IMG/VR virus record: IMGVR_UViG_3300007735_000728 | Span: 1 to 41,020 of that record | Length of the DNA stretch: 41,020 nucleotides | Strand: one strand, 5' to 3' | DNA from: a virus | Part shown: positions 1-41,020 of the stretch, in pieces | Position numbering within the stretch: the first letter of the stretch is position 1 | How the letters are laid out: every line of letters starts with the position of its first letter | Program-made: the position numbers and the translations under genes | Notes under the pieces: generated by a model | Told to the model about the DNA's origin: nothing | The model's input: only the letters and a program-made list of their open reading frames with translations | Databases searched by the model: none

Positions 1-1193
1 CTGATAACTCTGAGGCAGAAGAGTATGCAGACTTGGTAGAAGCCATTGTGGTGATTGCCAACGATGACCAACTCTTGAAAGCAGAAGCCAATCCTTACAT
101 GATGAAGGACAGACCTGTTTTAAGTTACCAAGATGACACAGTTCCAAACAGATTGTTGGGCAGAGGCACAGTTGAGAAGGCGTTCAATATGCAAAAGGCT
201 ATTGACGCACAGACTAGAAGCCACCTTGACTCCTTGGCGCTGACAACTTCTCCCATGATTGCGATGGACGCGACCAGACTTCCAAGGGGAATGAAGTTTG
301 AAGTGAAGCCTGGCAAGGCGATCCTCACCAATGGCGCACCTTCTGAGATTTTGTATCCTTTCAAGTTCGGTCAAACTGACCCCAACAACTTGGCTACTGC
401 CAAAGACTTTGAGAGGATGCTCCTCCAAGCAACGGGAACACTTGATTCACAAGGCATGATCAGCAATGTTGCTCGTGATGGTGGTCAAGGCGGTATGTCT
501 ATGGCAGTTGCCTCTATCATCAAGAAGTACAAACGCACTTTGGTGAACTTTCAAGAGGATTTCTTGATCCCGTTTATCAAGAAGGCGGCGTTTCGCTATA
601 TGCAGTTTGACCCAGAACGCTATCCAAGCGTGGATATGAACTTCATACCGACAGCCACCCTTGGCATTATTGCTAGAGAGTACGAACAACAGCAGTTTAT
701 TGGGCTATTGCAGACACTTGGGCCAAACACTCCTGTCTTGCCTGTGATTCTCAAAGGAATTTTGGCTAATTCGAGTCTGTCCAACAGGATGGAATTGATT
801 GCAATGCTTGATAAGATGGCTCAACCTGACCCACAAGCGCAACAAATGCAACAAGTGCAACAACAATTGGCACTCCAAGCGGCGCAAGCGCAGATTGCGG
901 TCAACACTACTCAGGCAGAACAGAATCGTGCAGAGGCTCAGAAGTTAATGACTGAGGCGCAACTCATGCCACAAGAGGTGCAAGCCAAGATGAGTGCATC
1001 TTTGACCAAGAATCTGCCAAATGAGGCTGATGCCAACCAGAGAGAGTTTGACAAACGAGTCAAGATTGCTGATTTGATGCTCAAAGAGGCTGACATTAAG
1101 AATAAGAGCAAGATTGTTGAGTTACAGATGGCAGACAAGCGTGGCAAGGTAGAAAATGACTTCCTAGACAGGCTTTCCAAGGAACTATCCTGA
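1..1193 (+). CDS. Portal protein, C-terminal part (5' end outside window)
   Basis: The frame is open to the left edge, so this is the C-terminal ~397 residues of a larger protein. The segment with RSHLDSLALTTSPMIAMDA, the GTLDSQGMISNVARDGGQG stretch and the later helix resemble P22-type portal proteins, which form the dodecameric ring at the capsid vertex through which DNA enters and leaves. The last ~120 residues are Gln/Ala-rich and then charged helix (about nt 830-1180), as in the C-terminal barrel or crown of portals. The stop TGA overlaps the ATG of the next gene (TGATG), so the two are probably translationally coupled. No scaffold or capsid gene follows, which is unusual for the order portal-scaffold-capsid. 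Family assignment rests on remembered family character, not on a search. Confidence 0.8.
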   Translation, partial: DNSEAEEYADLVEAIVVIANDDQLLKAEANPYMMKDRPVLSYQDDTVPNRLLGRGTVEKAFNMQKAIDAQTRSHLDSLALTTSPMIAMDATRLPRGMKFEVKPGKAILTNGAPSEILYPFKFGQTDPNNLATAKDFERMLLQATGTLDSQGMISNVARDGGQGGMSMAVASIIKKYKRTLVNFQEDFLIPFIKKAAFRYMQFDPERYPSVDMNFIPTATLGIIAREYEQQQFIGLLQTLGPNTPVLPVILKGILANSSLSNRMELIAMLDKMAQPDPQAQQMQQVQQQLALQAAQAQIAVNTTQAEQNRAEAQKLMTEAQLMPQEVQAKMSASLTKNLPNEADANQREFDKRVKIADLMLKEADIKNKSKIVELQMADKRGKVENDFLDRLSKELS

Positions 1194-2479
1194 TGGATTT
1201 AGACCAATTAGAGAGAAAACTAGGGATTGATGGAATGTCTGCTGATGAGCAGATGGAAGTAGTGTCTGCATTGCAAAAGTCTGCCCAAGATAAGTTAGAT
1301 TTTGTAAGAAAAGAGACTATCGGCAAGAGCGCAGAGGTTGTCATCCAAGGATTTAAGAAGATTAAGTCTGATTTGGAGACAAGATTCCAAGAACTTGATG
1401 CATCAATCCAAGCAAAAGCCTCTACCCTTAAGGATGGGGTAGATGGTAAAGATGGCAAGGATGGTAAAGATGGGCGCATTGGCAAAGATGGAGTTAAGGG
1501 CGAAAAGGGTGACAAAGGCGATAAGGGTGACAATGGTCTAGATGGTCAAGATGGTGTATCTGTTACAGATGCCAAGATTGACTTTGATGGTTCACTCGTT
1601 ATTACCCTATCCACAGGCAAAGAGATTAGCGTGGGTGAGGTTGTCTCTCCTGAGATTGCTGAAAAGATCAAAGTCATTAGCACCATGTCCACCAATGGGG
1701 CGGTGGCTGTCAAGGATGAGGGAACAAGCATCACAAGTGGCGTGAAGACGCTGAACTTTGTGGGTGCGGCGGTCACGGCAACCAACTCAGGCGATGATGT
1801 AACCATTAATGTGAGTGCAGGGACAGGCACAGTTACGAGTGTTGCGGCAACGGCTGGCACAGGCATCAGCATTACAGGTAGCCCAATCACCACTTCTGGC
1901 ACTCTAAGCATTACAAACTCTGCACCAGATCAAACAGTTGTTTTGACTGCAAGTACGGGAATCAGCACATCAGGTACTTATCCCAACTTCACAATCACAA
2001 ACTCTGCGCCAGATCAGACTGTGAGTTTGACGGGGGCAGGAACGACAAGCATTACGGGAACATATCCAAACTTTACAGTTACCTCAAATGACCAATTTAC
2101 AGGAACTGTAACTTCTGTAACAGGCACTTCCCCCGTTGCGTCGAGTGGAGGAGCAACCCCTGCCATTTCTCTGTCTGCTGGTTATGGTGACACACTCAAC
2201 CCTTATGCGTCTAAGACTGCAAACTTTGTCTTAGCCTCGCCCAATGGAAGTGCTGGAGTGCCGACATTCAGGGCGGTTGTTGCGTCAGACATTCCAACGC
2301 TAAACCAGAACACGACAGGCACTGCCGCCTCTACTCCCAAACTCTTAACTACTAACTTCACGATTGAAGAAAGTGGTGGCAAGTTGATATTCAAGTATGG
2401 CGCAACTACAATTGCGTCAATGTCATCAACGGGGGTGATTACCTCTGCATCGAACATTGTTTCGAATGGAACACCATAA
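1193..2479 (+). CDS. Collagen-like tail fibre protein
   Basis: 428 aa. Residues 1-80 are a charged, probably coiled-coil head. Residues 82-121 are 13 uninterrupted Gly-X-Y triplets (Gly at 82, 85, 88 ... 121) with no proline and with Lys at both X and Y positions; the stretch VKGEKGDKGDKGD has the K-G-E/D charge pattern that stabilises collagen triple helices. The remainder is Thr/Ser/Gly-rich beta repeat, with the phrase TITNSAPDQTV occurring twice and a ...TVTSV... unit three times, typical of trimeric fibre shafts. It follows the portal gene with a TGATG overlap. It is probably a trimeric virion fibre that binds the host or links other fibres. The collagen part is seen directly; the fibre role is inferred from composition and neighbours. 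Confidence 0.8.
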   Translation: MDLDQLERKLGIDGMSADEQMEVVSALQKSAQDKLDFVRKETIGKSAEVVIQGFKKIKSDLETRFQELDASIQAKASTLKDGVDGKDGKDGKDGRIGKDGVKGEKGDKGDKGDNGLDGQDGVSVTDAKIDFDGSLVITLSTGKEISVGEVVSPEIAEKIKVISTMSTNGAVAVKDEGTSITSGVKTLNFVGAAVTATNSGDDVTINVSAGTGTVTSVAATAGTGISITGSPITTSGTLSITNSAPDQTVVLTASTGISTSGTYPNFTITNSAPDQTVSLTGAGTTSITGTYPNFTVTSNDQFTGTVTSVTGTSPVASSGGATPAISLSAGYGDTLNPYASKTANFVLASPNGSAGVPTFRAVVASDIPTLNQNTTGTAASTPKLLTTNFTIEESGGKLIFKYGATTIASMSSTGVITSASNIVSNGTP

Positions 2480-2488
2480 AGGAAAGAT

Positions 2489-3925
2489 ATGGCAACAACT
2501 GTAAGTCTTAAACCCAATGCGGTTGAACTCTCTGGATCGACTTCAGGGACAACCACATTGCAAGCATCTGCGGTGGCTGGTACTACCACCATCACCCTGC
2601 CTGCGGCAACGGATACCTTGGTTGGTAAGGCAACTACTGATACCATGACCAACAAGACCCTGACTGCTCCTGTAATCAGCACAATCTCTAATACTGGTAC
2701 TCTGACCCTACCAACATCAACCGATACTTTGGTTGGTCGGGCAACCACAGATACGCTGACTAATAAGACTTTAACTAGTCCAACTTTGGTAACTCCAGCA
2801 TTGGGAACACCAGCAAGCGGTGTTATGACCAATGTGACGGGTATCAATTACGATGGATACAAGAACCGTCTCATAAATTCAGCAATGGCGATTGACCAGC
2901 GTAATGCGGGGGCGGCTGTAACTGCGGGCTATGGTTTTTCTGTTGATAGATGGCAAGTAGACAGTGCATTAGGAACAGGTGGAAAAATAAACCAACAGCA
3001 AAATGCTGGGAGTGTTACACCGCCAGTCGGTTTTAAAAACTATTTAGGCATGACATCAACTTCTGCTTATTCAGTTTTAACAGGAGATGCTTTTGCGCTT
3101 ATTCAAAGAATTGAGGGATTAAATGTATATGATTTAGCGTGGGGTACTGCAAACGCTGCAACCATTACGGTTTCTTTTTGGGTTCGCTCTAGTCTAACTG
3201 GGACATTTGGTGGGTCAGTTTTAAACAGTGCTGGTAATAGGTCTTATCCATTTACCTACACAATATCGTCTGCCAATACTTGGGAACAAAAATCAGTAAC
3301 TATTGCTGGTGATACATCAGGCACTTGGCTTACAACTAATGGCACAGGAATGACGCTTAGTTTTGGTCTAGGTTCTGGTTCAACTTATAGTGGAACTGCT
3401 GGCGCATGGGCATCCGCATACTATTACACAGCCACAGGCGCAACATCAGTAGTCGGCACAAACGGAGCAACCTTTTACATCACAGGCGTACAACTAGAAA
3501 AAGGCTCAACAGCAACGAGTTTTGATTACCGCCCTTATGGTACTGAGTTGCAGTTATGTCAGAGGTATTATCAAAAGTCTTTTCCTCAAGATGTTGCACC
3601 AGTAAATAGTTATGGTAATGGTTTTGGCGGTGGTTCAAACGGTTGGGTATCTTTTTCAACAACAAATATTCGTGGCCCGCAATTTGGATTTAGGGTTTCA
3701 AAAAGAACTGCACCAACTATGAGTTTTTATAACGGCAATAGTCCAACATCAGGAACTTTAGGAATTTATGATTCTGGTGGTTCTACTTGGCGTGCAACAA
3801 CTGTAGGAACTTCATATTCAACAACAGAAGAATGGAGAACAGACTCTACAACATCAGGTTGGACACCTACTACTGGAAATTCTTATCTTTTTAGCGGTTG
3901 GTGGACTGCTTCTGCGGAGTTATAA
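2489..3925 (+). CDS. Tail fibre protein with repeat head and sugar-binding-like C-terminus
   Basis: 478 aa, start ATG preceded by AAAGGAAAGAT. Residues ~35-118 hold two copies of a unit of the form LP-(A/T)-(A/S)-TDTLVG(K/R)ATTDT(M/L)TNKTL, followed by PALGTPASGVMTNVTG; this is a common phage fibre adaptor. From NRLINSAMAIDQRNAGA (~residue 127) the protein changes to an aromatic-rich beta domain (VDRWQVD, SFWVRS, GVQLEKGSTATSFDYRPYG) resembling the carbohydrate-binding-module-like C-terminal domains of phage receptor-binding proteins. Base composition is AT-richer from about nt 2980 on than in the repeat head, consistent with a swappable tip. It probably recognises a host surface glycan. Confidence 0.75.
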   Translation: MATTVSLKPNAVELSGSTSGTTTLQASAVAGTTTITLPAATDTLVGKATTDTMTNKTLTAPVISTISNTGTLTLPTSTDTLVGRATTDTLTNKTLTSPTLVTPALGTPASGVMTNVTGINYDGYKNRLINSAMAIDQRNAGAAVTAGYGFSVDRWQVDSALGTGGKINQQQNAGSVTPPVGFKNYLGMTSTSAYSVLTGDAFALIQRIEGLNVYDLAWGTANAATITVSFWVRSSLTGTFGGSVLNSAGNRSYPFTYTISSANTWEQKSVTIAGDTSGTWLTTNGTGMTLSFGLGSGSTYSGTAGAWASAYYYTATGATSVVGTNGATFYITGVQLEKGSTATSFDYRPYGTELQLCQRYYQKSFPQDVAPVNSYGNGFGGGSNGWVSFSTTNIRGPQFGFRVSKRTAPTMSFYNGNSPTSGTLGIYDSGGSTWRATTVGTSYSTTEEWRTDSTTSGWTPTTGNSYLFSGWWTASAEL

Positions 3926-3926
3926 A

Positions 3927-4097
3927 ATGTATAAATTAGGACAAATACCTCTTGGTAAGTCAGAACCAATTTGCGTAAATCGTTTAAGCGACAACGCATG
4001 GATTCCTTTTGACCCCGCTAACACCGATTACCAGCAATATTTAGCATGGCTTGAGGCGGGAAATACGCCTTTGCCAGCAGACGAACCCACGGCATAA
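3927..4097 (+). CDS. Small fibre-associated protein (tail-chaperone-like)
   Basis: 56 aa, ATG two bases after the stop of the fibre gene. The product starts MYKLGQIPLGKSE and ends with a motif YQQYLAWLEAGNTPLPADE. A tail of the type 'YQ-(x)-YLAWxxxGNTPxPAD' is common in small phage proteins encoded right after tail-fibre genes, many annotated as tail assembly chaperones or fibre-associated proteins. The gene fills the otherwise unexplained gap between the two fibre genes. Function is inferred from this motif and position. Confidence 0.65.
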   Translation: MYKLGQIPLGKSEPICVNRLSDNAWIPFDPANTDYQQYLAWLEAGNTPLPADEPTA

Positions 4098-4118
4098 TCC
4101 ATCTAAAGGAAACCAACT

Positions 4119-5069
4119 ATGTCAAGTACATACTCAACCAACCTAGCCCTCGAGTTGATTGGCACAGGCGACCAAGCTGGTAATTGGGGGTCAACCACAA
4201 ACACCAACCTCGGAACGCTGATTGAGCAGGCTATTTCTGGCTACACAACCTACGCTTGTTCGGGGGGCACTGACACCCTTGCGATGACTAACGGCGCATC
4301 AGCCACGGCTAGAAATATGTTCCTTGAACTTACAGGGACAGGTGGCGGCACGCTGGTCGTGCCCTCCAACAAGAAACTCTACTTCATCTACAACAATACT
4401 TCTAGCGCGATTACCGTCAAAGTAAGCGGGCAAACAGGCGTGTCAGTCCCTGCGGCAGCAAAGATTATCCTAGTGTCCAACGGCACGGATGTGGTAGTGG
4501 CTACTAACTATATGACAGGCGCAACCCTGCCAAATGCCACCCTTGCCTCGCCTACCCTGACCGGCACCCCCATAGCGCCGACTGCGGCGGCTGGGACAAA
4601 TACAACCCAGATTGCGACTACGGCGTTTGTGACTACGGGATTACAGGCAGCGTATCCAGTTGGATCAATTTATATGAGCACAGTAAGTACAAACCCTGCC
4701 ACGCTCTTTGGGTTTGGTACGTGGGTAGCGTATGGGCAAGGTCGGATGCTAATAAGCGCAGACGGCACATACACAGCAGGCACTACTGGCGGTTCAGCCA
4801 CAACAACGCTATCAACAGCCAACTTACCCGCTCACAGCCACACAGCAACAGTAACCGACCCGGGCCACACGCACTCAAGTAACGCACAACAACAAAACAC
4901 AGGTCATCAATTGGCTGGTGGAGGGTCACAAACAGTTTTCCCTACTCCTGCGACTATTAACTCAAATACAACGGGTATTACTGTAGCAATTTCTAACACA
5001 GGTTCTGGTACAGCATTTAACACAATCTCGCCATATATTGCTGTATATATGTGGAACCGCACCGCATGA
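4119..5069 (+). CDS. Tail fibre / collar-type receptor-binding protein
   Basis: 316 aa; ATG preceded by AAAGGAAACCAACT. The first ~140 residues (STNLALELIGTGDQAGNWG, then NKKLYFIYNNTSSAITVKVSG) match a widespread phage fibre head. Residues ~145-185 are a Thr/Pro linker (LASPTLTGTPIAPTAAAGT). From AAYPVGSIYMS (~residue 182) to the end (NLPAHSHTATVTDPGHTHS ... ISPYIAVYMWNRTA) it has the PVGSIY / W...GR / LPAHSH / YIAVYMWNR signature of tail-collar or fibre-tip domains, where His-x-His pairs can bind metal in the trimer core. Its stop overlaps the start of the next gene (ATGA). A second host-recognition fibre is the most likely role. Confidence 0.8.
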   Translation: MSSTYSTNLALELIGTGDQAGNWGSTTNTNLGTLIEQAISGYTTYACSGGTDTLAMTNGASATARNMFLELTGTGGGTLVVPSNKKLYFIYNNTSSAITVKVSGQTGVSVPAAAKIILVSNGTDVVVATNYMTGATLPNATLASPTLTGTPIAPTAAAGTNTTQIATTAFVTTGLQAAYPVGSIYMSTVSTNPATLFGFGTWVAYGQGRMLISADGTYTAGTTGGSATTTLSTANLPAHSHTATVTDPGHTHSSNAQQQNTGHQLAGGGSQTVFPTPATINSNTTGITVAISNTGSGTAFNTISPYIAVYMWNRTA

Positions 5070-5599
5070 TTCTTGAATTACCTAAATTTGTTACGGCGGA
5101 ACAAGTTGCGGCTATTCGTAACGGAGTACGACCGTTTTTACCAGAAGCTGAAACCCCCACGTACAACAGGGACGGCAAGTCTGTTTTTATAAGCAAAACG
5201 CCAGCATTGCAAACAGTTGATGTTTTGGTGGCAACGCTTATGGATAAGTTGCAAGCGGAAGTTGTTAAACAAAGATATAAACCAATGTTTAATTCTGGCG
5301 ACTCTGGGTATGAGTACCATTTATACGCGCCGGGGCAGATGTGCCACTACCATACAGATGGGGAAGTTGCTCAAGGTGTTTTGCGTTACGCGACTGTTAT
5401 TTTATTTTTGACCGATAACGAAGGCGGCGAATTGGTGTTCCCTGCGCAAAACAAAGAAGTCAAGCCAGAAGTGGGCAAAATGGTAGTATTTCCACCTAAC
5501 GGAACGTATGGGCATTACAGTAAACCATCTACTACCGATAGAGAAATTGTTATGACTTGGTTTACCTATGTAGGCGTTCAAGTAACGGAAACAAACTAA
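5066..5599 (+). CDS. 2-oxoglutarate / Fe(II)-dependent oxygenase (prolyl/lysyl hydroxylase-like)
   Basis: 177 aa from the ATG at 5066, which overlaps the previous stop as ATGA; an in-frame GTG at 5051 is a weaker alternative. The double-stranded beta-helix signature is complete: HxD at H96/D98 (CHYHTDGE), distal iron ligand H150 (TYGHYS), and R159 nine residues later for the 2-oxoglutarate carboxylate (TDREI). GGELVFP and KMVVFPPNG are the usual strands between them. Size and motif spacing fit the prolyl-4-hydroxylase / PKHD-like family, which hydroxylates protein or small-molecule substrates using O2, Fe(II) and 2-oxoglutarate. The substrate is unknown; the gene sits in the fibre operon, 2.6 kb after the collagen-like gene, so a virion protein is a reasonable candidate. 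Confidence 0.85.
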   Translation: MILELPKFVTAEQVAAIRNGVRPFLPEAETPTYNRDGKSVFISKTPALQTVDVLVATLMDKLQAEVVKQRYKPMFNSGDSGYEYHLYAPGQMCHYHTDGEVAQGVLRYATVILFLTDNEGGELVFPAQNKEVKPEVGKMVVFPPNGTYGHYSKPSTTDREIVMTWFTYVGVQVTETN

Positions 5600-5600
5600 T

Positions 5601-6314
5601 GTGGACCCTTTCACTCTCCTCATGGCGGCCCAAACCGCCGTTGGCTTTATCAAGCAGGGATGCGACTTTCTGCACCAAGGCCGACTTGAACTTGAAGGAG
5701 CCAAGAAAACCGTTGAAGGCGTCATCAGCGACGTTAAGGCCATTAAGGGCATCTTTGATTGGTTTGTTGGACTGTTTCGCAAACAGCCTGCTAAGTCAGA
5801 CGCGCCCAAGCCTGTGGCGAAAGCGGCAAAGACCGTCGCAGCCAAGCAGTCCTACGAAGAACTCGAACTCAAACTTATCAAGGACATCGGAGACAGGATG
5901 GGCCTGCTTTTCGATATACAGCAACAGATAACCGACCACTACCATGAACTAGAGGAGCAAAGCAAAACAAACTACGATCCAGCGCAAAACACCAGCAAAA
6001 AGGCGATTGAGCGTGCGCTGATTGAGTTACAGATGGAAAAGTTGTTTGAACAGGTGCGTGAGGCAATGGTCTACGCGCCAGCAGAGTTGAAGGATTTGTA
6101 TAGCAGGTTCTTGAAAATGCACAAGAAGATTGAGCAAGAGCAGGCTTGGGCTAGGGACGAGATGATTAGGAAGAGGCGCTTGGCAAGGTGGAAGAAGGAA
6201 CAGGCAGAGATTTTTTGTATTGAAGTAACAGCAGGAGTGATTGCCGTGGTATTTATCTCTTTACTTTTCGGGTGGCTGATGTGGCAACTGCGCGTCTTAT
6301 CGGGTGGGTTTTGA
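5601..6314 (+). CDS. Unrecognised coiled-coil protein with C-terminal membrane segment
   Basis: 237 aa starting at GTG, one base after the oxygenase stop; the nearby ATG (5599) is in another frame and gives a poor protein. Residues 1-60 contain hydrophobic helices (LLMAAQTAVGFIKQG, IKGIFDWFVGLF). Residues ~62-80 are an Ala/Lys/Pro linker. Residues 85-200 are strongly charged helix, probably coiled coil. Residues ~209-228 (VTAGVIAVVFISLLFGWLMW) are a clear transmembrane segment near the C-terminus. I do not recognise the family. Position just before the holin and lysozyme suggests a membrane role in lysis or an accessory of it, but this is inference. Confidence 0.7.
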   Translation: MDPFTLLMAAQTAVGFIKQGCDFLHQGRLELEGAKKTVEGVISDVKAIKGIFDWFVGLFRKQPAKSDAPKPVAKAAKTVAAKQSYEELELKLIKDIGDRMGLLFDIQQQITDHYHELEEQSKTNYDPAQNTSKKAIERALIELQMEKLFEQVREAMVYAPAELKDLYSRFLKMHKKIEQEQAWARDEMIRKRRLARWKKEQAEIFCIEVTAGVIAVVFISLLFGWLMWQLRVLSGGF

Positions 6315-6448
6315 GTGCAGTGGCGCTATGTGTAATAGTCGCAACAACCACACTGGCATACGTAGAAACCCTATATATGAAAGCACAACTCAAGCGAGAG
6401 ATCAAAGAGTTGCGTAGGTTAAAACAGGAACTAAAGGAATCAAAATGA
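6281..6448 (+). CDS. Small membrane protein, possible lysis accessory (antiholin or spanin-like)
   Basis: About 55 aa if started at GTG 6281 (GTG 6272 and TTG 6311 are alternatives). One N-terminal membrane segment (VLSAVALCVIVATTTLAYV) is followed by a short highly charged helix (LKREIKELRRLKQELKES). The frame overlaps the previous gene by 34 bases, and its TGA overlaps the ATG of the holin gene (ATGATGA), as expected for a coupled gene. Single membrane segment plus charged coil is the layout of antiholins and of the inner-membrane spanin Rz, but the protein is short for Rz. It is real by reading frame, hydrophobicity and coupling rather than by homology. Confidence 0.5.
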   Translation: MATARLIGWVLSAVALCVIVATTTLAYVETLYMKAQLKREIKELRRLKQELKESK

Positions 6449-6951
6449 TGACATTACTCTCAACCTTAATCTCCTTCCTGATGGGTGGGTTGCCAAGGTT
6501 ATTTGACTTCTTCCAAGACCGCTCAGACAAGAAGCATGAACTTGCCCTAGCGCAGATGCAGACAGAGCGTGAACTAGCCTTGCGTAAGGCTGGCTTAGAA
6601 GCCCAAGAGCGGATTGAGCATATCCAGACAGAGCAGATACAGATCAATGCAGAAGTCACCAACGCACAGACTGCCCTAGCAGAGCGCCAAGCCTTGTACG
6701 CTCACGATATCGCTATAGGTCAGGGGGCTAGTCAATGGGTAACAAACGCACGCGCTATGGTGCGTCCTGCCATAACTTACGGCTTGTTTGTCTTGTTTGC
6801 CTTCGTGGAAATCTTTGGTTTCTGGTTTGCTTATCACAAGGAAGTGCCGTTTGAGATGGCGTTAGACCTGCTGTGGGATAACGAGACTCAGATCATTTGG
6901 GCGTCCGTTGTGTCGTTCTGGTTTGGTACACAGTCATTCAGTAAGAAATGA
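6445..6951 (+). CDS. Holin, 3TM (GTA-type) family
   Basis: 168 aa. An N-terminal hydrophobic segment (LLSTLISFLMGGLPRLFDFF, residues 4-23) is followed by a long charged helix (25-95), then the conserved Arg-Pro (ARAMVRPAI, R107-P108) leading into two membrane segments (110-130, ITYGLFVLFAFVEIFGFWFAY; 149-162, IIWASVVSFWFG) and a basic end (SFSKK). This layout and the WxxxVxSFWFGxxxxxK ending fit the 'holin of 3TMs, for gene-transfer release' family. Holins open the inner membrane at a set time so that the endolysin reaches the cell wall. The last base overlaps the lysozyme start (ATGA), completing a lysis cassette. Confidence 0.75.
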   Translation: MMTLLSTLISFLMGGLPRLFDFFQDRSDKKHELALAQMQTERELALRKAGLEAQERIEHIQTEQIQINAEVTNAQTALAERQALYAHDIAIGQGASQWVTNARAMVRPAITYGLFVLFAFVEIFGFWFAYHKEVPFEMALDLLWDNETQIIWASVVSFWFGTQSFSKK

Positions 6952-7424
6952 ACCTCTCAGATAAAGCCCTCAAGATGATCAAGCACCACGAAGGTGTGAG
7001 ACAGAAACCCTACCGTTGCCCAGCTAAGTTGTGGACGGTGGGGGTGGGGCATGTGCTTTATCCAGAACAAGGCAAGATGAAGATTGAGGACAGGGACTCT
7101 TTCCCCCTCAAGGATGCAGACAACCGCACATTTAGCATGGAAGAAGTCGATGGAATTCTTAAAGCAGATTTGGCTAGGTTTGAGCGAGGTGTGGTTCAGT
7201 TCTGTCCCGTTCCTCTCACTCAAGGTCAGTACGATGCTCTCATCTCTTTTAGCTTCAATGTTGGTTTGGGAACACTACAGCGAAGCACCATGCGTCAAAA
7301 GATTCTTCGCGGAGACATGGAAGGCGCTGCGGAAGAATTCTTGAAGTACTGCAAGGCAGGTGGGAAAATACTCAAAGGGCTAGAAAACCGCCGCAAAGAC
7401 GAGCGTGCCCTGTTCTTATCGTAG
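6948..7424 (+). CDS. Endolysin: GH24 lysozyme (T4/P22 type)
   Basis: 158 aa muramidase cleaving the MurNAc-GlcNAc beta-1,4 bond of peptidoglycan. The catalytic triad has the exact T4/P22 spacing: E15 (KHHEG), C24 (replacing the Asp of T4, as also known in other endolysins), T30 (WTVGVGH), i.e. +9 and +6. The core continues with QGQYDALISFSFNVG and ends with GLENRRKDERALFL, both typical of the family. Length equals that of standard GH24 endolysins. There is no signal peptide or N-terminal anchor, so export should depend on the holin upstream, whose stop overlaps this start. Confidence 0.93.
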   Translation: MNLSDKALKMIKHHEGVRQKPYRCPAKLWTVGVGHVLYPEQGKMKIEDRDSFPLKDADNRTFSMEEVDGILKADLARFERGVVQFCPVPLTQGQYDALISFSFNVGLGTLQRSTMRQKILRGDMEGAAEEFLKYCKAGGKILKGLENRRKDERALFLS

Positions 7425-7432
7425 GAATCAAG

Positions 7433-9589
7433 ATGCCATTACAGTCACTTAAATTCAGACCCGGTGTAAACAGAGAAGGAACTACCCTAGCCAATGAGGG
7501 TGGCTGGTATGACTGCGACAAAATTCGTTTCCGTTCTGGCTACCCTGAGAAAATTGGTGGCTGGCAACGTGATGGCGGGTCTATAAGCACGACTGCGCCG
7601 ACTGGCACATTTACATCGGGCGGCACGTCAACATCTGCAACTCCGTCTACAGGCGTGTACTGGGGTATTGCCAAAACACTGTGGAACTGGATCAATCTTA
7701 CGGGCTACAACCTGTTGTCAGTGGGCACTAACTTAAAATACTACATACAAAACTCAAGTGGTGGTAACTACAACGACATTACGCCTATACGCTCAACCAC
7801 GGCGGCGGGGGCAGTTACTTTTGCGGCTACAAATGGCTCAGCCACAATTACGGTAACTTGCGCAGGGCATGGTGCGCAGGCTGGGGATTTTGTCTGTTTT
7901 AGTGGTGCTGCGTCCCTTGGCGGTAATATCACGGCAACTGTGCTCAACCAAGAGTATCAAGTTGTAACCGTTACAAGTAACAACGTATTTACCATAACTG
8001 CCACTGCTACAGCCAATGGAAGCGATTCTGGCAATGGCGGAGCCTCCACGGTTGGTAATTTTCAACTTACCACAGGTAATTCAACTTACACCTACGGTAC
8101 AGGCTGGGGTGTAGGTGGTTGGGGCGGAGCAACTACAGGGTATTCATCTACCGGTTGGGGTTCTCCTGCGCCAGCAGGTCTGGGTATTGGTGTGCAGTTG
8201 CGCTTGTGGAGTCAGTCTAACTACGGAGAAGACTTGATCTTTAACCCCCGTGGTGGTGCAATGTACTACTGGGCAAATAACTCAAACCCTAACGTCTACG
8301 ACCGTGGACAAATTGTTAAGGCTAGTACAGGCATAGTTGTAAAAGGCACTACCTATACGCCCGACTCTAGTTGCCCCTCTGTAGCAAACTTTGTGTTGGT
8401 GTCTGACTCTTCTAGGTTTGTGTTTGCGTTTGGTTGTAACGACCCCACGGGCGTATATGCCACGACCGCCCAAGACCCGATGCAGATTCGCTGGTCTGAC
8501 CAAAACGCGTTCACTCCCGCTACTGGCACAACTATTGTTTGGGCTCCTTCTATTACCAACCAAGCAGGGGGTATTCGTCTAAGCCACGGCTCAACCATTG
8601 TGTCTGCTATGCAGACCCGTCAAGAAATTTTGGTGTTAACAGACTCGGCTATTTATGCATTTCAGTACTTAGGAGCACCGTATGTTTGGGGAACTCAACT
8701 TCTTGCGGACAACATTTCTATCGTCAGTCCAAACGCTATATCTGTGGTTAACAACGTCACGTACTGGATGGGCGCTGATAAGTTCTATATGTACTCTGGA
8801 CGGGTGGAAACTCTTCCCTGTGCTTTGCGTCAGTACATCTATGGCAACATCAACTTAACAGAAGCGTTCCAAATCCATAGCGGGACCAACGAAGGCTACA
8901 ACGAGATATGGTGGTTCTACCCATCTATTACCGGCACCACATCTGATGGAGGAAACGGAACAGGCACTGCTGGCTCCCCTAATACCTTGATTGACCGTTA
9001 CGTCATCTATAACCACCTAGAGCGCACTTGGTACTACGGCACTATGAACGGCTCGACTGTGCGCCCCCGCACAGCATGGTTAGATAGCCCGCTACGTACT
9101 GAGCCTACGGCAGCTATTGGATACACGGCTAGTAGTGCTGCTGGCACTCCTACAAGTTACACAAACGGGGCGGTGGTCTACCATGAAACTACTGTTGACA
9201 ATAATGAGACTAGCACTCCGCTGGCTATTGATGCATATCTGCAGTCTTCGGACTTTGATATTGGTGACGGTCACAACTTTGGCTTTGTGTGGCGTCTTAT
9301 ACCTGACCTCACATTTGACGGCTCAACCGCAGCAGCGCCCTCCGCTGACTTCACGGTTCGTCCTCGTAACTTCCCCGGCTCTAACTACGGGTCATCAGAT
9401 AACCGTGCCGTTGACAGCACGCAGTCTTACGTAAGCACAACTACGTATAACGTCCAGCAATTTACCCAGCAGGTCTATGTGCGCATACGTGGTAGACAGA
9501 TGGCGTTTAAGATTTCCTCGACCGACCTTGGTACACAGTGGCAGTTAGGCGTGCCGCGTATTGATGTTAGACCAGACGGGCGCAGATGA
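7433..9589 (+). CDS. Tail hub / DNA-stabilisation protein (P22 gp10-like)
   Basis: 718 aa, beginning MPLQSLKFRPGVNREGT and then GGWYDCDKIRFRSGYPEKIGGW. The opening 'PGVNRE-T-L...KIRFR-G-PEKIGGW' and the ending MAFKISSTDLGTQWQLGVPRIDVRP (positions 9502-9576) resemble the beta-propeller tail-hub and nozzle proteins of podoviruses (P22 gp10, PF11134-like; T7 gp12 is a functional analogue). Repeated beta-strand blades with WG/YAF motifs run through residues 80-620. A Gly/Ser/Thr-rich insertion lies at about residues 120-240 (nt 7790-8150). Such proteins seal the portal channel and carry fibres. Subfamily is uncertain; the structural tail role is likely. The stop overlaps the next start (ATGA). 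Confidence 0.65.
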   Translation: MPLQSLKFRPGVNREGTTLANEGGWYDCDKIRFRSGYPEKIGGWQRDGGSISTTAPTGTFTSGGTSTSATPSTGVYWGIAKTLWNWINLTGYNLLSVGTNLKYYIQNSSGGNYNDITPIRSTTAAGAVTFAATNGSATITVTCAGHGAQAGDFVCFSGAASLGGNITATVLNQEYQVVTVTSNNVFTITATATANGSDSGNGGASTVGNFQLTTGNSTYTYGTGWGVGGWGGATTGYSSTGWGSPAPAGLGIGVQLRLWSQSNYGEDLIFNPRGGAMYYWANNSNPNVYDRGQIVKASTGIVVKGTTYTPDSSCPSVANFVLVSDSSRFVFAFGCNDPTGVYATTAQDPMQIRWSDQNAFTPATGTTIVWAPSITNQAGGIRLSHGSTIVSAMQTRQEILVLTDSAIYAFQYLGAPYVWGTQLLADNISIVSPNAISVVNNVTYWMGADKFYMYSGRVETLPCALRQYIYGNINLTEAFQIHSGTNEGYNEIWWFYPSITGTTSDGGNGTGTAGSPNTLIDRYVIYNHLERTWYYGTMNGSTVRPRTAWLDSPLRTEPTAAIGYTASSAAGTPTSYTNGAVVYHETTVDNNETSTPLAIDAYLQSSDFDIGDGHNFGFVWRLIPDLTFDGSTAAAPSADFTVRPRNFPGSNYGSSDNRAVDSTQSYVSTTTYNVQQFTQQVYVRIRGRQMAFKISSTDLGTQWQLGVPRIDVRPDGRR

Positions 9590-10245
9590 CAATTTCCCAA
9601 ATCACCACCCAGTTACGGCCCTCCCAGCAGCCTCGCCTGCCTGCGGCTCCGGTTGAGTACGACCGCACGTATGTAGATGCGCTTACAGGCATCTTGCGCC
9701 AGTACTTCAATGAGGTAGATAACTTAACTCAATCGCTGCTCACTAACACTGGCGGCAGGTTTTTGCGAACAGTCTGTGGTTCTTTTTACGACACCACATC
9801 ACAGACAACCACGGCTAATACAGCCACGCTGATGACAATCAACAGCACGGATACACCCAACACAAACGGCGTGTCTATTGTTAGTGGCTCAAAGATTACT
9901 GTTACCTATCCCGGAACATATAACTTGCAGTTTAGTATTCAAGCAGATAACGCTAACGCCAACGTGCAGGACATGAGCATCTGGCTTAGACAGAACGGGA
10001 CAGACTTGGTTGGTTCTACTGGGTATTTGTCTTGCCCCGCTAAACACGGCACAGAAAACGGGCACAACATATTTGGCTGGAATTATTTTGTAACTATGGC
10101 GGCTAGTGACTATATACAGATATATTGGTCTGTAACAAACGCTGATCTGTCAATTAAATATTACCCAGCAGGAACAGTCCCAACAAGACCGTCCACTTCC
10201 TCTGTTGTAGCCACTATGACATTTGTGTCTGCGCCCTTGACATGA
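9586..10245 (+). CDS. Virion protein with C1q/TNF-like jelly-roll domain
   Basis: 219 aa. Residues 1-60 form a helical head with a motif YVDALTGILRQYFNEVDNLT. Residues ~65-215 read as a ten-stranded jelly roll of C1q/TNF type: SFYDTTSQTT, ATLMTINSTDT, GVSIVSGSKITVTYPGTYN, LQFSIQADNAN, DMSIWLRQNGTDL, then DYIQIYWSVTNADLSIKYYP. Phages use such domains as trimeric fibre tips, decoration or adhesion modules. ATG overlaps the stop of the hub gene, so it is probably made with it and may attach to it. Fold assignment is by strand pattern only. Confidence 0.6.
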   Translation: MTISQITTQLRPSQQPRLPAAPVEYDRTYVDALTGILRQYFNEVDNLTQSLLTNTGGRFLRTVCGSFYDTTSQTTTANTATLMTINSTDTPNTNGVSIVSGSKITVTYPGTYNLQFSIQADNANANVQDMSIWLRQNGTDLVGSTGYLSCPAKHGTENGHNIFGWNYFVTMAASDYIQIYWSVTNADLSIKYYPAGTVPTRPSTSSVVATMTFVSAPLT

Positions 10246-10279
10246 TAAACTCGATTAACCCCCTTTTTGTGAGGCATAT

Positions 10280-11593
10280 ATGAGCCTTGAAGTTGCTGCA
10301 AAACACTTAGCCGCGCATGGTCGTCATGGCGACTCGACCCTTGTCCACATGAATCCAAAAGAAGTCGCAGGACTTCAAGCGTTGGCACAATCAAAAGGCA
10401 AGTCATTAAGTATTAACCCACACACTGGACTACCAGAAGCCTTTAACTTAGGCCAAGAATTGGGTAACGCCACAAGCGGTATTGGATCAACTGTTACTGG
10501 CGCTGCGCTAGCTATTGCTTTTCCTGAGTTGGCTGCTTGGCAAATTGCCGCAAGTGTTGCGGCTACAAACTATGCTGCTACCGGCGGAAAAGACCCCACA
10601 CGAAGTTTAATGGGTGGTGTAGGCGCTTACGGCGGTGCTAGTTTGGCGGGTAATGTGATGGATGCAGGTGCGGCGGCTACAGATACAACTGGAATATCTG
10701 GCGCAGTGGGAGGAGAAGCGGGGGCAGAAGCCGTTCGACAAGAAGCGCTAAACAACATTCCTTGGTATGAAAAGGCGGCGACCGGTGCACAAGCTATTTG
10801 GAATAGCCCTAACACAATTCAAGCACTAGGCGGCTATAAAGTTTTAGGCGCTGCAGCACTTCCCGGAATTATGGACGCGGCAAGACCAAAAGCTATGCCT
10901 ACAGCAGCGCAAAAACCGCAAATGATTCGCCCTTATAAGTTTGATTACAACCTTCAAAACCCCAATAACCCAATAAATACGGCGTATATACCGGGACAAG
11001 ACACAAGTGAGCGCAAATGGTTTGCGCCTACTATGGTTGCGCAGACTCCTTACCAAGCCGCAGACGGCGGAATCATTGCTTTGGCTGGCGGTGGTCCCGT
11101 AGAGTTAATGTCCAACCAAGCCGCAGTAGGTGCAAACACTATGTACCCGATGGCAAACATGACCACGTCCGCTTTTGGTACGCCCTACCAAACACCGCAA
11201 TCTACCAACATGATGGCAAACCTCGCCCCTTCTGGTGGCGGTACTGTAGGACAAATGTCTGGTGAACCTAATATGCAAGGTACTCGTTTAGCCGCAGGGG
11301 GCTTATCTGATTTAGGCGGTTACTCTGATGGCGGCAGATTACTAAGGGGGCCCGGTGATGGCGTTTCAGACTCAATCCCAGCGCAAATCGGAGACAAGCA
11401 GCCTGCTCGTCTTGCTGATGGTGAGTTTGTGGTACCTGCCCGTATTGTTTCTGAACTCGGTAATGGCTCTACTGATGCCGGTGCTAGACAGTTGTACAAG
11501 ATGATGGACAGAGTTCAACAAGCCCGTGGCAAAACCACAGGCAAAAGCAAAGTAGCAAAGAACACTAACGCGGTTAAGTATTTACCCGCATAA
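10280..11593 (+). CDS. Virion / ejection-type protein with GGI and GPGDG motifs
   Basis: 437 aa, SD GTGAGG before ATG. The N-terminus (residues 1-60) is polar; residues ~60-170 are Ala/Gly-rich hydrophobic helix (SGIGSTVTGAALAIAFPELA, AWQIAASVAATNYAATGG), a possible membrane-insertion region. The C-terminus has the motif GGRLLRGPGDGVSDSIPAQI followed by QPARLADGEFVVPARIVSEL and a basic end (TTGKSKVAKN). I recall this C-terminal block as recurrent in podovirus-like virion proteins of unknown role, but cannot name a family. It lies in the position where other podoviruses encode internal, ejected proteins. Function is inferred from position and composition. Confidence 0.6.
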   Translation: MSLEVAAKHLAAHGRHGDSTLVHMNPKEVAGLQALAQSKGKSLSINPHTGLPEAFNLGQELGNATSGIGSTVTGAALAIAFPELAAWQIAASVAATNYAATGGKDPTRSLMGGVGAYGGASLAGNVMDAGAAATDTTGISGAVGGEAGAEAVRQEALNNIPWYEKAATGAQAIWNSPNTIQALGGYKVLGAAALPGIMDAARPKAMPTAAQKPQMIRPYKFDYNLQNPNNPINTAYIPGQDTSERKWFAPTMVAQTPYQAADGGIIALAGGGPVELMSNQAAVGANTMYPMANMTTSAFGTPYQTPQSTNMMANLAPSGGGTVGQMSGEPNMQGTRLAAGGLSDLGGYSDGGRLLRGPGDGVSDSIPAQIGDKQPARLADGEFVVPARIVSELGNGSTDAGARQLYKMMDRVQQARGKTTGKSKVAKNTNAVKYLPA

Positions 11594-11602
11594 GGAAAAG
11601 AA

Positions 11603-12571
11603 ATGGCAGATCCAACACAAGTCGTCACGCAACAAAATGCGATCTCTGCGTATGCCCAGCCATATGTAGAAAATTTGTTAGGCAAAGCCGAAGCATTAAC
11701 TGGCACGCCCTATCAGCCATACCCAGCACAGCGAACTGCAGACTTTACTGGCTTACAAAACCAAGCATTTACCGGTGCAAGTAACTTAGGGATAACCCCA
11801 CAAACTGGACAAGCTACGGGTCTAGCGGGTACTGCTGGTATTGGCGGTTTAGGCGTTGCAGGACAGGCTAACCCATACGGGTTCCAAAGCCAAGTCGGTG
11901 GGTATATGAACCCATATCTACAGTACGTGCTGGCTCCCCAGTTAGCAGAAGCTAACCGGATGTATGACATCGGGGGTACTCAACAGCAAGCTAATGCTAC
12001 AAAAGTAGGAGCATTTGGGGGTTCCCGCGAAGCAATTATGGCCGCTGAGAACGAGCGCAACCGTAACATGGGGCTACAGAGCATTATTGGGCAGGGCTAC
12101 AACAATGCGTTTGCCCAAGCCCAACAACAGTACAACCAGAATTTGCAAAACCAACTGGCTGGACTCAATACCGCTGGTCAAGCCGCTAGTACCTTGGGGC
12201 AGTTAGGGCAAAACCAGTATGCGCAACAAACAGGCAACATTAACTTGCAAAATGCGTTGGGCACTCAGCAGCAACAGCAACAACAAAACATTTTGAACCA
12301 GCAGTACCAAGATTTCTTGGCGCAAAAACAAGACCCTTTCAACAAACTGAGTTACATGCAAGGTATTTTGACTGGTTTGCCAATGACTAGCTCAATTCAA
12401 AACGTGTATTCAAACCCTAATCAACTAGCCCAAGTCGCTGGTTTGGGCTTAACTGCAGCCGCGCTTAACAATTCGTTTGGCAACCCGCTTAAAGCCTCTG
12501 CAAAAGGCGGCGCAATTAAAGAAAAACGTCCAGCAGGATTAGCTGAATTAGCCATCCATAAAATGGGGTAA
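11603..12571 (+). CDS. Gln/Ala-rich virion protein, probable DNA-ejection protein
   Basis: 322 aa, SD AAGGAAAAGAA. The middle has a motif GAFGGSREAIMAAENERNRN followed by a long Gln/Asn-rich helical stretch (about residues 165-250, including a run of seven glutamines). It ends in a small basic segment SAKGGAIKEKRPAGLAELA. Alpha-helical, Gln-rich, low-aromatic proteins placed before the internal muramidase fit DNA-ejection (pilot) proteins such as P22 gp7/gp20 or T7 gp14 in character, without sequence identity that I can claim. Spacing to neighbours is 8-9 bases. Confidence 0.55.
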   Translation: MADPTQVVTQQNAISAYAQPYVENLLGKAEALTGTPYQPYPAQRTADFTGLQNQAFTGASNLGITPQTGQATGLAGTAGIGGLGVAGQANPYGFQSQVGGYMNPYLQYVLAPQLAEANRMYDIGGTQQQANATKVGAFGGSREAIMAAENERNRNMGLQSIIGQGYNNAFAQAQQQYNQNLQNQLAGLNTAGQAASTLGQLGQNQYAQQTGNINLQNALGTQQQQQQQNILNQQYQDFLAQKQDPFNKLSYMQGILTGLPMTSSIQNVYSNPNQLAQVAGLGLTAAALNNSFGNPLKASAKGGAIKEKRPAGLAELAIHKMG

Positions 12572-12579
12572 GGGACAAC

Positions 12580-14514
12580 ATGTTTAACGTCAACCAAATT
12601 ACAAGCCAACTGGCAAAAATGCCAGACCCAATGTTGCAAAAGTATGCGGCGATGCACAAGAACGACCCCTACACGGTGTCGCTGGCTTTAGCCGAATCTA
12701 ATCGTCGCAAAGCAATGCGTGTTAGTGCACAAGCAAAATTGGCAGGTGTGCAACAGCCAACAGTTGTGGATCAGGATATTGCTGAGATGGCGGCAGTTGA
12801 CCCTATGGGTAATGTGACTGGAGCGTTGCCAGAGAACCTTGGTATTGGCAAATTGCCTGCGCCTAACATGGCACCAATAGGGAAAGCAGAAGGTGGCATC
12901 ATTGGATTTAAAGATCGCGGAATTGTAAGCAACGACCCTAATTGGGTGTTTACTAATGCGTTGCGTGGACTGTTTGAGCGTGAGGGTGGGGAAACTGTTG
13001 ACCAAGGCGGACGTACTAAATACGGTATCAGTTCTAGAGGGCACCCAAATGTTGACATCGATAAGTTAACGCTTAATGATGCCGCAAAAATTTACAAGCG
13101 CGACTACTGGGATGCGTATGGCTTAGATAAACTGGCTAAAAGAAACCCACAACTAGCCGCCGCTACGTTTGATACTTTTGTAAACCACCCACCGGCTTTT
13201 GCAAAAAGAGCGTTGGAAGAATCTGGTGGCGACGTAAACAAACTGTTAGATATTCGTCGTGGAGAATACGAGCGTTTAGCGAAAGCCGACCCAGACAAAC
13301 ACGCGGGTTCTTTAAGAGGTTGGAACAGCCGTCTTCAGCACGTAGCATCATCCGTTGCTACTTTGCCTACTGAGGGCAACCAAGACGTTGCGGTGCCAGA
13401 ACAAAATGTACAAGCGGCACCAACAACACAAACGACCCCTGTAACAAAAGAAAATGCAAGAGGGGTTGCAAGTATCCCAACGTCGGCAGCGGCGTTAGTA
13501 GCAAACGCCGGCATGGCAACGCCTGTCTATGAAGCATTTAAACCTACATTTAAACCGGGCACAACAGTAAAAGAAGCGCTTAGCCGAACAGGCCTTGCCG
13601 CAGCAGTGCCAACGGCTACTTATTTAGGCGGGGTAACGGCCTCCGACATGGCGCGTAACAATTTGCAACTTATGTCACCACAGCAACGCAAAGAGCTGTC
13701 TGACAATGCCATGCTGAGCGCTATGAGCGGAGACACAGGTCTTGCTGCAGCCATCATGAATGCTGGCGAATCTAAAGAACCCCCACCAAAAACTTCTTCT
13801 TACGGTAAACAAATGAGCGAAGTTGGCTCATTCCTTGGTGATGTTGCACTTGGCCGCAAAGGTCGTGGTGTTGGCGCGTTGTTAGGCAACGGTCCTAAAG
13901 AAGCGGAAGAGGGGGCACCACCTGTTTCAACAGACCGTATGTCTTCACAAGTTCCTGATGAACTTAAACGGATTGAAGCCGCCCAACGTAACGCGGCTGA
14001 AGACGTACAAGTGGCTCCGCCTGCAGCGCCTGCTTCAACAACAGAAGGCAAAACTACTGGTGGTGGCGGACTAGCCAGTTTGTTTAAAGATCCTGCTTTC
14101 TTTATGGCCATGCGTTTGCTGGCTAACAAAAATCCCAATTTGTTTGGTGCGGTTGGCGAAGCTGGTATTGGTACGGTTGGGGATGTGGCTGCAGCCGAAA
14201 AAGCGGCAAGCGAATCCGAGTACCGCAAAGCACTGGGTAAATACTACGGCGCTTATGGTGAAGCAATTGAGCGCGGAGCCAAAGAAAAGAACGAAGTGCA
14301 GTTGGCTGAAAAAGCTGCACAAGAGGCGCTTGATACTTGGGCTAAAAATAATAAAATGGCGTTGTTGCAATCTCCTGCTCTATACGACCAAATGCGCGAC
14401 AAGTATCGTAGAGAAGCGTATACTTCCTACGGTATAAAAATGCCTACAATGGCAGCAAGTTCTCCTGATACCACAGGAGGCGGGTTTAAACTTCTGGGAG
14501 TTCGTCCCGGTTAA
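12580..14514 (+). CDS. Virion protein with internal GH108 muramidase domain
   Basis: 644 aa. Residues ~125-255 are a GH108-type (TtsA-like) N-acetylmuramidase: catalytic Glu in EREGG (E135), then GGRTKYGISSRGHPNVDIDK, KIYKRDYWDAYGLDKL, AAATFDTFVNHPP and GGDVNKLLDIRRGEYERLAK, the usual order of the catalytic and peptidoglycan-binding parts. This family cuts murein at a preceding EGG motif. The ~120-residue N-terminal extension (with KAEGGIIGFKDRG at 102-113) and the ~390-residue C-terminal Ala/Pro-rich and helical part mark it as a virion-associated lysin that opens the wall during DNA entry, distinct from the endolysin at 6948-7424. It lies directly before the giant ejection-type gene. Confidence 0.75.
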   Translation: MFNVNQITSQLAKMPDPMLQKYAAMHKNDPYTVSLALAESNRRKAMRVSAQAKLAGVQQPTVVDQDIAEMAAVDPMGNVTGALPENLGIGKLPAPNMAPIGKAEGGIIGFKDRGIVSNDPNWVFTNALRGLFEREGGETVDQGGRTKYGISSRGHPNVDIDKLTLNDAAKIYKRDYWDAYGLDKLAKRNPQLAAATFDTFVNHPPAFAKRALEESGGDVNKLLDIRRGEYERLAKADPDKHAGSLRGWNSRLQHVASSVATLPTEGNQDVAVPEQNVQAAPTTQTTPVTKENARGVASIPTSAAALVANAGMATPVYEAFKPTFKPGTTVKEALSRTGLAAAVPTATYLGGVTASDMARNNLQLMSPQQRKELSDNAMLSAMSGDTGLAAAIMNAGESKEPPPKTSSYGKQMSEVGSFLGDVALGRKGRGVGALLGNGPKEAEEGAPPVSTDRMSSQVPDELKRIEAAQRNAAEDVQVAPPAAPASTTEGKTTGGGGLASLFKDPAFFMAMRLLANKNPNLFGAVGEAGIGTVGDVAAAEKAASESEYRKALGKYYGAYGEAIERGAKEKNEVQLAEKAAQEALDTWAKNNKMALLQSPALYDQMRDKYRREAYTSYGIKMPTMAASSPDTTGGGFKLLGVRPG

Positions 14515-14532
14515 AAATTAGGATGTGCAGCA

Positions 14533-17500
14533 ATGCCCATATATAGCGTTCAAGGCCCTGATGGCCGTGTGTATGACGTAGAAGGGCCTGCTGGCGCTTC
14601 TGAAGAACAAATTATTGCGTTTGTTCAACAGAACATAAACTCCTTACAACCAAAAGAAGACGGCATTCTTAGCAGCGTTGCACGCGGAACAGAGTCATCT
14701 CTGTCCCAAATGCGCACAGGCTTGGCATCACTCATGGGTGGTAACGAAGCCGCACTTGCTGGTCTTCAGCGTGGTGAAGCCATTCAAGGCAAATACCCCG
14801 GCCAGCGTGGGTTTGAAGAAGTTGAGAAAGCCTATAAAGAACGCGGCATCCTCCCTGCTATTGGCGAATATATCAGCCAAATTCCCAGTGCGTTAGCAGA
14901 ACAATCCCCACAAATTGCAGGATCTATTGGAGCTGCCCGTGTTGGCGGCGCTGCCGCTGGTCCTGCGGGGGCTATTGTTGGTGGTGTTACCCCATCTTAT
15001 TTGCAACAGTACGGCGGATTCTTAGAACGCCAAGCAGAAGAGCAACGCAAAGAAGGCAAACCTATAGATGTAAACCGTGGAACTGCCGCACTTGCCGCCA
15101 TTCCAGCCGCTGCGCTAGATGTTGCCGCCACTTTTATCCCTATGGGTCGGGCTATTGCCGGCAAAGTATTTGGCCCTAGCATTGAAAAACTTTTGGCTAA
15201 AGGCGCTGAACAAGGCGCAGAAAAGTTGGCGCAAGAAAGTTTTGCCAAGACTTTAAAACGCGGTACGGCTACAGGCTTTTTGGCTGAGGTACCAACGGAA
15301 GTTGCTCAAAATGTTATTGAACGGGCACAAGCAGGCTTAGACCTTACTTCAGAAGAAGCGTTGGCGGAATACGGCAGGACTGCATACGAGGTATCAAAAC
15401 TTGCACCTATTGGTACAGCCGGTCGGTTTGTAGACAAGTCTGTTGCCAAAGCCAATATTGCCCGCAAGACGGAAGAAGAGCGAGCCGCCGAACAACTTAA
15501 GACTTTGCAAGAAGAAGAGCGCTTACGTCAAGAGACAGAAGAGGCTGAAAAACGTAAGGCTGCGCTAGAAGAAGCACGCAAGACAGGCACGCCAGAACTG
15601 TTGGCGTTAATGGGAGATACCCTACAAGCGGGGGAATACTCACCACTTAAAACACCCCAACAGTTAGATGAAGAACGTCTTGCTAAACAAGATGAACTTA
15701 GACAAGAGCAACTGCGCTTAGAACAAGAGATGCGCGGATACAGCACCGCTATCCCTGCTTTACAAAAACAAATGGATGAGGCTGAGGCTAGGAACGACAT
15801 GGCCACCGTGTCGCGTTTGGCTTTGCAGTTGCAACAACTGGCTACGGCAGAAGAACAAGCCCGTGTTGCGTTAGGCGAAGCAAAGAAAGCCTTGCCAAAA
15901 GAAGTAAGTGCTGACTCACTATACGCACAAATGGCGGAGGCTAGAAGTACTGGGGACTACGCCAAAGTTAGCCAAATAGCCCAGCAACTTGATGCAATAA
16001 ACAAACAACGCGCCGCAGAAACACGCATGGTGCCTAGTGAAATTAGGCCGGGCGAGGTGCGGGCTATGCCAGAAGAGCAGATGGATATGTTTGCTCCGGG
16101 CTACGAAAAGCGCCAACTCCAGCAAGACATTGCCGAAATTGAAGAAGGGTTTGGTAAGTTTGAGACTGAGGCAGAACGCAAGAAACGGGAAGCCCAGACC
16201 CAACAGCAACAGGCTTTGTTTGCCCAAGGCCAAGAGTACGAACAACAATTAACTGAGCGTGAAGTCGGTAAACAGTTTGAGTTAACGCCAGAACAGTATG
16301 CGCAAGCCCTGCGCAAAGGTCAAGTTCCAGAACAAAGGCAAAAAGTTTTGTATCGTGATGTGCCCGTTGAAGGCACTACCGGCCCCACGCGCCGTGTGCC
16401 GTACATAGTGGACGCGCAAGGCAAAGCCAAAGATATTACGGATGCTGAAGCCGCACGGATAGAAAAAGAAACACTGGTTGGCGGCAAAACTTCTGTTCAA
16501 GAAGCCATTGATACTGGATTGATTACGGCAGAAGTGCGCCAAGCTCTGGGTCTTACTGGCTTTGGTAATGCCACACTAGACTTAAATAACCCAGAAACTG
16601 CTACGCAAGTTCGCAACAAATTGCGCGATGTGCTGGTAAAACACAAAGCCCAAGCACAAGAGGACTTTAAGTTTGTAAACGATCAGTTTACAGAAAACAA
16701 ACTATACGACATGGAAGGTCGGCTAACGCCTGCCGCCAAAGACATTATTCGCCGTGACGTACAAGCAGAAGAAGCACAACGCCTGTTAAACCACATTACA
16801 GAGTTGCAATCTAAGACTGGCGTTGGTGTGCGCGAAGAAAAAACAGCAGAAGAACTGACCAAGACGCTGCACCGCCCAGAAGTTGTTAGTACAAAACTGC
16901 CACCGTTAGAACAAATTAAAACTAAAGATGCAAACGACTTAGCCCAAGCGTTGGGTATTAGTGGTGCGGCGGACATTAAAACTGCGCCTACTGACAAAGT
17001 AAGCGCTATGCGCCACAAACTGGAAGCGCGTCGTCAAGCAGAAAAGAAAGAAGCAATATTCCAGCAATTACTGGGCTGGTTAGCACGGGCTAAAGCGTCA
17101 AACAAACCGGTGCTCGATACGCTAGACGCAAAACGCTTAGCCACTTTACGCCGCTTGTATGTGCAAGCTGCGCTGTCTGAGATAGCGCATGGTCGAGCCG
17201 CTGAACGTCAGCCCGGTCTAACGGCTACGGATGTATTACAAATAACGGATCAGTTGTCTAGACCTTTGATGGAGTTAAGCACGCGTTACTTGGCACGACC
17301 CAAGACTGTTGAAGTAACGGGCAAGGTGCAAGAGCCATTAATTAAGTCACAAAAAGAAGCGGAAGAAAAGCGTACAGAAACAGGCGAGCTGGTTTACGCC
17401 GGAGAAAAGTACGTTCGCACACCCGAAGAGCAAAAGAAACTAGACCGTGCTGTTGGCAAACTGAAGTCGTTGCAAGAAGAATTGCAACGCGTGCGCCAGC

Positions 17501-20500
17501 AGATGAAGAACTACCAGCAAAACTTTCTTGAGCCTGCGCGTCAGAAATGGCAAGCTATGCCAGACGGTAAACTTGGTACGCCAGAGCATGCAGCGCGTGA
17601 AGCAGAGCAACAAAAGTATCTTAAAGTCAAAGAAGGTTTTACCAAACTCAATGCACGCGACTCAGAAATATCGCAGCAGATTGCCCAGATGCTGTCTGAT
17701 TTGGGGCGCAAACACGCTACATACGGCACATTCCAAAAAGACATTCGTGCATTAGAACGCCGACCATTTGGCAGTTTGCCTCGTGCCTTGGAGTCAATCC
17801 AAGAACAATTAGACGCGGTAGTTGAAAAAGCAACCGAGCCAACCAAGCCTACCCGTGCGGCAGGTATTGGACCGATGGGTATTAAGCAACGCCTAATGGA
17901 CGCTGTTGTTGCTAAAGAAAAAGAATTGGAAAAACTCAAAGGCGTTCATGGCAAGAAAGCCGAACGCGAAAAGTTGGTAAACGAGATTGCCAAACTGCGT
18001 GACAACTACGACAAGTTTGTTAAATCTGAAGAAGCTAAGGTACAACCGCCAACTTTACCGCTTGACTTTAAAGAGCGCCGTGATGAGTTGGATGAATTAA
18101 AGGCTAAAGCCCAAGAAGCGTTTGTTGCTAAAGATTACGACACGGTTGCTAAGTCGCTACAACGCATGCACGAGTTAGGTCTTAGCGAAGATATGGCTAC
18201 TGAGTTAGGCACGGAGTTTGAAGACAACGACCGCGTGCTTAGTACCGCCATCAAAGATGCCAAGGCTGAACTGGAAGAAATTGCCACGGGAATAAAACCG
18301 GCAGAACAAAAAGAGGTACGTCTTGGCGAGCGTGTTCCGCCACGCAGACCGCTTAACGAAGGTCAACTACGCCGTGTCAGAGAGTTAAACAAACTGCTTG
18401 ATAGTTTGGAGAGTGCCTACGTCAAGAACAAAAAAGCACTGCAAGACATTGGACTGTTCTCTACAGGCAAGACCGAAGACTTGTTTACCCAAGACATGTT
18501 TGGTGAAGCGCCAGAAAAAGGCGTGGTGTTTGAGTCTGCTGAGAAGTTTTTAGGCTCTAGCAAATACGGCAAGATTGCCAAGTTGCGCAAAGCCGCCAAG
18601 GATACCGTTGCTACGTTGCCTGTTACGCAGGCAGAGTTGTACCAAGTACGTACAGACTATGTTACTGCCACAACCGTACTGGGTAACCTACGTAAGATGG
18701 GCAAGTCTTTGCCCACAACGGCACAGTACTACAACGAGATGTCTGGCGAGTATTTACGCAAGGCGGATTTAATACATCAAAAGTATTTGCTGGCGCTTAG
18801 ACAAGGGGCACAGGCTGTTGGTATTCGCACAGGCCCTACAACGGTTTTAGAAATAACACCGGCGTACATAAAAGCAAACCCACTTACAGCCGAAGAAGAA
18901 AAACGCTTGCTTGAAAGCGTTAAGGCTAATCGTGCCGCAAACGCAACTCTTACGCTTTACAGAGACGAAGAAAAAAGACTACGTTCTTTAGCCGAAGAAT
19001 TTGAAGCGCGATCAAAAAGCTTTTTGCTTACTGTTAGTGATGCTCAACTTGATTTGGTTAGTGAATTGGCACAGGCTGCAGAAGCCCTGCCCGAGACAGC
19101 CGACGCATTACTGGTTGCACAAAAAGCTGTGGACGATGCCAAACGCGTCATGGATGCTACCGACGAGCGTGTTCGTAAGAACGGGTTGGTAAAACCAGAA
19201 GTTGTCTTTACGGCTCCAACCGAAGAACAGCCAACTTTAAACAAAACACAAAAAGATATTGGTGTTTTAAACACACAGATTAAAGCGCTTGGTAAACGCA
19301 TGAAGGGTGAAGCCCCTGACCAACGTGCCCTTAGCGCGTTTGAACTTCAAAACCTGATAAGTCTGCGCTCTGATTTAGAGACCATGCAGTATTTGCAAAC
19401 GGCAGAAGGCCGGTTGCAGCGCATGACTGAAAGCTTTATGGAGGAGTTTAATACTGATATAGACCCTGCTGTGCCATTAAGAACCGCGTTTGGTAGAGCG
19501 CTGGCGCGTGCGCAGGAGATTAAAGATGCTGTGATGAAGCAGCATACAGAGGAAGTAGAAGCACTTCGTAACGAGCGCGGTACTGTGGTTGATGCTTTGG
19601 CAAAGTTGGCCAGAGCCGAGCCGCCCACAAACAAACAAGCGTTCATTGACTTTAACCAAGACATTTATGAGTTGCGCGAGCGCATCCAGACCATAGACAA
19701 AACCATAAAGACAATGGACGCCAACCTGACAGCGGCGTTAGAAGTCGATGTGCAAATGTTGGTACGCGCAGATAGCGCGTTAAAAGATGCTTGGGCAAAA
19801 GTTAAAGCGGCTGAACAAGCCTTACGTGCAGAAGACACTAAGAAACGCACAGAGATTGCTAAGCGCAAGGCGGCATTGGTGCAGGCACAAGCGGTTGTTG
19901 ATGCAGCAAACGCCAAGATTCGTAAATCTAATGTAGGACTGCAAGCGTTCTTTGAGGCTAAGCAACCTTTGGTTTCCCCTGCGCTGAAGACTGCGTTGGA
20001 TAACGGCCTTGGATTGCCCGGCACAATAGTTAAGCGTGTTAAGGCGTTGAGCGCTGAAGGCGCAAAGGCTGCAGAGATTACAGGTACGTTTGGCGAACAA
20101 CGCCAAGTACAAACCATGAACGCTGGCTGGACTGTGCGTTACACAGCCGAAGGCCCCGTGTTTGACTACGACCCTGCTAAAGACCCAGATGCTAACGACG
20201 ACGATAAGAAGCGCAAAGGTTTGGACGCGTCTAAAGCATACGACCAGTTGAAGAAAGCCCGTAGTGCGTTGGCTCGTGCCGAAAGACAAGGCACAGACAA
20301 GCAAATTGAGTTAGCGACCGCTAACTTAGAACGCAAACAAAAACTCATGGAAGACTTGGCAGGTGCACGTTATGTGACTGTCGTGGAAGAAATGGGCGCA
20401 GAGCCTATTGAACTTGACGCAACCGTGGCAGTTCAAGAAGCCGTCATGGGGTTGAGTAAGAAAGACCAGAACGCTTACTTTAAAGCGCGTGGTGACCAAG

Positions 20501-23500
20501 AACGCTTGCGCAAAGAGATTGAGCATGCCCGCACACTTGTGGGGCAAACAGATCTTAGTACTGCACGCAAGTCATTGCGTAATGCTCAAGATCAACTTGA
20601 CTCTGCTAAAACACAGTTACGTTTATTAAACGAGGCGTGGGATCGCGGTACTAGCCGTATGACCGAGGGTGGCTACAACCGCCGTAAGACAGAACTTACA
20701 AACGCCGTAGCGCAATTAGAAGGCGTGGTAACGACTCGTCAAGAGAAGTTGCGCCCAATGGATGCCAAGAACGAAGAGCGCATCAATACGCTTACCCAGC
20801 AATATTTTGCTGCCAAGAAAGCAGCAGACGCGTTTATTGTTCCTAAAGCACCAGAGGCAACTAAAGCCCAGCGTGTGTCTGTTGCAGAGAATACGGCAGA
20901 CATGGCCAAGACCATGCGCACGCTGCAACGTCAAGAGAAAAACACAGACGTTAAACCGCTTATTAAACGTAACGACTCCTTAAAATCTGCAACTTCAGCC
21001 GAAGTCAAAATTAGACGCCAAGCCATACAGTTGGCTAAGACCGACAGGTTGGCAAAAATGTACCCCGAAGGTAGCGCAGAACGCAAAAAGGTTTTGCGTG
21101 AACTTGTCGATACGTACATTGATAAATTGACTAACGCTGGTAGTGAAAACGATAGCGGCACCGTGTTGCGCTATGAGGGTGCTGTGCCTACTAACCCAGT
21201 TGATGCAGACCAAGCCAAGAAAATGGCAGACGAGTTTGCTAAGAAGTTGCCTAAAGATGTTAAGTTTGTTTACGCACCGACACTGAACGAAGCGCCTGTT
21301 AAGTTCTTACGCGCCTTGGCTATGGATGGTGTGGACATTGAAGCTAGTGCCGTCAAGGGGGGTGTGCTGCCAGACGGAACGGTAGTGGTGGTGGGCAACA
21401 TGCACGACTCACTACTTGATCTTGAGAAAACAATACTGCACGAAACGATTGGTCACTACGGTGTTGACATAGTGCTTGGCCCCCAAGGTATGGCTGACTT
21501 GACTAAAGCCATCCGCACTTCTGAAGGCGGTATATACGGCATGGCTAAAGCATTGGGCGTTGAGTCTGATGTAGCCAAGACAGCTCAAGCATGGGAGAAC
21601 CGAGCACTGGCTGCAGAAGCCAAAGGTGATACCGAAGAGGCGCAGAAGTTACGCCGTACTGGTGAAGTGCAGGCTGTACGCGAGATGTTGGCTACTTTGC
21701 AAGAGCGAACTGTGGACGAGTCTTTTGTTGAAAAGATGGGGCGTTACATCAAGGTTGTCCTTGGCGCTATCCGTAGCGCACTAAAGAGCATGGGACTGAT
21801 GAACGCTGCCAACGTGTCTACAAACGATTTGTACTACACACTGTTCCAAGCCACACGCAAGATGCAGCAAGAGTTGGCGGGTACTTACGTGTCCCCAACC
21901 GGCATGCTGGCTATGAAGAGTGAAGCAGTTCGTTACGCCAACGGGCTTTTAGCCGAGGCAGGTCGCACCGCCGACGCTTCGATTGCAACAGACAAAAACT
22001 GGTACGACAGCGTTAGGGCAAACGGCACAGGCGTAGCGTTTGAAACTCAGTTGGTTGATAGGTTTGCAGGCTTTGAGCGTCTATCCAAAACAATGGACCC
22101 GCTTAAAGGCAGCCAGATGATGTACTACTTGCGTATGTACGACCAGCGCATGAACTTTACGGCTCAGTCTGTTGGCAACGGCGCTATTGAATTGCAAGAC
22201 ATTGTTCGCAAAGACGGCAGAACAGAACACATTTTTGCCAGCAAAGCGGGTCCAAGCATTAAGAGCGTGGTCAACATTTTGAAAGATGCGCCAGCCGGCA
22301 GTCCAGAAGCCGCCCAGCGTTTGTTTACGCTATACATGTCGGCTATCCGTGCCAAGGACAAAGGGCTTGATGCGCTTAACTTTGGTGGCAAAGTAACACA
22401 AGCACAGCTTGACCAAGCCATGCGTGCGATTGAAGCAACGCCCGGTTTGAAAGATAACTTTGACCGTGCCCGCAAAGAGTACAACGCATACAACAGAAAC
22501 TTGATTAAGTTGCTGGAGCGAACAGGTGTTATTACTAAAGAAGTAGCGGCTGACCTTGTTAAGAACGACGACTACATTCCTTGGTATCGTGAGCGCAACG
22601 GCGTTGCTGAGCTAATCATTGGAAAAGAAACGCCTATCCGTATTGGAAGCATTGCCGAACAGCCATACTTGCATCAGTTAATTGGTGGCGATAGACCGAT
22701 CCTAGACTTTTTAACAAGCTCTGTGCAAAACACAAACATGATTGTGGACATGGCGTTACGCAATATGGCAACCAAAAACGCAGTGTTTGAGTTAGAAAGT
22801 ATTGATTTGGCTAAGTTTGTTGGTAGAACTGACGGCCCCAACATTGTTAAGTTTAAGGTCGATGGTGTTGATAAATACGCCATGATCCAAGGCACACGCG
22901 AAATTCCGGGCGATTTGCTTGTTAAGGGCATGGAAGGTATTCCGACCCAAATGCCAGTCATATTCCGTGCGCTGGGTGTACCGGCTAGGTTGTTACGAAA
23001 AGCTGTGACAGCAACCCCTCTTTATGCGGCTAAGCAATTGTTCCGTGATTCTGTTGCTGCTCCTATCTTGGCTGGCGCAGACTTTACGCCTGTCATGGGC
23101 GCAATTAGAGAAATTGGTAGCCCAACCAAAAGCGTTTTGGAGTCCCGTGGTATTACTGGCGGTCAAATTTTTACGGGCACAACCGAAGATTTGACCATGA
23201 TTTTGAAGCGCATGTCTGAAAACAGGCCGGGCTGGTTAAACAGTCTGTCTAAGTGGGAAGCCATGACGATGGAGGCAGATGCGACAACCCGCCGCGCTCA
23301 GTACAACAGCTACATCAAGCAAGGTTTGTCTGAGATGGAAGCTACGCTGATGACGTTGGAATCCATGAACTTTAACAAGCGTGGTGCGTCCCCCAGTATC
23401 CACATTATTTCGTCGCTGATTCCGTTCTTTAACGCACAGATTCAGTCACTCAATGTTTTGTACAAAGCATTGTTTGGCAAGATGCCTTTTAATGAACGTT

Positions 23501-24462
23501 TAAAAATCCAAGAAAAATTGCTGACCCGAGGCATGATGTTGGCGGCGGGTACGCTGGCTTACACCGCCATGATGCAAGACGACGAAGCCTACAAGAACGC
23601 TACACCTGACCAGAAATACGGCAACTGGTTTATCCGTGTGCCGGGTGTTGATGAGCCTGTGCGGTTGCCGGTTCCATTTGAAATTGGCTATATCTTTAAG
23701 GCGCTGCCAGAAGCGTTGTATAACTCGATGGTTGATAAACACGGCGGCGAAGACGCAGTAAAAGCGTTTGAACAAATCCTGTTGCAGACTATTCCGGGCG
23801 GTACATCCTACGGAATTCCACAGGCTCTCAAGCCATATGTCGAAGCCAAACTGGGCAAGTCGTTCTACACAGGCCGCGACATTTTGTCGGCACAAGAAAA
23901 GAGCCTGCTCCCAGAACAGCAATTCCGTGAGAACACATCAGAGATTGCTAAGTCTTTAGGCAAAGCAGGCGGCGTGTCGCCCATCATGATCGAGCACTTG
24001 GTGCAAGGCTACACAGGCGGTATTGGCTTGGCTTTGATGCAAGCGCTTAGTGTGGGATATAGCCCTACAGGCACACCAGAAAAAGCGTACAAGCGCCTAT
24101 CTGAAATGCCTTTGGTTGGTGGTGCGTTCCAGCCTAATGACGCTGGTGCAATCATTACTAATATGTATGACCGTATGTTAGAAGTCCAAAAAGTGCAGAA
24201 CACTGTGGACGACATGTTGTTGAAAGGCCAACGGGCAGAGGCTATGGCACTCTTACAGAAGCGTGGCAATGAGTACATGGCATCCGAAATGGCTGACTAC
24301 TACACTTCGACAATACGAGAACTAACTCAATACGAGACAGCCATCCGCGCATCTAACTTGTCACCCACCGAAAAGCGCCAGCAACTCGACAAGGTTCGTC
24401 AAACCAAGATTAAGTTTGCTTCTGGGATGCGTGAGGTGGCCGATAGAACCATACCCCAATAA
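14533..24462 (+). CDS. Giant polyvalent / ejection protein with zincin-like and LPD38-like domains
   Basis: 3309 aa, about a quarter of the window. Residues 1-31 (IYSVQGPDGRVYDVEGPAG) resemble heads of phage polyvalent proteins. Residues ~129-152 and 182-210 are Gly/Ala-rich hydrophobic segments suited to membrane insertion. Residues ~310-2200 are almost continuous charged helix and coiled coil. Around residue 2239 an alpha/beta domain starts and carries HETIGHYG (H2303, E2304, H2308), an HExxGH zincin-like motif, with Glu residues at GEVQAVREML ~70 residues later as possible third ligand. The last ~800 residues (from YDSVRANGTGVAFETQL) resemble large polyvalent protein domain LPD38, with hydrophobic stretches such as LTRGMMLAAGTLAYTAMM. 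Such proteins are packaged and injected with DNA; T7 gp16 is a functional analogue. The role of the protease-like part is unknown. Confidence 0.75.
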   Translation: MPIYSVQGPDGRVYDVEGPAGASEEQIIAFVQQNINSLQPKEDGILSSVARGTESSLSQMRTGLASLMGGNEAALAGLQRGEAIQGKYPGQRGFEEVEKAYKERGILPAIGEYISQIPSALAEQSPQIAGSIGAARVGGAAAGPAGAIVGGVTPSYLQQYGGFLERQAEEQRKEGKPIDVNRGTAALAAIPAAALDVAATFIPMGRAIAGKVFGPSIEKLLAKGAEQGAEKLAQESFAKTLKRGTATGFLAEVPTEVAQNVIERAQAGLDLTSEEALAEYGRTAYEVSKLAPIGTAGRFVDKSVAKANIARKTEEERAAEQLKTLQEEERLRQETEEAEKRKAALEEARKTGTPELLALMGDTLQAGEYSPLKTPQQLDEERLAKQDELRQEQLRLEQEMRGYSTAIPALQKQMDEAEARNDMATVSRLALQLQQLATAEEQARVALGEAKKALPKEVSADSLYAQMAEARSTGDYAKVSQIAQQLDAINKQRAAETRMVPSEIRPGEVRAMPEEQMDMFAPGYEKRQLQQDIAEIEEGFGKFETEAERKKREAQTQQQQALFAQGQEYEQQLTEREVGKQFELTPEQYAQALRKGQVPEQRQKVLYRDVPVEGTTGPTRRVPYIVDAQGKAKDITDAEAARIEKETLVGGKTSVQEAIDTGLITAEVRQALGLTGFGNATLDLNNPETATQVRNKLRDVLVKHKAQAQEDFKFVNDQFTENKLYDMEGRLTPAAKDIIRRDVQAEEAQRLLNHITELQSKTGVGVREEKTAEELTKTLHRPEVVSTKLPPLEQIKTKDANDLAQALGISGAADIKTAPTDKVSAMRHKLEARRQAEKKEAIFQQLLGWLARAKASNKPVLDTLDAKRLATLRRLYVQAALSEIAHGRAAERQPGLTATDVLQITDQLSRPLMELSTRYLARPKTVEVTGKVQEPLIKSQKEAEEKRTETGELVYAGEKYVRTPEEQKKLDRAVGKLKSLQEELQRVRQQMKNYQQNFLEPARQKWQAMPDGKLGTPEHAAREAEQQKYLKVKEGFTKLNARDSEISQQIAQMLSDLGRKHATYGTFQKDIRALERRPFGSLPRALESIQEQLDAVVEKATEPTKPTRAAGIGPMGIKQRLMDAVVAKEKELEKLKGVHGKKAEREKLVNEIAKLRDNYDKFVKSEEAKVQPPTLPLDFKERRDELDELKAKAQEAFVAKDYDTVAKSLQRMHELGLSEDMATELGTEFEDNDRVLSTAIKDAKAELEEIATGIKPAEQKEVRLGERVPPRRPLNEGQLRRVRELNKLLDSLESAYVKNKKALQDIGLFSTGKTEDLFTQDMFGEAPEKGVVFESAEKFLGSSKYGKIAKLRKAAKDTVATLPVTQAELYQVRTDYVTATTVLGNLRKMGKSLPTTAQYYNEMSGEYLRKADLIHQKYLLALRQGAQAVGIRTGPTTVLEITPAYIKANPLTAEEEKRLLESVKANRAANATLTLYRDEEKRLRSLAEEFEARSKSFLLTVSDAQLDLVSELAQAAEALPETADALLVAQKAVDDAKRVMDATDERVRKNGLVKPEVVFTAPTEEQPTLNKTQKDIGVLNTQIKALGKRMKGEAPDQRALSAFELQNLISLRSDLETMQYLQTAEGRLQRMTESFMEEFNTDIDPAVPLRTAFGRALARAQEIKDAVMKQHTEEVEALRNERGTVVDALAKLARAEPPTNKQAFIDFNQDIYELRERIQTIDKTIKTMDANLTAALEVDVQMLVRADSALKDAWAKVKAAEQALRAEDTKKRTEIAKRKAALVQAQAVVDAANAKIRKSNVGLQAFFEAKQPLVSPALKTALDNGLGLPGTIVKRVKALSAEGAKAAEITGTFGEQRQVQTMNAGWTVRYTAEGPVFDYDPAKDPDANDDDKKRKGLDASKAYDQLKKARSALARAERQGTDKQIELATANLERKQKLMEDLAGARYVTVVEEMGAEPIELDATVAVQEAVMGLSKKDQNAYFKARGDQERLRKEIEHARTLVGQTDLSTARKSLRNAQDQLDSAKTQLRLLNEAWDRGTSRMTEGGYNRRKTELTNAVAQLEGVVTTRQEKLRPMDAKNEERINTLTQQYFAAKKAADAFIVPKAPEATKAQRVSVAENTADMAKTMRTLQRQEKNTDVKPLIKRNDSLKSATSAEVKIRRQAIQLAKTDRLAKMYPEGSAERKKVLRELVDTYIDKLTNAGSENDSGTVLRYEGAVPTNPVDADQAKKMADEFAKKLPKDVKFVYAPTLNEAPVKFLRALAMDGVDIEASAVKGGVLPDGTVVVVGNMHDSLLDLEKTILHETIGHYGVDIVLGPQGMADLTKAIRTSEGGIYGMAKALGVESDVAKTAQAWENRALAAEAKGDTEEAQKLRRTGEVQAVREMLATLQERTVDESFVEKMGRYIKVVLGAIRSALKSMGLMNAANVSTNDLYYTLFQATRKMQQELAGTYVSPTGMLAMKSEAVRYANGLLAEAGRTADASIATDKNWYDSVRANGTGVAFETQLVDRFAGFERLSKTMDPLKGSQMMYYLRMYDQRMNFTAQSVGNGAIELQDIVRKDGRTEHIFASKAGPSIKSVVNILKDAPAGSPEAAQRLFTLYMSAIRAKDKGLDALNFGGKVTQAQLDQAMRAIEATPGLKDNFDRARKEYNAYNRNLIKLLERTGVITKEVAADLVKNDDYIPWYRERNGVAELIIGKETPIRIGSIAEQPYLHQLIGGDRPILDFLTSSVQNTNMIVDMALRNMATKNAVFELESIDLAKFVGRTDGPNIVKFKVDGVDKYAMIQGTREIPGDLLVKGMEGIPTQMPVIFRALGVPARLLRKAVTATPLYAAKQLFRDSVAAPILAGADFTPVMGAIREIGSPTKSVLESRGITGGQIFTGTTEDLTMILKRMSENRPGWLNSLSKWEAMTMEADATTRRAQYNSYIKQGLSEMEATLMTLESMNFNKRGASPSIHIISSLIPFFNAQIQSLNVLYKALFGKMPFNERLKIQEKLLTRGMMLAAGTLAYTAMMQDDEAYKNATPDQKYGNWFIRVPGVDEPVRLPVPFEIGYIFKALPEALYNSMVDKHGGEDAVKAFEQILLQTIPGGTSYGIPQALKPYVEAKLGKSFYTGRDILSAQEKSLLPEQQFRENTSEIAKSLGKAGGVSPIMIEHLVQGYTGGIGLALMQALSVGYSPTGTPEKAYKRLSEMPLVGGAFQPNDAGAIITNMYDRMLEVQKVQNTVDDMLLKGQRAEAMALLQKRGNEYMASEMADYYTSTIRELTQYETAIRASNLSPTEKRQQLDKVRQTKIKFASGMREVADRTIPQ

Positions 24463-24622
24463 GGTCGTTGCGAACTGCTGGGTAGGCTTTGGCATCGAGG
24501 ATACGCAGGCGTACTGCCTGCTTTAATCCTTCTTCACGCACGCCGTCCGTATCAAGGCAGGGGATAAAGAACCCCTGCCCCCTCTCAAGCTGACTCCACG
24601 GATAGTGTATTTTTAGCTTCAT
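24410..24622 (-). CDS. Conserved-looking small protein, antisense to the 3' end of the giant gene
   Basis: 70 aa, ATG at 24622 lying 38 bases inside the end of the primase-helicase gene. The sequence (MKLKIHYPWSQLERGQGFF, then CLDTDGVREEGLKQAVRLRI and AVRNDLIGVWFYRPP) has a normal amphipathic and aromatic pattern and reads as a compact alpha/beta domain. I recall small phage proteins with 'YPW-LxxGQGFFVP' openings but cannot give a function. It covers the otherwise empty junction between the two gene arms, and its last 53 bases are antisense to the 3' end of the giant gene. SD is weak, consistent with coupling to the primase gene. Confidence 0.65.
   Translation of the reverse strand: MKLKIHYPWSQLERGQGFFIPCLDTDGVREEGLKQAVRLRILDAKAYPAVRNDLIGVWFYRPPHASQKQT
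24505..24524 (+). terminator. Possible weak terminator of the late operon
   Basis: Perfect 6-bp GC-rich inverted repeat GCAGGC-GTACT-GCCTGC followed by TTTAAT, 43 bases after the stop of the giant gene. Geometry fits a weak rho-independent terminator on the + strand, but the site lies inside the antisense small CDS, and the T-run is short. Confidence 0.3.
24556..24579. repeat. Perfect 8-bp inverted repeat at the convergent junction
   Basis: GGCAGGGG (24556-24563) and CCCCTGCC (24572-24579) are separated by 8 bases. It is a strong hairpin on either strand with no T-tract on either side. It lies in the coding sequence of the 70-aa - strand gene (codons for GQGFF), so it may be a coding coincidence or a transcription roadblock between converging operons. 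Confidence 0.4.
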
Positions 24623-27482
24623 CGTCCATATCAGAAATGCGACGGCTTATCTTGAGAACTCCCACGCGCATCTGGGGTCCCTGCGTCTTAGCCGTCATGT
24701 CCTTCTTAGCCATATGCGACACGGTAAACTGCGCTGCCAACTGACGCTTAAAGTCGGCATACCCAAAACTCATTGATGAGCAGTAGGCTTTAAGCAGTTG
24801 TTCCTCAATATAGAAGTCTACGTGGTCTGGCGTGAATCCGTGCTCTACGCGTCCCATAATTTCTGAACGTGTTGTAGCTTTGTCAACTTCTCCACCCCCA
24901 CCCAGTTCTGCCAAGATGCCTGACTCCATGTTGCGGATGACAATAAAGTGCCCGTAGTTCTCGCGCACATATGAGTTGAGCACATCTTCTGCGTTGCGGG
25001 CGTTGGATTTAATGTTGCCCCGCATCGAGGACACAACTTTCTTCAAGCACGCAATCACTGGCTTAACTGGGATGTTCACAATGCCAGCGTCCCCCATAAT
25101 GATCGCCGCTGTGACGATGGTGCCGATGCCCGCCATCCAGAAACGCTCGTCGTTGGTAGCCCCGAACTCCTTGTACATCTGTGTGACTGACTCAGGTACT
25201 AGCGTATGCAGACGATCTAGGTTGTCCACCATGTACTGCGACAGCATGTGTCCTGCTACTGCGTAGTTGTTGTGCAAAGACTTGATGATCTCAATCTCGT
25301 ATGGCTCCCAAGTTAACTCTTGGGTCAAAATAAATTCCAGCAAACGGCGCAACTCGCCTTCAGACGAGTGCTTGCGTCCACCAGTCAAGCCGTCTACCAC
25401 GTGGGTATTGGATGACATGATCGCGTTGGTCATCCATGTGGATAGGTTGATACGCTCCTTGTTAGCGCCTGACTCCATACGCTCCTTGCCCCGACCCTCT
25501 GTCATATCCAGTAGGAACTCAGGCAACCATTCAAAGTTAGCGCGGTTCTTGCTGGTCAACTCGTCCGTTATCAGGGGCATACTGCACAGCAATCCAAGGC
25601 GCTGTTGCATGGCCACGGGCGAAGTGCTCTTGCCCGTTCTGTAGTGGACTGGGTGACCCCAGATAGAAGCGGCAGCCTCAAGCGCCAACGACTTGCCTGT
25701 GCCTGACTCGGTTGAACCGCAGTGGTATGTAATGCCGTAGATACCTGTGAAGCGCATCAACGGGGCGCTGGCTCCAGCCAACAAAATCGTCAGGTGATCC
25801 CACATCCCCTTCTTGACCAGCATCTGCACAAATGAGCGCCATGCCTCAATCGTTCCTGTGGGTTTGGTGTTGGATACGATGTTCTCCAAGCCGGGCATAG
25901 GCACGGATACTGGGGGTAAACCCTTAGAGAAAATCTTGCCAGCAAACACGAACGTATCGTTCTCTTGCCAGCCGTAGTTAGTGGGTACTCTCACGGGAGC
26001 CTTTCCTGTGCTTGCCTGTTCGACACAAGCCCGCACATAATCAAATAAGTTTTTGTCATTGCCCGCACCATACGAAGCAATAATGTTTTGAAGCGCAAGC
26101 GCTTTGACGGTTTCGTCTTTACTGACTACCGCCTTCTGTGACATGGTGACTGTCTCCACCCCATCAGGGCGTAGGCTCAGCATATGCACCGTGTGCTCCC
26201 CGTTGTGCCGCAAGATGTCCACCACAAATAACTCGTGGGGCAAGATCATGATCTGGCGCTTGGTCTTGTTGCCTTCGGCATCCACATCTTCTTTCTCCAT
26301 AAATACCCCACCCCGTGCACCATAGGCATAGCCTTTGGGAGGGGTGGGGCGAAGGACTTTACGAACTTCCTCGTTTATGGATGGGCTGTCCGTGGTTACA
26401 TGGACTTCGATCTCTTTAACCGATGTGTCTAGCATCAGTTCTCGTCCAAGCGCTAGTGGGTTGGTTATCTTGCCAAAGTGTTGACACCCGTCACATACGC
26501 CCGGGTTCTCGCTATCGAACTTGATACAGGGATAGGGTCCCTTAATCTCTGCCAGCTTCTGGTGCATGCGCTCTTCGGTGTAGGGGTGCAACTCGGTCAA
26601 CCATATGGCGGCCTTCGGTGCGTCCTGACACTTCTGTGCAATGCTCAACCACCCACGCCACAACGGCTCCATGCCCTCGTCACTAGCGTTCTCTGCGTAG
26701 TAGCGTAACTGTGCACATCCCGTGCCGTCCTTGGTGCGCTTCAAGATTTTGGCGAACTTAGTCGTGCTGTTCTCGAACAGCGTCACGGCAGTCGTTGATG
26801 GTTGTACAACTGGGGCGTTGGTTGGGCGTTTGCCCGGAATGGCTGACGCTGTCGGTGCTGGTGCAATACTCTTTAACTGGCTCACTACGTGAGCTTTCAA
26901 ACTCTCAAAGTTAAATATGTCACCCTCTGCCAGCAGTCTGACTGGGCGTGGGGTTTCGTACTTCTTCTTAAAGTTGGTCGTCTCGGGTATGCGTAACACG
27001 CGGGCGGCGTCAGCCGTCACGGTCATGTCGATGCTTAGCTTTTGTTGCTTGCACAGGCGTTTAAAGTTCTCGGCAAGGGGCTTCCACTCCTCAATCTCGA
27101 CGGCTTCTTCAAACGGCCAGTAGCAATGCAGTCCACCACCAGAGCCGACAATCCACGGGCTACCAAGTATGTCCAACCCAGTTTCGGCAAGGAACGCTTT
27201 GAGCGCGTATGCTGCTTGCTTCTTGGTGGCGTAGCCGTCCATGTCAATGAACAGCGCCTTGATAAAGCGGGCGTTCTCGGCCTTGCGTTTATTGTTCTCA
27301 TCAAAGGTAGCCAGCGCAAAGAAGACATCGCATTCGTTGGCAACCCAAGTGTCCACCTTGGGGTAGAAATCGTCCAAGTGCTCGACGAATAGGTGCTCTT
27401 TTTTCTTAGTTAACTCTGCCGCGCAGTAACTTCCGTGACCCGCAGACGGCAAAACAACCGCAAGGAATTCAAGCGGATTCAT
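24585..27482 (-). CDS. Primase-helicase (AEP primase + SF3/DUF927-like helicase)
   Basis: 965 aa, ATG preceded by AAGGACTTAA. The N-terminal ~250 residues are an archaeo-eukaryotic primase (prim-pol) domain: metal-binding D80 and D82 in LFIDMDG, then H119 in GSGGGLHCYW, and DMTVTADAARVLRIP. A Cys-rich patch PGVCDGCQHFG lies near residue 350. The C-terminal half is an AAA+ helicase resembling DUF927 with Walker A GSTESGTGKS at about residue 590 and Walker B-like PLITDEL about 50 residues later. It would prime and unwind at the phage fork together with the family A polymerase encoded 5 kb upstream. The 3' end overlaps the small gene at 24410-24622. Confidence 0.85.
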   Translation of the reverse strand: MNPLEFLAVVLPSAGHGSYCAAELTKKKEHLFVEHLDDFYPKVDTWVANECDVFFALATFDENNKRKAENARFIKALFIDMDGYATKKQAAYALKAFLAETGLDILGSPWIVGSGGGLHCYWPFEEAVEIEEWKPLAENFKRLCKQQKLSIDMTVTADAARVLRIPETTNFKKKYETPRPVRLLAEGDIFNFESLKAHVVSQLKSIAPAPTASAIPGKRPTNAPVVQPSTTAVTLFENSTTKFAKILKRTKDGTGCAQLRYYAENASDEGMEPLWRGWLSIAQKCQDAPKAAIWLTELHPYTEERMHQKLAEIKGPYPCIKFDSENPGVCDGCQHFGKITNPLALGRELMLDTSVKEIEVHVTTDSPSINEEVRKVLRPTPPKGYAYGARGGVFMEKEDVDAEGNKTKRQIMILPHELFVVDILRHNGEHTVHMLSLRPDGVETVTMSQKAVVSKDETVKALALQNIIASYGAGNDKNLFDYVRACVEQASTGKAPVRVPTNYGWQENDTFVFAGKIFSKGLPPVSVPMPGLENIVSNTKPTGTIEAWRSFVQMLVKKGMWDHLTILLAGASAPLMRFTGIYGITYHCGSTESGTGKSLALEAAASIWGHPVHYRTGKSTSPVAMQQRLGLLCSMPLITDELTSKNRANFEWLPEFLLDMTEGRGKERMESGANKERINLSTWMTNAIMSSNTHVVDGLTGGRKHSSEGELRRLLEFILTQELTWEPYEIEIIKSLHNNYAVAGHMLSQYMVDNLDRLHTLVPESVTQMYKEFGATNDERFWMAGIGTIVTAAIIMGDAGIVNIPVKPVIACLKKVVSSMRGNIKSNARNAEDVLNSYVRENYGHFIVIRNMESGILAELGGGGEVDKATTRSEIMGRVEHGFTPDHVDFYIEEQLLKAYCSSMSFGYADFKRQLAAQFTVSHMAKKDMTAKTQGPQMRVGVLKISRRISDMDDEAKNTLSVESA

Positions 27483-27499
27483 TTAAGTCCTTGGGTTGA

Positions 27500-27682
27500 T
27501 TACAGGAAGAGGTCTTTTTGCGCGGGGTCTTTTGGTGGGAACTCGTCCAACGGTGCAAGCGCCGTGAAGCGCCTAAGCAGTTCGTGTTGGAACGCAGTGG
27601 GCAAATCTTCTCTGTCAAGAATTAACGCACATTGGTTGATGAGTTCGCTGTTGGTCAAGTTTCTAGGTTGAAAACTTTGCAT
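27500..27682 (-). CDS. Unrecognised small protein between HTH and primase genes
   Basis: 60 aa starting at ATG 27682 (MQSFQPRNLTNSELINQCAL), which has GGAGAG four bases upstream; an in-frame TTG at 27694 would add four residues but destroys this SD spacing. The product is mostly helical, with a leucine-rich core (HELLRRFTALAPLDE) and a polar, acidic-basic end (PKDPAQKDLFL). It overlaps the 3' end of the HTH gene by 28 bases and is followed after 17 bases by the primase gene. No function recognised. Confidence 0.6.
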   Translation of the reverse strand: MQSFQPRNLTNSELINQCALILDREDLPTAFQHELLRRFTALAPLDEFPPKDPAQKDLFL

Positions 27683-27933
27683 GTTTCTCTCCAAGCCTCG
27701 TCGGCTGATTTTGATTTTTGTAATATTTCGAGCAGGACTTCTGCGCGGTACACGTAGGCGGGGAAGATGTCCTTACCCAAGAACCAGTTGTACACAGTTT
27801 GGCGCGTGACACCCAAGGCTTTGGATATACGCACGACCGAGAAGTCATGGTGAATCGCCCAACGCCCAAGCTGGGTTCCCAGCGACTTGGGCGTCTTCGC
27901 AATTTCGTCAATGATTTTTTGTGAATATGGCAT
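27655..27933 (-). CDS. Cro/XRE-like helix-turn-helix regulator
   Basis: 92 aa. Residues 31-52 (FSVVRISKALGVTRQTVYNW) form a clear helix-turn-helix: the ISKALGVTRQTVYNWFLG pattern is that of Cro/XRE DNA-binding domains (A-x-x-x-G turn, recognition helix TRQTVYNW). The rest is helical (AEVLLEILQKSKSADEAWRE). The length suits a single-domain dimeric repressor or activator. No good SD precedes ATG 27933, so expression may be low or depend on read-through. It is the only obvious sequence-specific regulator in the window and a candidate for binding the dyads at 29406 and 39120. Confidence 0.8.
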   Translation of the reverse strand: MPYSQKIIDEIAKTPKSLGTQLGRWAIHHDFSVVRISKALGVTRQTVYNWFLGKDIFPAYVYRAEVLLEILQKSKSADEAWRETCKVFNLET

Positions 27934-27958
27934 GTTGTGAGGTGGGGGTACTCGCTAC

Positions 27959-27979
27959 GTCCAACAGTCAGGAGTCCAA
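27959..27979. promoter_or_regulatory. Direct repeat GTCCAA in the gap before the HTH gene
   Basis: The 85-base gap 27934-28018 holds GTCCAA twice, 15 bases start to start, (- strand: TTGGAC-N9-TTGGAC), and a TCTAGA site next to it. Gaps this long are rare in this arm. It could be an operator for the HTH protein; no convincing promoter elements were found here. Confidence 0.25.
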
Positions 27980-28018
27980 TCTAGACCTGTCAGCATCCGC
28001 TTTCCCCCCGAATCCTTT

Positions 28019-28969
28019 TTAGTCTTCGTCGTCCCACGCGCCAACTACGTCAGCGAGTGACTTCTTGCCGGGCACGGCGCTAGGCTTCTTCTCTTCCTTG
28101 CGCACGGTTGGTTCCTCATCGTCCTCTACAGGCTCTGCCTTGGGCTTGGCTTTGGCCTTGGGTGCTGGCGCTGGAGCCTCGTCATCTTCCTCAACCACAG
28201 GGGCTTTAGCCTTGGGGGCTGCGCCCTTGAGCGAGTCAGCAGGCTTGCCGTCTTGGGTAGCCACATTCAGCACGACTGCCTTGGCCGCATCGTCTGTTGC
28301 ACCTTGCTTGGTAGCCAACTCATACTCTTCGTCAGTTAGCCAACGCATAGCCTTGAAGAACAACTTAGGCGCTTCGGCTTTAGTGTCGAACTTCATGCGG
28401 GTCACGACCATGCTGGGGTCAACAGACTGCGCCACCAACCAACGGGCATACGCTTGGAGTGGGCGGTTCTCGCCGTCTTCCTTGCCGAATATGGATGTAG
28501 CGGGCAGAGCCAACTGCATCACGTCACCCTCGACGTTGTTAGCCAAGACCACAGCAAGACGCTGTTGGTAACGGCAAGCACGGCTTTGACCATTGCCAGA
28601 ACCCGCCACGTTTTGTGGGCAACTTGCACACGTGTCGGACTGTGCGTTCTTGGACTTGGGGTCAGGCTTGTCACCGTCGTTAGACCAGCAGTCAGGGGCG
28701 GCGGCTGTCTCGCCATCGTACTTGGCCATGTAGAAGGTACGTGCGACTTTAGGCGCGGCCTTGACGATCACTACATCGAGGAAGCGCTCGTCGATAGCGG
28801 CAACTTCCTTGCCACCAGACAAGAGACGGAACACACCGCCCTTGATAGATATACGCTTGCCAGCGTTACCCGCGCCACCACCGGCTAGGGCTTTGGCTAC
28901 GTCAGAGAGTTCGCCTGTGCGTGCAAAGGCGGGGAGTTTGGATGGATTAAATACTGCTACGTTGCTCAT
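28019..28969 (-). CDS. ssDNA-binding-like protein with Cys4 site and acidic tail
   Basis: 316 aa. Residues ~35-225 are a folded domain with beta strands (GGVFRLLSG, FLDVVIVKAAPKVARTFY) and a likely zinc site: C94, C114 and C117 (TCASCPQN), C132 (ACRYQQRLAVVL). Residues ~240-300 are an Ala/Pro/Lys/Glu-rich, flexible and alternately charged linker, and the protein ends in an acidic, aromatic tail (DVVGAWDDED). Zinc-containing core, disordered linker and acidic-aromatic tip are hallmarks of phage ssDNA-binding proteins (T4 gp32, T7 gp2.5), where the tip recruits polymerase and helicase. It lies between the helicase and primase genes, which supports the call; the family itself is not certain. Confidence 0.65.
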   Translation of the reverse strand: MSNVAVFNPSKLPAFARTGELSDVAKALAGGGAGNAGKRISIKGGVFRLLSGGKEVAAIDERFLDVVIVKAAPKVARTFYMAKYDGETAAAPDCWSNDGDKPDPKSKNAQSDTCASCPQNVAGSGNGQSRACRYQQRLAVVLANNVEGDVMQLALPATSIFGKEDGENRPLQAYARWLVAQSVDPSMVVTRMKFDTKAEAPKLFFKAMRWLTDEEYELATKQGATDDAAKAVVLNVATQDGKPADSLKGAAPKAKAPVVEEDDEAPAPAPKAKAKPKAEPVEDDEEPTVRKEEKKPSAVPGKKSLADVVGAWDDED

Positions 28970-28977
28970 TTAGTTTC

Positions 28978-29385
28978 TCACTTTGCTGAAGGTTTGCGTA
29001 CCGAAATGTCATACTCCGAGTTAGAGTTCAGACCCGGCGGTACGACACCGGGGTTTTCTTCTAGGAACTGCTTCATGTTGGTCTGGGCAATCCGCTTCTC
29101 GAACAAGTCGAGCGCATCGTGCTCCATCACAAATTTCTTGAATGAGTCCCAGTCGGCTGTCGAGTAGCGTGTCTTCACAGACAACACTACTGTGCCTTGG
29201 TCAGTGCGAACAGACGTTACGCCAAGTGCTTGCATCTGTTCTTTCATAGCGTTCTTGATCTCTTCTTGCTGAGCCTTGAGCAACTCCACTTGCGTGTCGT
29301 ACTCGCGGGTCAGTTCCGAAATCTGGTCGCGCATTTTGCGGTAGACCTTTGCTAGTTTGTCGAGTGGTATTTGTTGTTCACTCAT
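28978..29385 (-). CDS. Coiled-coil protein of unknown function in the replication operon
   Basis: 135 aa, SD AGGAG eight bases before ATG. Residues 1-52 are charged helix, probably a coiled coil (KLAKVYRKMRDQISELTREY, LLKAQQEEIKNAMKEQM). Residues 53-70 form a beta hairpin (VTSVRTDQGTVVLSVKTRY), and the rest is a small domain (DWDSFKKFVMEHDALDLFE) with polar C-terminus. It resembles small phage proteins found next to recombination ssDNA-binding proteins, but I cannot name it. First gene after a promoter-containing gap (29386-29455) and followed after 8 bases by the ssDNA-binding-like gene, so the two are probably co-expressed. Confidence 0.6.
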   Translation of the reverse strand: MSEQQIPLDKLAKVYRKMRDQISELTREYDTQVELLKAQQEEIKNAMKEQMQALGVTSVRTDQGTVVLSVKTRYSTADWDSFKKFVMEHDALDLFEKRIAQTNMKQFLEENPGVVPPGLNSNSEYDISVRKPSAK

Positions 29386-29405
29386 TGTTGTTTTCTCCTG
29401 ATGTT

Positions 29406-29421
29406 TGTCTAAGGTTTGACA
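29406..29421. promoter_or_regulatory. Operator-like 16-bp dyad, copy 1
   Basis: TGTCTAAGGTTTGACA; 6 of 8 half-site positions are symmetric. It lies just downstream of the -10 box of the promoter before 29385. A closely similar dyad lies at 39120-39135. Confidence 0.4.
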
Positions 29422-29448
29422 GTGTACATGAAATTAAAGTAATTGCAA
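29421..29448 (-). promoter_or_regulatory. Sigma70-like promoter before the 29385 gene
   Basis: Read on the - strand: -35 TTGCAA (29448-29443), 16-base spacer, -10 TACACT (29426-29421), about 36 bases before ATG 29385. Moderate match to consensus (each box 4 of 6). It lies in a 70-base gap, one of the longest in this arm. Confidence 0.45.
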
Positions 29449-29455
29449 ACTCCTT

Positions 29456-31018
29456 TCAAGATTTAATTTCGCTCTCAAATAACTGGGTTAATAGTGAGTG
29501 GTCGCTCACCTTGGAAGTCAATGCTTTAAACATCTTCTTCTCTATCGGGCTACTCTCTATGTGCATAACAGTAACCTTGTCGGATGTCTGACCCTTGCGA
29601 TCAGCACGCGCAATACACTGGATGTACTGCTCCACTGACATCAATGGGCCATAGAACACAACTGTGTCAGCGGCAGTCAAAGTAATGCCGTGTGCAGTTG
29701 CTTGCGGTTGCATCACAAGGATGCGGGGTTCGGGGTCGTTCTGGAATCTGCGGATGATGTCACCACGCTTGGATGCCGGCACGTCCCCACGAATCATTTC
29801 GGCTGCTATGCCTTGCTTGTTGAGGTGGTTAATGATGGCGTCGATACTGCTTGTAAACATAGCAAACACAATCACCTTGCGCGAAGTCTCTTCCAAGATT
29901 TCTTCTAGCACCGACAGGCGAGGCGTTGCGTCAAACTCCACCACCTCACCATCATCGGTGTAGGCAGCACCACAGGAAATTTGCAACAGCTTGGACACGC
30001 CTGCCGCCGCATTGACTGCGCTGATCGTCTCGCCTGCGGCTTGGATGAGCATGCGCTCCTTGAGCAACTCGTAGTATTTCTTTTGCTGTGGTGTTAGGGG
30101 CACCTCGCGGGTCATGGTGATGACGGGCGGTAAGTCCAAGCATTGGTCTTTGGTGAACCTAATAGCGGGTTGTAGCGCGGCATGGACTGTCTCGGTAGCG
30201 TTAGCCTTTGGTGCCCACTTGAACTGGGTAATTTTGTTCATCACTTGATCACGCCAAGCAGTAAAGAATCGAGGCACGTTGTTGGGGTTGACCAACTTAG
30301 CCAAGCCATACGCATCGGCTGGCGACTGTGAGGCGGGTGTGCCCGTCATCATCCACAACAAAGTATCGGGCTTGATGATTGACTGCAACGCCTTCCAGCG
30401 TCTGGTGGTCACGGTCTTGTATGCGTTGGCCTCGTCCACAATAACTAAGTCAAACTTGCCGTTGGCATTGACCTCGTCTGCAATTAAGTTAAGCCCTTCG
30501 TAATTTGTGATGACGAAGTCGTAGTTCTGCTGAACCATCTCGATGCGCCGTGCCGCCTGTGGGTGGTGGGCAATGACTGCGCTACGGTGGATGATGCTAG
30601 CGTTTAAGTCCTGCATCCACGCTGACTGCATGATTGACAAGGGGCACAGAATTAAACAGCGACGCACCTCACCGCGTTGCATCAAGTAGTCAGCCGCCCA
30701 TAGTGCAGACAACGTCTTGCCCGTGCCGGGCTCGGAGAACACGAACGCTTTGCGATGTAGTGTGAGGAACGCAGACGTTTCGATCTGATGTGCCATAGGT
30801 TTGTAGCGACCCGGCCAGTTGTAGCGTCTGGTGATGGGTGAGGGGACGTTCTTGACCCCCATATTTTTTAATACCCGCGCCTCGTCCAGCCCCCAGAAGA
30901 CAGCGACATCTGCAGAGCCGTCAGCGTATTGCTCAACGATTTGACTGCGTGGGATGATGCTGTATTTGTCTGGGCTTCTGGTTCGTAGTAAGAGTGCTTT
31001 GTCTTCGATGATTTCCAT
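29456..31018 (-). CDS. SNF2/SF2-family DNA helicase
   Basis: 520 aa, an SF2 enzyme with both RecA-like lobes. Motif Q region YKPMAHQIET (72-81), Walker A EPGTGKT (96-102), motif Ia LILCPLSIM, motif II DEAN at 195-198 (VIVDEANAYK), motif III TGTP 225-228, and in lobe 2 KVIVFAMFTSS, then motif V/VI TAADTVVFYGPL and QCIARADRKGQ. The QxxARxxRxGQ form of motif VI is typical of SNF2-type translocases. Many phages carry such short SNF2 proteins next to polymerase, probably for strand displacement, recombination or removal of bound proteins. DEAN in place of DEAH is a small variant. Length (520) is that of a minimal two-lobe enzyme. Confidence 0.9.
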   Translation of the reverse strand: MEIIEDKALLLRTRSPDKYSIIPRSQIVEQYADGSADVAVFWGLDEARVLKNMGVKNVPSPITRRYNWPGRYKPMAHQIETSAFLTLHRKAFVFSEPGTGKTLSALWAADYLMQRGEVRRCLILCPLSIMQSAWMQDLNASIIHRSAVIAHHPQAARRIEMVQQNYDFVITNYEGLNLIADEVNANGKFDLVIVDEANAYKTVTTRRWKALQSIIKPDTLLWMMTGTPASQSPADAYGLAKLVNPNNVPRFFTAWRDQVMNKITQFKWAPKANATETVHAALQPAIRFTKDQCLDLPPVITMTREVPLTPQQKKYYELLKERMLIQAAGETISAVNAAAGVSKLLQISCGAAYTDDGEVVEFDATPRLSVLEEILEETSRKVIVFAMFTSSIDAIINHLNKQGIAAEMIRGDVPASKRGDIIRRFQNDPEPRILVMQPQATAHGITLTAADTVVFYGPLMSVEQYIQCIARADRKGQTSDKVTVMHIESSPIEKKMFKALTSKVSDHSLLTQLFESEIKS

Positions 31019-31032
31019 TTGCTTCTCTGATG

Positions 31033-31272
31033 TTATTTGTTATCGCCTTCGTTCGCTTTCTTTGCGCGTAATCGAAGATTGCCTGACGTTGACTTGCCAC
31101 CCTTGCGCAGTGGCTTGATGTGGTCGATGTCTTTGCCTGCTCTGTCTATGCCCTTCTTGTCATACATACGACGCGCACGCTGGCGCTCATGCTGATCTGA
31201 TCCGGGTCCCGACTTGCCTGTTTGCAAGTCGCGTTGGTACTCCGCTTTGTAGTCGCGTTTACGTGTTGCCAT
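31033..31272 (-). CDS. Small HNH-like endonuclease
   Basis: 79 aa from ATG 31272, which has AAGGAG eight bases upstream; a longer frame up to 31350 exists but would overlap the previous gene and lacks an SD. The first 45 residues are very basic (RKRDYKAEYQRDLQ, HERQRARRMYDKKG). Residues ~47-79 have a compact HNH pattern, DIDHIKPLRKGGKSTSGNLR, then AKKANEGDNK: DHI with the metal-binding/catalytic His, GG, and NL before an Asn. Small HNH proteins in phages nick or cut DNA in packaging, replication or homing. Position between the Cas4-like and helicase genes suits a replication role. Confidence 0.7.
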   Translation of the reverse strand: MATRKRDYKAEYQRDLQTGKSGPGSDQHERQRARRMYDKKGIDRAGKDIDHIKPLRKGGKSTSGNLRLRAKKANEGDNK

Positions 31273-31273
31273 G

Positions 31274-31939
31274 CTAGTGCTCCTTATGAAATTCGCATGA
31301 TTTGACTGGGCACCATCCGCATAGCGGGGTGCGGTTTGGGTTCCATACATCAGCGTCCATCGAGGCCGCTATGCGTCCGACTCGCTCACGGTATTTCCAC
31401 CACTCAGGGTCGGCTTCGTCTACTGTCATTGTGTGCTTGACCATATCATTCTTGACCACAAAGAGCAGTGCTGACTTAACTTCGCGAATGTGTGGGAAGT
31501 TGGCGAACACCATGAGCGACATAAGTTTAAGTTGTTCTCGATCAGGGTACTTGTTGTTGCCCGTCTTGTAGTCAACCACCCATGCGGTCAGGTTGTCGTC
31601 GTCCACTATCAACAAGTCAGCCACACCTCGCACCCATACGTTTTTGTCGAACCAGCCGGTAGGCTGTAGGTCTTCGGTGAGCGCCATCTGATACTCAACT
31701 AACTTGCGACCGGGCTTGGCCATCAGTGCGTCCAGCGTGTCCTTGATGAACTCAAACTGTTCGGGCAACGGCTCGCCTTTACCAACATAATCTTCGGCTG
31801 CCTTGTGCAACTCCTTGCCATATAGCACGGCTTCGGTTTCTTTGAAGGGGTACTTCTTGAGAATCTTTACCTCGTGGTAACGGCGGGCGCAGCCCTCGTA
31901 GTCTTTAAGGGAGCTGTGGCTCCAAACAACTTTAGTCAT
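31274..31939 (-). CDS. PD-(D/E)XK nuclease, Cas4/RecB-like with 4-Cys cluster
   Basis: 221 aa. RecB-family core: conserved GxxxH (G41-H45, LYGKELHKA), D108 in RGVADLLIV, D123 and K125 in VVDYKTG, then Q136 (DREQLKLMSLM). Four cysteines frame the core: C17 (DYEGCARRY) and C207, C210, C215 (LCGWCPVKSCEFH) in the C-(n)-CxxC-x4-C arrangement of iron-sulphur-containing Cas4, AddB and related exonucleases. The expected activity is Fe-S-dependent DNA exonuclease, used for end processing or recombination, and perhaps for degrading host DNA. Its start overlaps the stop of the upstream metallopeptidase gene (ATGA). Confidence 0.85.
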   Translation of the reverse strand: MTKVVWSHSSLKDYEGCARRYHEVKILKKYPFKETEAVLYGKELHKAAEDYVGKGEPLPEQFEFIKDTLDALMAKPGRKLVEYQMALTEDLQPTGWFDKNVWVRGVADLLIVDDDNLTAWVVDYKTGNNKYPDREQLKLMSLMVFANFPHIREVKSALLFVVKNDMVKHTMTVDEADPEWWKYRERVGRIAASMDADVWNPNRTPLCGWCPVKSCEFHKEH

Positions 31940-32241
31940 TCAAATCTCGCTGTCTCTATTGCTTTGTTTAATCGCTTGGCAAAGCCAGTTACGAAACGCT
32001 CGTTGCGGTTTAAGGTGTCATACCCCATGTCGTTGAGTATTGCGTGGACTAACTCGTGCCAGAACGTATCGTTAACATCCGTGGTTGCAAACTTCTTGCC
32101 TGTCTGTGTGCTTGTTAAGCCGATTTTGATCTTCTGTTCAGGGTAATAAACCTTGCCCATGTAACCTTTCTCGACCATAGCTTCGACAACCTCGACGCTG
32201 TACCACTTGTTACCAACTCTAATTTTCTTTGGTAGTTGCAT
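31936..32241 (-). CDS. Small HExxH zinc metallopeptidase (SprT/phage zincin-like)
   Basis: 101 aa, ATG with AGGAG. Residues 60-68 (FWHELVHAI) are a consensus HExxH zincin helix: H62, E63, H66. NERFVTGFAKRL follows with E81 as likely third zinc ligand, the order found in short phage and SprT-like proteins. Length is just enough for a minimal zincin with the N-terminal strands (KIRVGNKWYSVEVVE and KVYYPEQKIKIG). It may cleave a host or phage protein, or protein-DNA crosslinks as SprT-type enzymes do; the substrate is unknown. It lies in the replication operon between polymerase and Cas4-like nuclease. Confidence 0.8.
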   Translation of the reverse strand: MQLPKKIRVGNKWYSVEVVEAMVEKGYMGKVYYPEQKIKIGLTSTQTGKKFATTDVNDTFWHELVHAILNDMGYDTLNRNERFVTGFAKRLNKAIETARFE

Positions 32242-32248
32242 GCTTCTC

Positions 32249-34216
32249 CTAATTTTTTGCTAACCCATAACGACGGTGTGCGCCACCGTCAGCCTCTAAT
32301 GGAATCCCCGGCATGTACCGTGGCTCCATAGTCATTTGCGCCAAGACCCAAGTCTTAGCGTCATCCACCTCTGCATCTGGCACAACGGCGATTAACTCGT
32401 CATGCACTGTGCCTTTGACTGGATATCTCTTTGCTACGCGGAGCATCCCGTCTGTCATCACGCATCTTGCTACGCCCTGCGTGACGTTGTTTGTTATCTT
32501 GCCTGCGTACAGTTTAGTCGAATCTTCACCGTATGTCCACTGGGCTCTGCCTTGCGCATCCTTGGTGCGCTTGAGATTGGGGTACAACAGGCTCATGCCA
32601 GAGGGCAGAACGATCTGCTCCTTCTTGAAGGTCAGGCACTTATAGGTGTATTCCCTACCCCCATACAGGCTCGTCTCAATCAACTGCCCGAACATATTCC
32701 ACAAGTCCACCACAGGCGTAGCAGTCGAGCGGTAGATATCGATGATGCGCTTAGCGGCCATGCAGTGAATCAGTAACTCCTTCTCTGTGCATGTGTGGGG
32801 AATCTCCCGCATTTTGGTGACGTTGTCGTCCCACTCTATGAAGCGCTCGACAGCCTCTTTAGTAACGCCGAGTTTCTTTGCGAACGCCATGTCGTACCTG
32901 ACCGGCGGAGCACCAAGGAAGCCCGTAAGTAACTGCGAGGCAAACGATGCCCAGCCAAGGCCGTAGCCGCAACCCAAGAGTGCGCTCTTCGCAGACTGCC
33001 GTAGATCAGGGTGCGATTCTTTACTAAGTCCGGGAATGTTAAACATCTGCGCACCAAACGCGGCATAAGGGTCACCACCTGCCCGAAAGATGTCAAGCAT
33101 CTCTGTGTAATCCGAAAGCCACGCGAGTACTCGCGGCTCAATTTGCGAGAGGTCGCCGACGACCAGACTGTTGCCTTCGGGAGCCATAACCGCTTTGCGT
33201 AGGAATGAACCTCGCTTGAGGTTTTGCATGTTAATCGCCGAGCCTTTTGCCGCCGTCCAACGACCCGTCGCCGCACCGTAGTAGGAGAGAGGTACTGGTA
33301 GGGAGCCACGTTGGCTAATGTCAAGGAACCGTTGAGCACGGGTACGCTCGGTTGTAGATTTAACCCGAAGACGCGCTTCACAAAGGAGCGCAACGTCTTC
33401 ACGTTCGCCGTTGAGGAGCGCTTGGAACATCGCATCGTTCTTTGCCAGAGCAAGTGTTTGCTTGCCGGTAGTTTTACTGGTCTTGGTCGGGACAGCCACC
33501 CCAAGCGCTTCAAGTAGGGCTGCAAACTTTGGATTCGACGCGAGCGAAGTTTCCTCCACGCCGAGCCTCTGTAGTAATTCATCACGCTTCTCCTTCTCTT
33601 CTAGTATGGCGTCGGTCAACATGTTGGGGTCTAGTACAAGCACGGGGCGCGTGTACATCTTCAAGGTCATGTCTATAAGTCTGAGCTCCTTCGATGGATA
33701 GGCATCAACCAACCTTTTGAATATTTCCTCGCACAAAAACACATCATGTTTGCAGTACTCAGCGAGTTCTCGCTCGAGCGCGGGGTGAAGCTCGTGAACT
33801 CCATCAGTTGAATGAACAGCGGTGCCCTTTGCTGGGAGTCCAAAATCCTCTGCAAGTCTGGCCAAACTATTGCCAACTTCCACGCCTCGTAGAGCGCGTG
33901 CCATTGATAGCGTGTCGAAGATAAAGGCCGGGTGTATATCGTAGACCCACTCGAGGATGGATATATCGAACTGTGCGTTATGCGCAAGCACGGCGGTTCG
34001 TCCCCAGTCGATTCCAGAAAAGAATTCAGGTATGTCTCTTCCACTAACCCATCTAATTGGTTCATCACTTCCATACTCATGGGCGCATAGTCCGAATGCC
34101 TTGAATCGTTCATCACGTATGTACTCCTCCGTTGTTAACTTCGATAGCGTGTAGTCTTTCTTAGCCCACCGCGTCTCGAAGTCAATCGTTATTATTTTGT
34201 CGAATGGTTTGCTCAT
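32249..34216 (-). CDS. DNA polymerase, family A with 3'-5' exonuclease
   Basis: 655 aa. Exonuclease motifs: Exo I D12-x-E14 (TIDFETRW), Exo II N80 to D84 (AHNAQFDISIL), Exo III Y154-xxx-D158 (YCKHD), all intact, so proof-reading is expected. Polymerase motif A is VVGDLSQIEPRVLAW (D355, E360), motif B is DLRQSAKSALLGCGYGLGW (R406, K410, Y418), and motif C is VHDE (H605, D606, E607). No 5'-3' exonuclease domain. Length and layout are those of phage T7-like or related replicative polymerases. It overlaps the small upstream gene by 35 bases. It is the core of the replication set here. Confidence 0.95.
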   Translation of the reverse strand: MSKPFDKIITIDFETRWAKKDYTLSKLTTEEYIRDERFKAFGLCAHEYGSDEPIRWVSGRDIPEFFSGIDWGRTAVLAHNAQFDISILEWVYDIHPAFIFDTLSMARALRGVEVGNSLARLAEDFGLPAKGTAVHSTDGVHELHPALERELAEYCKHDVFLCEEIFKRLVDAYPSKELRLIDMTLKMYTRPVLVLDPNMLTDAILEEKEKRDELLQRLGVEETSLASNPKFAALLEALGVAVPTKTSKTTGKQTLALAKNDAMFQALLNGEREDVALLCEARLRVKSTTERTRAQRFLDISQRGSLPVPLSYYGAATGRWTAAKGSAINMQNLKRGSFLRKAVMAPEGNSLVVGDLSQIEPRVLAWLSDYTEMLDIFRAGGDPYAAFGAQMFNIPGLSKESHPDLRQSAKSALLGCGYGLGWASFASQLLTGFLGAPPVRYDMAFAKKLGVTKEAVERFIEWDDNVTKMREIPHTCTEKELLIHCMAAKRIIDIYRSTATPVVDLWNMFGQLIETSLYGGREYTYKCLTFKKEQIVLPSGMSLLYPNLKRTKDAQGRAQWTYGEDSTKLYAGKITNNVTQGVARCVMTDGMLRVAKRYPVKGTVHDELIAVVPDAEVDDAKTWVLAQMTMEPRYMPGIPLEADGGAHRRYGLAKN

Positions 34217-34358
34217 GCTTCTCTTTCATTAGTTGTTGTGCAAACGTCAGCACCTTGGTGCGCCAGTTTGAGTAGGTATCGCGTGGGGCATCGTACATGG
34301 ACGATAACCCCAACTTAGTTGCCATGTTTAAAACATGTATCTCTTCTTCGATTGTCAA
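34182..34358 (-). CDS. Unrecognised small protein with TTG start before the polymerase gene
   Basis: 58 aa (begins MTIEEEIHVLNMATKLGL, then SSMYDAPRDTYSNWRTKV). The TTG start at 34358 overlaps the stop of the upstream gene (TTGA) and has AAGGAG eight bases upstream, a strong SD that selects this rare start codon. The last 35 bases overlap the polymerase start. Predicted helical and charged at the end. It accounts for the ~140-base interval between polymerase and the next gene. No function recognised. Confidence 0.6.
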   Translation of the reverse strand: MTIEEEIHVLNMATKLGLSSMYDAPRDTYSNWRTKVLTFAQQLMKEKHEQTIRQNNND

Positions 34359-34651
34359 TTAAACATCTCCTTGGCTGGCGCATCGGCCATGTTTATCTCG
34401 TTGAAACTGCCCGTGACTTGGTTTAGTATGAAAGCCGCTTCCATCTCGTTGCAGTTCATGGTGTAGATACTGGCGTGGTGATCCTCGTGGCCTAGTACCA
34501 CGACCCCGTGCATCTTGTCGTCTACGCAGCACTCAACTAACCCTTTGAATACTGCGCGTAGGTAGTCGCGCTTTTCTTCTGACAGGCTGTCGAGTTTGAG
34601 CATGAACTCCAGTGCTTCTTTGCTTTGTCCTAATGTTCGTCTTTGTTCCAT
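34355..34651 (-). CDS. Unrecognised conserved-type small protein
   Basis: 98 aa, SD AAAGGAA before ATG. N-terminal helices (EALEFMLKLDSLSEEKRDYL, VFKGLVECCVDDK) are followed by two beta strands (GVVVLGHEDHHASIYTMN) and a helix with acidic end (MEAAFILNQVTGSFNEIN). No family recognised. Overlaps the VRR-NUC gene by 22 bases and the TTG-start gene by 4 bases. Confidence 0.6.
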   Translation of the reverse strand: MEQRRTLGQSKEALEFMLKLDSLSEEKRDYLRAVFKGLVECCVDDKMHGVVVLGHEDHHASIYTMNCNEMEAAFILNQVTGSFNEINMADAPAKEMFN

Positions 34652-34932
34652 GTAAGTAATTCCTTTATGTTGTGCATGTTGTCTTCATTAACCACAAACG
34701 CCAGCCCCTTGGCTCTGCGTATGGCTTCTATCTCCCGCTCTTGTAGGGCGGTTGTCTTCCCCTTACCGGCCTTGCACTCGATGGCCACGAATAACCCCTT
34801 GTAGCAAGCGATGATGTCAGGGATACCGGCACGCCCCATGCCCGCTTGGTAGGGCGAGAAGTGCCAGATGCCCATAGAGTCCAGCGTCTTCTTGACGTTG
34901 TCTTTAACTTTCTTTTCTGGGGTTGATGCCAT
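34630..34932 (-). CDS. VRR-NUC domain nuclease
   Basis: 100 aa from ATG 34932, which has AAAGGAAACC upstream; the frame runs open for another 57 codons without a good start. PD-(D/E)XK nuclease of VRR-NUC type: helix KKVKDNVKKTLDSMGIWHF, then GRAGIPDIIACYKG (D39), VAIECKAG (E52, K54) and TTALQEREIEAIRRAKGLAF with the conserved Q. Stand-alone VRR-NUC proteins of ~100 aa occur widely in phages and act as structure-specific nucleases, e.g. on Holliday junctions or flaps. Fits with replication and recombination next to the polymerase. The leader sequence upstream is unusual (see 34955-35107). Confidence 0.85.
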   Translation of the reverse strand: MASTPEKKVKDNVKKTLDSMGIWHFSPYQAGMGRAGIPDIIACYKGLFVAIECKAGKGKTTALQEREIEAIRRAKGLAFVVNEDNMHNIKELLTWNKDEH

Positions 34933-34954
34933 TTGGTTTCCTTTGGTTGTTAGG

Positions 34955-35107
34955 CGAGAGGGTAAAGTAGATTCCACGCCCTCTCGGTATTCGTGGTTAA
35001 CAAACGCAATGCAAATGGGATTTTTGGAGGATAGGGGCACTTGCACCGCCTTGAACTGGGTTGCATCTACTAGGCTTACCAGTCCAAGAATTTTGTTTCC
35101 CCTATCC
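34955..35107 (-). other. Gap with nested inverted repeats upstream of the VRR-NUC gene
   Basis: The 169-base gap between DUF3310 and VRR-NUC holds three inverted repeats. The outer arm GGATAGGGG (35029-35037) pairs with CCCCTATCC (35099-35107), 9 bp perfect. Nested within it, CTTG-A-ACTGG (35050-35059) pairs with CCAGT-C-CAAG (35079-35088). Next to these, CGAGAGGG (34955-34962) pairs with CCCTCTCG (34979-34986), 8 bp perfect. There is no T-tract, so they are not terminators. As a - strand RNA it would be a structured leader of the nuclease mRNA. The gap is also open in the VRR-NUC frame but without a plausible start. Confidence 0.45.
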
Positions 35108-35362
35108 CGAAACTTCTTTTAACTTCTGCATGTAGTGTTCTGCCTTGCCTTTGTCATCGCTACCTTCCTTGCGCCCAGCGCGGAGGGAATATTTAATCAC
35201 ATTGCCTTTTAGAAAGCCGATGAACTCTTCGCGGGTTAACACCGACTCCATCACATGCCAAGGCTGGATGGGCATATCTTTGTAGTGGTTACCACTAACT
35301 TGTATGTCGTCAGCGCTTGTGCCGTTAAAGCGTAGGTTAATCTGTGCGTGGTTTGGAATCAT
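35102..35362 (-). CDS. DUF3310 protein
   Basis: 86 aa. Residues 25-84 match DUF3310: GNHYKDMPIQPWHVMES, then EEFIGFLKGNVIKYSLRAG and AEHYMQKLKE, i.e. H-Y..P-I-P...I......F..GN..KY..R-...... The family is common in phages; some members are annotated as nucleotide-kinase related, but the biochemical function is not established. ATG is preceded by AAAGGATTGA and overlaps the previous stop (ATGA). Its stop codon lies inside the outer arm of the inverted repeat at 35099-35107. Confidence 0.8.
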   Translation of the reverse strand: MIPNHAQINLRFNGTSADDIQVSGNHYKDMPIQPWHVMESVLTREEFIGFLKGNVIKYSLRAGRKEGSDDKGKAEHYMQKLKEVSG

Positions 35363-35694
35363 TTCAATCCTTTTGTTAGTTGCTTGGCAATAAATTGTGC
35401 AAAGTGTAGGTCTATCTCTTCGTCACACCTCTTACCAAACGGGTTGTACGCATCGTGAGATAGAGACCACCCAGTTGCATGGTTGTGGCATAGCCGAGGA
35501 GAGCGACTTGCTCTGTGGTGGTATCCGTGAACGGGGCTTTTGACTTTAAAAAGCTTTTCGGCTTTTGTGTGTAGGTCGCCACGTCCACAGATGTCACACG
35601 TCATGGTTGACGGACGGCGCTTTACTTCTTTGTATAACGCGTCTATCTGCATGTATAGGCTGACAATCTTGGCCTTTGTTTCAGCGTCTATCAT
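35359..35694 (-). CDS. Putative zinc-binding protein
   Basis: 111 aa from ATG 35694 (a GTG one codon upstream is possible). N-terminal helix (KAKIVSLYMQIDALYKEVKR), then a zinc-finger-like set: MTCDICGRGDLH (CxxC) and RLCHNHATGWSLSHDAYN (CxxH), separated by ~35 residues, and a C-terminal helix (EIDLHFAQFIAKQLTKGLK). The CHNHATGWSLSHDAYNPFG block looks like an HNH-type or treble-clef fold, but no catalytic call is safe. Coupled to DUF3310 by ATGA. Confidence 0.65.
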   Translation of the reverse strand: MIDAETKAKIVSLYMQIDALYKEVKRRPSTMTCDICGRGDLHTKAEKLFKVKSPVHGYHHRASRSPRLCHNHATGWSLSHDAYNPFGKRCDEEIDLHFAQFIAKQLTKGLK

Positions 35695-35944
35695 CACCGT
35701 GCCCTATTGGTATACCGTTGGCAGTTAACGCCAGAGGTACGAAGCGCATCCCAGCTTTGTGGAATGCTGCCGCTTCGATCTCTAGTTTCTTTGTGTTGAT
35801 AATCTGCACAGCCAACTTAGCGACTGCTGACGCTCGATGTGAATCGCTTAATCCGTTGCGCAGTAAATCAAACTCTTCAAACAAAGCATCGCAAAGTCCT
35901 GCGCTTGTTTTCTCTGTGATTTTAAGTTGTGTTTCGGTTGTCAT
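35681..35944 (-). CDS. Unrecognised small helical protein
   Basis: 87 aa. Two helices (SAGLCDALFEEFDLLRNG, RASAVAKLAVQIINTKKLEI) followed by a C-terminal segment EAAAFHKAGMRFVPLALTAN. The EIEAAAFHKAGMRF-PLAL block is one I associate with small phage proteins of unknown function. Start overlaps the upstream frame (TTATGA), and its 3' end overlaps the zinc-binding gene by 14 bases. Confidence 0.65.
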   Translation of the reverse strand: MTTETQLKITEKTSAGLCDALFEEFDLLRNGLSDSHRASAVAKLAVQIINTKKLEIEAAAFHKAGMRFVPLALTANGIPIGHGDDRR

Positions 35945-36132
35945 AACAATGCTTCTCCGTAGTTGTTGATTTGTTGTTTAGTAGATTCGCGCATTACTTT
36001 TTCTAACACGCTTGGGTCTGCTCGCTCGAATGGATTCCAGTCGTTCGAGGTTATTCGCAAGATTAACTCTGCGTTCTTCGTCAATGTCCTCTTGCGGGAT
36101 GACGACTTCTTTGGTTGTGAATCGGTGTTCAT
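35941..36132 (-). CDS. Possible small basic protein overlapping the zinc-ribbon gene
   Basis: 63 aa from ATG 36132 (MNTDSQPKKSSSRKRTLTK, then helical NDWNPFERADPSVLEKVMRE and a short end). The C-terminal part looks coding and its stop couples to the next gene (ATGA), but 155 bases overlap the zinc-ribbon gene in another frame, far more than at any other junction here. SD is weak. Either both are real overlapping genes or only part of this frame is used. Confidence 0.35.
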   Translation of the reverse strand: MNTDSQPKKSSSRKRTLTKNAELILRITSNDWNPFERADPSVLEKVMRESTKQQINNYGEALL

Positions 36133-36223
36133 TTGCACATTCTCTTCTCCTTGTATACCCAAATGTGGGTGATTTAGTTGTTTGTTTAACTAGCGTCCAT
36201 GCGCCGCACACGGGGCATTTCAT
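35978..36223 (-). CDS. NrdR-like zinc-ribbon protein without ATP-cone
   Basis: 81 aa from ATG 36223, overlapping the methyltransferase stop (ATGA). MKCPVCGAWTLVKQTTKS and RRRECANEHRFTTKE form a zinc ribbon (C3, C6, C29, with H33 close by) like the N-terminal third of NrdR, the repressor of ribonucleotide reductase genes. The ATP-cone domain of NrdR (about 100 further residues) is absent; instead there is a charged helix and basic tail (ERRVNLANNLERLESIRASR, then PKRVRKSN). Such short forms occur in phages, probably as DNA- or RNA-binding regulators. Whether it acts on nrd operators is unknown. Confidence 0.75.
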   Translation of the reverse strand: MKCPVCGAWTLVKQTTKSPTFGYTRRRECANEHRFTTKEVVIPQEDIDEERRVNLANNLERLESIRASRPKRVRKSNARIY

Positions 36224-36735
36224 GGCTTGATTGCCTTGATGATGAAGTTCAAAGCGTTCTCGTCCTCCTGTACCCACAAGGTATGGAAGTCGGCCTTGTA
36301 TATGTTTCTGAAGTCAGACATAGATGTCTTACCTATCTGCTTGCTGTACTCTGCTTGGCTCAAGAAGATCAAGTGCTCTTGCTGTAGTACCCGCGTGTGG
36401 CTCGGGTCACCCCATGCCCATGCTGAATGGCGTGAGGGGCAAGTCACTAGCATGTGGCCGTTAGGACGCAATATGCGCCAAAACTCAGAGAACTGTGCAA
36501 AGAAAAACTTGTAGTCTCCTTGTGCACCTGTGTGCTCCAGTACCTCGTAGGCATGCACCTCATCAAAAGTGTTGTCCTCAAACGGCAGAGGGAACTCCAT
36601 CAAGTTCCACACCACATCAGGTCTGTGGTCAGGGTTGTAGTCAAGCGTTGTCAGGTCTTCCCATTGGTTCGTCCCGTCAAGAGACAGGCGTTTGTTCTTG
36701 AGTGACCCGCACCCGATCAATAGCTGTTTGTTCAT
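36220..36735 (-). CDS. Class I SAM-dependent methyltransferase
   Basis: 171 aa. Rossmann-type methyltransferase features: motif I-like LLIGCGS (residues 5-11), acidic ribose-binding D32 in TLDYNPDHRPDVVWN, post-motif FEDNTFDEVHAYEVLEH (52-68), then FWRILRPNGHMLVTCPS, which is typical of Methyltransf_11-type enzymes. The motif I is short (GCG, no GxGxG). The fold family methylates small molecules, nucleic acids or proteins; no target domain is present, so the substrate cannot be read. It is not a classic DNA adenine or cytosine methylase (no DPPY or PC motif). Coupled to genes on both sides by ATGA. Confidence 0.8.
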   Translation of the reverse strand: MNKQLLIGCGSLKNKRLSLDGTNQWEDLTTLDYNPDHRPDVVWNLMEFPLPFEDNTFDEVHAYEVLEHTGAQGDYKFFFAQFSEFWRILRPNGHMLVTCPSRHSAWAWGDPSHTRVLQQEHLIFLSQAEYSKQIGKTSMSDFRNIYKADFHTLWVQEDENALNFIIKAIKP

Positions 36736-36977
36736 TCCATATCCCTTACTTTGCCAAGTGTGTCCCAGAAGTATTGGCTTGCAGTCTTAGCGCCTACTAT
36801 GTCGCCTTGGTCAACCGCTTTGCATACATCTGTAGCATCCTCAATCGCAGCGCCTAACTGTTTGTAAACACTCGCCCCATGCTCAAACCCCATCTCGTAA
36901 GCGTTGGTCATGGCAGTCACTGTGTTCTCGTCGCAGTTGACGCTACGCAGTAGCGCAACCATTTCTTCTTTTTTCAT
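36732..36977 (-). CDS. Unrecognised small helical protein
   Basis: 81 aa, almost all helical (EEMVALLRSVNCDENTVTAM, TNAYEMGFEHGASVYKQLG, then acidic and ending WDTLGKVRDME). Overlaps the methyltransferase gene as ATGA and is itself overlapped by the stop of the small membrane gene upstream (CATATGA). No family recognised. Confidence 0.6.
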   Translation of the reverse strand: MKKEEMVALLRSVNCDENTVTAMTNAYEMGFEHGASVYKQLGAAIEDATDVCKAVDQGDIVGAKTASQYFWDTLGKVRDME

Positions 36978-37078
36978 ATGTCTTCCTTGCTAACCCAAAT
37001 GATTGCCACGCCCACTAGCACGACTATGAGTGCGCCTAGCCCCATCAACAAAACCGACCATGCAATTGTTTCAAGCAT
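36974..37078 (-). CDS. 34-aa single-span membrane protein
   Basis: ATG 37078 has AAGGAG eight bases upstream, the best SD in this stretch. The product (MLETIAWSVLLMGLGALIVV, then LVGVAIIWVSKEDI) is one transmembrane segment of ~23 residues with a short charged end on the C-terminal side. Its TGA overlaps the ATG of the next gene. Too short for homology; supported by SD, hydrophobicity and coupling. Confidence 0.55.
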   Translation of the reverse strand: MLETIAWSVLLMGLGALIVVLVGVAIIWVSKEDI

Positions 37079-37184
37079 CTCTGTTTCTCCTTATCTTGGA
37101 TTTAATCCAGTCGCAGGCTTCTACGACCACACCTATGACCATTGGCATCAACATGCCAGCGATAAACACAAATACATCATGCAT
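37071..37184 (-). CDS. 37-aa membrane protein
   Basis: ATG 37184 with AAAGGA eight bases upstream. The product starts MHDVFVFIAGMLMPMVIGVV, one membrane segment, and ends in a basic tail (DWIKSKIRRNRDA), giving an N-out/C-in prediction by the positive-inside rule. It overlaps the next small membrane gene by 8 bases and the previous gene by 8 bases. The pair of tiny membrane genes fills 36974-37184. Confidence 0.55.
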   Translation of the reverse strand: MHDVFVFIAGMLMPMVIGVVVEACDWIKSKIRRNRDA

Positions 37185-37533
37185 TGTTCTTTTCCTTTAA
37201 TTGTTTCATTGCCCACTCAACACCATCTCGCCATGCGCCAGCGGTCTGCATCGCATAGTTAGTACGCAACAACCCCGCATCAATTTCTTTATCCGTCAAC
37301 CCAACCCAAGGCTTTTTGTAATCTTGAATGTCATCGTCATCATCTGCACGGTATGGCGCAGTCAGTCCTACTGGTTTTCTAATCATGTGTTTAACTCCTT
37401 TAATATTGGCTTCAATGGCTCTGGCAAATGCTATCTGTCCGTTGACCTGATGCCCACCACGCCACTCTTTTAAAACTTCTTGGTAGATGTCTAGGATTGT
37501 TATTGTGGGTAGGTCAGTCCACTGCGGGTTCAT
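37177..37533 (-). CDS. Unrecognised small protein with conserved-type C-terminus
   Basis: 118 aa from ATG 37533 (overlapping the previous stop as ATGA; an in-frame start further upstream would overlap more). Residues 1-45 are a helix with the motif QIAFARAIEANIKG; the middle is acidic (RADDDDDIQDYKK); the end is WVGLTDKEIDAGLLRTN and a helix GAWRDGVEWAMKQLKEKN. 'LTDxEI' plus 'GVEWAMKQLKEKN' is a tail that recurs in phage early proteins of unknown function. Confidence 0.65.
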   Translation of the reverse strand: MNPQWTDLPTITILDIYQEVLKEWRGGHQVNGQIAFARAIEANIKGVKHMIRKPVGLTAPYRADDDDDIQDYKKPWVGLTDKEIDAGLLRTNYAMQTAGAWRDGVEWAMKQLKEKNNA

Positions 37534-37838
37534 GCATATCCCCTCTCTAAAACTGTTAAGTGCTGTGGCTCGTACCAACTACAAGTCTTTTCTTTCTCTG
37601 CAAATACAAGCACCTCAACCTGTACTGGCGGGTAGCGGTCATCAAATGCGGGAGCAGCGTGTTTTCTCTTGGTGACAATTCCAAACAAATCTTTGGGCAG
37701 AACGAATGAATCATGGATATACACAAGGTCACCTACATCTGCGCTGTGTGGCAAGCGATGCCCCGCCAGTCTATATGCTTCGTCACGCCATAGTTGTGCG
37801 CGTTGTTTGTGGTATTCACAGGTAGGGCAGTTAGTCAT
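37530..37838 (-). CDS. Unrecognised protein with N-terminal CxxC
   Basis: 102 aa, AAGGAG before ATG. Opens with NCPTCEYHKQRAQLWRDEAY, a CxxCxxH near a helix, followed by a beta-rich part (VGDLVYIHDSFVLPKDLFG, VQVEVLVFAEKEKTCSWYEP) that resembles small beta-barrel folds. The N-terminal cysteines may bind metal. Coupled on both sides. Confidence 0.6.
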   Translation of the reverse strand: MTNCPTCEYHKQRAQLWRDEAYRLAGHRLPHSADVGDLVYIHDSFVLPKDLFGIVTKRKHAAPAFDDRYPPVQVEVLVFAEKEKTCSWYEPQHLTVLERGYA

Positions 37839-38019
37839 GTGTTCTCCTTAAGTCTGGCTTCAAACTGCCCCAATCGTCGTAGACCTCCCACGACATAAGT
37901 AAAGCATGCATCCTTTTGTCTGGTGCTTCGAACCAAAATCTAACAGTGTCTGTTTCTACGTGTCTCCAAAGATTCCCGTAGTCATCGGTAAAAAATCGCA
38001 CCCCCCTCATTTCTCTCAT
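37831..38019 (-). CDS. Unrecognised small beta-rich protein
   Basis: 62 aa (MREMRGVRFFTDDYGNLWRH, then VRFWFEAPDKRMHALLMSWE). Alternating hydrophobic and polar residues suggest a four-strand sheet. The 3' end overlaps the next gene by 8 bases, and the start overlaps the previous stop (ATGA). No family recognised. Confidence 0.6.
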   Translation of the reverse strand: MREMRGVRFFTDDYGNLWRHVETDTVRFWFEAPDKRMHALLMSWEVYDDWGSLKPDLRRTHD

Positions 38020-38300
38020 GTCTTCATCCCCCTGATGTAAACAGCGAAGCTATGCACCGTGTCCGTGCCGAATGCGGTGAACTTCTCTATCTCTTTCGCC
38101 ACTTCTTCGATGACATCATTGCGCATATTCCCAGCCTCAATCCTAGCCAGTCGGTCACCCAACTCACGTATCAGCATCCGAGCCACGGCTAGTTCATCCA
38201 TGATTGTTTGGTAATCAGGGACACGCATAGTCTTGATGCCCTCTTGCTTGATGCGAGACTCCATCTCTATGCGGTTAAATTCCTCATCCTCGTAGGTCAT
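38016..38300 (-). CDS. Unrecognised small helical protein
   Basis: 94 aa from ATG 38300, preceded by GGGGGTGAT; the upstream in-frame ATG at 38354 lies within the membrane-protein gene and lacks an SD. Mostly charged helix (EEFNRIEMESRIKQEGIKTM, ELAVARMLIRELGDRLARIE) and a C-terminal piece FTAFGTDTVHSFAVYIRGMK. Possibly a coiled-coil dimer. No family recognised. Confidence 0.6.
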   Translation of the reverse strand: MTYEDEEFNRIEMESRIKQEGIKTMRVPDYQTIMDELAVARMLIRELGDRLARIEAGNMRNDVIEEVAKEIEKFTAFGTDTVHSFAVYIRGMKT

Positions 38301-38301
38301 A

Positions 38302-38511
38302 TCACCCCCAAATGTATTTGGTAAACATATAAAAGAAAAACCCAACGATAGCAATCAACGCGCACAGGATGGCAAAGTCACTCAGGTGTGGGTCACGATA
38401 GGGTCCCTCGAACACGCCTTCATTGACGTAATGTTTTGGGTAGGCTTCCTGTAATGTGCGCGGGAACACGCGTGTGGTTGGATGACTCTCTGCTACTTGT
38501 GTCTGCATCAT
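38302..38511 (-). CDS. Small protein with C-terminal membrane anchor
   Basis: 69 aa, GGAGG overlapping the previous stop and ATGATG at the start. Residues 1-45 are soluble and Pro/Tyr-rich (TTRVFPRTLQEAYPKHYVNE); residues ~46-66 form one membrane segment (FAILCALIAIVGFFFYMFTK). C-tail anchored topology. No family recognised. Confidence 0.6.
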   Translation of the reverse strand: MMQTQVAESHPTTRVFPRTLQEAYPKHYVNEGVFEGPYRDPHLSDFAILCALIAIVGFFFYMFTKYIWG

Positions 38512-38514
38512 GTC

Positions 38515-39075
38515 TTAGCCTCCGAAGATTTGTTTGAGTAAGTCATACAACTCACGGGCTTGCATGACGGAGAGTTTATTCACAAGGTCATGCGGGTCGA
38601 AGTCATTTAATAGTATCAGCGCTGCCCTACGAACGGCTTGCTCTTGTGGGGCAATAGCGGCAAGGCCAGCATCTTGCATAGTCTTCTCGCGCTTAGTTAT
38701 CTTAATCACCTTGCGTGTGGGGAGTGTAGTTGTCTTGAAGTGTTTGGCTGCTTTGAGTGGTTGATACTCGCTACCTATGGCCACCAAGCGCTTCGTGTAG
38801 CCATCCTTTAACACTTGCCCTTGCTTGGATAACTGAGCGCAGATGGATGTGACTGAACCTTCCTTGAAGCCTTTCTTTTCTAAGGCTTTTGCCACTTCTG
38901 CTGTGGTTTTGTTGGGGTTGGCCTTGATGTAGTTAAAGGTCTCGCGTGAGACATTGTTTGTGGTGGTGAATAAGTGTTTAGCCATTGGCTTCTCCTGTTG
39001 TTTGCTGATTTGTTTTTTCTCGTCTTGTTCCCATTGCGAGAGAACATTTGTTAGCGCAGTTTTTATATCTGGCAT
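38515..39075 (-). CDS. Winged-helix-like DNA-binding protein with two candidate starts
   Basis: 186 aa from ATG 39075 (SD AAAGGAG) or 156 aa from in-frame ATG 38985 (SD AGGAG, six bases upstream). Residues ~45-95 resemble a winged helix: TFNYIKANPNKTTAEVAKAL, then EKKGFKEGSVTSICAQLSKQ and a wing GQVLKDGYTKRLVAIG. A basic linker (KVIKITKREK) leads to a C-terminal helical part (LVNKLSVMQARELYDLLKQI) that may dimerise. Likely a transcription regulator of the early genes, but the target is unknown. It is the first gene after a strong sigma70-like promoter (39097-39125). Confidence 0.65.
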   Translation of the reverse strand: MPDIKTALTNVLSQWEQDEKKQISKQQEKPMAKHLFTTTNNVSRETFNYIKANPNKTTAEVAKALEKKGFKEGSVTSICAQLSKQGQVLKDGYTKRLVAIGSEYQPLKAAKHFKTTTLPTRKVIKITKREKTMQDAGLAAIAPQEQAVRRAALILLNDFDPHDLVNKLSVMQARELYDLLKQIFGG

Positions 39076-39096
39076 TTGCTTTCTCCTTTGTGTCTA

Positions 39097-39125
39097 AGCA
39101 TATCTCGATTCTCACTTTCTGTCAA
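39097..39125 (-). promoter_or_regulatory. Strong sigma70-like promoter before the winged-helix gene
   Basis: Read on the - strand: perfect -35 TTGACA (39125-39120), 17-base spacer, -10 TATGCT (39102-39097). ATG 39075 follows after 22 bases with SD AAAGGAG. It is the best promoter match I see in the window. Confidence 0.7.
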
Positions 39126-39135
39126 ACGATTGACA
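39120..39135. promoter_or_regulatory. Operator-like 16-bp dyad, copy 2
   Basis: TGTCAAACGATTGACA; 7 of 8 half-site positions are symmetric. It covers the -35 box of the promoter at 39097-39125, where a bound protein would block polymerase. Related to the dyad at 29406-29421. Confidence 0.45.
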
Positions 39136-39137
39136 AG

Positions 39138-39443
39138 TTAGTGGCTACTCTCCTCGACAGCATCTTCAATCATGTGTGTGGCAATTTCATACCAATTCAC
39201 ATCAGATATAAACGAAAGCGCGTAGTCCACGGCAATGTTGCCATTGCCCCCACCCGCACCATAGATGTAGTTCTCCACATAATCTTTGAGTGCAAGGCTT
39301 AACTCATACGGGTCTATGAGTTCGGGTTCATCAGACGCACCTTGGTCAAACGGGAAGTCCGACAAGGGATACCCATCAAATATCTCCAAGTTCACACGCC
39401 ATGTGGCGTAGTTAGTCCATCCGTTATATGTTTTGTCTGTCAT
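39138..39443 (-). CDS. Phage protein with NGWTNYATW motif
   Basis: 101 aa. Starts MTDKTYNGWTNYATWRVNLE, the 'GWTNYATWxV' opening known from many phage and plasmid early proteins of unknown function, some of them antirestriction-like in context. The remainder is acidic (SDEPELIDPYELSLALKDYV), followed by a helical end (VNWYEIATHMIEDAVEE). Strongly acidic, as DNA-mimic proteins are, but no such call can be made from this alone. SD GGAG, coupled by ATGA to the upstream gene. Confidence 0.7.
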   Translation of the reverse strand: MTDKTYNGWTNYATWRVNLEIFDGYPLSDFPFDQGASDEPELIDPYELSLALKDYVENYIYGAGGGNGNIAVDYALSFISDVNWYEIATHMIEDAVEESSH

Positions 39444-39688
39444 GCTAGTTCTCCAAAATCTAAATCAACACTTACAAAATACAACGAGCGTCCGTCTTTT
39501 AACTCGACATAGCAAAACGGATGGTCGTCAGGATGCGCAGGGTCGTCCCCGTAGGTAGCCCCGTCTAGTTCTTCTGCTGTGATGTAGACCACATCCACCA
39601 TGGTGTCGTAGTCTGTGAAAGTCCTTGAGGCTGGCACAGCCAGCCCCTCGAGCGCGAGGTCATCGCGCATTCGTATGGATTCATTCAT
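39440..39688 (-). CDS. Unrecognised acidic small protein
   Basis: 82 aa with AGGAG before ATG. Very acidic beta-rich sequence (MVDVVYITAEELDGATYGDD, HPFCYVELKDGRSLYFVSVD). No family recognised. Overlaps the next gene by 4 bases and the previous by 8 bases. Confidence 0.55.
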   Translation of the reverse strand: MNESIRMRDDLALEGLAVPASRTFTDYDTMVDVVYITAEELDGATYGDDPAHPDDHPFCYVELKDGRSLYFVSVDLDFGELA

Positions 39689-39866
39689 ATTCTTTCTCCT
39701 TGATTAAATTTATTGTGGGTCTGTCTTTAAGACCCCCCTCAAACACATCGTCTATGTTTTCATAGACAACGACACACTCTGGCGTGATGCCTATTACGCG
39801 CCCATCCTCTAGGTGTATCACATAGAAGTCAGGATACTCTTGTTCTATCTTGCTTATGAAACTCAT
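39681..39866 (-). CDS. Unrecognised small protein
   Basis: 61 aa, SD GGAG before ATG. Beta-strand pattern (DFYVIHLEDGRVIGITPECV, VVYENIDDVFEGGLKD). Coupled on both sides. No family recognised. Confidence 0.55.
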   Translation of the reverse strand: MSFISKIEQEYPDFYVIHLEDGRVIGITPECVVVYENIDDVFEGGLKDRPTINLIKEKEYE

Positions 39867-40120
39867 GCTGTTACTCCTATAAAAATATCTGCGTTATAAA
39901 TTGTTTTCTCTGGTGAATACTGGAACAAATAATCATCCTCGTTCTTCTTGGTCATGTCATACACAGAGACACTCACATGGGTAGGGTCGCCTCCCCAGTC
40001 AAAGAAGTTAATGTCAAAGTCATCTGTGCCGAACCACCAGTCCCCGTCTCGCAATATCTCCTCTCTGTTAAGTTTAAAAAGTAAGTCGCACACACGCGAC
40101 AAGCGTTCGTCTTTAGTCAT
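39863..40120 (-). CDS. Unrecognised acidic small protein
   Basis: 85 aa, CAGGAG before ATG with ATGA overlap. Helix (KDERLSRVCDLLFKLNREEI) then an acidic, Trp/Phe-rich part (DGDWWFGTDDFDINFFDWGG). One of four acidic small early proteins in a row (39138-40120). No family recognised. Confidence 0.55.
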   Translation of the reverse strand: MTKDERLSRVCDLLFKLNREEILRDGDWWFGTDDFDINFFDWGGDPTHVSVSVYDMTKKNEDDYLFQYSPEKTIYNADIFIGVTA

Positions 40121-40842
40121 TTGCTTTCTCCTGTTACATAGTCATGAAAAATAGTGCCCTTTGCAGAGTCACCGCGTCTATGAGGTTTAACCCAATACCT
40201 CTTACCTTTCTTACTAACTGCCCAATGACCGCGCACATCATGTAGGCGTGGGCTTGCGTGTTTACCTCCTTTCAATGGGTTACGCATTGCTGATGGTTTT
40301 ATCTCTATCGTGCGCCACTCATACAGTGGTTTCTTCCCCTTTCGTATGCGCTTGTCGTTGACTGCCTTGTCTGCCACGCATTTGTATCCTTGCACCATGC
40401 GCCTTTTCTTGGATGTGTAGAACATCAACGCCTCAAGCACAGAGATACGACTCGCAATAATCTTCCCGAAATCTTTTGCATTGCCATACCTGTCTGGATA
40501 CTTTCTTGCAGACTCCGCCCATATAGGGTGATACACAAACCCAGTCTCAGGTGTCCATGTGCCTACATGTTCTTTGTCTGACCCCCACATCTCGACCAGC
40601 ACCCCCTCGTCACGCGTTGTGATTGTCAGAACTGTCTCTTCTTCTTTACGCACCACAAGCACAATGCTAGGAAAGGGGAAGTGCAGTTGCTCTAGGTGCA
40701 TTTGGGTATGCAACACACCCGCTTCTGCTAGTAAAGTATGTGCGTTGAAGTCTTCGGGTAGCACCGACATGTCCATCCATGTGTATTGGGCGGGGTCAAA
40801 CCCCACCCCCCTACTTATATACATAGCGATTAAAGGGGTCAT
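40117..40842 (-). CDS. Unrecognised 241-aa early protein with basic C-terminus
   Basis: Start ATG 40842 has SD AAAGGAG seven bases upstream; an in-frame start at 40899 lies across the terminator and has no SD. Residues 1-120 are an alpha/beta domain (LLAEAGVLHTQMHLEQLHFP, SIVLVVRKEEETVLTITTRD). The last ~55 residues are basic (NPLKGGKHASPRLHDVRGHW, KGKRYWVKPHRRGDSAKG, TIFHDYVTG). The 'P-R-H-RRGHW---KGKRxWV-P-RGD--KG---H-Y' tail is a block I associate with phage proteins of unknown function; it may bind nucleic acid. Confidence 0.65.
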   Translation of the reverse strand: MTPLIAMYISRGVGFDPAQYTWMDMSVLPEDFNAHTLLAEAGVLHTQMHLEQLHFPFPSIVLVVRKEEETVLTITTRDEGVLVEMWGSDKEHVGTWTPETGFVYHPIWAESARKYPDRYGNAKDFGKIIASRISVLEALMFYTSKKRRMVQGYKCVADKAVNDKRIRKGKKPLYEWRTIEIKPSAMRNPLKGGKHASPRLHDVRGHWAVSKKGKRYWVKPHRRGDSAKGTIFHDYVTGESK

Positions 40843-40860
40843 TTGCTTTCTCCTTTGGTT

Positions 40861-40891
40861 AAAAAAATAAACGGGGGTGAACCCACCCCCG
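40861..40891 (-). terminator. Rho-independent terminator
   Basis: On the - strand: 8-bp perfect stem CGGGGGTG / CACCCCCG around loop GGTT, followed by TTTATTTTTTT. It lies 17 bases after the stop of the partial gene and 18 bases before ATG 40842, so it ends the upstream transcript immediately before the next SD. Confidence 0.9.
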
Positions 40892-40907
40892 ATTGACACC
40901 CGTCAAG

Positions 40908-41020
40908 TTACAGCATGGCTGGCAACAGAGGTGTAGGTGCAGAAGTCTTGGCATACCACTCCATGTAGTAGCACATAACCTCCGCTACAACGGACGCAGA
41001 CTTGCCGTCACGCACGAAGT
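40908..41020 (-). CDS. C-terminal end of an unknown protein (5' end outside window)
   Basis: Open from the right edge to TAA at 40908: 37 residues starting FVRDGKSASVVAEVMCYYME and ending in LLPAML. Compact and helical. The piece is too short to name a family. It is followed directly by the terminator at 40861-40891, so it is the last gene of its transcript. Confidence 0.65.
   Translation of the reverse strand, partial: FVRDGKSASVVAEVMCYYMEWYAKTSAPTPLLPAML

Follow-up and report, generated by a model that had tools for sequence, protein, structure and literature searches.

A 3309-residue polyvalent phage protein with a predicted HEXXXH-type zincin domain

The giant gene and its late-block setting

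The window analysed here is a 41,020-nt IMG/VR virus record (IMGVR_UViG_3300007735_000728), whose left edge falls within a portal gene (the PHROG match sets in at position 317 of 714). On the + strand the gene order runs from portal through tail-fibre genes, endolysin, virion proteins, a DNA ejection homologue and a GH108 lysozyme to a giant protein, past which genes for DNA replication and recombination lie on the - strand. The giant gene (14533..24462, + strand) closes this late block and is open from its ATG at 14533 to its stop at 24462, with no internal stops, which gives the 3309 residues reported in an earlier note. Directly upstream (12580..14514, +) is a candidate virion peptidoglycan hydrolase with a Glyco_hydro_108 domain at residues 131-203 (Pfam 1.6e-14), whose product also matches the endolysin family phrog_315 (4.5e-29). 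A distinct endolysin gene is located within the virion gene block (6948-7424). The hydrolase domain may reside in different ejection proteins across phages (PMC8954989), and here it occupies a separate gene. This is preceded by a DNA ejection protein homologue (11603..12571, +; phrog_4287, 2.5e-10) and by a late-block protein (10280..11593, +) with no PHROG or significant Pfam match, which by its position only is a possible third ejection protein. The genes at 11603-24462 look like a podoviral ejection cassette closing a late block, and a giant protein carrying LPD38 is likewise the last late-block gene of Vibrio phage K249 and Burkholderia phage BcepIL02. In purified virions of podovirus JC1, gp69, which carries LPD38 at residues 4195-4401, gave the second-best score by mass spectrometry, with 51 unique peptides (PMC9144972). 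The position of the giant gene in the late operon by ejection genes, coupled with this JC1 precedent, makes entry into the virion very probable, and by the same analogy the protease-like domain is likely injected with the DNA, as the earlier note had supposed.

The giant protein begins with a short N-terminal tag and a Gly/Ala-rich head, described below, which are followed by a long, charged, helical middle (residues 307-2217; 15451..21183, +). In this middle (about 310-2217) E, K, R and Q are abundant and P and G scarce, and hydrophobic residues recur with a period of 3.3-3.6 residues (z about 4.6-4.8 against shuffles). Composition and periodicity together support long amphipathic helices, and it is to this extent that a previously proposed coiled coil of ~1900 residues is borne out. 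Neither Pfam nor further searches recognised a domain in the middle, and no relatives of it were found in the annotated phage collection. The C-terminal part comprises a zincin-like metallopeptidase domain predicted by a family profile and AlphaFold models (residues 2218-2450; 21184..21882, +), a conserved linker with tblastn matches in many phages, which fills the zincin-LPD38 interval (residues 2451-3016; 21883..23580, +), and LPD38 itself (PF18857, residues 3017-3195; 23581..24117, +). The last of these scores 114.6 bits against a cut-off of 27 (E=8e-33), in agreement with the LPD38-like C-terminus noted before. LPD38 is restricted to phage-type polyvalent proteins (PMC5512222). The features of such proteins, namely an LPD domain, at least two domains in one polypeptide (here zincin and LPD38) and a location among late virion genes, are all present, so that the designation as polyvalent stands. 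Pfam searches of the giant protein recognised no enzymatic domain besides the zincin.

A zincin-like domain with an HExxGH motif

The motif HETIGHYG lies exactly where the earlier note had placed it, at residues 2303-2310 (21439..21462, +), and is the sole HE(x)2-3H sequence in the whole giant protein. No Pfam, NCBIfam or PHROGs model reaches threshold for residues 2218-2450. A family HMM was made here from relatives found by motif and whole-domain searches, rather than from the published alignments of Iyer et al., and when built with the window left out (47 relatives) it matches the domain at E=7.4e-19 and 63.8 bits. Relatives found by the motif pattern share the motif by necessity, thus the informative evidence lies in the downstream Glu, the HMM and the wider conservation. 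The same HMM also picks proteins outside the motif-search selection (Comamonas and Endozoicomonas plasmid records, Aeromonas phiARM81mr and Vibrio K249), with the motifs HEMLGH, HELVGH, HEVLAH and HEILAH, all of which keep HE(x)3H and the Glu; both features are also retained by the whole-domain tblastn relatives, which were not motif-selected. Model phrog_14770, of unknown function, matches 38 of the 48 aligned domain relatives, whereas the giant protein's own domain stays below its threshold. Residues 2218-2450 almost certainly belong to the polyvalent-protein zincin-like family. A search against zincin and LPD profiles, proposed earlier as a check, thus gave a positive answer for LPD38 and for the family HMM made here, and a negative one for the zincin with Pfam, NCBIfam and PHROGs models.

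Within this domain, H2303 and H2308 are the predicted ligands of the motif, E2304 the predicted general base and E2384, in the pair R2383-E2384 (21679..21684, +), the predicted third ligand. The 133 distinct family matches include 131 that span the motif, every one with both His and the motif Glu, and 127 that reach position 2384, every one with Glu there. The Glu aligned with E2384, 81 residues past H2303, is invariant in 83/83 first-round relatives as well, and the DNA search pattern used for these did not contain it. The HExxGH motif is therefore part of a zincin-like domain whose downstream Glu is conserved as well; the predicted active site has a metal ion bound by H2303, H2308 and E2384, with E2304 as the residue that activates water. 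The invariance of E2304, together with a dN/dS of 0.066 within the domain against a near-identical phage (L001), favours catalytic activity, and the domain is more likely than not an active enzyme.

Two further positions, 2312 (four after H2308) and 2383 (one before the third ligand), vary together. The pair is R/E in 108 matches, D/R in five and E/R in one; all six matches with an acidic residue at 2312 and a covered 2383 carry R2383, which is found nowhere else. In the giant protein D2312 (21466-21468) and R2383 (21679-21681), both adjoining predicted ligands, invert the charges of the R/E pair usual in the family. As the six charge-swapped proteins form one clade (support 0.83), the swap was probably one event. 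The covariation lends the predicted geometry independent support and fits a salt bridge, with R2383 partnering D2312, that would tie together the two ligand-bearing helices and has been inverted in the giant protein's clade, which deviates at three otherwise conserved positions (L2311V, R2312D and E2383R).

AlphaFold models reached a mean pLDDT of 84.8 for the giant protein's domain and 90.7 for a relative with a shorter insert (L090). In the former, the secondary structure (H11-24, E31-34, H42-50, E62-64, E70-73 and H80-115) provides an N-terminal helix and three strands ahead of the motif helix, and E2384 falls in a predicted helix after it; in the latter, three strands accompany an HExxGH helix at 82-97 and a Glu helix at 136-153. 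A viral structure library returned polyvalent proteins of large size (best match at E 9.5e-11 with a query TM of 0.82). Foldseek searches of the PDB with the two models gave no significant match (best E 0.32 and 0.86), and a PDB profile search returned designed helical proteins only, at E 0.026 and above. The best result of a single-domain PDB sequence search, 3e11, is a zincin-like protease aligned over the motif at a non-significant E of 0.69. The structure prediction proposed earlier thus yielded the motif helix and the later Glu helix, and no significant match to a solved structure; with none matched, assignment of the zincin fold is drawn from motif, topology, profile comparison and published analysis.

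HEXXXH-form metallopeptidases of polyvalent proteins have been described by Iyer et al. (2017), who sorted metallopeptidases into 12 clades and reported zincins to be more frequent in polyvalent proteins than any other domain (PMC5512222). In common with that set, the family has an HE(x)3H helix, three preceding strands, a Glu in a later helix and an occurrence in huge LPD-bearing phage proteins. The giant protein's clade differs in the residues directly behind the motif (V-D, where L-R is usual) and ahead of the third ligand (R in place of E), and in a longer stretch between motif and Glu. BcepIL02 gp70, a relative of JC1 gp69 from a Burkholderia phage, has HEAFHQGG in the aligned region and AEEF downstream (domain E=5e-6); this occurrence of a classical HExxH in the same region marks the extra residue as an insertion within one zincin family. 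A profile-profile comparison with the C1 domain of the N4 virion RNA polymerase (HELVH ... NEFMAW) gave a probability of 83% (single-comparison E=8.9e-6) and was colinear over 163 columns, with strand, motif, Glu and last helix all in order. It was weaker (50%) with a second alignment of the zincin family, and an unrelated-alignment control gave 1.4%. A direct HMM match of the zincin domain to N4 gp50 was not significant, and it is only in the profile-profile comparison that the link finds support. The HExxGH form is best read as an insertion variant within a known zincin lineage.

At the level of the whole protein, N4 gp50 (NTD, RNAP, C1 zincin, C2) is similar in its length of ~3,500 residues and in a zincin near the C-terminus that is followed by a large helical region, and it offers for comparison a protein that is ejected and has a lipid-binding N-terminal part. 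In contrast to N4 gp50, no RNA polymerase was recognised in the giant protein, the motif is HExxGH with E rather than HExxH with NE, and LPD38 is present, a profile with no match in N4 gp50. The giants of Bcep22-like podoviruses, JC1 gp69 and BcepIL02 gp70, share LPD38 near the C-terminus and the last position in the late block; JC1 gp69 is virion-associated and BcepIL02 has a zincin-like domain ahead of LPD38. They differ in that JC1 gp69 has additional transglycosylase and methylase-helicase domains and BcepIL02 an HExxH, whereas here the lysozyme is encoded upstream by a gene of its own and the giant protein yielded no methylase match. Of the 77 zincin ORFs that end in a real stop, 31 contain LPD38, and spacings between zincin and LPD38 in relatives are about 555-1260 residues; further upstream, relatives carry LPD5, LPD1, ddrB-ParB or methylase domains. 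Cultured phages that carry the same unit include Achromobacter phage CF418P1, Vibrio phage K249 and Aeromonas phage phiARM81mr. The giant protein with its zincin domain is a fresh instance of an already described protein type. One polyvalent ORF (L003, 4427-13936) contains both a classical HEWWH (residue 1713) and an HETIGHYG domain (residue 1960). Two records filed as non-mobilizable plasmids (L137 and L138) carry a phage-type LPD38 giant and may be phage-plasmids.

Divergent heads and N-terminal tags

The first 36 residues of the giant protein (14533..14640, +) constitute a sequence motif, MPxYxVxGPDGxxYxVxGPxGAsxEQ (also written MPxYxIxGPDGxxYxIxGPxGATxEQ), that is common to the starts of other proteins and is here called tag A. 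It is followed by the head (residues 37-306; 14641..15450, +), which is Gly/Ala-rich as the earlier note had stated; the accompanying description as membrane-active is only weakly borne out, by a single 19-residue window (residues 183-201) that peaks at a Kyte-Doolittle value of 1.49. The near-identical phage L001, whose DNA is 94.5% identical over 15281-31795, encodes the same giant protein with 96-98% identity beyond the head, about 54% identity in the first ~305 residues and an unrelated sequence in the first ~36. That two phages so nearly identical share a giant yet differ in its head and carry unrelated N-terminal tags is new here. At the DNA level, similarity drops abruptly at 14442-15281 (L001 3377-4209), a stretch that includes the 3' end of the lysozyme gene as well as the giant's tag and head; a second stretch that diverges from L001 lies inside the lysozyme gene (13367-14054).

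In other podoviruses, a lytic transglycosylase and a DNA injection protein likewise begin with tag A, and its motif starts 120 viral-contig ORFs, although the search pattern included the start codon and the N-terminal position is hence partly by construction. The tag of L001, tag B (IaEIRqKYPQYxDLSDxqLADaLHxKFYSDMPfxdF), is found at the start of large proteins in 37-kb phages of Vibrio, Shewanella, Thalassomonas and others; it was searched for without a start codon, and a Met stands 0-8 residues ahead of it in 94 of 95 viral-contig ORFs. Complete ORFs with either tag extend for 432 to 3310 residues from the tag onward. In a set of 60 tagged ORFs, PHROG matches carry labels such as DNA ejection, DNA transfer or head morphogenesis protein. 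Compared by hhalign, the two tags are dissimilar (probability 3%), and two unrelated protein groups contain both under strict clustering (35% identity over 150 residues), the count relied on here; permissive clustering gives five. A literature search found no prior description of the tags, an absence that is no proof of novelty. An LPD38 giant from an Endozoicomonas plasmid record (L137, 7477-7560) starts with a repeated sequence, FTIPDDWGQ ... FNIPDEWGE, perhaps a third type of tag. As a tentative proposal, short, mutually unrelated and interchangeable N-terminal tags might direct packaging or ordered ejection, with giants swapping tag and head whilst keeping the protease and LPD38 end.

Possible roles of the giant protein

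The reading preferred here, to which a probability of about 60% is given, is that of a packaged and ejected polyvalent protein whose active zincin processes either itself or co-packaged partners. From gene context and analogy, we infer that the product of 14533-24462 is packaged and injected. Within a podoviral ejection cassette made up of ejection protein, lysozyme and giant protein, it would be the largest component. Packaging, passage out through the tail and envelope contact are the probable functions of its tag and amphipathic Gly/Ala-rich head; the helical middle may be a spacer or conduit element, and the C-terminal unit would consist of zincin, helical linker and LPD38. In the HEXXXH-type zincin, H2303, H2308 and E2384 would hold the metal and E2304 would activate water; the most likely task of the domain is a limited cut in the giant protein or in a co-packaged partner, during assembly or just after injection.

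Iyer et al. put forward self- or partner processing as a general role for the metallopeptidases of polyvalent proteins, and cleavage of P1 DdrB before packaging provides a precedent (PMC5512222). With no enzymatic domain recognised besides the zincin, it is not obvious what cargo cleavage would set free. The N4 virion RNA polymerase is packaged unprocessed with its HExxH intact (PMC5512222) and no degradation of the recombinant protein was observed (PMC12633501), which argues against obligatory self-cleavage. That the substrate is the giant protein itself or its partners is held with less than even confidence. No demonstrated activity of any polyvalent-protein zincin is reported in the literature examined.

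The same N4 observations lend themselves to the main alternative, in which zincin, linker and LPD38 form an encapsidation or regulatory module like C1-C2 of N4, with a structural metal and no cleavage. N4 gp50 is ejected, with an N-terminal part able to enter lipid nanodiscs; the C-terminal region is needed for encapsidation (PMC5512222) and inhibits the polymerase, the protein staying undegraded (PMC12633501). The profile link between the N4 and family zincin domains extends this analogy to the giant protein, and the fixed order of the unit, with the zincin upstream of LPD38 in 32/32 ORFs that carry both, is in keeping with such a module. However, a purely structural site has no need of a general base, and this Glu is the residue found invariant in 131/131 matches; the alternative is considered possible, though rather unlikely. 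Less likely still, the injected domain would act as a protease on a host protein of defence, transcription or the envelope soon after entry, a role already proposed as an alternative for such domains (PMC5512222) and compatible with the location of LPD38 giants in virions and with the lack of another enzymatic domain in this one. No evidence points to any host target, and the domain spans very different phages and hosts, for which a phage-internal role fits better.

Kinship with dipeptidyl peptidase III (M49), suggested in the earlier note, is very improbable. HETIGH does have the HExxGH form and thus the motif length of M49, and the motif together with the downstream Glu pair of most relatives resembles M49, at the motif level only. 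A sequence-profile match is missing: Peptidase_M49 (PF03571) has no match at E<=10 in the 41,020-nt stretch, whilst a Bacteroides control was found, and M49 homology is rejected at this sensitivity. No M49 chain occurs among the results of the PDB profile or fold searches, and the domain clearly belongs to a separate polyvalent-protein family, in which HEXXXH was already described (PMC5512222), such that the analogy is unneeded. Finally, that HETIGHYG is a chance motif in a helical structural protein, as the length and mostly helical nature of the protein and the want of a covering Pfam model might suggest, is ruled out with near certainty by the family profile (E=7e-19) and by an expectation from composition of about 0.0007 HExxGH, the third ligand moreover being invariant though outside the search pattern.

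Few parts of the virion are as poorly understood as its giant ejected proteins. The protein described here, read as a packaged polyvalent protein with a zincin that processes itself or its partners, presents a simple case in that the zincin is its sole recognised enzyme, so that one active-site mutant could tell whether the domain cleaves anything. The exchange of head and tag between near-identical phages is in turn a natural experiment on the function of the N-terminus of ejection proteins. If the proposal for the tags is true, a short sequence sufficient for loading into the phage head would be a general tool, and it would in part account for the mosaic way in which ejection proteins evolve.
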